From Siphonodentalium dalli (Eukaryota > Mollusca > Scaphopoda > Gadilida > Siphonodentaliidae): DNA of 64,000 bases. The position numbers were made by a program, and so were the translations under genes. A model generated the notes under the pieces. That model was not told the DNA's origin. It did not search any database and saw nothing but the letters and a program-made list of their open reading frames with translations. The stretch lies in contig CP136061.1 in NCBI GenBank assembly GCA_032622095.1, positions 42,477,797 to 42,541,796 on the forward strand, given 5' to 3'. Below, piece after piece: positions 1 to 64,000 of the stretch (its first letter is position 1; each line of letters opens with the position of its first letter).

Positions 1-2059
1 GAACATGCTAGTTACGTGCGCTCGCGCAACAGTATGGCGATCAGACAGATTCGTAGGTTGGTGTCACCCTACTCCGTTTCACTCCATGACGTCACCAAAA
101 ACGACGTAAAACCTCGTGGCATTCTGACATTTTTACCGTGTCGCGTTTTTGCTATGTTTATTTTATGTGTTGTTTTCGATTATTTGTTTGTCGCCGATAT
201 CGCCATTTGTCGGGATTCCCTGTTTCTATATTTAAAACTGGCATGCTCGTAGTGAGCCTCGATTTCGATTTTTTTTCCCAGGTCAAAAAGAGTTATGACA
301 AAAATAGATCGACCTACATTTTCTCCATCAGAACTCTACATCAATGAGTCTATAGACTCCTTCGGGACCTACATAGACTCCTTCATTTGGGTATTTTTTA
401 CTTATAATTGGGAAGTTTTATAATTTTTGGTTCGTGCGAAGACCTATTTATATCGTGCGGGAAAAGAGAGACATTCAAAACTCGATTTCGTAATTCAACG
501 CAATATGCTGAATAGCCAAACCTTCAGCCGAGTTCCGGGTCAAATATGACGTAACACAAAACAAAACGCATTTGTTGACACAAACACCGTTTGAAGAGTT
601 TATTATTACATAACATGATCGTTATTGATTAATTATTGATTAATTATTGATATTTATTGTTGCATATTGGCTGCTATCAATATTTACACAAATAATATTA
701 ATTATTTCTTATAATTGCTCCTTTGGTCAACTTTGACTATCGGAAAATGAAAATGAAAATATGCCGCTGAAAAAAATGTAATCGATATTAAAGTCTCATC
801 CTTTCGGCAACATGGAATTGGTTTTAATTACTTAAATGATTAATATAGTAATTTGCCTTTTATCTGTGATGAAATGAGAAATGGTAATTGTCTTTTTTTT
901 GCTAACTTTAAATTAAATAAATTAAGTAAAATACAGTAAAATTATTTTTTAAATTATTGTTTATTACATTTTTGCGCACGTTGGCATCTCTCTGAGTGCA
1001 TTCTAGTTGCTAGTTGTGATACTGACGAATGAAATATGGTGTCACAAACTGAATGTTAGTTTTAACCAATCAATCACAGTATTGCAATACAATTAAAGTT
1101 TAACAACAAGTACCGGTACGCCATTTTTAAATTCAAAGACACCATTTATAAATAATCCAACAATGCCCATCATGCAAAAGATCACAATATGCGCACAAGA
1201 ATGATAAAAAACAACAATTAGACACCCCTTCCCCCGCCCCAGAATCGTCAGCATTAGTAATTCATGTTGATGAAAGTCACCTTGGAATTTAATGGGAACT
1301 GGGGAGTTGCACTGTAGTTCACATGCCAAACACTAAGTGCTGAAACTAAAAATCCAACATTTCGCCACTGATCAGCAATGTTAAACCCAGTACTCTAAAC
1401 AACAGACTACATTCCGGGGAGAGGAGCTCCACCTAAGTTGTTATAACTTGTGCTCCAATCCCTATTCGCTCATCCTACATTAATGTGTTATAAATAAGTT
1501 TTGTTTGAAATGTTAATATGGGATGCTCAATAAAATATGAAACAACAGACTACATCAATTTCACTCGAACATTCGTTTGAAATGTAGACCTATAGGAGGC
1601 AATACATATGCCAAATCACGTTTTGTGAAGTTGAATTTCATTATTTAGTGTAGTCTGCAACTAGCAATTAGCAACTAGCAACAAGCATGTCCCCTTCGGC
1701 TTTCCATAATAACATGGTCTACATATGAGGTTTAATTCAAGTTCGAATTTGGGTATGGTCATACCATTTATGACTTAAAAATTGTATATTAATTTGGCAT
1801 CTGGATTATAATTTATTATGGTATTAGTGCAAACAATATTTATTTGAATGAAAGAACAGAACATCACATTGACAATTGTACATATAGAAAAACAAATGGT
1901 TCAAACGAGGATTGGATAGCAAGTCATAAGCCTATGGGTTTTATAGAAATCCTTTCCTCTAGAAATGTTACCCCGAGTGTCAATTCAGACAGCTACAGGG
2001 TAAAGAGGACGGGAATTTTAATATTGATCTGTGTTTTCTAATAAATGTTGGGAAGTTAG
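1..2059. other. No gene recognised; AT-rich intronic or intergenic DNA
   Basis: I see no exon, RNA gene or terminal-repeat element here. The open frames are short and have no recognisable protein. If the SLC4 gene extends leftward this is intron. I looked for the SLC4 exon that should precede the one at 3063 and did not find it. Confidence 0.5.
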
Positions 2060-2459
2060 TTAACCCTTTACCCAACAAACCGGCCAAAACCGGCCAAATA
2101 AAGCTTCAACAGCCTAAAATATCTTCGGTCTGTCTCAATAGAACCATACACATATGGATATCATTGGAACCGGCTCCTTGACCACATTGTGATGGTTATA
2201 GTTATGCCCTGTGCCAATGCATTCTCTTATATATGCGAGCCGACCATAGGTCGCCTCGCATATATAAGAGAATGCATTGGCCTAAAAAAAATCTTTTTTT
2301 AACACTTTTTACCATTTTTTCTTACATTCTTTAACAATTTTATAATTGTTAATGTGTTAAGCTAATGCATTCTCTTATATATGCGAGGCGACCTATGGTC
2401 GACTCGCATATATAAGAGAATGCATTGGCACAGGGCCCTTCTGTTGGGTAAAGGGTTAA
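2060..2459 (-). repeat. TTAA-flanked MITE, family A (piggyBac-like)
   Basis: It is bounded by TTAA at 2060-2063 and 2456-2459, with terminal inverted repeats CCCTTTACCCAACA / TGTTGGGTAAAGGG. TTAA duplication is the target rule of piggyBac elements. One half carries palindromic hairpin modules of about 70 bp (AATGCATTCTCTTATATATG arms). The other half is a unique segment of about 150 bp beginning near the CCGGCCAAATAAAGC motif. It is marked minus because the hairpin half lies on the right. No coding capacity. Confidence 0.85.
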
Positions 2460-2585
2460 GCGAGTGCAGGGATGAGAAAGGTGGAGGTGTGATAGAAGGG
2501 AGAAGATAATGAAAGTAGATAGGAAAGATAACCTGCAAAAATTGGCCTTGACTTTCATGAATTCTGAGCAGTGTTTTCATTGACC

Positions 2586-3035
2586 TTAAAGGTACTCAAT
2601 CCGATTTGATGGTTCCCATATCATCAGATTCCAACAACAATTTATTTTTTTTGAAATGCCGCTTCAGTTATCAGAATCGATTAGTTGCCAAAAAATAATG
2701 CTAACCACAGTCATCTATAGTATAAAATTGCCCAAAACCTGTTATTTATCAACATTTTGTTCAACAAAATTTGGCCGGTTTGTAAAATATGTACCACACA
2801 AAGCCACTTGATTTTAGAGTTATCTATCTTCATACACAATTTGGTCCGGCTCGTCGACTTTTTGCCAGGCCGCCAAAAAATACCGGTTGTGAAAAATAAT
2901 AGATTTAAAAAATTGATATCTGATCACTCTGAGCTTTTGTGGGTGGGTTCCTCGACTCAAATCAAATATTTTTTATTTACCCACAAAGCCAAAGAAATAG
3001 TAATTTGGGAACGTTAATTCGGATTATGCCTCTGT
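2586..3035. repeat. Degenerate TTAA MITE, family I
   Basis: The left end reads TTAAAGGTACTCAATCCGA. Inside is a segment around 2920-3016 (GATCACTCTGAGC, then CAAAGAAATAGTAA) that recurs at 3437-3545 and at 33300-33410. The 33-kb copy ends in the inverted terminus ATTGAGTACCTTTAA, which supports a TTAA-type element. The right end of this copy has decayed and stops just before the splice acceptor of the first SLC4 exon. Confidence 0.5.
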
Positions 3036-3062
3036 AATCATAATTTGTTCTTACTGTTGTAG

Positions 3063-3241
3063 AAAGGCGTTGGTTACCACCTGGACCTGCTGATTGTTGC
3101 GTTACTTATAATAATAAACTCGTTTCTGGGACTACCCTGGTTCGTAGCGGCTACTGTCCTGTCCATTAATCATGTGATGAGTTTGAAGAAAGAATCCAAG
3201 TGTGCTGCTCCAGGGGAACGACCCAAGTTTCTGGGCGTCAT
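3063..3241 (+). CDS. SLC4 transporter exon a (first in window)
   Basis: The acceptor TTGTAG ends at 3062 and the donor GTGAGT starts at 3242. The 179 nt begin in frame ([10 protein letters not shown]) and end with two bases of a codon after KFLGV. This corresponds to the SLC4 helix containing [12 protein letters not shown] and the following APGE loop. Confidence 0.93.
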
Positions 3242-6200
3242 GTGAGTCACTCATAGTATTAACCCTTTAATGATGGGAGCTGTGCTGGGGCAGCATTGAG
3301 GACCCTGTGCCAGTGCATTCTCTTATGTAGGTGAGTCTCTCATAGGGAGCCTCGTATATATAAGAGAATGCACTGGCTTACAAGGTGAAGGTAAATATTG
3401 TTAGGCCAGTGCATTCTCTTATATATGAAAGTCGCCCTATTTGATCACTCTGAGCTTTGATTGGTGGGTTCCTCGACTCGAATCAAATATTTGTTACCTC
3501 CGAAGCCAAAGAAATAGTAATTTGGGAGTGTTAATTCGGATTATGCACAAGCCTTGAAATAGCATGTCTGTCATTTGCAGAATGAGGTCCCCAGAGGGTG
3601 AATTTAGTGATGCTACCCCCGCATAGCTTGCTAGCATCACTAAATTCTCCCTCTGGGGACCTCATTCTGCTGAAGTGTAAGCAGAATGAGGTCCCCAGAG
3701 GGTGAATTTGGTGATGCTAGCCCGCTATGCGGGGTAGCATCACTAAATTCTCCCTCTCGGGACCTCATTCTGCAAATGACAGACACCCTATTTCAACGCT
3801 TGATTATGCATCTTTAACCATTTTGCGGTCATATTTCTTACGACACACACTTGTATGCGAAAAACCTTCAGTGTTATATCGTCTGTTATTCTACTCAATT
3901 TTCTGCTTCATGATTAGCATATACTTTACACATGCAAACTCTGATTAGCATAAAATTTTAACAGTCATATCCATGGGTGAATATATTTTTGCAAATAAAC
4001 TTGAGTATTATAACTGTAACAATCGCCTATTGTAAAAAACAAGCCTTGAAATAGTGTGTCTGTCATTTGCAGAATGAGGTCCCCAGAGTGTGATGCTACC
4101 CCGCATAGCGGGCTAGCATCACCAAATTCACCCTCTGGGGACCTCATTCTGCTTACACCTCAGCAGAATGAGGTTCCCAGAGGGTGAGTTTGGTGATGCT
4201 AGCCCGCTATGCGGGGTAGCATCACTAAATTCACCCTCTGGGGACCTCATTCTGCAAATGACAGATGCACTATTTCAAGGCTTGGTAACAAATAAATCAT
4301 ACAAACAGTATTATTAAAATCAAAAATAAAATTAATATCCATCCAAATTATATCCATGAAACGTTTTCTTTTGGGAGATGATTTTTTGAAATATGTATTC
4401 AGCAAAGCTGTTAAGTTTCACGGATTGTCAATGAGACTCCCGCATTGCCATAGCGAAACCATCTAAATTATTAATAACCACTCATTTATCCCGCATGTGA
4501 CAACATGGCTAATTAGTAGGGCCACGCATGTCAACAGATAAAATGAGTAACGCATCGGCCACTAATTCCTTTTTCACAGTTTGGGCATCCCTCAATCTAT
4601 TAATCAATTGTTCTGAGACAGTTCAAGCATTTGTCAAAACAAACATGCATTCATGCATCTACTTCAATACATGTAGACACATTATCACACAGCTGTTAAA
4701 TAACCGCTAAGTCACAAAGCATGCGAACAGAATGTGTCAATTTCGTTTGCGGGTAAAACTGTAAGATTGTCCATTTTGTACTTTCACGCATGTCCGGTTG
4801 TAACCTGTGTAACTCTGGTTCATTTTTACTTATTTTAAACAAAGTTTCTGCTTCTTAAAATTTGTTAATAAATGGTGGAATGTGTCCATTGCTTTTGGGG
4901 GTTAGACCGTAAGACGAGTCCATTTTATAGTTTATTCCAATTGTATACTTTCGGTTTCGCACAAATCTGGCCGTATCCGATGGAATGGTGAGTATTTTAA
5001 CTTAGTTTAAACAAAGTTTTTGCTTCTTTCTCTTTAATACATGGCTGTGATCTCTCAAAACAGGTCGAATTTGTGTTTTGAACTGAAAATTAGGTGGTCT
5101 CAGTCGCGTTTAACATGTGATCACACATTGAAGGTGATATATAGAATGAACAATTCGGTGAACAGGAAATGCGGTCGCAAATTGAAGGTGGTCCCTCCCG
5201 CAAAAATGGCTAATTTCTTATGCTTACATGCTGGCCTGAATCAAGATTTTTGTAAATTTGTTCGTATAATCTTAAGGATGTCACTCCCTTCGCTATTACA
5301 CGGGATTCAAGTGTTATTAAGAGGTACTCTGTTTTATCACATAATTAACCCTTAAACCCAGCCTCATATTGTCAAATGGTCGGAAAAAACTGCCGAAAAA
5401 CGGAAAAAAATTTGGACGCGGTGGTGGGTGGGTCCCAACAAGGGTCGAAAGTCAAAAATCAGCATACGTGCCTGAAATTTTTTTCCGACTCCCCCCTGTT
5501 GTGTTGGGTTATTTAGTTGACTGTGAGATAAACATGGGTGATAAGGGTGGTTGAACAGTTTTGTCAACATGAAAAGACACATTTAAAATGAAACTATATT
5601 TTTTTCTTGAAGGTGTCTTTACTTCCTCTTTGGTTGTGATAAGGAAATTAATATTAATTTTTTTTAACCACAGCCATTTCAAGATCATTTTTTCTTGCTA
5701 AAATGTGATTATGTGATAAAATTTATCTCAAATTTGTCGCAATTCTATATGATATTTATTAACCTCATCCACTAAAATCGAGTGCACGGTTCATAAATTT
5801 TGATATAATTGCGACTTGTTAGAAATCCTCTATATCTAGTACTACAGACACATAAGCGCTATTTAAGCAGTATTCAAAATGTGACGGAGATAGACCATCT
5901 TCTAAATTATTATAAAGTTCTGTCCACGTGCTGAGTGATGTTATCAACAAGTTATTTTGTCTCTTAAAGTAATGGCCTAAATAATCGACTCCTTAACCAC
6001 AGCAGAATTATTGGTAATTTTTCAGGATTTAGTCGGAAATATGGCTTGTTGTTCTCTGATGAATGGCAACAAGCCATATTTCTGACTAAATCCTGAAAAA
6101 TTACCCATAATTATGCTGTGGTTAAGGAGTCGATTATTTAGGGCATTACTGTATATCCAGTCTGGGCCATTTTTGTGATTCCACTTTATTTTCTTCTTTT

Positions 6201-9200
6201 CAGAGAGCAAAGAGTTACTGGAATTGTGATATTTTTTGTGATTGGTTTATCTGTGTTGATGACGACTGTCCTTGCGGTAAGTTCAGCGGATATTTTTCTT
6301 CTCAACATTCCACAGTAAAACGATGAAGCCAATCAGAATTCCAGATTCCAGTAAACCTCACCACATAGCTAAAATATTGCAATAAAGTTTCTGTCACTTT
6401 GCTGATTTCCCACAGAGTTTTAAAATTTTGAGATTACGACAACTAATTAACCCTTTACCCAACAGAAGGGCCCTGTGCCAATGCATTCTCTTATATATGC
6501 GAGTCGACCATAGGTCGCCTCGCATATATAAGAGAATGCATTGGCTTAACACATTACAAATTATAAAATTGTAAAGAATGTAAGAAAAAATGGTAAAAAG
6601 TGTTAAAAAAAGATTTTTTTTAGGCCAATGCATTCTCTTATATATGCGAGGCGACCTATGGTCGACTCGCATATATAAGAGAATGCATTGGCACAGGGCT
6701 AACTGTAACTATCACAATGTGGTCAAGGAGCCGGTTCCAATGATATCCATATTTGTATGGTTCTATTGAGACAGACCGAAGATATTTTAGGCTGTTGCAG
6801 CTTTATTTGGCCGGTTTGGGCCGGTTTGTTGGGTAAAGGGTTAAACACTAACAAGTATCTGTGAAGTGTCCAGTATGGACCAATACCTAACAAGGAGAAT
6901 AGAATTCACTCTTTCCAAGAATTTCAACAGTTGGCACCGTATTTGTTATTCACGAAAATGAAACCAGAAGCAGCTAGATATCTGTCAATCGTAAAACTAT
7001 TTTAATACGAAATATGCTTGGTGATGTCATACTGCTGAGATTGTCAGGGAAAGCTATTTATAGCAGTGGTAATGGGAAGAGTGTTGAAATGTTTCAGTAT
7101 ATAGAATGCGTTGCTTGTTCGATAGTCTATTTTAATTTGGCTGAGATCCAGGGTACTCTAATCATTGTTTCTTAGGCCAAAACAAAAAGGGTTTTGGTAC
7201 TCAGGCCCCTCCACATTAATTAAAAAGGGTGTTTTTATTTCGATGCCTGACAAAAAAACTTAGAAAAATAAATAAAGAAAAAAAAAAATATATATTGTAT
7301 GTTTTACCAACTTGTCCATAGATATGTATTAGGGACCTGCGAATATTCGAGATTCGATTCGATGTCGATATCGGGCACCTGATTCGAGATCGACACCGAA
7401 TCGGTCTGCTGATTCGGATATTTACGAATCGATGTTACTTTGGTGTTGTCTCGTTATTTGTGTCTAGACAACACATGCCATATGACCTGAAATTACAAAT
7501 ATTGAAGCACAAAGTTGCCATGTTAGACAACGTAGGTAATTTTGAATGTATGTCGTTCAGAATAGATGTGCATTATGTAAATTGTTTCAATCGCAACCCG
7601 TGATGGTGGCCAAATGCGTCAAATATTTGCAATATGTATCGACACTATATAAATTGTCTACACTGCGTGATTGCCTGATTTGGAACTCAACTGATTACCT
7701 TATGTTTAGAACTTCAGATATCCAATTCAGATTATATGAATAACATTCAATGTCTGCGCACAGCCACCGTTATGCGCGACAAAACATAGATTGGAATGAA
7801 CAGAAACCTTAGAACAATCGGTCTATTACGTTCTTAAATGGACGTCATTATGTGGGACCAGTTGTCTGCGACACTGCCGGCAGAATTCCTAGAAATGTTA
7901 TACTTTCAGTTTCTGTTTCCCCGGGGAAATCGAGCGCGTTTCACAAGTTTCGATCCATTGAATCTTGTTGACAACTTTTAACACTTGTAATCTATGTAGT
8001 GTTGAAACGATTAGTGAATTTCAGAGTCGACTAGTCGAGGCCCAAAAGTCGCGTTGCGTCGACTAGTCGGTACCCGATATCAAAACATAACATTGTACTG
8101 AAAATTCATCGTACATGGCGTACACTGATGACTGATGCAATGGTGTTCTATTGCGTTGCGCATTTCCCTGCATACACACCAATTTATTTGGGAAATAATA
8201 CTGTAAACATCTTGATATTTATCCAACACACTGAATGTAATTATATAATTAGACATGTGTTGGATAATGACTAGATACACAATTCATTTATACAGGTTTT
8301 AAATTTAATATCAGCGTTCGAGATTATTTCATTTAGTCACGTGATCACCAATAAACCGGTGCCGAGCGGTGTCACTATAAAATGTTAATGTTCCAACTAA
8401 ATACGCCCTATAGTATAGGCTACGTTGTCGAATACGATAGCCAGTTCTTAATGTCAGTATCATTTATATACGGTAGCACAAATGACGTCACCTTAAGCGA
8501 CCTGCACCCAGCGGCGCATCATAATCCGACGGTGCGAGATCAATGGAAATATACACAGTGTCTGTATCAAAGCGGTCTCGGACAAACTACAACGCCGCGT
8601 CAATCATTGCCATCATGTCTTTGACCTCAAACGACGAGTGAGACATTGTGTTGTCAATTTCATTCGTCCAATTAATAGTCGGGTCACCGGTCCGTGTGTG
8701 TCTATACTAGTAACACTGTCAATTCCGGGTGCCACCAAACGTTATACTTACCATAACTTACGCGCAGTTAACACCGTTTATGCCGGAATCGATCTTGAAA
8801 ACGTTATACATGAAACTAATAGACTATATTCCGACTAGTCGACGGCAAAATTCAGAGTCGACGTTCTGACATTTCAGCGTCGTCTACAACTAGTCGATTA
8901 ATCGTTTCAACCCTAAATCTATGTCTGTTTTCTGGGACCCCCTCCATGAAGACAATTACTGTGAATATGTGATGTAGGTGTTTGATATATTGTGGGGTGA
9001 AAAGTTTAACAGATAACTACAATTAGTATCGGACTGAAACAATTATAAAGCTGAACGGTGTACCCATGTCCAAGTGTGTCAAATTTGTATTATCTTTATC
9101 AAATAATATAGCTATTGAATTTTGCCGTTTTTTTGTCATGAGACACCGAAATAAACACTGGTAAACAATGTTAATCACTAGCTGATTCGATTCGAGATTC

Positions 9201-12200
9201 GATTCGATGTCGATATTAGGAAGAAGATTCGATATCGAGATTCGATTCGATGCAAAATCCACGATTAGCAGATCCCTAATATGTATTAAACATTAGTGTG
9301 CAGTGAGCTCCTAACATATAAGGATTAACTGTCATGTGGACTGTTTTTATGGAGATGTAACGGTGAGGTAAGTGGACACAACTTGTGTAAAACCCGAAGG
9401 TTCGGGTTTTACATACAAGTTATGTCCACTTACCTCACCGTTACATCTCCATAATAATAGTCCACATGACAGTTAATCCTTATATTTATATACATTTAGC
9501 GAAAAAGCCACTTTTGTAAATATATTTAAATCGAAAAGTGTATCGTGACAAGATCAGCCCAAAATATCCAATAGCACCCTTGGCAAAAGTTAATAGGAAC
9601 AATTTCTCTTCATGTTGAAACCAGATGATGTATTAAGTCAATCCTGCGCGAGTCAAAATGCGCCCAAAGCATTACGTGTTCGTCTTTCCAAACCTAATGA
9701 CGTATGGATGGTCTTGTGAGCTTGGTGTTATGAGGCGTTGCGCATTCACCGAGAAATAACTGCAACTAGCCACGTGGGCGCCGACCAATCAGAATGCTGG
9801 ATTTAGTGATGACAACACTTAGTGTGTAAATATATCTGTGTAATGTGTGGAATGAAGTAGATGACTACAATGACAAGAAAATGATTAGCTCATCCTCATG
9901 CTCATGTTACAATTAGTAATTGTGTACGAAATTAATCACTGTAACTCCAGACAATTGTTACAAAGGCCCTGGCTGAAATTCAGGATCATTAGAATGGAGA
10001 GGTATAAGTTTATAGACAACAATAACAATAGTGAATCGGCATTACATAATGTTAGGTAAAATCCCTGTCATATACTTGTCGTACAATGACATTTTTCATC
10101 GGAAAGCTCTCACTGAGTTACCCATAATTCTGCTGTGGTTAAGGAGTTGATTATTTAGGGCATTACTGTAGATCGCGGGTAACTTTACTACGTACCATTT
10201 GTTTTCAATTGTTTTTCTTCCTCTGTGAATCTCACCTTATATATTTATATTATCTCTTTCCAGGTTATCCCCATGCCAGTTTTGTTCGGCGTCTTTCTGT
10301 ATATGGGTGTGGCATCTTTAAAAGGCATGCAGCTTATGGACCGTATCCGACTTTTCTTCATGCCAACAAAATATCAGCCTGACTTTGCCTACCTGCGACA
10401 TGTCAGGACACGTCAAGTTCACAAATTCACCTGCATACAAGTCATATGTCTTATTTTCCTGTGGGTCATAAAAACTATTTCTGAAATCTCCATTGCTTTC
10501 CCAATAATGGTAAGTTGTTGTTCTTAAAGACACCTCAAATAAAATAAATTAGTATATAAATCAGTCCTGAAGGGTGGATATGGATGTTACAACTGTTAAT
10601 TCCTGTTTTAATGGGTATTGTCCACTCACTTTAATCAGCACTTAACCCTTTACCCAACAGAATGGCCCTGTGCCAATGCATTCTCTTATATATGCGAGTC
10701 GACCATAGGTCGCCTCGCATATATAAGAGAATGCATTGGCTTAACACATATTAAAAATGATCAAATTGTCAAAGAATGTAGAAAATATTATAAGAAAAAA
10801 AATGGTAAAAAGTGTTAAAAAAAGAATTTGTTTAGGCCAATGCATTCTCTTATATATGCGAGGCGACCTATGGTCGACTCGCATATATAAGAGAATGCAT
10901 TGGCCGTTTGTTGGGTAAAGGGTTAACACAGTCTGTCCATCAGAACATATCATCTTGTAAATAGAGTGTTAATTATCAGATTTCGTTGTCCTTTAGCATG
11001 TTGATAGCACAGGTTGGTGGAAAAGATACCCACATACTACATGTTTCATTCGTATACCCACATACTACATGTTTCATCCGTATACCCACATACTACATGT
11101 TTCATCCGTATACCCACATACTACATGTTTCATCCGTATACCCACATACTACATGTTTCATCCGTATACCCACATACTACATGTTTCATCCGTATACCCA
11201 CATACTACATGTTCATCCATATACCCACATACTACATGTTTCATCCGTTAATTTTTACCAGAGTTACAGCCTTGTTTGACTTGGGAATTTCTGAATTTTG
11301 AAACCATATAAAAATATCAGCTTGTAACTTGGGCATGGATCATCGGAGTTGGTGAAGGGGAAAGGATACCCTTGGGCCCAAAAAAAAAGTGTTTTGGTTC
11401 TCATGCCCCGCCGCATTGAATAAAAAGGGCCGCATTTGTTTTTGTTTTTAATATATCTTATTTTCGCGATTCTGCTTGTTGAAATATATGACATATCGTA
11501 CAGTTAACAAAGAGCGTTCTCAGTTTTGATATTTTTTGTACTAGTCTATATACTAAGCAAAATACTAATCTATCATACGACGATAAGAATTGTTTCTTCA
11601 AAGATATATATTCTATATATACATACTAGATATTTATTCCTGGTAGATAGCAGTGACTGGTCTGGATGTCTGTCGAACTAAGGTTTTAAGCACTGCGAGG
11701 ATGGTTCCAGCACCAACTTGGGCATGGTCTGAGTCGTGGTTATGCTGGCTTTTGTAGGATGTGATGATGTCGTTATTGGTATTTACAGTAGCGCCGCAGG
11801 TCTTTGAACAGCATCGCCAATGTACACTGTCGTTTCTTCAAGACTTAACACAGAACTTATAGTGGTTAAAGACGAGATATTTACCACCGCGATCATTAGG
11901 AATGAAATAAATATTTACTTGAGCATTTGCCATTCTGATGTGATCTGTCTTTGGGAGCCTCTGCAATTTATATGTTAGCGTGAGAAAATGATGATCTCTG
12001 GTATTTGATAATCACTCACTTGAGTTGTTTTCAGTGACAAGAGTTCATATCGTGATATACAGTTATTGCCGGTAAGTTTGGGCTACACTTTGCTTAAACA
12101 AACACTGCTTGTGGCGTGGGGATCACTAGTCACGCATTGTAAAAACAGACTATTTACCTGCCCGCACTGATGCATTCACTTATCCCTGCCGGATAAGTGA

Positions 12201-15200
12201 GAATAAGCCGAAGTAGATGACTACAATTAAGAAAATGATTAGCTGATCCCCATGCTCTTCTTACAATTAGTCATTGTGAACTAACTTACATTAATTGTAA
12301 CTCCATACAATTGAAAGGCACAGGATTAAATTCAGGATCACATATTAGAATGGGGAGGTATCAGTTTTTAGACAACAATAACAGTAGTTAATATCACGGG
12401 CATTATATAATGTTAGGTAATCCCAGTCATACACTGGTAGTACAATGTCATTTTTATGTGTACCCATACCATAGTATGGTACACATAGTGTCAACGTCCG
12501 GATTGACCACTCGTCGTCCGTCCGTCCATCTGTCCGTCTGTCTGTCTGTCCGTCCGTAGACACTTCATGTGTAATGCGATAACTCAAACATTTTCTATCC
12601 AATCAGAACCAAATTTTGTATATGGGTTTCCCAGCCCAAAATACAGATCAAGTTCGAATTTGGGTTTGATCCGAGTTTTTGTTACAGAGTTATGGCCCTT
12701 TTTCGACTTAGAATTCACGCATTCTGCCATAACTCAAACATTTTTTAACAGCCCAAAATACAGATCGAGTTCGAATATGGGTTTGATCCGATTTATTTTA
12801 AAGGAGTTATGACCCTTTTTTTGAAAAAAAAAATCTTTAAAAAAAATCTGATGCTATAACCGAAGTATTTTTTTGTCCGATTGTGTTCATATTTGATATG
12901 TAGGTTTATGATGACACACCCCTCACCTGCATAGTTTTTGGTATTAATTGGTTGATCGGTTTAGAAAATAATTAACCCTTCACACACATGCTATCCAATG
13001 CAATAAGTTGAACATATTTCTTCTGATCTGCCTCATATTTCTTACCTAGGTTTTTCTTAGCATGTTCTTCATCTGTATGGTTTTTGGTATTGTTTAATTA
13101 ACCCTTTTCACTCTTATGTTTACTTAGAATTCACCCAAGCTGCTATGACTCAAAACATTTTTCATCTGATCAACACCAAATTTGGTATATGAATTTATCA
13201 CCCATAAATACAGAACGAGTTCGAATATGGGTTTGATCCGATATATTTTAACAGAGTTATTGTCCCTTATAATTCAAGTAATTAATACTTCTTTGCTGCT
13301 GTGAATTTGAAGAGAACATATCACACAGACCAGGTGTGTTATTGAAATGAGTTATTTATTGCTATGGACATTAGATACTATATGCTGAGCCTGACAGTGG
13401 TGGCTGGCAGACTTTGTTTATCATATGTCAAACTGTGATTGATGACTCTGGTCCAGTTTTGTTTTCTGTTTGGGTAAGATTAACCCCATACTATCCGATT
13501 TGATAACTCAAATATTTCCATTGATTATGTTTATAGTTCTTGGCATAGTTTATGATAACACACCCCTAACCTGCAAATGAGGGTCATTTGGTTTATTTGC
13601 TTAAAAATATTAACATCCTCCACCAATCCTGTTGACACACAATGTGATAAGTAAATATTTTTCACACGATCACTATATAAAGTGTGAATTGTTGAAACTT
13701 TTGCACTCATGAAAAGGTAGGTGTAAGGATTTATAAAAATAGCTAATCGCTATCGCCAAGGTATGGGTTAAACATCTGCCGATCGTGATCGGCCTCTCGT
13801 TATATAAGATTAAATGAGTTTATATGCATAACAGTTCCCTCTACATTTCTGGTTATTACTAGACAGATGAAGGTATCTTTGTATATGCTTACTATGTGCA
13901 GAAAAAAATAATAAATAAAAATAAAACCCTCCCTCCCTCATTGATTTGAAAAAAAAATTGCTCGAGAACCTGGCCTTGGATTTAGAAAATAATTTCCATC
14001 CATACAAATATTTAGTATTGCCTACTCTCTAAACTGAGCTTCCATGCATATGCGACCCGCCATATCAAATCCAGTCGGAAGTCGGGATTTTTTTACCCTG
14101 TGCCAATGCATTCTCTTATATATGCGAGTCGACCATAGGTCGCCTCGCATATATAAGAGAATGCATTGGCCTAACAATTTTTTACAATTTTAATAATTTG
14201 TTCTTGTATTCTTTAACAATTTTATAATTTCACCCATACAGAGCCCCAGACAAACATGAGCAGACGACACTCTTCTATGTGCTTCTATATATGTGTGGGG
14301 CTCCCTGCAGGGTAATTGATGTTTTTTTATATTATGTCCTAAAAATATGCCACGCTTCGCATTGCACTTGTTATTGTGCAGCTGGCAGTCCACATTAAAA
14401 TGCAGTGAAGAAACAACTATGATAATAATTTGTTTATGTCTACCTTCAGGTGTTGGCCATATGCTTTGTTCGTAAAGGAATGGATTGGTGCTTCTCACAA
14501 AAAGAACTTGGGTGGCTTGATGATATCATGCCCGAATCACACAGAAGAGAGAAAGAAGACGAGGAGAAAAGACAGGTGATTTCACATTCGAAAGAATATG
14601 TGAAATTCCGCCACACCCTCTCATGTTGTATACCCGTCAGTAGATAACCTCATTTTCATTTCACTTTTATTTTTATTATGTTTTCGCTGTCTCTTGTAAC
14701 CCTACAGTATTAACCCCTTAACTGCTAAATGACGTTATGATGTCGTGTGCTGGGATGTTGACGTTATTGCCATTTCCCAATGGGAAAATATAATGGGGAA
14801 TATCACAAGAACCATAAAACTGACTCAGTTGAAAGGCTATTATCATTCACAATTGTGGAACATCATACACTGTTTGAAACTTTGAGATGCAGTTATTCCG
14901 ATGCACCAATCTCTGAGTTCCAGTTATGTTTAATGGCCTACTGCTATAGTGTGCTGAAGTCATATTGCAAACGGCGTGCACTTTTACGGGGGTCATAGCA
15001 GTGAAGAGGTTAAGAGTTAATCTTTGTCTCCAATCATACCAGAACCCTATCATTACCGAATGCATTCTCCATTTCAGTTTGGTAGCCCAGTGGTTAGAGT
15101 GTCAGACTTATAATGGTGTTAACACACCGGCATGAGTTCACGCCCCCCCCAAGTGACTATCATCTCCGCAACAGTGGCTTGGCTGGATTAAGTGGTGTGT

Positions 15201-18200
15201 GCGCTGTAGAGCAGCACACTGTTTCAAATCTCGTGCTAGGTTGTGACCCTTGGGCAAGGTCACTTGTACTGTGCTCACTTCATTGTACCTATACAAGAAA
15301 TAGGGACCTGGTTGTTGGATAAGCCACTCTAGTGAACCACCTGCAAAATGGCAGCAGGCACAAGGCTCAGTATTACTCAAAACAGCTGGGGTAATAATGT
15401 AAGCGCTTCGAGCTACATCAGGGATTAAGCGCTATATAAATGCTATACATTATTATAAGAGTATGAATTGGAATGGTCTATTCTTTATTAGAAGGGGTAT
15501 TTTTGATAATAATATATCTGCAGAAAACATGTGACTTATAAAAATGATGTTGTTGTAATTGTGGCCTGGAAGAGATACACTATATTTAATAATTTATTTA
15601 TTGTGGTGTCCTTTGTTTCATACTAATACAGACAATCCCACTTATTAACATAACGGATAAAAACATATCCCGTTTATAACCATATTATGTTCCTGCACCA
15701 AACCATTTACACTGTATTATATGTTAATTTCTACCCTCTAATATAAGAATTTGATAGACCACCGGTTATAAACATAGAAATATGCAATAACATGTTAACC
15801 ACGCGGGTGAAACTATGCACACATGCCAGTTAATCGAGAGGCCATTACAGTTAATTATGTAATTCAATCAATGCAAAGACGGCAAACAAAGAGAAACAAG
15901 CTGTGAACGACCACATGGACGCTTAAGATACTGATAGGCCTGTCAGCTAATCACTTACAATCCGGCATGTGTGCTCTTTTTAATCCATTTACAATGGGAC
16001 TTTAATGTACTTTGACAGGGCTTCGAATTCCGTGTCCGAAACGTTCCAATGTCGCGACATTGCATCACCGCGATCACGCTCAAAATAAGAACCTAATTTG
16101 TATGAATAGGAAACGGATGAGTATGTTTACTTAAACCCGGTGACATAGTCCCACGCTGTCTGATTCATATCATATAAAACTCAAGCCATACTTTCTCTCA
16201 TCATAACCATCCAAAATGTTTAAACGTAAACGTAACGATTTGTCACTCTGAGTTAAATACGAAAAATGAAAGTAAAGCTTGTTTTATTTTGTTGAATTCC
16301 CAGCAGGAAATCCCCTATTCACTCCAATGTCTACAGATAGAGTTACTCCTCCTGACTTGTAACCGGATATCGAATTTAGTGAAAATGGAAGCCGACTCGT
16401 GGCGCTTAAATTCACTTGTTTCTGGTTCTTTTTCATGCATAACACATGCATCAAGATTTATTCTCCAATCATTCATCAAAGTTATGTTGTGTCAAGTTTA
16501 TTTTGGTGACATAAAAAGAAGAATAGTAGAATAAATAACTAAAACAACCGCCATATTCAATGATTGATGATGGCGATGGAAAACGTGGTCAAATGTCCAT
16601 ACAAAGTACACACAAAATGGGCCAAATATCGGAATCCCGCACATAAACATACACGCTTATTAACATAAATTCCTCTTGCACCGAGGCTATGTGACAAAGC
16701 GGGATTAACTGTACACACAATATAACATGATATGGTAACAAAAATAAACACCATTAATAACATTGAGAGTTTTCACCATGAAGGCCTATAAATCACTTGA
16801 AATAAAACAATCAAGTATTTAAATGAATAGTAGTAACTAACATTCAGAACTAACCTACAGTAATGCCCTAAATAATCGACTCCTTAACCACAGCAGAATT
16901 ATGGGTAGTGAGAGCTTTCCGATGAATGGTAACAAGCCATATTTCCGACTAAATCCTGAAAAATTACCCATAATTCTGCTGTGGTTAAGGAGTCGATTAT
17001 TTAGGGCATTGTTGTAACTCAGGAGCGTTCCTATCTCTCTGTAAACAGCCTTGTTTAGAAATATTGTAATGATATAACTTAAAAAAATAATAATGTGTAG
17101 ATGAAAGAAGATTACAACAGTTGAAATGAGAGGTTATTCCATCCGTGATAATTCCACCACATCATTTCATGTTGTAGACCCTTTAGTAGATAACCTCATT
17201 TCATGTTGTAGACCCTTTAGTAGATAACCTCATTAGTAGATAACCTCATTTTCATTTCTCTATTCTGTTCCTTTTGAGTAATTAGAATTCTAGTTTTAAC
17301 CCTTTGAGTGCCAGGTCCGATTTTTGTATCAACCCATATACCCTGTGCCAATGCATTCTCTTATATATGCGAGTCGACCATAGGTCGCCTCGCAAATATA
17401 AGAGAATGCATTGGCCTAACAATTTTTCATCATTTGTTATTATTTTTTACAATTTTTTACAATTTTAATAATTTTTTCTTATATTCTTTAACTCTTTCAG
17501 TATTTTGTAGGTTTAGTGCCAGGGAATATTACGTTTTTGATGGGCATCAAAATTATTAATATGAATACTTGGTAATAGTTTTGAGTTATAACATGCCCCT
17601 GAGGTTTTATCCAGTTTGTTTTTAAATTCGCTATAGCATGCTTAAGCATACCAAAAACAAATTCTTAGGGCCGATTTTACAGACCGTAAATTAGGGCCGA
17701 TAAGATCGGTCCCTGGCACTGAAAGGGTTAATGTGGTCCCCAGTTGAGTATGTTGAAACATGGGACATTATTCAACATGGAGTAAAGAATAAGACTACGG
17801 TAGTTCAAATGTTATTCAATAAAAATATTATAAAAAAATAAATAAATAAAAATATAAAAAAAGACTACGGTAGTCACTGCCTGTAGAAGTCTTCTAAATC
17901 TAGTAATAAATTAATGCTGTATGCTGAATTTAGATCTCATCTTATGTCACAAGATGACCATATCCATTGAAATTGACATAAAAACCCAATTATCTAATTA
18001 TTAGATCACACCCTAAGATTTCTGTCACTTAATCATCCATTTCACTAGCCTTCGTCATGTTATCTGCCTGCTCATCTAATGTCTCCTATCATATGGCAAA
18101 AAGTATCATCTTATTCCTTGTCAATTTTCTGCCCATGGGCCTCCGATATTTGTCTCATCTTTACATTTTACTCATGATATCAGCTGATGGCATTTCACAG

Positions 18201-21200
18201 AATGTTCACTCGTTTAACCCTTCTATGACGGGAGCTGCGCTGGTGCAGCGTTAAGGATCATGTGCCAGTGCATTCTCTAATATATGTGAGTCTCCCATAG
18301 GGAGCCTCGCATATATAAGAAAATGCACTGGCTTACAAAGTCAAGGTAAATATTGATAAGGCCAATTTATTCTCTTATAGGGAGACTTGTATATATAAGA
18401 GAATGCATTGGCACAGGGTTTTCACGAAATTTCAGGAAGCTCCAGTCATGAAAGGGTTAAAAATTCAGTTCCTGTTATTTTCAGATCATTTACTCCCCGC
18501 TTTTTTAAGATTAGTCAAAAATTACTTATATTTATAGCCAGGTTCACATCTCAACAACTTCACACTCCAGTGACTTATTTTTCTGTATGCTGCATTGTTG
18601 TCAACTGACTGGTAATAAGTGAAGTAACTCTACACATATCAGGAGTATCTATCCTTATGCACTGCAATCAAGCCTTGAAATAGTGTGTCTGTCATTTGCA
18701 GAATGAGGTCCCCAGAGGGTGAATTTAGTGATGCTACCCCGCATAGTGGGCTAGCATCAACAAATTCACCCTCTGTGAACCTCATTCTGCTGAGGTGTAA
18801 GCAGAATGAGGTCCCCAGAGGGTGAATTTGGTGATGCTAGACCGCTATGCGGGGTAGCATCACTAAATTCACCCTCTGGGGACCTCATTCTGCAAATGAC
18901 AGACACACCATTTCAAGGCTTGACTGCAATAACACCTGCAGCTTTAATGGAAAGAAGATTGCTATAGCGACAGATGACTCAAGTGTGAAGTTACTGTGTC
19001 TAAACCTGGCTATTATATTATAATATTAATATGATACTTAATCACAGGAATAATCAAGCAATAATAGTTATCGCTCAGTGTTTCTTGTAATTGGAAGTTG
19101 ATTCATTGTAAATTAAATAAAACACAATCAGTATCTAGGCCATAACATCAAGAAATTTGTGCATTTTTTGTATTTAAATACCCTATTTGAAAATTTAAAC
19201 ATTATATAAATTGGATAAACTATTATACTGTGAAAATGTGTTTTTGAAAACAAATTTAAAAGTGATAAAAAAAATATTTGTTAAATTACCTATTCAGTTG
19301 GTTAAATTTTGCGGGCATTACAATCACTAATGTGACATACCATACAATTTTTCTAAATATGTCTTATTTACTTTCAGGGGGAGTTTCTGGATGAAGTTGA
19401 TGGTTCAGATGTACCAATGAGTGCTAGAGGAGATGTCGTTAATTTTCCGGTTAATTTTTCCACGGTATCTGAGCAGGATAGTGTAAATATTACCGAAGAG
19501 ATGGCAAAAACTGGTATCTGGAAAAACATTGTTTCCAACGAGTCATCAAATAGTCTCACGGAAAAGGACTGTGAGGGGGAGAAAGAATCAAGAAGTGGAT
19601 CGAAGAAACACACGTAAGTTATTCATTGCGTTAAAGACCTATAATGGACTTGTTCGGGTGCGTGAAACTGATAAGTTAGTACTCAGGCACTATGCCAATC
19701 TGGGGAATGTAGCATTCTACTAACATCACTGAAAATTTCAAAGAAATCGACCGTACCGCTCCATAGAAATTATTGTCTGAACTGCGCTGAATTGTAAATA
19801 TTTACATCTGGATTCGGGACGCAACTATCGGCGATAAACAAACACAGATGATTTTGTTCACCATCGAGAGTCATTGCATTTAATTAATATATGTGGGTGT
19901 GTGTTTGGATTAATATTCGTAAAAATAACTACTTTGAGCAAGATTATTCTCCATTTCTATTTGACCATCCTAGCAGAGTGTTTCACACAAGCCTTGAAAT
20001 AGGGTGTCTGTCATTTGCAGAATGAGGTCCCCAGAGGGTGAATTTAGTGATGCTACCCCGCATAGCAGGCTAGCATCACCAAATTCACCCTCTGGGTTCC
20101 CAGAGGATGAATTGGTGATGCTAGCCCGCTATGCGGGGTAGCATCACTAAATTCACCCTCGGGGGACCTCATTCTGCAAATGACAGGCACACTATTTCAA
20201 GGCTTGGTTTCACATCACTTTAACCCTTTACCCAACAGAAGGGCCCTGTGCCAATGCATTCTCTTATATATGCGAGTCGACCATAGGTCGCCTCGCATAT
20301 ATAAGAGAATGCATTGGCTTAATACATTAAAAATTATAAAATTGTTAAAGAATGTAAGAAAAAATGGTAAAAAGTGTTTAAAAAAGTTTTTTTTAGGCCA
20401 ATGCATTCTCTTATATATGCGAGGCGACCTATGGTCGACTCGCATATATAAGAGAATGCATTGGCACAGGGAATAACTGTAACTATCACAATGTGGTCAA
20501 GGAGCCGGTTCCAATGATATCCATATTTGTATGGTTCTATTGAGACAGACCGAAGATATTTTAGGCTGTTGAAGCTTTATTTGGCCGTTTTTGGCCGGTT
20601 TGTTGGGTAAAGGGTTAAAGGCCCACTTAATTTTCGAGTCACCGATTATTTTTTTTATATTGCCATAAAATATGAATAAAATATTATAATTCATCACTAT
20701 TTGAAACATCTGTCTCTCAGAAGATGCCCACTGAGAAATAGAATGCAGCTGAAATCATAAAAAGATCCCCCATTATAACTCCTAGAATGCAACAGAATTC
20801 TAACTAAAAATGTATTTTCAATGGAAGGGGAGAGCTTTCCGATGAATGGCAACAAGCCATATTTCCAACTAAATCCTGAAAAGTTACCCATAATTCTGCT
20901 GTGGTTAAGGAGTCGATTATTTAGGGCATTACTGTTAGTCCAAGTAAACAAGATAATTTCTCAGGGAAGGCCTCGTCCCCAAAGAACCTGTGGCTTTTAT
21001 TATTGTTGACTTGCCATTAATAATTATATAAATACTGCCTGTTCCAGTCTATAGATCTTTTTCATCGCTATAGTTTCAATTATGCTGGGGCATTCTGTAG
21101 TAAATGAATCAGGTCAAATTCATACCTTAACACAGCATGAATTAATATGACAGTTCACATGAAGAGCTTAACACAAGCGAAATCAGTTACACTATATTTG

Positions 21201-23106
21201 ATTACAGAAAGTATTGGTACACCAAATACCTAATTACCGAAGTTATCATACTTAACTAGCAATACACTTACGACAAACCAACTTACACTTTATTAAGACT
21301 GTTAGGCTTCCCTTGCTAAACTATAATCCTATGAATTAATATGAGTTTAATAATAGTTTGTTTATGAACCAGAGAAAAAGAAGATTCACTTATAAAACAA
21401 TTAAAACACCTTGAAGTGTATGATATGCACCCTGAAGTGTGTGGTATGGACCCTGAAGTGTGTGGTATGGACCCTGAAGTGTGTGATATGGACCCTGAAG
21501 TGTGTGATATGGACCCTGAAGTGTGTGATATGGACCCTGAAGTGTATGATATGCAGCCTGAAGTGTGTGGTATGCACCCTGAAGTGTGTGATATGGACCC
21601 TGAAGTGTGTGATATGGACCCTGAAGTGTGTGATATGGACCCTGAAGTGTGTGATATGGACCCTGAAGTGTGTGATATGGACCCTGAAGTGTATGATATG
21701 CAGCCTGAAGTGTGTGATATGGACCCTGAAGTGTGTTATATGCATTTGTTTCTGTGAACAAGAGTGCCATGAAAAGAATAATAAATAAAAACATGAACAT
21801 GATTTTTTATTAATGAACACATTGACATTTAAAAATTAACAATTTATCCCGATTGTTGGCCCGTTTTAGAATATTTTTGGTGATTTTAGTGTGCAATAAA
21901 TATAAAATATGTAGCTGTGTTATCGCTTAAACTGTTTATGTCCATGAGGGGGAGGAAATAAACAGTTTAGCGACAAAATTAGCTACATTTTTATTTATTT
22001 TATTTTTTATTTATCCATTGCACAAAAACATTGCACAAAAATCTGTCATTTTCCTCAGTTTAATATTCATTATTTTGATGACTCCCTTGCGTTTATTGGG
22101 TCAAGCAAACTAATTAGCATTCATGACTCGCAAAAACTGAAGTGCAGCTTAGAGGGAAATAGTTTGTTGGGTTTTTTATTTTTAGTTATTCTAAGCTGGT
22201 CTTTTACTAATGGTTTATATATGTTTTAGAGCGAAAACACATATCCATTTACAAATTTTGTATCAATTGCGGTGAATTATGGACGATAAAAATGTCCCAA
22301 AATCACAATGACGTCATTCAGGTCTGTTGACTTCCCTAGTTACCTGCCCAATTTGCATATGTAATTATGTCATGAAAGTAGTACTGACCTAATAAAGCTA
22401 CATTGATCTAATAAAGCTCATAAACATAATGTTTATTAGGCAGGCTTTATGTAGGCAATAGAGTTAGTGAGCTGGTACAGTAATGCTCTAATTAATCAAC
22501 CTCTTAACCACAGCAGAATTATGGGTAACTTTTCAGGATTTAGTCGGAAATATGGCTTGTTGCCATTCATCGGAAAGCTCTCGGCGAGAGATTTCCTATG
22601 AATGGCAACAAGCCATATTTCTGACTAAATCCTGAAAAGTTACCCATAATTCTGCTGTGGTTAAGAGGTCGATTAATTAGAGCATTACTGTAGGTAGTGG
22701 ACAAACTCTACAAATAAATAGGTAAAAAATATTATTTTAAAAAAATAAAAATGGTTTGGTGCAGGCAAATTTTATGCAAATACATGAACTATGCATTTAA
22801 GAGATATGCAATAAACTGTATTTGTGTTATTACCACAGGAAGCGCAAGAAGTCATCAGGCAAAAAGTCTCACCATGACACCAATCCAGGAGATAAATTAC
22901 CCACAATTCCTGCAAGTCCCGAAGATGAGGAGGAAGAGGAAGAGGAGGAGCGTCAAGAAAGGGTGTCAAAGAAGAAGGGTGGGAAACCAGTCAAGTTTTA
23001 CATCGATGACGAGGACAAAGAGGATGAAAAGGAATATCTAATGAAAGGTGGCCCATCAATCGTGATCGATCCTCCGAGCAACGACGGGAAGCCGGCAAAC
23101 GTGTAA
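3063..23106 (+). CDS. SLC4 sodium-coupled bicarbonate transporter, 3' part of gene (six exons)
   Basis: The exons are 3063-3241, 6204-6276, 10264-10509, 14450-14575, 19378-19613 and 22839-23106, with the stop TAA at 23104-23106. All introns are GT..AG and the phases join. The encoded segments match the C-terminal half of the SLC4 membrane domain: [54 protein letters not shown], then a cytoplasmic tail. The phrases APGExPKFLG and SLKGMQ are closer to the NBC/NDCBE (sodium-coupled) branch than to the anion exchangers. Members are plasma-membrane proteins that move bicarbonate with sodium and set intracellular pH. Exons for the N-terminal cytoplasmic domain and the early membrane segments are not in the window. 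The exact paralogue cannot be told from this part. Confidence 0.93.
3259..3440. repeat. TTAA MITE, family F, 3'-truncated
   Basis: It starts TTAACCCTTTAATGATGGGA 17 bp after the exon-a donor site. It contains the hairpin module variant with CAGTGCATTCTC arms, then breaks into family I sequence near 3440. Complete family F copies lie at 18214, 33789 and 34838. Confidence 0.65.
3548..3802. repeat. hAT-like palindromic MITE, family B
   Basis: The terminal repeats are CAAGCCTTGAAATAG and its complement. They are flanked by the 8-bp duplication ATTATGCA (3540-3547 and 3803-3810), the length typical of hAT transposition. The interior is two back-to-back hairpins with GCAGAATGAGGTCCCCAGAG arms. Non-coding. 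Confidence 0.85.
4040..4284. repeat. hAT-like palindromic MITE, family B
   Basis: It has the same termini and double-hairpin interior as the copy at 3548. The flanking octamers GTAAAAAA and GTAACAAA differ at one base, so this insertion is older or the duplication has mutated. Confidence 0.8.
4285..5964. other. Intron sequence, no gene; holds one dispersed repeat
   Basis: No exon or RNA gene is seen. The part from about 5513 to 5745 recurs in inverted orientation at about 27430-27640 (shared words GTGTCTTTACTTCC and AACATGGGTGATAAGGG), so it is a dispersed repeat of unknown class. Confidence 0.55.
5965..6153. repeat. TA-flanked palindromic MITE, family C (Tc1/mariner-like)
   Basis: Long arms beginning near AATGCCCTAAATAATCGAC fold back on themselves, and TA dinucleotides flank both ends. 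TA duplication points to the Tc1/mariner superfamily. It lies 50 bp upstream of SLC4 exon b. Related copies lie at 16856, 22476 and 24565. Confidence 0.75.
6204..6276 (+). CDS. SLC4 transporter exon b
   Basis: It is 73 nt between TTTTCAG and GTAAGT. The first base completes the codon split from the previous exon, then EQRVTG is followed by a hydrophobic helix ending in TTVLA. EQRVTG is one of the most conserved SLC4 motifs. Confidence 0.93.
6447..6844 (+). repeat. TTAA MITE, family A
   Basis: TTAA lies at 6447-6450 and 6841-6844, with TTTACCCAACA terminal repeats. There are two hairpin modules on the left and the unique segment on the right. It is the inverse orientation of the copy at 2060. 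Confidence 0.85.
7330..9278. mobile_element. hAT-like non-autonomous element (1.95 kb) interrupted by a second hAT
   Basis: The termini are TAGGGACCTGC and GCAGATCCCTA, flanked by the exact 8-bp duplication ATATGTAT (7322-7329 and 9279-9286). The subterminal regions are arrays of GATTCGATTCGA-type words on both sides. A second element occupies 7997-8915, leaving about 1.03 kb of the outer element. I see no transposase motif. Confidence 0.8.
7997..8915. mobile_element. Nested hAT-like element inside the 7.3-9.3 kb hAT
   Basis: The termini are TAGTGTTGAAACGATTA and TAATCGTTTCAACCCTA, with the 8-bp duplication AATCTATG (7989-7996 and 8916-8923). Subterminal ACTAGTCGAC words occur near both ends. 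Two open frames of 66-80 codons inside resemble no protein I know, so I treat it as non-coding. Confidence 0.8.
9310..9840. repeat. Palindrome-ended dispersed repeat, family D (long hairpin form)
   Basis: The segment from 9320 to about 9484 is a near-perfect palindrome (ATAAGGATTAACTGTCATG arms). It is followed by about 350 bp containing GACCAATCAGAATGCTGG. The same unit recurs in opposite orientation at 25620-26012 with a shorter hairpin. The superfamily is unknown. Confidence 0.65.
9841..10075 (+). repeat. Dispersed repeat, paired with 12203-12430
   Basis: Starting at GAAGTAGATGACTACAAT, the segment aligns by eye with 12203-12430 (shared AGACAACAATAACA and ATAATGTTAGGTAA words) with small gaps. 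Both copies lie in introns of the transporter gene. The class is unknown. Confidence 0.6.
10098..10170. repeat. Half copy of TA-flanked MITE, family C
   Basis: Only the right arm remains (TTACCCATAATTCTGCTGTG through GGCATTACTGTA). It ends 94 bp before SLC4 exon c. Confidence 0.65.
10264..10509 (+). CDS. SLC4 transporter exon c
   Basis: It is 246 nt (82 codons), phase 0 at both ends, between TTTCCAG and GTAAGT. It encodes [19 protein letters not shown], a loop with [17 protein letters not shown], and a further membrane helix. This is the best conserved exon in the window. Confidence 0.95.
10642..10926. repeat. TTAA MITE, family A, hairpins at both ends
   Basis: TTAA lies at 10642-10645 and 10923-10926. 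Both ends carry a hairpin module and the unique CCGGCC-containing segment is missing, so this is an internally deleted, nearly symmetrical derivative. Confidence 0.83.
11026..11249 (+). repeat. 28-bp minisatellite, about 8 copies
   Basis: The unit begins ATACCCACATACTACATG. Because 28 is not a multiple of three, repeated peptides appear in several frames. It is a minisatellite in the SLC4 intron, not a gene. Confidence 0.85.
11250..12202. other. Intron sequence, no gene seen
   Basis: Ordinary AT-rich intronic DNA. I see no exon, hairpin element or terminal repeats that I can support. Confidence 0.5.
12203..12430 (+). repeat. Dispersed repeat, paired with 9841-10075
   Basis: Second copy of the repeat described at 9841. 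It is directly followed by the microsatellite-bearing block at 12455. Confidence 0.6.
12455..13310 (+). repeat. Mollusc-like interspersed repeat with TCCG/TCTG microsatellite
   Basis: A short palindrome at 12457-12487 (ACCATACCATAGTATGGT) precedes a TCCG/TCTG microsatellite (about 12506-12557). It is followed by diverged tandem segments of about 100-200 bp built on ATAACTCAAACATTTT, CAGATCGAGTTCGAATATGG and GAGTTATGGCCC words. I have the impression that this kind of block is common in mollusc genomes. That is recollection, not a search result. Confidence 0.55.
13311..14096. other. Intron sequence, no gene seen
   Basis: No exon, RNA or element boundary recognised. Short poly-A/T tracts near 13900-13960. 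Confidence 0.5.
14097..14174. repeat. Solitary hairpin module (shared with families A, F and G)
   Basis: The module runs from CCCTGTGCCAATGC to GCATTGGCCTAAC with a single mismatch near its ATA loop (arms about 34 bp). It lacks the TTAACCCTTT termini seen elsewhere. This may be a decayed element or an independently mobile hairpin. Confidence 0.7.
14450..14575 (+). CDS. SLC4 transporter exon d
   Basis: It is 126 nt (42 codons), between CCTTCAG and GTGATT. It encodes the end of the last membrane helix ([13 protein letters not shown]), then [10 protein letters not shown] and a run of charged residues that starts the cytoplasmic C-tail, as in NBC proteins. Confidence 0.93.
14710..15013. repeat. 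TTAA MITE, family H
   Basis: It is flanked by TTAA at 14710-14713 and 15010-15013. The ends are weakly inverted (CCCCTTAACTGCTAAATGAC versus AGCAGTGAAGAGG). It holds no hairpin module. Its status as a transposon is less sure than for families A and B. Confidence 0.5.
15077..15456 (+). mobile_element. tRNA-derived SINE
   Basis: The head is tRNA-like: an A-box-like TAGCCCAGTGGTTAGAG near 15080 and a B-box-like GAGTTCACGCC near 15133. After a body of about 230 bp comes a tail with AGCGCTTCGAGC and AAGCGCTATATAAATGC, followed by ATTATTATAA. The GCGCTATATAAAT tail is widespread in SINEs of aquatic animals. RNA polymerase III would transcribe it, and a LINE would supply retrotransposition. I could not define target-site duplications. 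Confidence 0.75.
15457..16855. other. Intron sequence, no gene seen
   Basis: No exon or recognised repeat. It lies in the large intron between exons d and e. Confidence 0.5.
16856..17015. repeat. TA-flanked palindromic MITE, family C
   Basis: TA at both ends and CAGTAATGCCCTAAATAATC as the left terminus. The right arm is complete and the left arm is shortened around AGAGCTTTCC, so the hairpin is asymmetric. Confidence 0.78.
17296..17731. repeat. TTAA MITE, family G, with embedded hairpin module
   Basis: TTAA lies at 17296-17299 and 17728-17731. The terminal repeats are CCCTTTGAGTGCCAGG and CCTGGCACTGAAAGGG. The hairpin module at 17341-17418 is the same as in family A although the termini differ, which suggests insertion or exchange of the module. 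Confidence 0.72.
18214..18460. repeat. TTAA MITE, family F
   Basis: TTAA lies at 18214-18217 and 18457-18460, with ends CCCTTCTATGACGGGAGCT / AGCTCCAGTCATGAAAGGG. It contains two diverged hairpin modules with CAGTGCATTCTC or CAATTTATTCTC arms. Confidence 0.78.
18669..18922. repeat. hAT-like palindromic MITE, family B
   Basis: Perfect 8-bp target duplication ACTGCAAT (18661-18668 and 18923-18930) around CAAGCCTTG/CAAGGCTTG termini, with a double hairpin inside. Confidence 0.9.
19378..19613 (+). CDS. SLC4 transporter exon e (C-tail)
   Basis: It is 236 nt, between TTTCAG and GTAAGT, ending with two bases of a codon. It contains [15 protein letters not shown], which corresponds to the conserved NISDEMSKTALW-type motif of NBC tails. 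The rest is acidic and serine-rich. Confidence 0.9.
19988..20206. repeat. hAT-like palindromic MITE, family B
   Basis: Perfect 8-bp duplication GTTTCACA (19980-19987 and 20207-20214). The centre is shortened relative to the copy at 18669. A family A element begins only 6 bp after the duplication. Confidence 0.9.
20220..20618 (+). repeat. TTAA MITE, family A
   Basis: TTAA lies at 20220-20223 and 20615-20618. The layout is full: two hairpin modules separated by an A-rich spacer, then the unique segment. Confidence 0.85.
20829..20937. repeat. Half copy of TA-flanked MITE, family C
   Basis: Right arm only, from GAGAGCTTTCCGATGAATGG through GGGCATTACTGTTA. Confidence 0.65.
21411..21745 (+). repeat. 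21-bp minisatellite, about 15 copies
   Basis: The unit is GACCCTGAAGTGTGTGATAT plus G, with point variants (CAGCCTGAAG, GTATGATATG). A 21-bp period keeps several frames open on both strands (113-139 codons), so the long frames follow from the repeat. It lies in the intron before the last SLC4 exon. Confidence 0.85.
22476..22692. repeat. TA-flanked palindromic MITE, family C (full length)
   Basis: TA lies at 22476-22477 and 22691-22692. The arms (CAGTAATGCTCTAATTAATC) are almost complete, giving a long hairpin with a short centre around CTCTCGGCGAGAG. It ends 146 bp before the last SLC4 exon. Confidence 0.82.
22839..23106 (+). CDS. SLC4 transporter last coding exon
   Basis: The acceptor ACCACAG ends at 22838. 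The first base completes the codon left open by the previous exon. The exon encodes a lysine-rich segment, a glutamate run at about 22924-22953, and then the stop at 23104-23106. The C-tail is less conserved, so the call rests on splice phase and charge pattern. Confidence 0.82.
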
Positions 23107-23674
23107 CAGGAACGTAACATTCTCACATATCATCCATTGTTCTTTCTCTTTAACTGCATTAGATCCTATTTGATTGGTGGAAACTTGGTCGAAGTTAGTC
23201 CAATACATCGCTGGAAAGTTTATAGGAGATAAATTGCATAGTTGACAGGTATCTGCGATTGAAAAAATATCTGTATACATGATTTTCTCTTATCAATGGT
23301 CATTTATAATGATTTTAGTATTTACACTGTTTCTGAGAACTGTATTGATTGACATCAGTATAGTTAGTTGGGAATTAATGAAAAAAATTACTCCACAAAG
23401 ACAGTTCTTACAATGAAATGTTGCAGCCAATTTTTGATGGACAAGCAATTCTATATATTTATGTTCAGAATGTAGATATATAGCCAAAACATCTTTTAAT
23501 TGTGGAGGCAATTGTCTACCAACCCAGCATTTTAGTTAAATGGGATTTATTTCTATTTAATTATCCGTTGATGTATATCTCAAATTTTGACTTATTTAGA
23601 CATTTTCTTTGGAGCTACCCTTTTAATGATGGCGGTTTCTCATCTGGGCTAAATTGCTGGTGGCCAATCAGAGA
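23107..23674 (+). other. Presumed 3' UTR and downstream flank of the SLC4 gene
   Basis: It follows the TAA stop. I see no unmistakable AATAAA signal placed to define the transcript end, and no other gene. Confidence 0.45.
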
Positions 23675-24113
23675 CAAGCCTGAGTTTAGTGTGTCTGTCA
23701 TTTGCAGAATGAGGTCCCCAGAGGGTTAATTTAGTGATGCTATCCTGCATAGTGGCTAGCATCACCAAATTCACCCTCTGGGGACCTCATTCTGCTTAGG
23801 ATTCGTCTTTTGGGAAGTATCTATATTCTCAAATTAACATGTTTTAGTTACTTTATCCCTTCTGTTGAGTTTCTATATCCCCTAATTTGCAGAAGATAAA
23901 ATACATAATCGAGGTGAGAAATGGCCGAACATCACCAACTTCAACTGAGGAACTTCAATCAGATTCTAGTTCTCCCATAGTACTTAATGCTTAACCAGAA
24001 TGAGGTCCTCCGAGGGTGAATTTGGTTATGCTAGCCCACTGTGCGGGACAGCATCACTAAATTGACCTTCTGGGGACCTCATTTTGCAAATGTCAGACAC
24101 GCTAAATTCGGGC
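23675..24113. repeat. Long relative of hAT-like MITE, family B
   Basis: The ends resemble family B (CAAGCCTGAGTTTAGTGTG, and the complement near 24100). Between the hairpins is a unique segment (about 23798-23990) that recurs inverted at 36586-36680 and 31750-31830. It may be closer to the parent from which the short hairpin copies were derived. A family A element is inserted at its right end. Confidence 0.65.
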
Positions 24114-24458
24114 TTAACCCTTTACCCAACAAACCGGCCAAAAACGGCCAAATAAAGCTGCAACAGCCTAAATTATCTTGGGTCTGTCTCAATAAAACCA
24201 TACAAATATGGATATCATTGGAACCGGCTCATTGACCACATTGTGATAGTTACAGTTATGCCCTGTGCCAATGCATTCTCTTATATATGCGAGTCGACCA
24301 TAGGTCACCTCGCATATATAAGAGAATGCATTGGCCTAAAAACAAATTTAATGTGTTAAGCCAATGCATTCTCTTATATATGCGAGGCGACCTATGGTCG
24401 ACTCGCATATATAAGAGAATGCATTGGCACAGGGCCATTCTGTTGGGTAAAGGGTTAA
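24114..24458 (-). repeat. TTAA MITE, family A
   Basis: TTAA lies at 24114-24117 and 24455-24458. The unique segment is on the left and the hairpins on the right. The spacer between the hairpin modules is reduced to about 20 bp. Confidence 0.85.
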
Positions 24459-24564
24459 GTGGCAAGAATACATCGTCAATCATAGATATATAATGTTTAC
24501 ATTTCTTGAGATTTAGTTTTATCGTTTTTTTTCAAAACTCTCTTTGAGGTGGGCTGGTTCTATA

Positions 24565-24781
24565 TACAGTAATGCTCTAATTAATTGACCTCTTAACCAA
24601 AGCAGAATTATGGGTAACTTTTCAGGATTTAGTCGGAAATATGGCTTGTTGACATTCATTGGAAAGCTCTCCCCGAGAGCTTTCCGATGAATGGCAACAA
24701 GCCATATTTCCGACTAAATCCTGAAAAGTTACCCATAATTCTGCTGTGGTTAAGGAGTCAATTAATTAGGGCATTACTGTA
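24565..24781. repeat. TA-flanked palindromic MITE, family C (full length)
   Basis: TA lies at 24565-24566 and 24780-24781. The arms pair almost throughout, with the centre at CTCTCCCCGAGAG. Confidence 0.82.
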
Positions 24782-24980
24782 TCCATATATGTTAACTTTA
24801 TTAGTCTCCATATTATTTATTTATCAGTGACCACTCACATTGCTCAATATAAAACTGAATGGAAGTGATAACCTAGATTTCCAGTAATTAAGAGCTATCG
24901 TTGCCATAGTTACTTTGTTATGAACATCTTGTCAAATATTGATCAGTTCATTTGTTGCTTTGAGATAATTTTTCGAGATG

Positions 24981-25223
24981 TTAACCCTTTCTATACTAAA
25001 TACTCATTGACAAGTAGTTCCATAAGGAAATGTTCACATAATAAGTTCAATAAACATCCATAGGCCACTTGTTGAATTTATTATCTGAACACGGATCTTT
25101 CTGCACTTGCATTATATTTTTGCCTGTCTGATTATATTTCCTGAATACCCCTTGAATAATAGACCTTTCCAATGTGTACATTTATAATTGATGGGAGAAT
25201 CTATTTAGTAAGGAAAGGGTTAT
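24981..25223. repeat. TTAA MITE, family E
   Basis: The left end is TTAACCCTTTCTATACTAAA and the right end is TTTAGTAAGGAAAGGGTTAT, the last TTAA having mutated to TTAT. A subterminal segment (CATTGACAAGTAGTTCC) is shared with the copies at 37937 and 38742. Confidence 0.72.
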
Positions 25224-25619
25224 AGCATGTATATTTAAAGGCGCACATACTGTTCATAATTTCAAGTTTGAAATATATGGCAGCAAAAAAAATATATTCC
25301 CCAAAACATGAAGTAATTTGTTTTGTTCAGAGGAAATAAAACTGATTTTCATTAAATTATATCTCCTGATTTTAACTGAAGGCACAGTAGTTATCAACCT
25401 TCAGAAGATAACCATCAATATTAGTAGCATTTATCAAATTTGCAAACCATGTGCCATTTGCTCAGTTCTGTGTAGCAAGAAGCCATTAAAATATAACGTC
25501 CTTGTATAAAATGACAGAGTGGAATATTCATTTGCCAATGTGGTTATGGCTCCACTTATCACTCTCATAATATAATTGTGTATATTTACATACTAAGTGT
25601 GATTATCACTAAATCCAGC

Positions 25620-26012
25620 ATTCCGATTGGTCGGCGCCCACGTGACTAGTTGCAGTTATTTCTCGGTGAACGCGCAAGAGCTCATAACTGCAGCCCCATA
25701 ATTACATCGCCGCGTCATAGGTTTCGGAAAGAAGAACGCGTAATGTTTTGGGCGCATTTGGACTCGCGCAGGATTGACTTAATAAGTCATCAGGTTTCAA
25801 TATAAAGAAATTGTTGCTGTTAACTTTTGCCAAGAGTGCTATGGGATATTTTGGGCTGGTTTTGTCACGATACACTTTTCGATTTAAATACATTTACAAA
25901 AGCGGCTTTTTCGCTAAATGTATATAAATATAAGGATTAACTGTCATGTGGACTGTTTTTATGGAGATGTCATCTCCATAAAAACAGTCCACATGACAGT
26001 TAATCCTTATAT
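25620..26012. repeat. Palindrome-ended dispersed repeat, family D (short hairpin form)
   Basis: Reverse-oriented relative of 9310-9840. Here the terminal hairpin (25929-26011) lacks the central 80 bp or so present in the other copy, leaving arms that meet at GGAGATGTCATCTCC. Confidence 0.65.
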
Positions 26013-26521
26013 ATTTGGTCATTTCATACAGGTTTCGAGGATTATGTGTGCCTTTAAATTTGATCTATGAGATACTGGTTCTGGGAGTCTGATCAATCTA
26101 ACTTAATTCAGCAATAATTTATCATTTATTCATAATATGTAATCATAATATGTATTCAGTGTATGTTTATCTCTCGATTTAATTTATGGATACTCATTTT
26201 TATATATTTATCCATTGAACTTATAGTGACTACTATACAAAATCATAAATAACATGTTGCGATCAAAGGTCAGCTTTAACGGAATAATTCCAATACAAAG
26301 GTCAGCATTAATGGAATAATTCAAATACAAGTTTTCAGAAAACAACTACCACTGCGATGACACTGACAACACCACAAGATACTTCTCACAATATGTTAGT
26401 TAGATGTTACAAGTGTGGAAATGTTCACCAAAAACAGTGCTTTATCTCAAGTGTGTAAGTCATATGAGTAACCTCAGTGATCTTACAGACGTATTCAAGT
26501 TTCCAGGCTGTTACAAAACTA

Positions 26522-26879
26522 ATTTGATTTTCATTAGATTTTGGCATATTATAAACAAATAATTTGAACTGTACGGGACTATTTTGATTTTCATTAGATT
26601 TTGGATATTATAAACAAATAATTTGAACTGTACGGGACTATATTGATTTTCATTAGATTTTGGCATATTATAAACAAATAATTTGAACTGTACGGGACTA
26701 TTTTGATTTTCATTAGATTTTGGATATTATAAACAAATAATTTGAACTGTACGGGACTATATTGATTTTCATTAGATTTTGGCATATTATAAACATATAA
26801 TTTGAACTGTACGGGACTATTTTGATTTTCATTAGATTTTGGCATGTTATAGACATATAATTTTAACTGTACGGGACTA
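26522..26879 (+). repeat. 60-bp minisatellite, six copies
   Basis: The unit runs from TTTGATTTTCATTAGATTTT to TGTACGGGACTAT. Alternate units differ by one base (GGCATATT or GGATATT), giving a higher-order two-unit pattern of about 119 bp. Confidence 0.85.
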
Positions 26880-26927
26880 AATTTTCGAATATTTTAGATC
26901 TAGGAGATGATAGTTCTGGGAGTCCTA

Positions 26928-27168
26928 TTAACCCTTTACCCAACAGAAGGGCCCTGTGCCAATGCATTCTCTTATATATGCGAGGCGACCTATGGTCGAC
27001 TCGCATATATAAGAGAATGCATTGGCACAGGGCTAACTGTAACTATCACAATGTGGTCAAGGAGCCGGTTCCAATGATATCCATATGTGTATGGTTTTAT
27101 TGAGACAGACCGAAGATATTTTAGGCTGTTGAAGCTTTATTTGGCCGGTTTGTTGGGTAAAGGGTTAA
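26928..27168 (+). repeat. TTAA MITE, family A, single-hairpin form
   Basis: TTAA lies at 26928-26931 and 27165-27168. It has one hairpin module plus the unique segment. The sequences on both sides (about 26090-26300 and 27170-27380, shared AACATGTTGCGATCAAAGG) are themselves copies of one another. Confidence 0.83.
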
Positions 27169-27429
27169 TCTAACTTAATCCAGCAATAATTGATCATTTA
27201 TTCATAATATGTATTAAATCATTGTATGTTTATCGCTGGATTTATTTTATGGTTCATAATTTTTATATATTTATCCATTGAACTTATAGGGACTACTATA
27301 CAAAATCATAAATAACATGTTGCGATCAAAGGTCAGCTTTAACGGAATAATTCGAATGCAAAGGTCAGCATTAATGGAAGAATTCCAATACATAATAAAT
27401 TTCATATAGAATTGCGTTGAATTAGAGAT

Positions 27430-27640
27430 CCATTTTATCACATAATCACATTTTAGCAAGGAAAAATGGTCTCGAAACAGCTGAGGTTAAAAAATTAACA
27501 TTGATTTCATTATCACAACCAAAGAGGAAGTAAAGACACCTTCAACAAAAAATATAGTTCCATTTTAAATGTTCAAACTTAAAATTGTTCAACCACCCTT
27601 ATCACCCATGTTTATCTCACAGTCAACACTAAATAACCCA
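27430..27640 (-). repeat. Dispersed repeat, inverted relative of 5513-5745
   Basis: The complementary strand matches the segment in intron 1 (GAAGGTGTCTTTACTTCC, CATGGGTGATAAGGG). The class is unknown. Confidence 0.55.
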
Positions 27641-27786
27641 AACACAAATTGAATATCATAATTATATTCTAATTAACATAATACTAAAGTTCCGGAATTG
27701 CTATCAAGATCATTTCACTAAGCTCTTACGTCTCTGCATACCGATAATATACGTGTGTGAGGCCGGATTTAGCACCTAATTATGTG

Positions 27787-28329
27787 TTAACCCTTTACCC
27801 AACAGAACGGCCCTGTGCCAATGCATTCTCTTATATATGCGAGTCGACCATAGGTCGCCTCTCATATATAAGAGAATGCATTGGCTTAACACATATTAAA
27901 AATGATAAAATTGTCAAAGAATGTAGAAAAATATTATAAAAATTGTTAAAAAATGTTAGAAAAAATTATAAAATTGTTAAAGAATGTAAGAAAAAATGGT
28001 AAAAAGTGTTAAAAAATGATTTTTTTAGGCCAATGCATTCTCTTATATAAGAGAATGCATTGGCCTAAAAAAATCATTTAAAATTATAAAATTGTTAAAG
28101 AATGTAGGCCAATGCATTCTCTTATATATGCGAGGCGACCTATGGTCGACTCGCATATATAAGAGAATGCATTGGCACAGGGCATAACTGTAACCATCAC
28201 AATGTGGTCAATGAACCGGTTCCAATGATATCCATATTTGTATGGTGTTATTGAGACAGACCGAAGATATTTTAGGCTGTTGAAGCTTTATTTGGGCGTT
28301 TTTGGCCGTTTTGTTGGGTAAAGGGTTAA
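27787..28329 (+). repeat. TTAA MITE, family A, expanded form
   Basis: TTAA lies at 27787-27790 and 28326-28329. It carries extra hairpin modules, including one shortened to the arms alone near 28030-28065, which shows slippage or recombination between modules. Confidence 0.82.
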
Positions 28330-28680
28330 AATACTTTTGGTAATTTTATGTTGACGTACTTTCTACACTTTATACAGTAGAAAAACAGACAAAAAATCTA
28401 AGTAAGCAAGAAAATCTTATTCACTGCAGGAGAATTAAGTTGTTGGTAATAGGTTTGATATTTGTGAGAACTTTATGGCTGACCCAAACTAATTGTGATA
28501 TACATCCTCATGGAATTAACTGGCATTAAACTCTATGACTAGTAATATAGTTCCTTATAAAACATTGCATAATATATAAAGAAGATCTGGTCACAACGCG
28601 TTTATGTTTTATATTGCTTTTATCAATCTACATCTTGTTTTGTTGTTGTTGTTATTATTAGATATACCTAAGTTTCTATG

Positions 28681-29040
28681 TTATCCCTTTACCCAACAGA
28701 ACGGCCCTGTGCCAATGCATTCTCTTATATATGCGAGTCGACCATAGGTCGCCTCACATATATAAGAGAATGCATTGGCTTAACACATTTAAAATTATAA
28801 AATTGTTAAAGAATGTAGGCCAATGCATTCTCTTATATATGCGAGGCGACCTATGGTCGACTCGCATATATAAGAGAATGCATTGGCACAGGGCATAATT
28901 GTAACTATCACAATGTGGTCAAGGAGCCGGTTCCAATGATATCCATATTTGTATGGTTCTATTGAGACAGACCGAAGATATTTTAGGCTGTTGAAGCTTT
29001 ATTTGGCCGGTTTTGGCCGTTTTATTGGGTAAAGGGGTAA
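28681..29040 (+). repeat. TTAA MITE, family A (mutated target sites)
   Basis: The ends are TTATCCCTTTACCCAACAG and TTGGGTAAAGGGGTAA, so both TTAA sites carry a substitution. The second copy at 30291 shares both substitutions because it arose by the 1,610-bp duplication. Confidence 0.82.
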
Positions 29041-29539
29041 AGGCTATTACTAGTTTTAAACTATTTATTGATGATTATTGATCCTGGAACGAAGATGAGA
29101 AGTCAGAGAAGAAACATTTTTATTACACGCTTGTTCCTAGAATTATAGTGTTCTTGCTGTGTCGTATTTACAAATACGTATACAACATATATATGTTCCA
29201 TATACGCATCCCGTTGACGTCACACAATGAAATTACGTTCACCTCAACTATGAAACTGGAACTATAAAATAAAAGCATCACAGATGACCAAACAAAAGTC
29301 TGTGTATGCCTGAATAAACATTGTTAGTCTGTTTTTTTTTAAATTCACAGACTCTGGGATGTGTGGTGTGTAATAAACAGAGAACAACACATGTGTTAAT
29401 GGGTTTTCGATACCGCATTTGTGCTTGCACTCATGCCGTATGCTATTAACACACTCGTTTCATTCTGTGCATTTACAGAGAATAGCACAATTGTCTGTTA
29501 ACTGTAATGAAGCATACTTTCCATCATATAGGGTGTTTC

Positions 29540-29939
29540 TTAACCCTTTACCCAACCGAAGGGCCCTGTGCCAATGCATTCTCTTATATATGCGAGTCGA
29601 CCATAGGTCGCCTCGCATATATAAGAGAATGCATTGGCTTAACACATTAAAAATTATAAAATTGTTAAAGAATGTAAGACAAAATGGTAAAAAGTGTTAA
29701 AAAAAGATTTTTTTTAGGCCAATGCATTCTCTTATATATGCGAGGCGACCTATGGTCGACTCGCATATATAAGAGAATGCATTGGCACAGGGCATAACTG
29801 TAACCATCACAATGTGGTCAATGAACCGGTTCCAATGATATCCATATTTGTATGGTGTTATTGAGACAGACCGAAGATATTTTAGGCTGTTGAAGCTTTA
29901 TTTGGGCGTTTTTGGCCGTTTTGTTGGGTAAAGGGTTAA
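29540..29939 (+). repeat. TTAA MITE, family A (duplication junction)
   Basis: TTAA lies at 29540-29543 and 29936-29939. Its right part matches the element at 27787 and its left part matches the one at 31150, so it is the recombinant element at the duplication junction. Confidence 0.82.
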
Positions 29940-30290
29940 AATACTTTTGGTAATTTTATGTTGACGTACTTTCTACACTTTATACAGTGGAAAAACAGAC
30001 AAAAAATCTAAGTAAGCAAGAAAATCTTATTCACTGCAGGAGCATTAAGTTGTTGGTAATAGGTTTGATATTTGTGAGAACTTTATGGCTGACCCAAACT
30101 AATTGTGATATACATCCTCATGGAATTAACTGGCATTAAACTCTATGACTAGTAATATAGTTCCTTATAAAACATTGCATAATATATAAAGAAGATCTGG
30201 TCACAACGCGTTTATGTTTTATATTGCTTTTATCAATCTACATCTTGTTTTGTTGTTGTTGTTATTATTAGATATACCTAAGTTTCTATG

Positions 30291-30650
30291 TTATCCCTTT
30301 ACCCAACAGAACGGCCCTGTGCCAATGCATTCTCTTATATATGCGAGTCGACCATAGGTCGCCTCACATATATAAGAGAATGCATTGGCTTAACACATTT
30401 AAAATTATAAAATTGTTAAAGAATGTAGGCCAATGCATTCTCTTATATATGCGAGGCGACCTATGGTCGACTCGCATATATAAGAGAATGCATTGGCACA
30501 GGGCATAATTGTAACTATCACAATGTGGTCAAGGAGCCGGTTCCAATGATATCCATATTTGTATGGTTCTATTGAGACAGACCGAAGATATTTTAGGCTG
30601 TTGAAGCTTTATTTGGCCGGTTTTGGCCGTTTTATTGGGTAAAGGGGTAA
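30291..30650 (+). repeat. TTAA MITE, family A (duplicate of 28681-29040)
   Basis: A copy at exactly 1,610 bp distance that includes the mutated TTAT/GTAA ends. Confidence 0.82.
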
Positions 30651-31149
30651 AGGCTATTACTAGTTTTAAACTATTTATTGATGATTATTGATCCTGGAAC
30701 GAAGATGAGAAGTCAGAGAAGAAACATTTTTATTACACGCTTGTTCCTAGAATTATAGTGTTCTTGCTGTGTCGTATTTACAAATACGTATACAACATAT
30801 ATATGTTCCATATACGCATCCCGTTGACGTCACACAATGAAATTACGTTCACCTCAACTATGAAACTGGAACTATAAAATAAAAGCATCACAGATGACCA
30901 AACAAAAGTCTGTGTATGCCTGAATAAACATTGTTAGTCTGTTTTTTTTTAAATTCACAGACTCTGGGATGTGTGGTGTGTAATAAACAGAGAACAACAC
31001 ATGTGTTAATGGGTTTTCGATACCGCATTTGTGCTTGCACTCATGCCGTATGCTATTAACACACTCGTTTCATTCTGTGCATTTACAGAGAATAGCACAA
31101 TTGTCTGTTAACTGTAATGAAGCATACTTTCCATCATATAGGGTGTTTC

Positions 31150-31539
31150 TTAACCCTTTACCCAACCGAAGGGCCCTGTGCCAATGCATTCTCTTATATA
31201 TGCGAGTCGACCATAGGTCGCCTCGCATATATAAGAGAATGCATTGGCTTAACACATTAAAAATTATAAAATTGTTAAAGAATGTAAGACAAAATGGTAA
31301 AAAGTGTTAAAAAAAGATTTTTTTTAGGCCAATGCATTCTCTTATATATGCGAGGCGACCTATGGTCGACTCGCATATATAAGAGAATGCATTGGCACAG
31401 GGTATAACTGTAACCATCACAATGTGGTCAATGAGCCGATTCCAATGATATCCATATTTGTATGGTTCTATTGAGACAGACCGAAGATATTTTAGGCTGT
31501 TGAAGCTTTATTTGGCCGGTTTGTTGGGTAAAGGGTTAA
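31150..31539 (+). repeat. TTAA MITE, family A
   Basis: TTAA lies at 31150-31153 and 31536-31539. It is full length. Its right half differs from the element at 29540 (GAGCCGATTCC against GAACCGGTTCC), which marks the right limit of the tandem duplication. Confidence 0.83.
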
Positions 31540-31739
31540 AGTTGAATGGAACACTAAGTGGAATTATTAAGATGCACTAAGAAATTAATATTGCATTAAT
31601 ATATTTATTTCCACAAATATCTATAATTTATAGAAATGTTTTTCTATATTTATCTGTCTTTGATTCAGTCCAGATATGTAGTTATTGTTAAGGCTTTTTG
31701 TTTTTACAATGAATATTTGGTACAATTTTCAAGCTGAAA

Positions 31740-31950
31740 ATATAAATAACTTCAGCAAATTAGGGATTATAGAAACTGAACAGAAGGGAAAAAGTAACTA
31801 AAATAATGTAGATACTTCCCAGAAGATGAGGCTGAGCAGAATGAGGTATCAAGAGTGTGAATTTAGTGATGCTAACCCGCTATGCAGGATAGGGTCACTA
31901 AATTCGCCCTCTGGTGACCTCATTCTGCAAATAACAGACACACTATTTCA
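31740..31950. repeat. Partial long family B element
   Basis: It contains the internal segment of the long form (GAAACTGAACAGAAGGG through AGATACTTCCCAGAAG), then one hairpin with AGAATGAGG arms, ending near CTATTTCA. The left end is missing. Confidence 0.6.
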
Positions 31951-32115
31951 CTTGAGTCAGTGTCTATGGACAAATAGCAAATCTGATAGATCAGCGATCT
32001 TCATATCAATGATGTTGCGTGTCGATACGCTAGAGAAGGTACCTAGTATGTTCAACCGCTACCAAATAAACTACCCAGTTTATATAGATAGAGCCACAAA
32101 GTTTTGGGACCGGGA

Positions 32116-32208
32116 AGTGATTATCACACGAGAGCGTTTTGCAAAATGATACCACAAGAGTCGAAGACTTGTGGGGTATCCTTCCGCAAAATGATTGAGT
32201 GCGATAAT
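32116..32208. repeat. Isolated inverted repeat (hairpin)
   Basis: The arms around GATTATCACAC / GTGCGATAATC and CCACAAGA/ACTTGTGG pair with some mismatches. Perhaps a decayed MITE. Confidence 0.5.
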
Positions 32209-32439
32209 CAATTACCCATCCCAAAACTGTGCAGCACTATTTATTACACATCCCAATCACAAATGAAATTGTAATTATAAGAAGTTTTTTCGATGAAATT
32301 TTGGCACCACAAAAATAAGAAATTCTCAAGTCACAAAAAAAAAAGTCAGGATCCCCCCACGTCTTTCTGTTGAAAATAACCACACATTTGAAAGCCATTG
32401 CTTTTAGTGAGAATTCAACAATGGGTATGTAATAAAAGA

Positions 32440-32935
32440 TATACCCAGTTGGCGAATACGAGCCAAGACATCAATGTCAGACCGTTGTATAATACGAGTA
32501 TTTTATTTGAGTTTATTTTATCCTGACATTCATTGGTGGATACGAACCCAGGTCATCAATGTCAGACCCCAGCATAATACGAGTATTTATATGCGTTTAT
32601 TTTCTCCTGACATTCATTGTTGAATACGAGCCCAGGTCATCAATGTCAGACCGTTGTATAATACGAGTATTTTATTTGAGTTTATTTTATCCGGACATTT
32701 ATTGGTGAATATGAGCCAAGACATCAATGTCAGACCTATTAAATACAAGTATTTATATGAGTTTATTTTATCCTGACATTTATTGGTGACTATGAGCCCA
32801 CGTCATCAATGTCAGACCGTAGTATATAATACGAGTATTTATTTGAGTTTATTTTATCTTGACATTCATTCCTTAGTTACAGGGACTGGCCTCGAGGACA
32901 TTCATTCCTTAGTAACAGGGACTGGCCTCGAGGGC
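32440..32935 (+). repeat. Minisatellite of about 84 bp, plus a 36-bp duplication
   Basis: Five to six diverged units carry CATCAATGTCAGACC, ATAATACGAGTATTT and TTTATTTTATCCTGACATT. The last unit runs into two copies of a 36-bp unit (GACATTCATTCCTTAG, GGGACTGGCCTCGAG) at about 32860-32932. Confidence 0.75.
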
Positions 32936-33788
32936 GACCAAATTGTGTCACTTCTCCCTAATTTGTCCTTGGGACTACTAGTATTATTTTTATCGTAATA
33001 TATTATTATTATACTATAATATTATATTATTATATATTATACTCTTTATAATCATTTTATAATCATTGTATTGCATAATACTTATTGGATCATAGAATGG
33101 TGACGTTGGGGCGTAAATTGATATTGAGCTATTATGACTTCTCCTTGAGGTCAACAAGGTCAAACGGACGGTCTTGCAGATAAAGATGGATAACTCTAAA
33201 ATCAAGTGGTAATAATACCCATCTTTATCTACAAGACCGTCCATTTGATCTCGTGTTTCTGACCCACAAACAATTTAAATAACAAACTTAAAAAATCGAT
33301 ATCTGATCACTCTGAGTTTTGATGGGTAGGTTCCTCGACATGAATCAAATATTTTTTACCCCTGAAGCCAAAGAAATAGTAAATTAGGAGCGTCTGATCG
33401 GATTGAGTACCTTTAACCGGTCAAGTGAGAAGTGACTTCTCTCAATGTGGAACCTTTAGGCTGGTCTCTGCCTTAGTTTGATATTTTGTGATGCTGTACT
33501 ACGTTTTGCTTATATACTGTCTTTCTGTCGCGATGCTTTCACTTCTTGTCAGTATTATTCAGTTCCTTTACATTGGTTGTTATAAATAATTTTATTTGGG
33601 ATTCTCTTTCCCTCAATGCAGATTTATTTATGCATTTTGTCATCATTGATTTATCTCATGTTTCCGCAGATGTCTTTATTATGCAGTCATAGGTTTCCGT
33701 TCAGATTAATTTCATTTATTTTCCTGGGTTTCTTCAACTTCCCATAAACTACAATTGTTCAAATATATATTCATTAGGCAACAGAAAT
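32936..33788. other. No gene seen; AT-rich tract and a family I repeat
   Basis: 33000-33060 is nearly pure AT. A family I fragment with an inverted pair (TTATCTACAAGACCGTCC / GGACGGTCTTGCAGATAAAG) spans roughly 33110-33415 and ends ATTGAGTACCTTTAA. The rest shows nothing I recognise. Confidence 0.5.
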
Positions 33789-33992
33789 TTAACCCGTTCA
33801 TCATGGGAGCTGCGCTGGTGCAGCATTAAAGATCATGTGACAGCATTCTCTTATATATGCGAGTAAATATTATTAGGCCAATTTATTATTTATTTATGCG
33901 AGGCTACCTATGGGAGACTCACATATATAAGAGAATGCATTGGCACAGGGTTTTCGCAAAATATGAGGAAGCTCCAGTCATGGAAGGGTTAA
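33789..33992. repeat. TTAA MITE, family F (deleted hairpin)
   Basis: TTAA lies at 33789-33792 and 33989-33992, with family F termini (CCCGTTCATCATGGGAGCT / AGCTCCAGTCATGGAAGGG). The hairpin modules are partly deleted. Confidence 0.72.
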
Positions 33993-34014
33993 TAGCCTGG
34001 TTTGTGAACCCAAC

Positions 34015-34385
34015 CTACGACACTTTATTACACGCTTGTTCCCAGAAGTACAGTGTTATTGCTGTTCCATATTTACAAATACGTATGGAAAATGACGTAC
34101 ATGATGTTCGCCTCAACCATGAAACTGGAACTACAAAATAAAAGCATCACACATGACAAAACACGCCCTCAATGTGCCTAAATAAACCTTCTAAGTCTGT
34201 ATTTTTAATGCACGGATTCTAGGACGTGAAGCGTGTAATGAACACAGAACGACACTCGTGCTGTCGCGGAAAGATAGAACTCGAGGTGCAAGCGCCTCTC
34301 GTTCTATCCTTCCACGACAGCACTCATGTCGTATCGACAAACCCATTTACACATCGTGTCGTTCTGTGTATTTCTCGTATTTAAA
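34015..34385 (+). repeat. Dispersed repeat shared with 29110-29500 and 30720-31110
   Basis: Shared words are TTATTACACGCTTGTTCC, ATGAAACTGGAACTA and AAATAAAAGCATCACA. This copy contains an extra perfect-looking hairpin at about 34250-34330 (GAACGAGAGGCGC-type arms around a short loop) that the others lack. Confidence 0.6.
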
Positions 34386-34837
34386 GATGGTCTATCTATC
34401 CCAGAAAGTTTTATATAATTTCTAATATCTAAAATTTTGTATAAAATAATAGATAGAGATTGTTTATAAACCCTGATTTCAAAACTACAAATAGCTATTT
34501 TGTGAATAAAATGTCGATCAAACTAAAGACTGGGTATATTATTTGTCTAATAAATTGGTTTATTTTGATCGTACAACTACATGTATATAGTTGAAATACA
34601 ATTTTCCGTGATTGAGGATGCTAACAAGATAGTTGTATCTTTCTTGATATGCTTTTGGTATCCACTGAATGTTTTCTCACAGATTTCTGTTCTAAACATT
34701 GCCCCTTAAACTGTCAAGCGGATGTGATAAGAAATTCTAAATAAAATTTATATTTATTGATAGAAACTTTTCCGACTCATATCTATTAATTTATACCCGG
34801 AATCTATTCAAAACTTTATGGGAACGATAGACCATAT

Positions 34838-35095
34838 TTAACCCTTTCATGATGGGAGCTGCACTGATGCAGCAATACAGATCCTGTGCCATTGCATTCT
34901 CTTATATATGCCAGTCCCCAATGGGAGCCTCGCATATATAAGAGAATGCACTGGCTTACGGGTTCAAGGTAAATATTGTTAGGCCAATGTATTCTCTAAT
35001 ATATGCAATTGACCCTAGACTCGCATATATAAGAGAAAGCATTGGCACATGGTTTTTAGCAAAATTTCAGAAAGCTCCAGTTATGGAAGGGTTAA
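34838..35095. repeat. TTAA MITE, family F
   Basis: TTAA lies at 34838-34841 and 35092-35095, with termini CCCTTTCATGATGGGAGCT / AGCTCCAGTTATGGAAGGG. Two diverged hairpin modules lie inside. Confidence 0.75.
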
Positions 35096-35154
35096 GAATT
35101 ATCCACAATAAATATGTGTTGAGTAGTGACGAGGAGAGTATATTAGAAGGATAT

Positions 35155-35507
35155 TATTATTAGGGGTGCAACGATTAATCGCGATAAATGTTTATCGTGA
35201 TTCTTTCGGAATAATCAAATTGCAATACATTTTAACAGATGTACCGTGATGTGCTTATTCCCAAAATATGACATATTTTGTCGACTACATGCACAATTCA
35301 ATTATAGTGGCTGTGTGTGGTATAAGTCAAGTATTCAACACTAGAAAATAGTGTCCACCTATTTAAAAGATAGATTCCATTGTTTTAGTGTGACTGTGCC
35401 CTAAGCTTAGGCGGGAAATGGTATGGATTGATCATTATATCATGGTATTTATCATATCATGCACCATTCATATCGTATTGTAGTAGGGGTGTATCGTTGC
35501 AGCTCTA
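35155..35507. mobile_element. Probable hAT-like MITE
   Basis: It contains TAGGGGTGCAACGATTAATC at its left end and CGTTGCAGCTCTA at its right end. AAGGATAT flanks it at 35147-35154 and 35508-35515. Six extra bases (TATTAT) lie between the left octamer and TAGGGG, so either the left end slipped or the match is partly chance. Confidence 0.55.
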
Positions 35508-35515
35508 AAGGATAT

Positions 35516-36443
35516 CACGATATAACCTCAGTTTTGTAGGTGGGCTGGAAATGTATCTGAAATGTTCTGTATAAGGCTTGTGTTACCTGTGATAGAGAAG
35601 ACGGTATATACCTTAATGATGTCATATTTACAAACCAAAGATAGTTTCATTGCTTTTGCATTTATTCTCATTATGTTCTTGATGATACATGTGTTTATAT
35701 CTTTGATTTATTTGCTAAGAGAACTTATTAATATATGAACTAAAAAGACTCATATCTAAATACAGAATCCCTGATAAATACTCCAATTATAACACTGTAT
35801 ATTAATATTCTGACTCGCATGAACATTTTATTTATGGAATAACTATATTTGTATGATACTTTATTACATGATCCTACCCTTATTATATTCAATATAGCCG
35901 TTCTATAAATTGTGATATGCAACGTTTGTTGCATAACATGAAATAGTGCCAGGTGACCTTTGACTTACAGTTTGTCGTCTGTTTACATTCCATACGCTAC
36001 GTCTCAATATACTATGGCTTCCAATATTTGTCCAACAAACTCTAATGAATGAAGAGTTTCAAAAGTTATTTCATTAAATATACGCCATTAAATACGTCAA
36101 AGAGTCTTTATTTGGGACTATTTTTTTTGCATAGGTAAACAACACATACATGTAGTTACGAGAAACGTCATTGCATGCCTTATAGAAGCCGATGTTAGTT
36201 TTCACATCCCATTTTGATTTAAGTATGTTTTATCGAGGTTTTGGATCATGTAATAAATAGAATCTAGAACTCGTCCCCAGTTTATAGCGGTTTTACAAAA
36301 CTCGTCCTGTAGTTAGGTCTGTACCTCACCAAAGGCTTGGTCCAGACCTAATTTATTGGACTTGAATTCCACTATAAACTGGGGACTTGTAGATCCTCTA
36401 TATATACACTTTAATTTTCAAACTGGAATTGAAGTGATAGATA
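35516..36443. other. No gene seen; one hairpin near 36277-36395
   Basis: The hairpin pairs CCCCAGTTTATAG with CTATAAACTGGGG and TTAGGTCTG with CAGACCTAA. No coding or RNA gene signal. Confidence 0.5.
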
Positions 36444-36790
36444 CAAGCCTCGAAATAGTGTGTCTGTCATTTCCAGAATGAGGTCCCCAGAGGGTGAATT
36501 TAGTGACGCTATTCCACATGGTGGGGTAGCATCAGCAAATTCACCCTCTGTGAACCATTAGTCAACTCGATTATGCATTTTATTTTCTGCAAATAAGGGG
36601 ATATAGAAACTGAACAGAAGGGGAAAAGTAACCGAAAACAATGTTAATTTGAGACTATATATACTTCCCAGAAGATGAGGCCTAAGCAGAATGATGTTCC
36701 CAAAGGGTGAATTTGGTGATGCTAGCCCACTGTACGTGGTAGGGTCACTCATTAAATTGACTGTCGGGGAACCTCATTCTGCAAATTTAC
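36444..36790. repeat. Long family B element
   Basis: It starts CAAGCCTCGAAATAGTGTG and has a hairpin, then the internal segment shared (inverted) with 23798-23990, then a second degenerate hairpin ending in CCTCATTCTGCAAAT. Confidence 0.62.
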
Positions 36791-37269
36791 ATATCAAATC
36801 AACGCAATGTTCTGCATTATACAATTCATAGAAGTGTTTCCAAACATGAAATGGGATTTGAGGGTGTGTCATACAATGTGGAAATACATGTGTATGGCTG
36901 GAAATTCAGTTCGTGTGGAAACATCAAACAGCATTTATCGCCTTCATTATACATATTCACTGGGAGTTTTAATTTATATCACAAACTTCACATTTATTGC
37001 TCTGATGTTTATGTTTCTGACGCACTGAGAGCACAATTGACTGCACACAATGGGATTAGCTGAAAATCGCTGTTGAGCATGTGTTGCCCACACCACAAAA
37101 CATGCGCTGGCCGACATTGAACACGCATTGGAAAACCTAAAAGTTTGTGTCGTCTGCCAATTTGGGGATAAAGAGAAACTAAACTAAAAAAGAAACAAGT
37201 TTCTAAAGAAACAAAAAAAACGTAATTAATTTGATAATAAAGTTACTTTACGGAGAAGATGAAGCTTAA

Positions 37270-37371
37270 GAAAAATGAGGTACCCAGATGGTGAATTTAG
37301 TGATGCTAGCCCCCTGTGCGGATAAGCATCACTAAATTCACCCTCTGCGGACCTCATTCTGCAAATGCCCG
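37270..37371. repeat. Family B hairpin fragment
   Basis: A single hairpin with AATGAGGTACCCAGATGGTG arms. The outer termini are absent. Confidence 0.6.
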
Positions 37372-37491
37372 GAACCATATTTTGATGCCTGCTGAAATTC
37401 CTCTTGAGATTTTATTTGATTCCAGGTTAAGTTCGGAAAGAGTGGCATCTGTTAGGTTCTACATCATAAAAAAGATTCCTTTTTATAAAGC

Positions 37492-37828
37492 TTAAAGGGG
37501 TACTGTACACTAAATCCAGCCATTTATGGAACCATATCCTATTATACTCAACAGAATATTTACAACAAATAAATGAATCTGAGCCATGGATCAGTGCAAA
37601 ATACACTCATGTGCTCTATTGAACTATTATAATGAAAATGCGTTAATGACTCAAGCCATAAATTAATTTTCATTATAATTACCATATTGTTTCATCGTCC
37701 ACAGAGCACATGAGTGTATTTTGCACTAATCCGTGGCTCAAATTCATTCATTTGTTGCATATAATATGTTGAGTATAAAAGGAAATGGTCCCATAAATGG
37801 CCAGATTTAGTGTACAGTCGCCCTTTAA
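37492..37828. repeat. TTAA-flanked palindromic MITE, family J
   Basis: TTAA lies at 37492-37495 and 37825-37828. The termini pair as AGGGGTACTGTACACTAAAT and ATTTAGTGTACAGTCGCCCT. The arms stay complementary for about 130 bp (GCACATGAGTGTATTTTGCA), so the whole element folds into one long hairpin. Confidence 0.78.
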
Positions 37829-37936
37829 ATTTAACATTTTGTTTACCAATGATTTCGCTAAAGATAACCCTCAAGAGAAAACAATGACTAGAGTTGTACT
37901 ATGTGTGTCTTTAAACGAATATTGACGGGAGTCTAG

Positions 37937-38163
37937 TTGACCCTTTCTTCATTAAATACTCTTTGACAAGTAGTTCCTTTAGGTAATACTCAGAAAATAA
38001 GTTCAAATTACCAACTGATTATCTAAGATTAGGGATCATTCTGCACTTGTATGATCTGTCGTCTGATTTTATTACCCGAGCATCCCTCCAAATGAATAAT
38101 ATACCATTCCAATGCATTTATTATAACTGAATGGAAGAGTCCATTTAATGAAGAAAGGGTTAA
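37937..38163. repeat. TTAA MITE, family E
   Basis: The left end is TTGACCCTTTCTTCATTAAA (first site mutated) and the right end is TTTAATGAAGAAAGGGTTAA. It shares the CTTTGACAAGTAGTTCC segment with the other family E copies. Confidence 0.72.
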
Positions 38164-38741
38164 TAATTCTCTGATGTTCATTTTATTCATTTCCATTCAT
38201 TGTATATACTCCATATATGAGAAATGCTAAATTCATCATTTCACTCAAATTATTTTGCCTGAGTGTAGTGACTTGTCTTATAAAATTATTTTGTTATCTT
38301 TCCCAGTGCTGTAAAACCCCAATGCAATTTATATAAAGGAAACATTTCAAGGTAATGCTCTACAGACATGTAATTATGTAGTTCAAGTGTTCAGTTAAGC
38401 CGACTGTGGGATTCTATTGGCCATTTTGGGTGTCAAATTTCCACTTAGAATTTGCTTCACCGAACTTGTCTTGAAGAAACTTTTTTCAACTATAACTCCA
38501 ACTTTGAGGAACTCTAAGAAAAATACTTGTAAAATCAAAAATCCATCTATCTGGTAAGAATAATTTCAACCACCAAGTCAGAAATTCAGACTAAAATATT
38601 GAAATATTCAAATTTTCGATTTGGAAATTTGTACATTTACAATACACTTAAATACAAAAGGTATATATAAAGTCATGTTAATGATAATTTAAATAAAATT
38701 TCTTGTTACTTTCATGACATACATTCAGTACTAACCTTAAT

Positions 38742-38999
38742 TTAACCCTTTCTGTACTAAATACTCATTGACAAGAAGTTTCCTTAGGAAATGCTCAGAT
38801 AATAAGTTCAACAAACGACCATAGGTAATTTGTTGAACTTATTTTCTGAACATTTCCCGATAATAAATACGATTTCTTTACTTGTATTATCTGTCGTCTG
38901 CTTATTTTTCTTGAAAACTCTTCTTGACGAATAATAGACCATTCCAATGTATACTTTCATAACTGAGTGTGAGAATCCATTTAGTACAGAAAGGGTTAA
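38742..38999. repeat. TTAA MITE, family E
   Basis: TTAA lies at 38742-38745 and 38996-38999, with perfect terminal repeats CCCTTTCTGTACTAAAT / ATTTAGTACAGAAAGGG. It is the best preserved family E copy. Confidence 0.8.
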
Positions 39000-39288
39000 T
39001 ATGCTTTATTCTCGTCTGTGAAACTGTCTGGAGCGGAGAATGTCCTTTTATTTAGTAGATTATAGAGATATAGTTTTATAGAGTGCATTGTACATAGCTG
39101 TTAATGGTTTGAGAGGAACGTCACTATGCTATGTTGACTTGTGTATTCTTTAAAATATTTATCTGGAGCGTAAGAATATGATATAAATGTTGATAAAATA
39201 AATATTGTTTGTAAATCTTGTTCAATATGTTTAAAATGAGATGTACTGAGTTGATTTAGTAAAATATCATCCCAATCTATTACTGTCT

Positions 39289-39605
39289 CAATAATCCATA
39301 CATCAATGATGCCCATGGTCCACCCCTGGTTAAGTGTACCTCACTGTGTCAATAATCCATACATCCATGATGCCCATGGTCCACCCCTGGTTAAGTGTAC
39401 CTCACTGTCTCAATAATCCATACATCCATGATGCCCATGGTCCACCCCTGGTTAAGTGTACCTCACTGTGTCAATAATCCATACATCCATGATGCCTGTG
39501 GTCCACCCCTGGTTAAGTGTACCTCACTGTGTCAATAATCCATGTATACATGATGCCCATGGTCCACCCCTGGTTAAGTTTACCTCACTGTCTCAATAAT
39601 CCATG
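39289..39605 (+). repeat. 61-bp minisatellite, five copies
   Basis: The unit starts CAATAATCCATACATCCATG and contains GGTCCACCCCTGGTTAAG. Units differ by single bases (TGTGTC or TGTCTC). Confidence 0.85.
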
Positions 39606-40689
39606 CAGCTTCTAAAATCGGTGCCTTGTGTGAACTTAATATAGTCCCAGGAATGTACATAGAAGATACCTATGGTTTTTGAGTGAATACCATAATTTCA
39701 TGAGTGTCGGACCAGCAGTGGAAATATCAAGATTCAACGAGCGACCACATGTCGTGAGTCAAAAATTTATATTTCCACTGCAAGTCACTCATGAAATAAT
39801 ATGGGATTCACTCAAAACACCACAGGTGTCCTATTTATTATATGCTTTAAGACCATGTCGATAATTATTTTTGATCTATTAATATTCCTTATTAATGTTA
39901 AATGTGTGCGCGCAACGTTCGTGATATTCGAGGGACTACATATATGTATTCACAATCATGGATTTAATTAAAATTTGAGTGCCAGAAGTAAGTTTTTCAG
40001 TCTAAAAACACTATTTGATTTGAATATTCTTTCGAACAGTCTGACCAATGACATATTCATGCGTTTAAACAAGTTAATCTATTTTGTAACTTGGCTTGTA
40101 ATTGCCGGGCAGCGGCATCTGGGCTTTTAGTCACAACTGAAATAGAAAATAAGTGAATCCCTAAAAAAAATCACCTTTGATGCATCTTTTGATACATTGT
40201 GTATATTCGTATTTTGTGGATGAAGTGCTGCTTAGTTGGAACGATAAAACGGCTTCAGTCGGCCATTCTATTTTTTACGAGAAAAACGGAGCGCTCTTTC
40301 TATGAGCGAATTTCTACGACAAGTTCACTGAGTAGTGGACCTATTTGGAAAATTTACATTCCCTGTGTCTGATCCCACATTTTGATATACGATAAACCCC
40401 ATTATATGGAATATATCAGCTGAAATCGATATTGTTATTGTAAACTCCGAGTCTATTTTCAGCTGTTTTCATCGGCGCCGATATATGTCATATATACTGA
40501 GTTTTAGTGTTCGCCATTTCAGTATTCGTACTAAAAGAGACAAATTGTAGCTAAAAACGAATGCGCAGTATTCCACTGCATCATTTGAGACCTAATACTT
40601 GTTGTTTGCTAGCGTATCCACCGAGAAATCTAAATTCTAAACACTGATGTCGAACGCAGTTTTCCATGTCTCGTGACACCGCGGTCACT
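39606..40689. other. No gene seen; one decayed inverted repeat
   Basis: An imperfect hairpin at about 39685-39805 pairs CATAATTTCATGAGTG with CACTCATGAAATAATATG and CAGTGGAAATAT with ATATTTCCACTG. Nothing else recognised. Confidence 0.5.
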
Positions 40690-41420
40690 ATGAATACCGA
40701 AAACAAGTCAAAATAAGGGTTAAAAGACGGAAATATATGAAATAAAGTTTATAATGATGTGTGTGTATATGTAAGCTAGTGATATGTGAAGTTTGATGCA
40801 ATTTGGCCGATTAAAAGTTACGTTAATGAAAGTTTTATGTAATTTCAAGCCGAGTCAGAGTCCGGCTAGCTCTATGAATACCGAACACAAGTCCAAATAA
40901 GCCGTATATATAAGGGAAATATATTAAATAAAGTTTATAATGATATGTGTGTATATGTAAGTTAGTGATATGTGAAGTTTGATGCAATTTGGACGATTGA
41001 AAGTTGCGTTATGTGTAGGTTTATGTACAGTATTAGCTGCCGGCACGCAAACCAGAGTTCGGCAAGATGGTGGCTAACTCTATGAATACCGAACACAAGT
41101 TCAAATAAGGCGTATATGAGGGAAATATATAAAATAAAGTTTGTACTGATTTGTATTTATATGTAAGTTAGTGATATGTGAAGTTTAATGCAATTTGGCC
41201 GATTAAAAGTATAGTTATTTGTAGGTTTATGTACAATATTACCTGTTGGCACACAAACCAGAGTTCGGCAAGATGAATACTGACCACAAGTATAAAAGGG
41301 AAATATATAAAATAAAGTTTATAATGATGTACCGGTATATGTAAGTTAGTGGCATGTGAAGTCGGCACGCAAGCTAGGGTTCGGCGAGGATTTCTATGAA
41401 TATTGAACACAAGTCGAAAT
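40690..41420 (+). repeat. Decayed tandem repeat, four to five copies of about 180-200 bp
   Basis: Copies begin near 40690, 40873, 41081, 41275 and 41394 with TATGAATACCGAACACAAG. They share AAATAAAGTTTATAATGAT and GATATGTGAAGTTTGATGCA. Divergence is high, so the array is old. Confidence 0.68.
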
Positions 41421-41916
41421 AAGGGATGATTAAGACATCACCGATAGGTGATAATTAATTTCTCCTAACATCTGGCACTGCGCAGTAGAGCCTTTGTTGT
41501 TGATTAATTACCGATGTGCGATCGTGGATTACTCTGGCTTACCGACAAGATTTCAGGGATGTTTTGACAGTGATATTCAAGCAAGGTTTCACAGGTTTCA
41601 TAGAAACCAAAATGGTTGAATAAACAATATATTGGTGATGATTAATTCCCAAACTTTGGACCAATAATAATTGTGAGAGTTTAAACCATATTATCAAATT
41701 GGAAAATGAGTGGAAAACGTTGCGACTGGTAGAATGAGTGGTTCGGGGGGCTAGCCCGGGATTGTCGGAAGGACCGAGTGGTCCTCCCCTTAATCCCTCA
41801 TGTTGTTGCCTTTATTTGTGATCATAAAAAAAATAAAATAAAATGGTAAGCATTTTGTGATGGTGATTATTTTTTATTTTTTCTTTTCTTCTTTGCATTT
41901 GGTTTTTCGGTTGATG
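41421..41916. other. Left flank of the Polinton; no gene seen
   Basis: No similarity to the tRNA-Glu array that flanks the right end. The last six bases before the element are TTGATG. Confidence 0.55.
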
Positions 41917-42271
41917 AGTAGTAATGGTGGGCACTATGGCCCAGTACCCCCCAGACATGGGCACTATGGCCCAGTACCCCCCAGACATGGGCACTATGGC
42001 CCAGTACCCCCCCAGACATGGGCACTATGGCCCAGTACCCCCCCAGACATGGGCACTATGGCCCATGGGCCATAGTGCCCATGTCTGGGGGGGTACTGGG
42101 CCATAGTGCCCATGTCTGGGGGGGTACTGGGCCATAGTGCCCATGTCTGGGGGGGTACTGGGCCATAGTGCCCATGTCTGGGGGGTACTGGGCCATAGTT
42201 CCCAGCCTGAGGATAGATGTTCCTGTCATTGATGTGACATTTCTGATCGAAAAAATGAAAATGGACTTAGA
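41917..42271 (+). repeat. Polinton left terminal inverted repeat
   Basis: The outer 12 bp (AGTAGTAATGGT) are followed by about five direct copies of a 30-bp unit (GGGCACTATGGCCCAGTACC plus 10 bases). A centre of symmetry lies at 42065/42066 (GGCCCATGGGCC), then come about five copies in reverse. The terminal repeat is thus itself a palindrome of about 270 bp. The inner 60-70 bp are unique (CCTGAGGATAGATGTTCC). Small differences in C-run length separate the units. Confidence 0.92.
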
Positions 42272-42351
42272 ATTATTTTTTTTCAAAAGGAAAATCTCAC
42301 TTTGGAAAATATCAATTAGCAATCAAGAGTTTTTCTTTTCGAATATTTGGT

Positions 42352-42367
42352 GGCCCTGAAAAGGGCC
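42352..42367 (-). terminator. Histone-type 3' stem-loop of the OTU-like gene
   Basis: On the minus strand, 20 nt after the stop, AAAACGG leads into GGCCCTTTTCAGGGCC and then ACCA. A 6-bp stem with a TTTC loop and these flanks is the signature of metazoan replication-dependent histone mRNA ends. A purine-rich stretch (GAAAAGAAAAAC) about 10 nt further could be the U7-pairing downstream element. Confidence 0.75.
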
Positions 42368-42386
42368 GTTTTATTTTTGTTATAGT

Positions 42387-42851
42387 TTAGAATCCGCCAC
42401 ATTGAACTTCTTTGTTCGCCAAAACTTCAATTGATTTGTCTCCTCGCCTCATCCATATTTCGCATTCACAATAATGCTCGTGGCAAACGTGTGGGATCCA
42501 CACTAGAGTTATTGATGACTTGAATCTTGGTGTTGATTTGTAGCCGCCTTTGGTAGCATCAAACATGACGATAGGTCGCTGTATAACAGTCGCCGCTAAT
42601 TCAACCATCAATCTTGATTCAGCCAAAAGTGGTGTGCGCCGTAAATCTTGTGCCGACGCACCAAGTTCGTCACTCTCTGCGTAGTACAGGTCAACTGCCG
42701 CATCTCTCAGAACCATCCATCCATCGGTCGTCCCGTAAACCCCGAGGCTGAGTGCCCTCCAAAACAGCGATATTTCTTCACCGTACACTGCTTTACAGTA
42801 TACCCCACCGGCCATTATCTCGTCAAGATCTGTTATGTTTACAGCAGTCAT
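42387..42851 (-). CDS. OTU-like protein, probable pseudoprotease (Polinton cargo)
   Basis: 154 residues from the ATG at 42851 (AAGATGACT context). An upstream in-frame ATG at 42926 adds 25 residues, but these are encoded by the duplicated promoter block and are probably leader. The pattern resembles an OTU-family deubiquitinase: SLFWRALSLGVYG aligns with the DGNCLFRALS block, then LRDAAVDLY, then ELAATVIQRPIVMF, and finally HEHYCECE where the catalytic His-aromatic lies. The usual nucleophile Cys is a Ser (residue 28) and the preceding Asp-Gly is Glu-Glu, so hydrolase activity is doubtful. It may bind ubiquitin or act as a decoy. The OTU assignment is from motif memory and is moderate. It is transcribed divergently from the gene at 43754 and ends in a histone-type stem-loop. 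Confidence 0.62.
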   Translation of the reverse strand: MTAVNITDLDEIMAGGVYCKAVYGEEISLFWRALSLGVYGTTDGWMVLRDAAVDLYYAESDELGASAQDLRRTPLLAESRLMVELAATVIQRPIVMFDATKGGYKSTPRFKSSITLVWIPHVCHEHYCECEIWMRRGDKSIEVLANKEVQCGGF

Positions 42852-42883
42852 CTTTGAATGTAGAATAAGTCTGAAGATCCGTC

Positions 42884-43717
42884 TTGAACATATATCACGA
42901 TTGCGCGGGCGGTAGAGAAAGCACATAATACTTTGACGTTAAAATGACAAATGCTCCCTGACGTTGTGTTTCTTTTCAGTGCATTATCTGTTAGTTTCAC
43001 CATTTCGATATGATGTAGATTAAATTCATGATAGTATATGCAATTAATTAAGATATTTTAACATATGAATTCATCTTCGTTCATAAACGATGACCAAGTA
43101 AAGTTATCAATTGTAATGATGAAGAAAAATGTTCAGTATGTTTTCTTGTGTTCAGTTTTATGTATAAAATATGTACATTTCCAAAAACAAAAACTAGAAA
43201 AACATTCCATATTTACCTAACGAGGTAATAAATATATCAATCATGTGTACCAAATAATAGATAATGATCTAACGAAATTAAAAACATTTGTTTGATCGCT
43301 ATGCAATAATGATCAAGAAAAATATGAATGCTGATCCGTCTCTGAAAAAACACAACGCCAGGAAACATTTGTCAATTTTAACGTCAATGCGACATGTGAT
43401 TTCATTGACGCCCGTGTAACAATCTTGTGTTCAGTTTTATGTATAAAATATGTACAATTCCAAAAACAAAAACTAGAAAAACATTCCATATTTGCCTAAC
43501 GAGGTAATAAATATATCAATCATGTGTGCCAAATAATAGATAATGATCTAACGAAATTAAAAACATTTGTTTGATCGCTATGCAATAATGATCAAGAAAA
43601 ATATGATTGCTGATCCGTCTCTGAAAAAACACAACGCCAGGAAACATTTGTCAATTTTAACGTCAATGCGACATGTGATTTCATTGACGCCCGTGTCAAA
43701 TGTATAAAAATATTTTC
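42884..43717. promoter_or_regulatory. Bidirectional promoter block, copy 1 (834 bp)
   Basis: It lies between divergent genes. It is repeated with the same length and almost no change at 44774-45607. A TATA box (TATAAAAATA) at 43703-43712 faces the + gene. A conserved 38-bp element with TGACGTTAAAA occurs at 42934-42971 and, inverted, at 43349-43386 and 43628-43665. This makes the block partly symmetrical. The + side contains a 279-bp tandem duplication (43145-43423 and 43424-43699). TGACGT is a CRE/ATF-like core, which is only a suggestion. Confidence 0.75.
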
Positions 43718-43753
43718 GAATTTGATCAACGTTACATTGCATTGCTATCAAAG

Positions 43754-44242
43754 ATGGATCCGTTAACAGAATTTCTTCAGAGTGAGATATACAGTAATCC
43801 TGTTGTACAGAATACATATGCGGCACCACAGTCAACAGGCCAAGCTAATACGACAATGACTATAGGTGGAGATACACTCATTTTAAAAGCGATTTTAGAT
43901 GAACTGAGATGTCTTCGCAGGGATATTGACGTGAAAACACAAGTAACGCATCAAGAAGTAAAAGTGAATCTTCGTTTCGTTGCAGAAGAGATAGATATAC
44001 CAATCAGGGTTCATGATGTTCAGAGATCGAAAGAACAGAAACAGATCAAAAAAGAAAAAATATTATCGGCGAAAGAAAAAGAACCTAAAAGTATCATGAA
44101 GCCTTCTACTGAGACAAAAGTCAGATTTCGTCTTCCTTGTAAAGAATCTAAAGATACAGAGAAAAGTGATGAATTCGCAAAAGCTATTGGTTCTCATGGG
44201 AAAGATATGTCAAGATATAAGAAAAACACAAAACGATGTTAA
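43754..44242 (+). CDS. Polinton accessory protein, unknown, basic C-terminal half
   Basis: 162 residues from the ATG at 43754 (AAAGATGGA context). An in-frame ATG at 43700 overlaps the TATA box and is very unlikely to be used. The N-terminal 50 residues are Q/T/N-rich. The middle (ILDELRCLRRDID) may form a short helix or coiled coil. The last 70 residues are rich in Lys/Glu (KEQKQIKKEKILSAKEKE) with a basic end. I recognise no domain. It shares its promoter with the OTU-like gene and ends 22 nt before a histone-type stem-loop. It has no similarity to the corresponding gene of the second cassette at 45633. Confidence 0.7.
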   Translation: MDPLTEFLQSEIYSNPVVQNTYAAPQSTGQANTTMTIGGDTLILKAILDELRCLRRDIDVKTQVTHQEVKVNLRFVAEEIDIPIRVHDVQRSKEQKQIKKEKILSAKEKEPKSIMKPSTETKVRFRLPCKESKDTEKSDEFAKAIGSHGKDMSRYKKNTKRC

Positions 44243-44264
44243 AGTCAGATGATAATTTTAAAAC

Positions 44265-44280
44265 GGCCCTTTTCAGGGCC
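44265..44280 (+). terminator. Histone-type 3' stem-loop of the 43754 gene
   Basis: GGCCCTTTTCAGGGCC preceded by AAAAC and followed by ACACACA. The 90 bp from here to 44355 align with 46003-46093, so the whole 3' end is shared between the two cassettes. Confidence 0.75.
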
Positions 44281-44349
44281 ACACACATTTCCCAAAAGGT
44301 TACTCTTTCATTGCTGAAAAAATCAAAAACACGATTGTTCAATTTATAT

Positions 44350-44355
44350 TTTATT
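44350..44355 (-). terminator. Possible poly(A) signal, minus strand
   Basis: AATAAA on the minus strand, in a position equivalent to the one at 46088. It lies beyond the stem-loops of the minus-strand gene at 44549 and could serve as a back-up signal. Confidence 0.45.
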
Positions 44356-44491
44356 CAACAACAAATATTTGCAAGTATATTTTGTTTTAAATTATTCGTG
44401 GCGTGATTTTTTCAAAACAAAACATAGGGTACAAAGAACATTATTAGTTATTAAGCAATGCTAAAAGTTTTTCTTTTTGAAAAAATTGGTT

Positions 44492-44507
44492 GGTCCTGAA
44501 AAGGACC
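44492..44507 (-). terminator. Second histone-type stem-loop, with compensatory base pair
   Basis: On the minus strand it reads GGTCCTTTTCAGGACC. Relative to the other loops, the third stem base changed C to T and its partner G to A, so pairing is kept. Purine-rich CAAAAAGAAAAAC follows about 13 nt downstream, a candidate downstream element. Confidence 0.72.
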
Positions 44508-44519
44508 GTTTTTGTTTTT

Positions 44520-44535
44520 GGCCCTGAAAAGGGCC
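44520..44535 (-). terminator. First histone-type stem-loop of the 44549 gene
   Basis: On the minus strand AAAACGGCCCTTTTCAGGGC plus CA lies 13 nt after the stop codon. It is followed after 12 nt by the variant loop at 44492, so this gene has two in tandem. Confidence 0.75.
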
Positions 44536-44548
44536 GTTTTGTATGGCA

Positions 44549-44737
44549 TCAAAGTTCACGCCACGATTTTCTTTTGAGACTTTTGCTTTTGTTCCAACGC
44601 TGTTGTTTTTTGCATATTTGCATAACCAGTTTTGCACTGGCGGTTACTTCTTTTGCGTGTCCGGTCCGCATTATCTGGGGTGTTAGCCCTATCGTTCCTC
44701 TTAGTATAGACATCAACGGTTCGGGGATTTCGGACAT
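44549..44737 (-). CDS. Small Polinton accessory protein, unknown (62 aa)
   Basis: I chose the ATG at 44737 because it lies in the same CATTCAAAGATG context as the start of the OTU-like gene at 42851, just outside the shared promoter block. A longer 86-codon frame from 44816 (44556-44816) reads out of the promoter in another frame and is probably a leader frame. The protein begins MSEIPEPLMSILRG and ends in a basic tail (KSKSLKRKSW). No domain recognised. It occupies the slot that the OTU-like gene holds in the first cassette. Confidence 0.55.
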   Translation of the reverse strand: MSEIPEPLMSILRGTIGLTPQIMRTGHAKEVTASAKLVMQICKKQQRWNKSKSLKRKSWREL

Positions 44738-44773
44738 CTTTGAATGCAGAATAAAAATTGTTCACGGCCGTGT

Positions 44774-45607
44774 TTGAACATATATCACGATTGCGCGGGC
44801 GGTAGAGAAAGCACATAATACTTTGACGTTAAAATGACAAATGCTCCCTGACGTTGTGTTTCTTTTCAGTGCATTATCTGTTAGTTTCACCATTTCGATA
44901 TGATGTAGATTAAATTCATGATAGTATATGCAATTAATTAAGATATTTTAACATATGAATTCATCTTCGTTCATAAACGATGACCAAGTAAAGTTATCAA
45001 TTGTAATGATGAAGAAAAATGTTCAGTATGTTTTCTTGTGTTCAGTTTTATGTATAAAATATGTACATTTCCAAAAACAAAAACTAGAAAAACATTCCAT
45101 ATTTGCCTAACGAGGTAATAAATATATCAATCATGTGTACCAAATAATAGATAATGATCTAACGAAATTAAAAACATTTGTTTGATCGCTATGCAATAAT
45201 GATCAAGAAAAATATGAATGCTGATCCGTCTCTGAAAAAACACAACGCCAGGAAACATTTGTCAATTTTAACGTCAATGCGACATGTGATTTCATTGACG
45301 CCCGTGTAACAATCTTGTGTTCAGTTTTATGTATAAAATATGTACAATTCCAAAAACAAAAACTAGAAAAACATTCCATATTTGCCTAACGAGGTAATAA
45401 ATATATCAATCATGTGTGCCAAATAATAGATAATGATCTAACGAAATTAAAAACATTTGTTTGATCGCTATGCAATAATGATCAAGAAAAATATGATTGC
45501 TGATCCGTCTCTGAAAAAACACAACGCCAGGAAACATTTGTCAATTTTAACGTCAATGCGACATGTGATTTCATTGACGCCCGTGTCAAATGTATAAAAA
45601 TATTTTC
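44774..45607. promoter_or_regulatory. Bidirectional promoter block, copy 2 (834 bp)
   Basis: Near-identical to 42884-43717 (offset 1,890 bp). I noticed one base difference by eye (TTTACC versus TTTGCC near 45102). The + TATA box lies at 45593-45602, 31 bp before the ATG at 45633. It includes the same internal 279-bp duplication and the inverted TGACGTTAAAA elements. Confidence 0.75.
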
Positions 45608-45632
45608 ACTTTTTCAGTGAACTTCATTCATC

Positions 45633-45983
45633 ATGCCGTCTCTAAAGAAATTTTTCAAGAAGCTATGGAGGAAGAGAGATTCGTCAGAGGAGACGAAAAT
45701 CAGAACCTATAGGAAATGGCAGGATTCTCCTGAACAAAAGGTGGTGCAGAAACAGATGTTAACAGATTTTCTGGCTCGGCGACGACCATCGGCTGAAGTA
45801 TGTGATCAAGAACCAAGCAATCTTGATCTCGGGGAGATCTTGTCACAGATCTCGAAGAAAGATCTGTGCAATGCAGCAATTGACAGCTTCGCTCAGGCTG
45901 CTGCGGCGCACAGATCAAATCCTACTTGGTCTGTGACAATTAACCCCAACGGGATATATCCTGATTTGGCAGAATTTTTATGA
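45633..45983 (+). CDS. Polinton accessory protein with basic amphipathic N-terminus, unknown
   Basis: 116 residues. The first 15 (MPSLKKFFKKLWRKR) form a strongly basic amphipathic helix on inspection, which could contact membranes or nucleic acid. The middle is charged (EETKIRTYRKWQDSPEQ). The C-terminal third (AAIDSFAQAAAAHRSNPTW) is more neutral. No family recognised. It is driven by the second copy of the bidirectional promoter and followed 19 nt later by a histone-type stem-loop. The coding sequence is unrelated to the gene in the same position of cassette 1. Confidence 0.68.
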   Translation: MPSLKKFFKKLWRKRDSSEETKIRTYRKWQDSPEQKVVQKQMLTDFLARRRPSAEVCDQEPSNLDLGEILSQISKKDLCNAAIDSFAQAAAAHRSNPTWSVTINPNGIYPDLAEFL

Positions 45984-46002
45984 ATTCTGTAAAAGAAAAA
46001 AC

Positions 46003-46018
46003 GGCCCTTTTCAGGGCC
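46003..46018 (+). terminator. Histone-type 3' stem-loop of the 45633 gene
   Basis: AAAAACGGCCCTTTTCAGGG plus CC, then ACCCACA. The 3' flank ACCCA matches the metazoan histone consensus exactly as I know it. It is the closest match in the window. Confidence 0.8.
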
Positions 46019-46087
46019 ACCCACATTCCCCAAAAGGTTACTCTTTCATAGCTGAAAAAAACAAAACACGATTGTTCAATTCATAAT

Positions 46088-46093
46088 TTTATT
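46088..46093 (-). terminator. Poly(A) signal of the zinc-knuckle gene
   Basis: AATAAA on the minus strand, 16 nt after the stop codon at 46109. In contrast with the cargo genes, this gene appears to use ordinary polyadenylation. Confidence 0.6.
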
Positions 46094-46108
46094 CACACAA
46101 CATAATTT

Positions 46109-46711
46109 TCAAATGTTTGTATCGATTCGTTTATCTGTTTTTGGAATGTAGAATGGTCTCAGCTTCTTTTTCTTGGAAGTTTTCTTGGAATTTTCAAAAT
46201 CTGGATTTTTATCTTCAGATTTGTTCTGTGAATCATTCGTAGGATCAACAGGTCGGGGTTGTTTGAAAACATCTGATGTTGTAGACATCTCTTCAGTTTT
46301 GATATCTGCATTTTGTTCTTGTATTGTTACTGCTTGTAGACATTTTTGTATAGTTTTCACATTTTTTTTGTCGCCGAAATCTGTTTTACAATGGAAGGAC
46401 CAATGGGATTCTTGTCCGCATTTGTAACAGTAACCATATGGCGGTTTCCAATTTTTATCAGCTTTGTTTTTCTCTTGTTTCTCTTGCCATTGCATTTTGT
46501 TACAAAGTTTAAACAAATTGGCAGAGATCTGTCTCATTTCGACAAGATTATCTTGAATTTTTCTAGTCTGTGGCTGTGTAGATTTTTTTGAATCTTCTTT
46601 ATGTAGCTCAATATAGCTCTCTTCAATAACTGCAGGCCTTGGTCTTTTTCTAACAATATCTTCTTCGCTGGAGGCGTCGTCTGAAACAGGTCTTTTAATT
46701 CTCTTAAACAT
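46109..46711 (-). CDS. CCHC zinc-knuckle protein sharing its N-terminus with the polymerase
   Basis: 200 residues from the ATG at 46711 (AAAAATGTTT context). A further in-frame ATG at 46807 lies upstream of the TATA box and is rejected. Residues 1-32 (FKRIKRPVSDDASSEE onward) are identical to the start of the polymerase, because both are encoded by the arms of one palindrome. A single C-x2-C-x4-H-x4-C knuckle (CYKCGQESHWSFHC) lies near residue 92, as in retroviral nucleocapsids and other single-strand nucleic-acid binders. The C-terminal part is charged and lysine-rich (KKTSKKKKLRPF). Role inferred: nucleic-acid binding that accompanies replication or packaging. Confidence 0.78.
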   Translation of the reverse strand: MFKRIKRPVSDDASSEEDIVRKRPRPAVIEESYIELHKEDSKKSTQPQTRKIQDNLVEMRQISANLFKLCNKMQWQEKQEKNKADKNWKPPYGYCYKCGQESHWSFHCKTDFGDKKNVKTIQKCLQAVTIQEQNADIKTEEMSTTSDVFKQPRPVDPTNDSQNKSEDKNPDFENSKKTSKKKKLRPFYIPKTDKRIDTNI

Positions 46712-47010
46712 TTTTGTCTTGAGTTTTGTCAGCAAAAAATATTGCGACTGGCTTCTTCGGAGTTGAAGTGTAAAGTGTAGAATTACATCTGCTTTTATAG
46801 CTTTCATCGCGAATGCTATAAAAAGCTATAAAAGCAGATGTAATTCTACACTTTACACTTCAACTCCGAAGAAGCCAGTCGCAATATTTTTTGCTGACAA
46901 AACTCAAGACAAAAATGTTTAAGAGAATTAAAAGACCTGTTTCAGACGACGCCTCCAGCGAAGAAGATATTGTTAGAAAAAGACCAAGGCCTGCAGTTAT
47001 TGAAGAGAGC
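46616..47010. promoter_or_regulatory. Palindromic divergent promoter plus shared coding starts (185-bp arms)
   Basis: The arms 46616-46800 and 46826-47010 are perfectly complementary by eye, with a 25-bp spacer. Each arm carries a TATA box (TATAAAAG: minus 46792-46799, plus 46827-46834), a leader, an ATG (46711 and 46915, equidistant from 46813) and the first 32 codons. Expression of the two genes should be balanced, and the DNA could extrude a cruciform. Confidence 0.85.
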
Positions 47011-50000
47011 GATATGGAAACTGATAAGGTAGAAAGTGAAGAGAGCTATATGGAAACTGATGAGGCAGAAAGTGAAGAGAGCTATATGGAAACTGATAGG
47101 GCAGAAAGTTCTAGTGATGGGCAGATTGGACGCGGTCGAAGACAGAATAGAGAAATTGGTGGGAAGAGAAAGAGAAGTCTGGCTAGAGAGCGTGTTGTGT
47201 TCAATCCAACAAAATATTTCAAAATGGAGCTGAACTCGGAGAAATTTTCCAGAAAATTTAAATCAGCATCACGACAATTTGGTGTGAAATTCGAGAAATT
47301 TACAGATCCAATCGAAAACATTCCAGAGATATTTGAGAAGTTGACAGAAGAATTGAAACAGAAATGTTCAGCAAATGAGAAGACAAGAATCAGAGTTACG
47401 ATAAATCATCCAGGACTTGATATGAGCATTTTCATTCCATTCACAAAAGCCAGTGAATTGAATGGTGGGACACTCATGGATAATATTCAAAATGTGGTTC
47501 AATCAAATGCAGCCTTTACAATTCATGACGGTGCACTCAATTTCGAAATCTTCGTTACAGATATTCCGGAAGGTGGTACACGACACTCACTACATTATGG
47601 ACCATTTGCAGACAAGAACAAGTTGACAAAAGTAAAAAGAAGTATTGTCCGGATTGAAAATGCTGATGATGTTATGTGTATGGCAAGATCTATTGTCGTC
47701 GGAATGTGTAAGGCAGATAGTGATGGATCTGCGTGCTGGTCAAAGATATGGAAAAGAATAAGACAATCAATATACACAGCACAAACAGATGCAGCAAAAA
47801 ATCTACTCAACCGTGCTGGCATTCCACACGATACAGTTTGCAGTATCAATGAGTTCCACAAGATTCAAGAAATATTGTATCCAGAATATGTTGTGAAAAT
47901 TCACAATGAATTTGCTGGCGCTGGATTTCTATTTGAACCTGCAGAAATGTGTTCGGATAGCAAATGTGTACACATCTACTACAACAACAATCACTTCGAC
48001 ACCATAACATCAATCAAAGGATTTCTAGGCACCAGCTACTACTGCGAATTCTGCGACATTGGATTCCATATGCGTGGCGATCATCGATGCAGATTTGTTT
48101 GTGCATGCTGGTCATTGACACAGTGTAATTTCACAAATTGGGTGAAGTGTAGAACGTGTCAACGATCATTCAGAAGTAAATCATGTTTCGACAACCATTT
48201 GAAGACGGAAGGAAAACAGAAAAGAAAAATATGTGATTTGGTTCAACTATGCAACAATTGTGATGAAGAAATTCTCATCAATAAATCAAGCAGACATATA
48301 TGTGCGGGGTTGAAGAAATGCAAACATTGCAAAGAAATCGTTGAAGCAGATCACAGGTGCTACATTCCAAAATATGAATCACCGGAAAAGAAACCTGCAA
48401 AGATTCCATATGTATTCTTTGACTTTGAATGCAGACAAGACACAGGGGTTCATATTCCAAACTTCTGTGTTGCACATACCGCTTGTGGAGATTGCATGTG
48501 CAAACCAATCGAAGAAAAATGTGAAACATGCGGACCGGATTCCAGAGAATTTGTATTCAAGGGTGACAACGTTTTAACAGACTTCACAAACTGGTTATTC
48601 CACCAAGATCACAAAGGATGTGTTGCAATAGCACATAATGCTCAGGGATACGATGCACAGTTTCTACTTCAAACACTCATACAAAGTGGAATTCATAAAC
48701 CAGAACTGATCATGAATGGAAACAAGATTCTCAGTTTAAAATGCAACAGCGTGAAAGTTATTGATTCTCTGAGTTTTCTGATGATGCCGCTTTCAAAGTT
48801 TCCACAAACTTTTCAGCTGAATGAGATGGCGAAAGGACACTTTCCACATTGGGCGAATTCACCAAAGTTTCAAAATTACATTGGACATTACTTGGCTTCT
48901 GATTACTACAAACCAGACATGATGAGCGTGGAAAATCGAGAGAAATTCTTTGAATGGTACAATGAGAAAATAGAAAATTACGTGATATTCAACTTCCAAG
49001 AAGAGATGGAGAAGTACTGCAAATCAGACGTGGATATTCTTCGCCGTGGATGTGGAAAATTCAGGAAATACATATTGGAAACAGAACAGATTGACCCGTT
49101 CATTGAGTCAATAACATTGGCGCAAGTTTGCAATTTGGCATGGAGGAAGAATTCAATGCCAGAGAAAACAATTGGAATCATTCCAGATGGTGGATACCCA
49201 TGTGCTAAAAACTATTCCATGAAAGCGATACGTTGGCTTCAACATATATCATTGTCACGTATGATAACAATCAAGCATGCTTTGAATGGAGGAGAAATCA
49301 AGATTGGTGGACACTACGTCGATGGATATGAGGAAGCCACAAGAACAGTTTTTGAGATGAATGGATGTCTGTTTCATGGATGTCCAAAATGTTACAACAA
49401 CAGACAATACAAGAATCCCTATACGATGCTCACCATGGAAGAATTATATACAAGAACCCAACAGAAGAAAGATGAACTGGAAAGTCTTGGTTACAGAGTT
49501 GAATCAATTTGGGAGCATCAGATCGACGAAAGAATGAAATCGGATGTGAAATTCAAACAACAAATGGAATCTTTCTACAAACATCGAGACCCCATTTTGC
49601 CAAGAGAAGCATTGTTTGGTGGACGTACAAATGCCATCAAATTGTACGAGGAAATTGATCAAGATTCCACAAAAGAAATCAAGTTCATCGATGTGTGTTC
49701 GTTGTATCCATTTTGCAACAAATATAAATTCTACCCTGTTGGACATCCAGAAATTTTGAGCCAAGAGCAGATCGATCAAGAACACATTAGAGACTATGCG
49801 GGGCTTGTTAAATGTACAATTTTACCACCATCGAAATTGTATATTCCAGTTCTACCGATTCATTGTAACAAGAAAATGGTTTTTACTCTGTGTAACACTT
49901 GTGCCATCAATGAGAACGAGGCATGTAACCATTCAGAAGAAGATCGAGCTATAACCGGAGTGTGGACCACGCCAGAATTATTCAAAGCAATGGATGTTGG

Positions 50001-50943
50001 CTACAAAATACTTGATGTGTACCAAATTTGGCATTGGACAGATTGGACAGATGAAATATACAAATCCTATATCGATAAACATCTAAAGATCAAACAGGAA
50101 TGTAGTGGTTATCCATTTGGTGTTGAGACAGAAGAACAGAAACAAAAGTTTGTACAGGATTATTATGCAGCTGAGGGTATAAAATTGGAGAACATCGAGA
50201 AGAATCCAGGAAAACGTCAAATATCTAAAATTATGATTAATTGTATATGGGGTAAGAATGCACAAAGAAATCTTATGTCAAAAACAGAGTATGTGGATAA
50301 ACCATCACGTTATTTTGAATTGCTTACTAGTAACAATATAATTGTTCAAAATGTTACACTTCTTGATGGTGACAAATTCATTCTGGTAAATTATGTTGAC
50401 ATCTTAGATAATATTGAACCTCATCATTCAGCAAATGTTGTTGTTGCTTCTTTTGTTACAGCGTATGCAAGATTACAATTGTATAAAGTTTTAGAAAAAC
50501 TTGGAGATAGAGTGCTGTATTTTGATACAGACAGCTGTATGTATGTCAGTGATCCATCAAAGAAGAACATCAAAACTATCGAAGGAAGATTGGGGAAATG
50601 GAGCGACGAACATCCAGATGCAAAGATTGTCAAATTTGTTGGACTTGGGCCAAAGAACTACGGATATGAATACATCAAAGATGGGAGAAGATACACCAAA
50701 TGTAAGGTAAAAGGTATCACTCTTGATTACAGCACAAGTCAAAAAGTTAATTTTGAAACAATGGTACAATGTGTTAATGATCGTGAAAATTTCAAAACTG
50801 TTGTTGAGTATCCTTCCAGAATTAAAAGACAAAAGAACCATCAATTGATTAGTGAGTGTCAAACCAAAACTTTCAGATCGGTGTACACAAAACGAAAACT
50901 CGTCAATGGTATTTATACATACCCATACGGATGGAGATGTTGA
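46915..50943 (+). CDS. POLB: Protein-primed family B DNA polymerase
   Basis: 1,342 residues. I start at the first ATG (46915). The open frame extends eight codons upstream to a TTG, but the palindromic symmetry supports this ATG. N-terminal residues 1-75 are acidic/basic with three 11-residue ESEESYMETD-type repeats. Cys/His clusters lie near residues 380-490. Exonuclease motifs are FDFE (D503), NAQGYD (N575) and YCKSD (Y701, D705). A Vsr-endonuclease-like insert (FEMNGCLFHGCPKC from about 813, WEHQ) follows. Polymerase motifs are DVCSLYP (926), KIMINCIWG (1105) and YFDTDS (D1204). These match the protein-primed polymerases of Polintons, which replicate the linear element from terminal-protein-primed ends. 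All catalytic acidic residues are present. Confidence 0.97.
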   Translation: MFKRIKRPVSDDASSEEDIVRKRPRPAVIEESDMETDKVESEESYMETDEAESEESYMETDRAESSSDGQIGRGRRQNREIGGKRKRSLARERVVFNPTKYFKMELNSEKFSRKFKSASRQFGVKFEKFTDPIENIPEIFEKLTEELKQKCSANEKTRIRVTINHPGLDMSIFIPFTKASELNGGTLMDNIQNVVQSNAAFTIHDGALNFEIFVTDIPEGGTRHSLHYGPFADKNKLTKVKRSIVRIENADDVMCMARSIVVGMCKADSDGSACWSKIWKRIRQSIYTAQTDAAKNLLNRAGIPHDTVCSINEFHKIQEILYPEYVVKIHNEFAGAGFLFEPAEMCSDSKCVHIYYNNNHFDTITSIKGFLGTSYYCEFCDIGFHMRGDHRCRFVCACWSLTQCNFTNWVKCRTCQRSFRSKSCFDNHLKTEGKQKRKICDLVQLCNNCDEEILINKSSRHICAGLKKCKHCKEIVEADHRCYIPKYESPEKKPAKIPYVFFDFECRQDTGVHIPNFCVAHTACGDCMCKPIEEKCETCGPDSREFVFKGDNVLTDFTNWLFHQDHKGCVAIAHNAQGYDAQFLLQTLIQSGIHKPELIMNGNKILSLKCNSVKVIDSLSFLMMPLSKFPQTFQLNEMAKGHFPHWANSPKFQNYIGHYLASDYYKPDMMSVENREKFFEWYNEKIENYVIFNFQEEMEKYCKSDVDILRRGCGKFRKYILETEQIDPFIESITLAQVCNLAWRKNSMPEKTIGIIPDGGYPCAKNYSMKAIRWLQHISLSRMITIKHALNGGEIKIGGHYVDGYEEATRTVFEMNGCLFHGCPKCYNNRQYKNPYTMLTMEELYTRTQQKKDELESLGYRVESIWEHQIDERMKSDVKFKQQMESFYKHRDPILPREALFGGRTNAIKLYEEIDQDSTKEIKFIDVCSLYPFCNKYKFYPVGHPEILSQEQIDQEHIRDYAGLVKCTILPPSKLYIPVLPIHCNKKMVFTLCNTCAINENEACNHSEEDRAITGVWTTPELFKAMDVGYKILDVYQIWHWTDWTDEIYKSYIDKHLKIKQECSGYPFGVETEEQKQKFVQDYYAAEGIKLENIEKNPGKRQISKIMINCIWGKNAQRNLMSKTEYVDKPSRYFELLTSNNIIVQNVTLLDGDKFILVNYVDILDNIEPHHSANVVVASFVTAYARLQLYKVLEKLGDRVLYFDTDSCMYVSDPSKKNIKTIEGRLGKWSDEHPDAKIVKFVGLGPKNYGYEYIKDGRRYTKCKVKGITLDYSTSQKVNFETMVQCVNDRENFKTVVEYPSRIKRQKNHQLISECQTKTFRSVYTKRKLVNGIYTYPYGWRC

Positions 50944-50959
50944 GTCATTTCATGTCAAG

Positions 50960-51577
50960 ATGTTGGCAGGAGTAGTACCTCCAGAAATTGCTGAGAAGAT
51001 TTATGGATATTTGGTGGCACAGTCAACGCTTATTCCAGAGATAAAGAAGGAATTACAAGAAGTCTGGTTTGAAAGAGAAAAGAAAGCAATACTACGATGC
51101 TGTGATGTCGGCGAATGTTTACAGAGATTGGCCTATCTTGAGTCAAGTATATCTTCTCATTTGTCAAGTATATCTTCTCATTTCTCTCAAAAATATATTG
51201 AATCATTTATTAAATTCAAAACATTTTTTCTCATTGAAAAAATATCTGATTTTTGGACATTTGGTGCTGATCAACACCATTTAGATATAGATTTAGGAAC
51301 TTTTGATGAACATGACTATATTCATTATACAAAGTATGATGATCATTTACCTCTTGATGGGGGAACTTTTGAATCAGTTCCTAGGATCTATGGGTATTTG
51401 TTAACAAAAAAAATGTCAACATATGCAAAAATTAAAAACATTTTGGGGGATGATTTTTTTATTTACAGAACAAAGCACAGAAGAATAGAAGACTATGATG
51501 ATTGGATTATTGAAATGTATGGAAATATTTACAGCTTTGGAGATTTCGGTTTAAAAACTAAATTCACACGTCGTTAA
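50960..51577 (+). CDS. Polinton protein of unknown function (205 aa)
   Basis: I take the ATG at 50960 (AAGATGT), 17 bp after the polymerase stop. The frame is open further upstream, with an ATG at 50906 and a GTG at 50852 that overlap the polymerase. The protein has no motif I know. Residues near 65-80 contain a short duplication (SSISSH twice, DNA duplicated in tandem at about 51146-51185). The C-terminal half is rich in aromatic and acidic residues (DYDDWIIEMYGNIYSFGDFG). It lies in the polymerase-ATPase interval, which is variable in Polintons. It is clearly more AT-rich than the 5' part of the polymerase gene. Confidence 0.65.
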   Translation: MLAGVVPPEIAEKIYGYLVAQSTLIPEIKKELQEVWFEREKKAILRCCDVGECLQRLAYLESSISSHLSSISSHFSQKYIESFIKFKTFFLIEKISDFWTFGADQHHLDIDLGTFDEHDYIHYTKYDDHLPLDGGTFESVPRIYGYLLTKKMSTYAKIKNILGDDFFIYRTKHRRIEDYDDWIIEMYGNIYSFGDFGLKTKFTRR

Positions 51578-51610
51578 GTTCACTCTCTGATTAGACATCA
51601 AAGTGACAAC

Positions 51611-52261
51611 ATGGAAGAATCTTTACTTTTCCAACATCCGTGTAATTTCTTTATCAGTGGACCTAGTGGATCAGGTAAAACAGAATTTGTTAAAAAAGTT
51701 ATTGAATTTAAACACGATTTATTCCAAACACCACCAAAGAAAATAGTTTGGTGTTACAAAGAATGGCAAGACACATACAATCGTATAAAAGAAATTGATA
51801 ACGTTGAGTTTATCGATGGTATTCCAGACGATGATGAGGAAATTGTATCAGATAAATCATTTCCTCATCTTGTTGTTTTCGATGACATGATGGGGGAACA
51901 AGATGAAGACAAAATAATGCTTTGGTTTACTAGAAAAGGACACCATCGAAATGCTTCAATAATTTACATTACTCAAAACATGTTCCAAAAATCAAAAAGT
52001 AGCAGAACTATAAGTTTGAATGCACACTACATGGTTTTATTTCAAAGCGTTCGAGATAAAAATCAAATAAAAGTTTTGGCTCATCAAATGCAAACCAATC
52101 ATTTGAAACAAGCATACGAAGATGCAACTTCAATAAATCATGGATATATTTTAGTAGATTTTCATCCTAGAACAGAAAATTATTTGCGAATTAGAACTGA
52201 TATTTTCCATAAATGGTTGACAGCTAATGACCGAGGTCCTGTCATTTATTCAAAAGTATAA
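51611..52261 (+). CDS. ATP: A32/FtsK-type DNA packaging ATPase
   Basis: 216 residues. Walker A is GPSGSGKT (residues 17-24), Walker B is LVVFDD (87-92) and a conserved polar segment is YITQNMF (119-125). Length and layout fit the genome-packaging ATPases of Polintons, virophages and related viruses with double-jelly-roll capsids, which drive DNA into preformed capsids. The start at 51611 follows the polymerase-downstream gene by 33 bp. The end overlaps a longer reading of the next frame, but not its likely start at 52296. Confidence 0.93.
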   Translation: MEESLLFQHPCNFFISGPSGSGKTEFVKKVIEFKHDLFQTPPKKIVWCYKEWQDTYNRIKEIDNVEFIDGIPDDDEEIVSDKSFPHLVVFDDMMGEQDEDKIMLWFTRKGHHRNASIIYITQNMFQKSKSSRTISLNAHYMVLFQSVRDKNQIKVLAHQMQTNHLKQAYEDATSINHGYILVDFHPRTENYLRIRTDIFHKWLTANDRGPVIYSKV

Positions 52262-52295
52262 ATTCAGTTGTTGTTACTTTTTTCATTTTAGAACC

Positions 52296-52883
52296 ATGTC
52301 GTCCACCGAGATGTTTAGTCATGATGAACTGTCACAAATTATAAATTTCTTCACTTTTGCAGCTGAATTATTTCTTGAACATGATTGGAAATTACCATCA
52401 CAGACAAAAAAGTTTTTTCAGAGAAATAAAAATGTTCTTAAAAAAATCTCTGATCCATCAACTGATATGGAAACAAAACGCAAATTAATTTTACAACGAG
52501 GTGGTAGTGGGTTCCTTGGGGGAGTTTTAATTAGAAGTCTTTTGAAAAATTCATTTGAACAAACTGGTAGACAATCTAAAAGTAAATCAAAGGTTTCTCC
52601 AAAACGTTCAAAGATTACACTGATGCAAACACAACAAAGGGGTAATCAAAAAGAATCTAAACGTAAAACAAAGCTTTCTCTAAATCATTCAAAGTTTACA
52701 CCGATGCAAACTCAACAAAATCAACATTCTAAATTTACACCTATACCTTCTCAGCAGAACCCTCAACATCAACCGTTACAAAAAAAACCAGTTATTGATC
52801 TTGAATTTTCTAAATTTATGCCGTTGTCTGATCCATCGAAATCGGCATTCGAAGCTTTAGAATGGTTCAATCAGAAAAGATAA
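52296..52883 (+). CDS. Polinton protein with GGSGFLGG motif, unknown
   Basis: 195 residues from the ATG at 52296 (AACCATGTC). The frame is open back to 52227 inside the ATPase gene. Residues 1-65 look helical. KRKLILQRGGSGFLGGVL (about residues 62-79) resembles KKKILNQKGGFLPLL near the C-terminus of the next gene, so the two may be distant paralogues joined in order. The C-terminal half is low-complexity Ser/Lys/Gln with repeated HSKFTPMQTQQ-type segments, likely disordered. A virion or DNA-condensing role is possible but not shown. Confidence 0.68.
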   Translation: MSSTEMFSHDELSQIINFFTFAAELFLEHDWKLPSQTKKFFQRNKNVLKKISDPSTDMETKRKLILQRGGSGFLGGVLIRSLLKNSFEQTGRQSKSKSKVSPKRSKITLMQTQQRGNQKESKRKTKLSLNHSKFTPMQTQQNQHSKFTPIPSQQNPQHQPLQKKPVIDLEFSKFMPLSDPSKSAFEALEWFNQKR

Positions 52884-52939
52884 AAGATGAAACATATAAT
52901 TTTTCTGCTCATTTTGAGACAACTACTTAGACTGTGAAG

Positions 52940-53302
52940 ATGCCTTCAAAAACTAAGAGCCGGAAAGTACCGCTGATAAAAAAATATGGGGAGTTGATTG
53001 TTGCAATGAGTAAAGTTCCATCTGCATATAAAAAGAAAATGATCAACTATGCTCCGAAACAAGTGATGGATTGCATTTCAGAATGTTGTCAAAATCTTTT
53101 AAAAGGTAATGTAAAACTGAATGAAGCTCAGAACCGCAAGTTACATTCGAAGCGTAAACATATCAGATATCTTGCAGACAAGAACAAACCTTTGCAACAA
53201 AAGAAGAAAATTTTGAATCAAAAAGGTGGCTTTTTACCATTATTATTTCTTGCTCCATTGATTGGCAAAACATTAGGTGCAGTTGTTAAAAATATTTTGT
53301 AA
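52940..53302 (+). CDS. Small basic Polinton protein with hydrophobic C-terminus
   Basis: 120 residues from the ATG at 52940 (GAAGATGCC). The body is Lys/Arg-rich with ISECCQNLLKGNVKL and QKKKILNQKGGFLPLLFLAP. The last 20 residues are hydrophobic. I recall proteins of this pattern (CxCxxNLLxGNV...QKGGFL) from many invertebrate Polintons, with no assigned function. A core or minor virion protein is plausible by analogy with adenoviral basic peptides, but this is inference. Confidence 0.75.
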   Translation: MPSKTKSRKVPLIKKYGELIVAMSKVPSAYKKKMINYAPKQVMDCISECCQNLLKGNVKLNEAQNRKLHSKRKHIRYLADKNKPLQQKKKILNQKGGFLPLLFLAPLIGKTLGAVVKNIL

Positions 53303-53322
53303 AAAATAAATCTCAAATAAAT

Positions 53323-54042
53323 ATGAAGAAAATGGTTATTGTACCATTCAGAATGTTGGAAGATTTCAAACAATGGAAAATGTCAGAAATGAATAAACCT
53401 CAATTACCTCCTGATCCTGCAATTTCAAATGTTTCAGATTCTTACAAAGAATTGAAATCAGTTTATGATAAAAATATTTCTGAATCAGAAAAGGCACAGT
53501 TATTTGGAGAAAATTTGTACAAATTGAAAACTTCACAAAAATCTTTAAATTCAAAATTCAGTTTACCTGAACAAAAGTTATCTGAAAACTTTGGGAACAT
53601 GAGTGAACATATATTGGAAAGTGTTCCATCTAAACTTCGTGGTAAAGCACAACAAATTTTAACATTGTTGTCAACTAATCCTAAACTTAGATGGGATGAT
53701 CGTGGACAATTAATTTATGGAACAGAAACAGTTACTGGATCAAATATAATTGATTTGATAAACGATGTTGTTCGTCACCGAAAAGGTTTTGACCCAGTTG
53801 GTTATGAAACATTCCTACGTGGATTGGGGGAACTTAATGTACCACAAGATTATGTAGGTAACAGGAATCGATGGTTGTGGATACAAAGACATTTAAAAGG
53901 TCACACTGGTGATGAGTTTCATACACCTCATGCAACTCCTAGCAGTGGCAAGTCAAGAAAACGTTCAGTTGATATTTTCACACCTCAAAGTTTTCCTAAA
54001 ACCAGAAAATCTATTTTGAAAGAATGGTCCCCACTTACATAA
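53323..54042 (+). CDS. Conserved Polinton protein of unknown function (239 aa)
   Basis: The ATG at 53323 lies 20 bp after the previous stop. The N-terminal part is helical and charged. The central block LRWDDRGQLIYGTETVTGSN followed by IIDLIND and RHRKGFDP..GYETFLRGL resembles a domain I have seen repeatedly in invertebrate Polintons. The end is basic and Ser/Thr-rich. The stop overlaps the integrase start by 19 bp. The function is not known to me. Confidence 0.75.
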   Translation: MKKMVIVPFRMLEDFKQWKMSEMNKPQLPPDPAISNVSDSYKELKSVYDKNISESEKAQLFGENLYKLKTSQKSLNSKFSLPEQKLSENFGNMSEHILESVPSKLRGKAQQILTLLSTNPKLRWDDRGQLIYGTETVTGSNIIDLINDVVRHRKGFDPVGYETFLRGLGELNVPQDYVGNRNRWLWIQRHLKGHTGDEFHTPHATPSSGKSRKRSVDIFTPQSFPKTRKSILKEWSPLT

Positions 54043-55118
54043 AATTTGACAAACTTCTAACTGAAATTTACTACAATCCAAAAGAAGTTGGTGGTTTCAG
54101 TGGAGCAAATCAACTTTTTAAAAATGCAAAAGAAACAAATAACAAAATTAAACTTTCAGATGTTAAAAAATGGTTACAATGGCAAAAAACATATACTTTG
54201 CACAAACCAATTGTTCGGAAATTTCGCAGACGTAAAACTATTGTTGCAGGAATTGATATTCAGTGGCAAGCTGATCTGGCAGATTTGCAAACTTTGCAAA
54301 AGCACAATGACAAATACAGATATTTACTTTGTGTTATTGATGTGTTCTCAAAATTTGCATGGGTTGAAAAAATTAAAGACAAAACTGGTAAAACTTTAGT
54401 TAAAACATTTCAGAAAATTCTCAAATCATCAAAACGAAAACCAGCTTCATTTCAATCTGACAAAGGTTCCGAATTCAAAAATAAATTATTTTTACAATTT
54501 TTGAAATCTAAGAAAATTCATTTTTTCACAACAGAGAATCCAGAGACAAAGGCAAGTATAGTTGAACGTTTTCAACGGACATTGAAAACAAAGATGTGGA
54601 AATATTTTACACATAATCAAACTTTGAAATACGTTGATGTTTTGCACGATTTTGTGAATTCTTACAACAAAAGTTTTCATAGAAGTATTAAGATGGCACC
54701 AGTTTTAGTAACTCGAAAAAATGAAATTGAAGTTTCCAGAAATCTTTATGGAAAGTTAAAAACGAAAAAAGATAAGATGTTGAAAGTTGGAGATTTTGTT
54801 AGAATAAATAAAACAAAGAGAACTTTTGATAAAGGATATCTTCCAAATTGGACAAAAGAAATTTTCAAAATTAGTAGAGTTTGTAAAAGTACACCATTAA
54901 CTTACAAATTAGTAGATTTAGATGGTGAAAACATCGCAGGATCATTTTATGGTAAAGAAATTCAACATATAAAAGATAATAAAGTTTACGAAATTGAATC
55001 AGTTGTTGGTAAACGTTCAAGAAAAGTTGCTGGTAAATCAGTTAGAGAAATTAAAGTTCATTGGGGTGGTTATCCTAAAAAATTTGACAGTTGGATTCCT
55101 GCCACAAATTTGGTATAA
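54024..55118 (+). CDS. INT: Retroviral-type integrase with C-terminal chromodomain
   Basis: 364 residues. The rve catalytic core has D84 (WQADL), D146 (QSDKGSEF) and E181 (ASIVERF), with 34 residues between the last two, the classic D,D-35-E spacing. Upstream, WLQWQKTYTLHKP and FRRRKTIVAG fit Polinton integrases. The C-terminus (YEIESVVGKRS..REIKVHWGGYPKKFDSWIP) is a chromodomain-like module that may guide integration to chromatin. The enzyme joins element ends to target DNA with a 6-bp stagger in known Polintons. It overlaps the preceding gene by 19 bp, with A at -3 and G at +4 around the ATG. Confidence 0.96.
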   Translation: MVPTYIKFDKLLTEIYYNPKEVGGFSGANQLFKNAKETNNKIKLSDVKKWLQWQKTYTLHKPIVRKFRRRKTIVAGIDIQWQADLADLQTLQKHNDKYRYLLCVIDVFSKFAWVEKIKDKTGKTLVKTFQKILKSSKRKPASFQSDKGSEFKNKLFLQFLKSKKIHFFTTENPETKASIVERFQRTLKTKMWKYFTHNQTLKYVDVLHDFVNSYNKSFHRSIKMAPVLVTRKNEIEVSRNLYGKLKTKKDKMLKVGDFVRINKTKRTFDKGYLPNWTKEIFKISRVCKSTPLTYKLVDLDGENIAGSFYGKEIQHIKDNKVYEIESVVGKRSRKVAGKSVREIKVHWGGYPKKFDSWIPATNLV

Positions 55119-55128
55119 AACTTTTAAC

Positions 55129-55392
55129 ATGTCTCAAAATGGTTCAGTTGGTCTCGATGTTCCATCACAATTTCAAATCTGTGGAGAAAAAATTGCAAAA
55201 AATCAAGTAACATATTTTACACAAATTATTATAATTGTTGGTATAATCGCTACAGCAATTGTTCATTTAAGTTTACAAAGTGAAAATAACGAACTGTGGT
55301 TAATTTTACTCAGTAGTTCTTTGGGGTACATTTTACCAACACCGCGTTTGAAATATTTGAAAAATCAGTCGGCAGAAATTTTGAAAGTATGA
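55129..55392 (+). CDS. Small membrane protein (87 aa, two hydrophobic segments)
   Basis: I start at the ATG at 55129, 10 bp after the integrase stop. The frame is open further upstream within the integrase gene. It has two hydrophobic stretches: IIIIVGIIATAIVHLSL (about residues 32-48) and LWLILLSSSLGYILP (about 56-70). Similar two-helix proteins with a YFTQ..NxELWxxLLSSxLGYxLP pattern occur next to capsid genes in other Polintons as I recall. Possibly a virion membrane or exit protein. The stop overlaps the start of the next gene (ATGA). Confidence 0.75.
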   Translation: MSQNGSVGLDVPSQFQICGEKIAKNQVTYFTQIIIIVGIIATAIVHLSLQSENNELWLILLSSSLGYILPTPRLKYLKNQSAEILKV

Positions 55393-56240
55393 ATCCTTTC
55401 TACATTACAATTCCGAGCGACAGTTCGATGGTAATGTATCCAAACAATACTCAATGTTGTTTTACTGTACAATTACCAAAACCAGTTCAAATTGATAAAG
55501 AAAAATGGGAAGTTGCATTAGCCGAACTGATAACACCTTCAGAAACATACAATGTTACAGGGGATTCGTGTAAATTCAATTTGATTACAACTGATGCAAT
55601 ATTACTGTCTGTTCTTCAAAATCGTTTTGAAGAAAAGATATTTAAGAGACCTGATGGCGTTCATGCACTTGAAATACAGATACAAAATGGTTCGTATACC
55701 TCTGCGACAGATTTAGTTGATACAATGCAAGATGTAATTGATGAAACACTTGGAGAAGCAATGCAAAACGAATACGGATTTCACATCGGGTACTCAAAAG
55801 GTACAAAACGTGTGAAAATTATTCGCAAGAGTTTAAGTAACACAAAACTAGGAATTGAATTACCACAATGTCTTTTGCACAAGTTGGGTTACAAAACTGA
55901 AAACGCTTCTGAAGATTTTTATTCAAATAATAGATTTCCGTTTGGTGTAGATTTGAATGTTGGTCATAATCTAATGTTTGTTTATTCTGATATTGCCGAT
56001 TACACATTTGTTGGAAATGTTGAAGTACAAATTTTACGAGTTGTTTCTTTCAGAAGTAAAAGAGATATCGACGGATTACATGTAAAACATGAATTTTTAA
56101 ATTTACATTATGTTCCAGTTTCAAAGTCATACTTTGACAAAATTAGTGTAAATATAAGTGGCGACACAGGAGAATCAATTCAGTTTATCGGTGGTAAGTC
56201 TTTGGTGAAGCTACATTTCAGAAAACGAGAGGAGTTCTAA
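55389..56240 (+). CDS. Minor capsid protein (penton-like single jelly roll)
   Basis: 283 residues beginning MNPFYITIPSDSSMVMYPNN, the typical opening of Polinton minor capsid proteins. WEVALAELITPS (about residues 39-50) and the C-terminal SFRSKRDIDG..HVKHEF and HYVPV segments fit the same family. It would form the pentameric vertex capsomer. The start overlaps the preceding stop by 4 bp. It lies upstream of the major capsid gene with one small gene between, the usual order. Confidence 0.9.
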   Translation: MNPFYITIPSDSSMVMYPNNTQCCFTVQLPKPVQIDKEKWEVALAELITPSETYNVTGDSCKFNLITTDAILLSVLQNRFEEKIFKRPDGVHALEIQIQNGSYTSATDLVDTMQDVIDETLGEAMQNEYGFHIGYSKGTKRVKIIRKSLSNTKLGIELPQCLLHKLGYKTENASEDFYSNNRFPFGVDLNVGHNLMFVYSDIADYTFVGNVEVQILRVVSFRSKRDIDGLHVKHEFLNLHYVPVSKSYFDKISVNISGDTGESIQFIGGKSLVKLHFRKREEF

Positions 56241-56245
56241 AAACA

Positions 56246-56620
56246 ATGTTCCCCGTGTATAGAGGCGTACCACGGCAATATGGTAATGGTATTGGTTCAA
56301 TTTTCAAATCAGTTATGAGATCTGCTATACCATTTCTAAAACCGCTTGGTCGGACAGCTTTACAACTTGCGAAAAAACACACTTTTGGTGTTGCAGATGA
56401 AATTATTAATCAAGGTAAAAGTCCGAAAGAAGCGTTGATGTCTGAAGGTAAAAAAGCTTTAAAATCTTTTGGCACACAAGCTAAAAATCAAATTTTGAAC
56501 TCGAGAAAAAAACCTAGAAAAAGAGTAGCGACTTCAAAAATGAATCATTCAGCTGTCAAACGCCGAAAAAGTCAGTCGAAAAATCATCCTAGCAGTCGAG
56601 CTCTTGATATTTTTGATTAA
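56246..56620 (+). CDS. Basic virion-type protein (GxGIGS..FKS family)
   Basis: 124 residues. The N-terminus has YGNGIGSIFKSVMRSAIPF, an amphipathic-looking segment. The C-terminal half is Lys/Arg-rich (SRKKPRKRVATSKMNH). Short proteins of this pattern between minor and major capsid genes are common in Polintons and recall adenoviral core or membrane-lytic peptides in size, charge and position. The analogy is inference. It is 5 bp from the gene before and 2 bp from the gene after. Confidence 0.78.
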   Translation: MFPVYRGVPRQYGNGIGSIFKSVMRSAIPFLKPLGRTALQLAKKHTFGVADEIINQGKSPKEALMSEGKKALKSFGTQAKNQILNSRKKPRKRVATSKMNHSAVKRRKSQSKNHPSSRALDIFD

Positions 56621-56622
56621 TC

Positions 56623-57927
56623 ATGGCACAAATGGTAAATGGATCATGCGAATGCAATAAATCGGAACTTGATATAACACATGTTCCACCAACGGTGGCT
56701 ACAATGTCAGAATCGCAGTGGATCGAAAATCATCCTATTGCACCGCTGAATAATTCTGCTCCGATAGAGTTTGTCATACCATCTCAAACCGAAAAGTGGA
56801 CAGATATTAATCAATCTTATCTTTATGTGAAATTCAAAATTACAAAAAAAGATGGAACTAATTTGGTAGCTGCTACGGAATTAGCACCTGTTAACAATTT
56901 CTTTCATAGCATGTTCAGCAGTATCGATGTTTACTTGAACAACAAATTGATAACTTCGAATTCTGACACTTACCCATACCGAGCATATTTCGAAAATCTG
57001 TTGGGATACTCTCCAGAATATAAAGATAATCAATTAGCAAATTTAGAAATGTGGTATGGCGATACAGCAGAACAATTTGAAGAGAATACCAAAGGTGGTG
57101 CCAATGCTGGATTAACTTCTAGAGAAAGTTTGATCGGTGGTAGTAAAATTGTTGAACTATGTGGACGCTTACACACTGATCTGTTTCTTCAAGAAAAATA
57201 TTTACCAAATGGAATTGAAATTCGTATCAGATTAAACAGATCACCATCAAAATTTTGCCTCATTGGCGGCGAGGATGGACAAATTGTTTTCGAATCAGCA
57301 GTGTTCCATGTCAGAACAGTTAGTCTCTTTCCAGCGGTCTCAAATAAATTAAATCAAGAAATTGTCCAGTCAAAAATGAAAATACCTATCAGACGAGTAG
57401 AAATAAAAACTTTCACAATTAGTACTGGACTTAGATCAAAAATTGAAGACCACTTATTTCAAGGACAATTACCAAAGAGAATTTTTATTGCGTTGGTCGA
57501 AAATAAAGATATGAATGGAGATTTGGGTACCAATCCATTCCACTTCAAACATTTCAGTTTGAATAAATTGGAAGTTAGTCAAGACGGTCATACAATACAT
57601 AACCGTCCATTTGAACCAAACTTCGCAACAAAACAATGTCTCAGATCATATTTATCTTTGTATCAATCTTTAGGAATGGTTGGTGTTAACAAATCAATTG
57701 GCATTAATTTAAACGAATATATGAATGGTTATTGTTTGTGGGGTTTCGACTTGACACCGGACCAAGGAAGCGACGAGGGACATCTACATCCTATAAAGAC
57801 AGGGAACCTGCGTTTGGAGCTTCAGTTCTTGACAGCTCTCACTACAGCCGTCAACGTTTTGGTGTATGCTGAATTCGACAGTGAAATAGAGATCACAGCT
57901 TTGAGAGAAGTGCTTACTGACTATTAG
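56623..57927 (+). CDS. MCP: Major capsid protein (double jelly roll)
   Basis: 434 residues. PIEFVIPSQTEKWTDIN (about residues 48-64), SYLYVKFKITKKDG, NNFFHSMFSSIDVYLNNKLI and YPYRAYFENLLGYS are the conserved first-barrel blocks of Polinton major capsid proteins. The C-terminal GNLRLELQF..NVLVYAEFDSEIEI fits the second barrel. It forms the trimeric hexon-like capsomers of the presumed icosahedral particle. The frame is intact. It is two bases from the preceding gene and one base from the next. Confidence 0.95.
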   Translation: MAQMVNGSCECNKSELDITHVPPTVATMSESQWIENHPIAPLNNSAPIEFVIPSQTEKWTDINQSYLYVKFKITKKDGTNLVAATELAPVNNFFHSMFSSIDVYLNNKLITSNSDTYPYRAYFENLLGYSPEYKDNQLANLEMWYGDTAEQFEENTKGGANAGLTSRESLIGGSKIVELCGRLHTDLFLQEKYLPNGIEIRIRLNRSPSKFCLIGGEDGQIVFESAVFHVRTVSLFPAVSNKLNQEIVQSKMKIPIRRVEIKTFTISTGLRSKIEDHLFQGQLPKRIFIALVENKDMNGDLGTNPFHFKHFSLNKLEVSQDGHTIHNRPFEPNFATKQCLRSYLSLYQSLGMVGVNKSIGINLNEYMNGYCLWGFDLTPDQGSDEGHLHPIKTGNLRLELQFLTALTTAVNVLVYAEFDSEIEITALREVLTDY

Positions 57928-57928
57928 G

Positions 57929-58387
57929 ATGGAGCTCACAACACAGCTATGGAACTACTATGAAGAATACCGACGTTCACAACACGTTGCTCCGAGATTA
58001 AAACTGATCTTGGACACACTCAACAACGCTACGATTGAAGAACTACAAGAAATTATTCGCAAGGAAGTGTCAGCAAACTGTGAAGGATGTAAAATAGAAC
58101 ATCCTAGTCAACGTGAACATGTTCTGTGTTTGTTCTCTACAACTGATGATTGGACAAACCAGTTTATCGACTTAGCACTGATTAAACTTGACATATACAA
58201 TGTTATGGAAAGATGGTTCCCGAAGCTGATGGAGTTAAACCCACACTGCAAGGAGAAGTTCGAAGCATACCTTATGTGGGATCATCTGAGAAACAGTTTG
58301 GAGCTCAACCGCAAAAAAATCGATGCAGAGTGGACTCTGATGTGGTCACAGCGAGTCAAAGAGAATTACAACGATGCAGACAGCTGA
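57929..58387 (+). CDS. Polinton protein with Cys/His motif, unknown (152 aa)
   Basis: The ATG lies directly after the capsid stop. The centre has CEGCKIEHPSQREHVLCL (residues about 51-68), a C-x2-C..H..H-x3-C arrangement that could bind zinc. I recall similar GC..HPSQ..H.C motifs in other invertebrate Polintons. The rest is mostly helical, with several Trp residues near the C-terminus. It overlaps the protease start by 14 bp. Function unknown. Confidence 0.75.
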   Translation: MELTTQLWNYYEEYRRSQHVAPRLKLILDTLNNATIEELQEIIRKEVSANCEGCKIEHPSQREHVLCLFSTTDDWTNQFIDLALIKLDIYNVMERWFPKLMELNPHCKEKFEAYLMWDHLRNSLELNRKKIDAEWTLMWSQRVKENYNDADS

Positions 58388-58847
58388 ACTTCAATATATT
58401 CTAGACAATTCCTGGTTGCGTAAACTTAACACATATGTTTGTGCTAGAGATCTGTTACCAGAGAAGAAACCACAACATATTCAAGCATATATTGTGAACA
58501 CGCACTCATCGGATCAGCCAGGAGAACACTGGACCTTGATGTTATTCAAGGGAAGATCAGCTGTATACTTCGACTCATTTGGACTACCACCACCGAGACG
58601 ATATATGTTACCATTCATAAAAAGGAACTCATCAGCATGGACTATGAATACAACACGATATCAACATCGTGCGACAAATGTGTGTGGATTATATTGTATA
58701 TTCGCACTCCACCACATGATGAAAGGAAAGAGGATGAAAAGATTATTCAATTCTCGGGATTTCTTCAAGAATGACAGAACAATAGTTCGATGGTTTGGAA
58801 AGCACTATGGTCGATTATACAGAAAAGCAAATTTGCTGTTGAATTAA
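58374..58847 (+). CDS. PRO: Adenovirus-type cysteine protease
   Basis: 157 residues. The catalytic residues fit the adenain family: His52 (GEHW), Asp67 (YFDSFG), Gln97 (RYQH) and Cys104 (NVCGLYC). This enzyme matures virion proteins in adenoviruses and is a hallmark gene of Polintons. It is the last gene before the right terminal repeat, and its length is usual. The start at 58374 overlaps the preceding gene. Confidence 0.93.
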   Translation: MQTAELQYILDNSWLRKLNTYVCARDLLPEKKPQHIQAYIVNTHSSDQPGEHWTLMLFKGRSAVYFDSFGLPPPRRYMLPFIKRNSSAWTMNTTRYQHRATNVCGLYCIFALHHMMKGKRMKRLFNSRDFFKNDRTIVRWFGKHYGRLYRKANLLLN

Positions 58848-59221
58848 ACTTCACCAGGACATCGACGGCTGATATACATACAACGCAAAGAAGACGACGA
58901 CCAGATAACAACGAATGTGTCAACAACTCCACAAAAATAGACTCTTTTGTTATTGATTCAGCGTAGGATGTTGTAGGATGTTCAATTAAGTTTCTTCAAA
59001 TCTGAGACCTTGTTTTGTACATAAATTATTGTTCTTTTTAATATTATTGATGTATAATAATATATTATTGTTCATTGTTCTTGTTCTTGTTTTTGAAAAA
59101 TAAAATGATAAATTTCAACAAAATCGTTTTCACTGTAGGACCCCACCATTTGATTCTGTTCGTGTCGATGTGTCATCTCTGGTCAGAATTATACAAACTT
59201 TAAATTAGTAATGAAAAAATG
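58848..59221 (+). other. 3' region of the late gene block
   Basis: No further gene. AATAAA at 59099-59104 is a plausible poly(A) signal for the + strand transcripts. There is no histone-type stem-loop here, unlike the cargo genes at the left end. Confidence 0.6.
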
Positions 59222-59572
59222 TCTAAGTCCATTTTCATTTTTTCGATCAGAAATGTCACATCAATGACAGGAACATCTATCCTCAGGCTGGGAACTATGG
59301 CCCAGTACCCCCCAGACATGGGCACTATGGCCCAGTACCCCCCAGACATGGGCACTATGGCCCAGTACCCCCCCAGACATGGGCACTATGGCCCAGTACC
59401 CCCCAGACATGGGCACTATGGCCCATGGGCCATAGTGCCCATGTCTGGGGGGTACTGGGCCATAGTGCCCATGTCTGGGGGGTACTGGGCCATAGTGCCC
59501 ATGTCTGGGGGGTACTGGGCCATAGTGCCCATGTCTGGGGGGTACTGGGCCATAGTGCCCACCATTACTACT
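59222..59572 (-). repeat. Polinton right terminal inverted repeat
   Basis: Reverse complement of 41917-42271 with small differences in repeat-unit C-runs. The internal centre of symmetry is at 59425/59426. It ends ACCATTACTACT at 59572. An extra ACT follows, which could be a slipped triplet. Confidence 0.92.
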
Positions 59573-59579
59573 ACTGCCA

Positions 59580-59651
59580 TCCCATGTGGTCTAGTGGTTA
59601 GGATTCCTGGCTTTCACCCAGGCGGCCCGGGTTCGATTCCCGGCATGGGAA
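59580..59651 (+). tRNA. tRNA-Glu (UUC), unit 1, plus
   Basis: 72 nt including the discriminator A. The acceptor stem is TCCCATG/CATGGGA, the anticodon loop is CTTTCAC (59611-59617) with anticodon TTC, and the T arm is CCGGGTTCGATTCCCGG. No intron. The T-run at 59663-59666 ends Pol III transcription. Confidence 0.95.
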
Positions 59652-59935
59652 AGGTGAATATATTTTGTCAAAACGTTTTGTTTGTTTTGTAGTAGAATTT
59701 TGCACCAAGGAGGTGTCACACGTTCTAGTCGCGACAAGGCAACCAAGGCAGTCCCATACAAAGCACACGCGACAGGCAAGTATATATTTCTCAAGATGTT
59801 TGAATTCTACATGACAATTTTCGGGCAGTCCGCTGTGGTGTGGTGTCGGAAATTTGAATGCAATTCGGCCTGCTCTGATTGTTGTGGAGAAATATTCTCG
59901 CAAAACTGAATTAAGTTCTGATAAAAAATTTACCT

Positions 59936-60007
59936 TTCCCATGCCGGGAATCGAACCCGGGCCGCCTGGGTGAAAGCCAGGAATCCTAACCACTAGACCA
60001 CATGGGA
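59936..60007 (-). tRNA. tRNA-Glu (UUC), unit 1, minus
   Basis: Same 72-nt sequence on the opposite strand, anticodon TTC. A T6 terminator on the minus strand lies at 59923-59928. The two genes of a unit are convergent. Confidence 0.95.
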
Positions 60008-60482
60008 TGGCCATAATTTTGTGCACGTTTAGTTCTCAAAATGTTTGGCGTCTGGAGTCTGTGACCGAATCTGATTCGAAGTATATTATAGGGCCCAATT
60101 TGGTGAAATTTCGGTCTGTCCTCATGCCTCGAACTGGAGCCTAGGTCACTCTCGCCGTTTTTCTGTGATAAAGTTACCCAGGTTCCGGAAATTGTGATAA
60201 AAGTTACCCAGGTTGGAGAGGATTGTGATAAAGTTACCCAGGTTAATAGCATTTCATGTTTAGCAACAAATTATAAATTTTTGCGATCAAAATGACGAAC
60301 TACGGTACTAATAATAATTATGTCTTAATTTATGCTTAATAAGGGCTATTACTTGCCAAAATTGAACAATATTTCCCTCTGTCAGTTTTAAATCGAGTTG
60401 ATATTGTGAGATTTGCTTAACCTGAGTAACTTTATCACAATTCAAACATTTTGACAACTATACTTGCAAGAGAAAATGGCCA

Positions 60483-60554
60483 TCCCATGTGGTCTAGTGG
60501 TTAGGATTCCTGGCTTTCACCCAGGCGGCCCGGGTTCGATTCCCGGCATGGGAA
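60483..60554 (+). tRNA. tRNA-Glu (UUC), unit 2, plus
   Basis: Identical copy, 903 bp after the first. Confidence 0.95.
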
Positions 60555-60838
60555 AGGTGAATATATTTTGTCAAAACGTTTTGTTTGTTTTGTAGTAGAA
60601 TTTTGCACCAAGGAGGTGTCACACGTTCTAGTCGCGACAAGGCAACCAAGGCAGTCCCATACAAAGCACACGCGACAGGCAAGTATATATTTCTCAAGAT
60701 GTTTGAATTCTACATGACAATTTTCGGGCAGTCCGCTGTGGTGTGGTGTCGGAAATTTGAATGCAATTCGGCCTGCTCTGATTGTTGTGGAGAAATATTC
60801 TCGCAAAACTGAATTAAGTTCTGATAAAAAATTTACCT

Positions 60839-60910
60839 TTCCCATGCCGGGAATCGAACCCGGGCCGCCTGGGTGAAAGCCAGGAATCCTAACCACTAGA
60901 CCACATGGGA
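60839..60910 (-). tRNA. tRNA-Glu (UUC), unit 2, minus
   Basis: Identical minus-strand copy. Confidence 0.95.
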
Positions 60911-61385
60911 TGGCCATAATTTTGTGCACGTTTAGTTCTCAAAATGTTTGGCGTCTGGAGTCTGTGACCGAATCTGATTCGAAGTATATTATAGGGCCCA
61001 ATTTGGTGAAATTTCGGTCTGTCCTCATGCCTCGAACTGGAGCCTAGGTCACTCTCGCCGTTTTTCTGTGATAAAGTTACCCAGGTTCCGGAAATTGTGA
61101 TAAAAGTTACCCAGGTTGGAGAGGATTGTGATAAAGTTACCCAGGTTAATAGCATTTCATGTTTAGCAACAAATTATAAATTTTTGCGATCAAAATGACG
61201 AACTACGGTACTAATAATAATTATGTCTTAATTTATGCTTAATAAGGGCTATTACTTGCCAAAATTGAACAATATTTCCCTCTGTCAGTTTTAAATCGAG
61301 TTGATATTGTGAGATTTGCTTAACCTGAGTAACTTTATCACAATTCAAACATTTTGACAACTATACTTGCAAGAGAAAATGGCCA

Positions 61386-61457
61386 TCCCATGTGGTCTAG
61401 TGGTTAGGATTCCTGGCTTTCACCCAGGCGGCCCGGGTTCGATTCCCGGCATGGGAA
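61386..61457 (+). tRNA. tRNA-Glu (UUC), unit 3, plus
   Basis: Identical copy. Confidence 0.95.
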
Positions 61458-61741
61458 AGGTGAATATATTTTGTCAAAACGTTTTGTTTGTTTTGTAGTA
61501 GAATTTTGCACCAAGGAGGTGTCACACGTTCTAGTCGCGACAAGGCAACCAAGGCAGTCCCATACAAAGCACACGCGACAGGCAAGTATATATTTCTCAA
61601 GATGTTTGAATTCTACATGACAATTTTCGGGCAGTCCGCTGTGGTGTGGTGTCGGAAATTTGAATGCAATTCGGCCTGCTCTGATTGTTGTGGAGAAATA
61701 TTCTCGCAAAACTGAATTAAGTTCTGATAAAAAATTTACCT

Positions 61742-61813
61742 TTCCCATGCCGGGAATCGAACCCGGGCCGCCTGGGTGAAAGCCAGGAATCCTAACCACT
61801 AGACCACATGGGA
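61742..61813 (-). tRNA. tRNA-Glu (UUC), unit 3, minus
   Basis: Identical minus-strand copy. Confidence 0.95.
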
Positions 61814-62288
61814 TGGCCATAATTTTGTGCACGTTTAGTTCTCAAAATGTTTGGCGTCTGGAGTCTGTGACCGAATCTGATTCGAAGTATATTATAGGGC
61901 CCAATTTGGTGAAATTTCGGTCTGTCCTCATGCCTCGAACTGGAGCCTAGGTCACTCTCGCCGTTTTTCTGTGATAAAGTTACCCAGGTTCCGGAAATTG
62001 TGATAAAAGTTACCCAGGTTGGAGAGGATTGTGATAAAGTTACCCAGGTTAATAGCATTTCATGTTTAGCAACAAATTATAAATTTTTGCGATCAAAATG
62101 ACGAACTACGGTACTAATAATAATTATGTCTTAATTTATGCTTAATAAGGGCTATTACTTGCCAAAATTGAACAATATTTCCCTCTGTCAGTTTTAAATC
62201 GAGTTGATATTGTGAGATTTGCTTAACCTGAGTAACTTTATCACAATTCAAACATTTTGACAACTATACTTGCAAGAGAAAATGGCCA

Positions 62289-62360
62289 TCCCATGTGGTC
62301 TAGTGGTTAGGATTCCTGGCTTTCACCCAGGCGGCCCGGGTTCGATTCCCGGCATGGGAA
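62289..62360 (+). tRNA. tRNA-Glu (UUC), unit 4, plus
   Basis: Identical copy. Confidence 0.95.
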
Positions 62361-62644
62361 AGGTGAATATATTTTGTCAAAACGTTTTGTTTGTTTTGTA
62401 GTAGAATTTTGCACCAAGGAGGTGTCACACGTTCTAGTCGCGACAAGGCAACCAAGGCAGTCCCATACAAAGCACACGCGACAGGCAAGTATATATTTCT
62501 CAAGATGTTTGAATTCTACATGACAATTTTCGGGCAGTCCGCTGTGGTGTGGTGTCGGAAATTTGAATGCAATTCGGCCTGCTCTGATTGTTGTGGAGAA
62601 ATATTCTCGCAAAACTGAATTAAGTTCTGATAAAAAATTTACCT

Positions 62645-62716
62645 TTCCCATGCCGGGAATCGAACCCGGGCCGCCTGGGTGAAAGCCAGGAATCCTAACC
62701 ACTAGACCACATGGGA
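62645..62716 (-). tRNA. tRNA-Glu (UUC), unit 4, minus
   Basis: Identical minus-strand copy. Confidence 0.95.
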
Positions 62717-63191
62717 TGGCCATAATTTTGTGCACGTTTAGTTCTCAAAATGTTTGGCGTCTGGAGTCTGTGACCGAATCTGATTCGAAGTATATTATAG
62801 GGCCCAATTTGGTGAAATTTCGGTCTGTCCTCATGCCTCGAACTGGAGCCTAGGTCACTCTCGCCGTTTTTCTGTGATAAAGTTACCCAGGTTCCGGAAA
62901 TTGTGATAAAAGTTACCCAGGTTGGAGAGGATTGTGATAAAGTTACCCAGGTTAATAGCATTTCATGTTTAGCAACAAATTATAAATTTTTGCGATCAAA
63001 ATGACGAACTACGGTACTAATAATAATTATGTCTTAATTTATGCTTAATAAGGGCTATTACTTGCCAAAATTGAACAATATTTCCCTCTGTCAGTTTTAA
63101 ATCGAGTTGATATTGTGAGATTTGCTTAACCTGAGTAACTTTATCACAATTCAAACATTTTGACAACTATACTTGCAAGAGAAAATGGCCA

Positions 63192-63263
63192 TCCCATGTG
63201 GTCTAGTGGTTAGGATTCCTGGCTTTCACCCAGGCGGCCCGGGTTCGATTCCCGGCATGGGAA
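63192..63263 (+). tRNA. tRNA-Glu (UUC), unit 5, plus
   Basis: Identical copy. The unit itself is cut by the window end. Confidence 0.95.
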
Positions 63264-63547
63264 AGGTGAATATATTTTGTCAAAACGTTTTGTTTGTTTT
63301 GTAGTAGAATTTTGCACCAAGGAGGTGTCACACGTTCTAGTCGCGACAAGGCAACCAAGGCAGTCCCATACAAAGCACACGCGACAGGCAAGTATATATT
63401 TCTCAAGATGTTTGAATTCTACATGACAATTTTCGGGCAGTCCGCTGTGGTGTGGTGTCGGAAATTTGAATGCAATTCGGCCTGCTCTGATTGTTGTGGA
63501 GAAATATTCTCGCAAAACTGAATTAAGTTCTGATAAAAAATTTACCT

Positions 63548-63619
63548 TTCCCATGCCGGGAATCGAACCCGGGCCGCCTGGGTGAAAGCCAGGAATCCTA
63601 ACCACTAGACCACATGGGA
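63548..63619 (-). tRNA. tRNA-Glu (UUC), unit 5, minus
   Basis: Identical minus-strand copy. Confidence 0.95.
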
Positions 63620-64000
63620 TGGCCATAATTTTGTGCACGTTTAGTTCTCAAAATGTTTGGCGTCTGGAGTCTGTGACCGAATCTGATTCGAAGTATATTA
63701 TAGGGCCCAATTTGGTGAAATTTCGGTCTGTCCTCATGCCTCGAACTGGAGCCTAGGTCACTCTCGCCGTTTTTCTGTGATAAAGTTACCCAGGTTCCGG
63801 AAATTGTGATAAAAGTTACCCAGGTTGGAGAGGATTGTGATAAAGTTACCCAGGTTAATAGCATTTCATGTTTAGCAACAAATTATAAATTTTTGCGATC
63901 AAAATGACGAACTACGGTACTAATAATAATTATGTCTTAATTTATGCTTAATAAGGGCTATTACTTGCCAAAATTGAACAATATTTCCCTCTGTCAGTTT

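Follow-up and report, generated by a model that had tools for sequence, protein, structure and literature searches.

Histone-type mRNA 3′-end signals at the accessory genes of a Polinton in the scaphopod Siphonodentalium dalli

Polinton/Maverick elements and adintoviruses are characterized by a family B polymerase, an A32-like ATPase, an rve integrase, an adenain-like protease, terminal inverted repeats and a variable set of accessory genes, all of which recur in the locus described here, the protease as a candidate just under its Pfam cut-off. The second system with which this locus bears comparison is the 3′ end of replication-dependent histone mRNAs, which is served by SLBP and U7 and modeled in Rfam as Histone3 (RF00032, cut-off 34 bits). 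Virus-borne histone homologues have been described, such as the adomavirus "Histoid" in the accessible text of PMC11071296. We found no account of histone-type mRNA ends in the Polinton, Maverick or adintovirus literature, within the accessible portions of reports that include PMC11071296 and PMC12775136. A sequence-only reading of a 64,000-nucleotide stretch of S. dalli contig CP136061.1 (hereafter the window) had nonetheless interpreted five stem-loops behind Polinton accessory genes as histone 3′-end signals, and this interpretation is supported by the analysis reported here.

The element and its accessory genes

The element is bounded by inverted repeats with approximate limits 41916..42279 and 59214..59572, and no clear target duplication was seen by eye at its ends. 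It is identified as a Polinton/Maverick by a family B DNA polymerase (46915..50943, + strand; PF03175, 1.5e-39), a retroviral-type integrase (54024..55118, +; PF00665, 1e-12, with a chromo match to PF00385 just under cut-off at 23.8 of 25.1 bits) and an A32-like packaging ATPase (51611..52261, +; PF04665, 8.3e-9, 35.7 bits for a cut-off of 22.8). A candidate adenain-like protease (58374..58847, +) falls just under the PF00770 cut-off (20.0 of 21.3 bits) and has an AATAAA 252 nt downstream. The product of 56623..57927 (+) we take, from its position and size, to be the major capsid protein; it has no Pfam match above cut-off and belongs to a large, unnamed family of 1004 homologues (best identity 65%), with relatives that include the clam Mercenaria (63%). 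A zinc-knuckle-like gene, zk (46109..46711, −, 200 aa), matches PF00098 under cut-off (14.9 bits) and has an AATAAA 16 nt past its stop. Queries with the capsid candidate and the polymerase returned no relatives in IMG/VR, while prokaryote genomes yielded one 3597-base contig, filed under a Candidatus Poribacteria MAG, with a polymerase 33% identical, which is too short to hold accessory genes. Since there are thus no usable relatives elsewhere, hairpin conservation was gauged only inside the host genome. Three IMG/VR contigs contain the hairpin motif, but Rfam did not match any of them at E 0.1, and they were taken as chance occurrences.

The four accessory genes are arranged in two divergent pairs. 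Between m1 (42387..42851, −, 154 aa) and p1 (43754..44242, +, 162 aa) lies a promoter region (42884..43717) with direct repeats D1 and D3, which is repeated at 44774..45607, between m2 (44549..44737, −, 62 aa) and p2 (45633..45983, +, 116 aa). By eye, these promoters contain TATA-like boxes, with CATTCA next in three of four. A cap-site motif is known for histones; no convincing homology of the element promoters with host histone promoters was seen by eye.

None of m1, p1, m2, p2, zk or three proteins tried from a second, diverged family of elements (family II) has a Pfam match above cut-off, and the window's four accessory genes, being without such a match, were not recognized as encoding histones. 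A protein search found no homologue of m1, whose PDB matches, to ribosomal protein L3, have E values of 0.05 or worse; m2 has a single PDB match (E 1.8), and its homologues are confirmed in family I only. AlphaFold models made without alignment for accessory proteins have pLDDT values of 34.7 and 45.2. By eye, m1 may resemble an OTU-like fold minus its cysteine. An LxCxE (Rb-binding-like) motif in p1 is missing from family II p1 and was therefore set aside as a functional clue, as was a kinship of m2 with H4, for which a weak C-terminal likeness (1/300 shuffles; 0 to 498 of 500 across variants) is accompanied by no likeness at the DNA level.

Hairpins and downstream elements in the window

All five stem-loops that had been reported are exact motif matches, at 42352 (−), 44265 (+), 44492 (−), 44520 (−) and 46003 (+), for 0.02 expected from 100 dinucleotide shuffles of the window. 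Each lies, as described, on the strand of its own accessory gene and shortly past the stop codon, at measured distances of 14-42 nt: hairpins start 20, 23, 14 and 20 nt after the stops of m1, p1, m2 and p2, respectively, and m2 has a second one that starts 42 nt past its stop. Four share the sequence GGCCCTTTTCAGGGCC, while the one at 44492 reads GGTCCTTTTCAGGACC and indeed shows the stem-keeping compensatory pair change noted earlier, which is present in 30 of the 30 copies examined and was counted as a single event. When scored with the Histone3 covariance model, a check that the sequence-only reading had proposed, four hairpins exceed the cut-off and display a 6-bp stem and a 4-nt loop: those of m1 (42352..42367, −; 41.8 bits, Rfam match 42326-42372), p2 (46003..46018, +; 40.2 bits, 45998-46042) and p1 (44265..44280, +; 40.1 bits, 44260-44304), and the second hairpin of m2 (44492..44507, −; 37.1 bits, 44466-44512). 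The fifth, which is the upstream member of the m2 tandem pair (44520..44535, −), reaches 22.2 bits; its 3′ flank is the next hairpin, and it has no downstream element of its own. A scan of the window with RF00032 returned no further match above cut-off, and the core genes are therefore without hairpin, as had been stated. Matches to microRNA families at 42.0 and 46.8 kb were rejected, being below cut-off and derived from palindromic repeats.

Purine-rich elements are found 12 or 13 nt past the stem in four of the five signals. These read AAAAGAAAAAC for m1 (42329..42339, −; 12 nt), AAAAGGTTACTCTT for both p1 (44294..44307, +; 13 nt) and p2 (46032..46045, +; 13 nt), and AAAAAGAAAAAC for m2 (44467..44478, −; 13 nt), the host H2B counterpart of the last being AAAAAGATAAAC, likewise 13 nt past the stem. 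Such stretches had been noticed after the minus-strand hairpins, where they do occur, but they are not confined there, considering their presence at +13 on the plus strand. The proposed ACCCA or ACCA 3′ flank is exact in two of five signals (46003 and 42352), but the others read ACACA, AACCA and AAAAA. More broadly, all five host histone flanks have the start of the purine core 13 nt past the stem, and eight of the 11 flanks on the element side have it at 12-14 nt; a core of this kind is absent from II_m3 in family II. When ten element flanks were compared with host histone flanks (two flanks of captured H4 genes were set aside), the likeness of nine was reached by 0-15 of 1000 shuffles, with 0 for m1, which resembles the flank of host H2B, 0 for m2, 1 for p1 and 8 for p2. 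The tenth, that of the upstream hairpin of the tandem pair, shows no likeness (873/1000). The m1 flank also gives a 60-nt BLASTN match, 86.7% identical, to a host H2B 3′ end. A search for U7 with Rfam RF00066 found no match here, and none in controls either.

It could be argued that the hairpins act without SLBP and irrespective of the cell cycle, as compact terminators or as stabilizing 3′ ends where convergent genes are crowded together, with polyadenylation taking place nearby. Consistent with this, p1/m2 and p2/zk are convergent, and AATAAA lies close to some hairpins, starting 8 nt before that of m1 and, in another instance, 194 nt past the m2 stop, so that back-up polyadenylation is possible for these two genes. 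A plain terminator, however, requires neither loop and flank nucleotides that fit Histone3 nor a U7-type purine element at nearly fixed spacing, and p1 and p2 have no AATAAA or ATTAAA within 300 nt of their stops, which makes this explanation quite improbable. The neighboring zk gene and the last core gene both have AATAAA and no hairpin.

Host histone genes, element copies and a captured H4 gene

Comparison with the host's own histone genes, which had also been suggested, shows that the hairpins are identical and that the downstream elements match. The H2A, H2B and H4 genes of the C5, C8 and C9 arrays carry the same 16-nt hairpin as the element, followed by a purine-rich element, and score 40.8-42.4 bits in the two stretches scanned; other copies of the window's element reach 44.2 bits. 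AATAAA is also found downstream of host H2A and H2B. The stretches searched in C5 and C8 yielded no H3 or H1. Among 75 places scored, 63 have positions that put them in the histone arrays of C5 and C8, and the remaining 12, when read, proved to lie within Polinton copies. Genome-wide, there are 2055 exact motif matches, host histones included, versus none for the reversed pattern.

Elsewhere in this genome, related Polintons carry the signal too, as the earlier reading would have it. One family II element was read; it is damaged, its polymerase matches being split and its integrase matched only at the end. Its main core genes are 47-78% identical to those of the window and its accessory proteins 25-34%, with 44/128 identical residues for m1, 24/95 for p1 and 27/88 for p2 (0/500 shuffles in each case). 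Its four exact hairpins all follow accessory genes, its core genes having none, so that in both elements examined for it hairpins are confined to accessory genes. Two of these pass the Histone3 cut-off (p2, 39.1 bits; m3, 34.6 bits), and the exact p1 and m1 hairpins score below 34 bits; AATAAA occurs 65 nt past the start of the p2 hairpin and 173 nt past that of m1. The p1 copies in C1:0-110 Mb were chosen by protein rather than by hairpin, from the best 150 of 494 and of 453 candidates, and an exact hairpin follows all 26 (16/16 in family I, 10/10 in family II). The notion that the hairpins arose by chance or that the genes are mis-called can draw on the small size of the ORFs and on m2, with 62 aa and no confirmed homologue beyond family I. 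It is nevertheless contradicted by the excess of matches in the window and in the genome, by the family II element and by the diverged homologues of m1, p1 and p2, which are open frames, and its likelihood is negligible.

In some copies there is an H4 gene, captured from the host, that has a hairpin of its own. An H4-like gene, found in other copies only, stands in one of them behind m2's promoter sequence. In copy L078 the encoded protein scores 22.8 against a Pfam histone cut-off of 26.4 while passing the CENP-T and TAF histone-fold models; the name H4 is used for the gene on account of its DNA, which matches places in the C9 array at 94-97% identity, one such stretch holding host H4 genes. 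Captured H4 is not visibly constrained, since amino-acid differences (4-9) outnumber silent ones (0-2). This capture shows that histone 3′ ends can be dragged in by recombination, and the hairpins might accordingly be relics of such events, multiplied with the element and playing no part in accessory expression. The near-identity of 30 family I copies, in which 1/1952 hairpin positions and 10/14588 flank positions differ, is in line with that view, and makes hairpin identity within this family uninformative. We consider relics unlikely, given that exact hairpins persist in two families in spite of the divergence of their accessory proteins, that the change at 44492 is compensatory, and that intact frames, to which distances refer (some other stretches have none), keep the hairpin 14-28 nt past the stop and on the same strand, except in copy L073 (3 nt, stop shifted). 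Moreover, no change is seen in the hairpins of the 10 family II p1 copies versus 4.4 expected (P ~0.013), a rough estimate that uses our own protein-to-DNA conversion on copies sharing ancestry and is thus indicative only. In copy L091, the m1 slot is occupied by a different ORF without hairpin.

Proposed use of the signal and its known counterparts

In our view, the hairpins and purine elements are probably working replication-dependent histone 3′-end signals, taken long ago from host histones and kept for the accessory genes. Since the element's hairpin is the same as the host histone signal, it is probable that the accessory transcripts end by cleavage, lack a poly(A) tail and are linked to replication. 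Under this model, the hairpin would be a binding site for host SLBP and the downstream element one for U7 snRNP, with cleavage of the nascent mRNA a few nucleotides past the stem. Production of accessory proteins would then be largely limited to times when SLBP is available, in S phase and perhaps in the germ line and early embryo. The element may benefit in that accessory expression would then be timed to its own opportunities for replication or movement; its core genes and zk would rely on ordinary polyadenylation. We also find it fairly likely that this Polinton virus lineage carries a cell-cycle-gated, poly(A)-free cassette borrowed from host histones, in which a shared divergent promoter and an SLBP/U7 3′ end frame exchangeable cargo.

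To our knowledge, these would be the first non-histone mRNAs of a virus or transposon to be processed via SLBP/U7. If this is true, a selfish element would have a way of tying its gene expression to S phase, and it would be clear why such genes could go undetected in poly(A)-selected RNA-seq; the 2055 exact motif matches of this single genome, host histones among them, represent a natural test set for SLBP/U7 requirements.

SLBP reportedly binds the frameshift element of SARS-CoV-2, a viral use of SLBP that involves a frameshift element rather than an mRNA-ending histone hairpin. Virus-borne histones share with our element a histone gene in a virus-like genome, here H4-like and in some copies, but the accessible text of PMC11071296 makes no mention of histone-type mRNA ends, whereas here the 3′ signal is on non-histone genes. 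A further counterpart is the replication-dependent histone mRNA 3′ end itself, to which the signals correspond in their 6-bp stem, UUUC loop, A-rich 5′ flank, purine element at 12-14 nt and short distance to the stop codon, the hairpin being that of host H2A, H2B and H4. The difference is that in the window they end non-histone genes, in a mobile element.

Layout of the window Polinton and its hairpin-ended genes

An integrated Polinton occupies ~17.6 kb of the window, at roughly 41.9-59.57 kb, and is bounded by terminal inverted repeats. Its family B polymerase, A32-like ATPase and rve integrase score above the Pfam cut-offs, and its adenain-like protease falls just below. Two modules occupy the part left of the polymerase, and each is made of two divergent accessory genes: m1(-)/p1(+) with a promoter region at 42884-43717, and m2(-)/p2(+) with a promoter region at 44774-45607. 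These promoter regions are repeats of each other (99-100% identical) and the coding parts of the two modules look unrelated, a cassette-like layout of repeated promoter block and unrelated coding sequences. The block contains a tandem 279-bp repeat.

All four accessory genes end alike, in a hairpin, of which m2 has two in tandem (m2a and m2b). The window holds five exact matches to the hairpin motif, against 0.02 expected. As the sequence-only reading had proposed, they resemble the 3' stem-loop of replication-dependent histone mRNAs: Histone3, the Rfam covariance model of that stem-loop (RF00032, cut-off 34 bits), scores four of them at 41.8, 40.2, 40.1 and 37.1 bits, although m2a, at 22.2 bits, falls short. 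The core genes are without hairpins, as also proposed, since a Rfam scan found no further Histone3 match above the cut-off in the 64 kb. The next gene after the modules, the zinc-knuckle-like zk(-), lacks a hairpin; its stop is followed 16 nt on by an AATAAA. This gene and the polymerase form a divergent pair within a 212-nt inverted repeat (46593-47033, 96%), and because both genes start inside this repeat, their proteins share the first ~31 residues. Another AATAAA, at 42370(-), starts 8 nt ahead of the m1 hairpin, which would open both 3'-end pathways to m1; back-up polyadenylation is possible for m1 and m2. The right end of the Polinton stops ~8 bp short of a tRNA gene (anticodon Glu, read by eye). 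This gene opens an array of ~903-bp units (59573-64000), in which every unit has a pair of oppositely oriented tRNA genes; there are 10 tRNA matches.

Identity with the host histone signal

The hairpin of the element is that of the host's own histone genes. The 2,226,750,531 bases of the host genome (nine contigs), the sole host genome compared, contain at least 75 Histone3 places, all above the cut-off, a lower bound with scores given for the best candidates only. By position, 63 of these lie in tandem arrays on contigs C5 and C8, where the stretches read contain H4, H2A and H2B; the other 12 are dispersed, and each of them, on reading, lies within a Polinton copy. Those host H2A, H2B and H4 genes that were read share their hairpin, GGCCCTTTTCAGGGCC, with the element; in the host genes it starts 30-37 nt past the stop. 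A third histone array, on contig C9, carries it as well.

U7-like purine stretches, which the sequence-only reading had suggested for the minus-strand hairpins, follow the stem in most flanks. A purine core begins at +13 after the stem in all five host flanks (from C5 and C8). Of 11 element-side flanks, eight have it at +12 to +14; the exceptions are m2a, II_m3 (a gene of a diverged Polinton family, family II, in the same genome) and L080, a stretch from elsewhere in the genome (at +18). When 50-nt flanks were aligned, with anchoring, to eight host flanks, the score was reached in family I, that of the window, by 0 (m1), 1 (p1), 0 (m2b) and 8 (p2) of 1000 shuffles, and by 2 for a p1 variant; in family II, by 3 (p1), 0 (p2), 0 (m1) and 15 (m3). 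The m2a flank is unlike the host's, its score being reached by 873 of 1000. The 3' end of m1 also matches that of host H2B over 60 nt (86.7%, BLASTN). A Rfam search of the host did not find U7 snRNA, and control sequences were equally without match. For mouse histone H2a, an AAAGAG purine core is described, with cleavage between stem-loop and downstream element (PMC7026596); in the clam Lucina pectinata, every histone mRNA studied is reported to have a stem-loop, with purine-rich elements close to some of them (PMC6210712).

Hairpins across Polinton copies and a diverged family

The exact pattern GGYCCTTTTCAGGRCCAC has 2055 matches in the genome, host histones included (reversed control, 0). 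The first 100 matches span C1, 0-110 Mb, and from these we took 20 stretches, chosen for unusual spacing. On our own reading, 18 contain Polinton accessory genes or remnants, several without an intact frame. Two stretches, L080 and L084, have a histone-type hairpin below the Rfam cut-off and no recognisable Polinton accessory frame nearby.

Family II came to light in these 20 stretches. In one element of this family, at C1:49.327-49.347 Mb, the genes for polymerase, ATPase, capsid, penton-like protein and protease are 47-78% identical to those of the window, with identities as low as 26% for smaller core ORFs. The element is damaged: polymerase matches are split, and the integrase match covers the last 79 residues only. 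II_m1, II_p1 and II_p2 are homologues of window m1, p1 and p2 (44/128, 24/95 and 27/88 identical), and II_m3, at the right end, is related to m1 (21/69), each with 0/500 shuffles. An exact hairpin ends all four, starting 14-20 nt past the stop, and there is none among the core genes of this one element. The signal is restricted to accessory genes in two elements and present across diverged families. Histone3 passes the hairpins of II_p2 (39.1) and II_m3 (34.6); those of II_p1 and II_m1 are below the cut-off.

That the loops are present in related Polintons of the same genome is shown by these four genes and by p1 copies picked by protein search, which scored the best 150 of 494 candidates for family I and the best 150 of 453 for family II. 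Among these copies, the exact motif follows 16/16 of family I and 10/10 of family II in C1:0-110 Mb, 20-25 nt past the last matched p1 codon. Identity is 99-100% in all 150 of family I, a recent burst, and 77-100% in those of family II; the two candidate counts indicate a very high Polinton copy number in this genome. For the ten family II copies (protein 86-100% identical), a rough neutral estimate by our own conversion (protein change / 2.2) predicts 4.4 changes in the 16 fixed hairpin positions, and 0 were seen (P ~0.013), which counts only as support because the copies share history. Divergence among 30 family I copies is too low to test hairpin conservation: the m1 hairpin is unchanged in 29 (the remaining copy has a wobble pair), those of p1 and both of m2 in 30/30 each, and that of p2 in the 2/2 copies reached.

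A captured histone H4 and the proposed working of the signal

In L078, a stretch chosen for its hairpin, the element's promoter sequence is followed by an H4-like frame, complete at 104 aa, in the position held by m2 in the window. In a DNA search with this gene, the best 40 of 1407 candidates comprise 29 places in the C9 array (where host H4, H2A and H2B occur together in one stretch) and 11 dispersed ones. We read four of the latter, L089 (which coincides with L078) and L090-L092, and all four adjoin element genes. L078, L090, L091 and L092 have 0-2 silent and 4-9 amino-acid differences from C9 H4, and one extra residue. A host histone gene was therefore captured, its own hairpin and downstream element included, in what looks like a recent event, and it is under no visible constraint. 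In L091, the m1 slot (549-1043(-)) holds a different ORF without hairpin, with AATAAA downstream and a weak Death-domain match (PF00531, 15.1 bits, cut-off 22.6), so the hairpin seems to move with the gene rather than the slot. In p1 (43754-44242), LPCKE, which fits the LxCxE type of motif associated with Rb binding, is followed by acidic residues; the p1 of family II that was examined lacks it.

By title or abstract, open-licence papers on Polintons or adintoviruses and histones gave no description of histone-type mRNA ends (weak evidence), and those on histone stem-loops in viruses, transposons and non-histone genes, or on histone-gene capture by transposable elements, gave nothing comparable. 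In the pathway of SLBP, which binds the hairpin, and the U7 snRNP, such a signal directs cutting a few nucleotides after the stem, leaves the mRNA without poly(A) and ties its use to S phase. The accessory mRNAs of the Polinton would likewise be cut after the stem, lack poly(A) and be used in S phase, and the element may gain by making them while the host replicates its DNA. Histone mRNAs themselves are described as carrying a stem-loop instead of poly(A) and as being degraded when S phase ends (PMC12775136).
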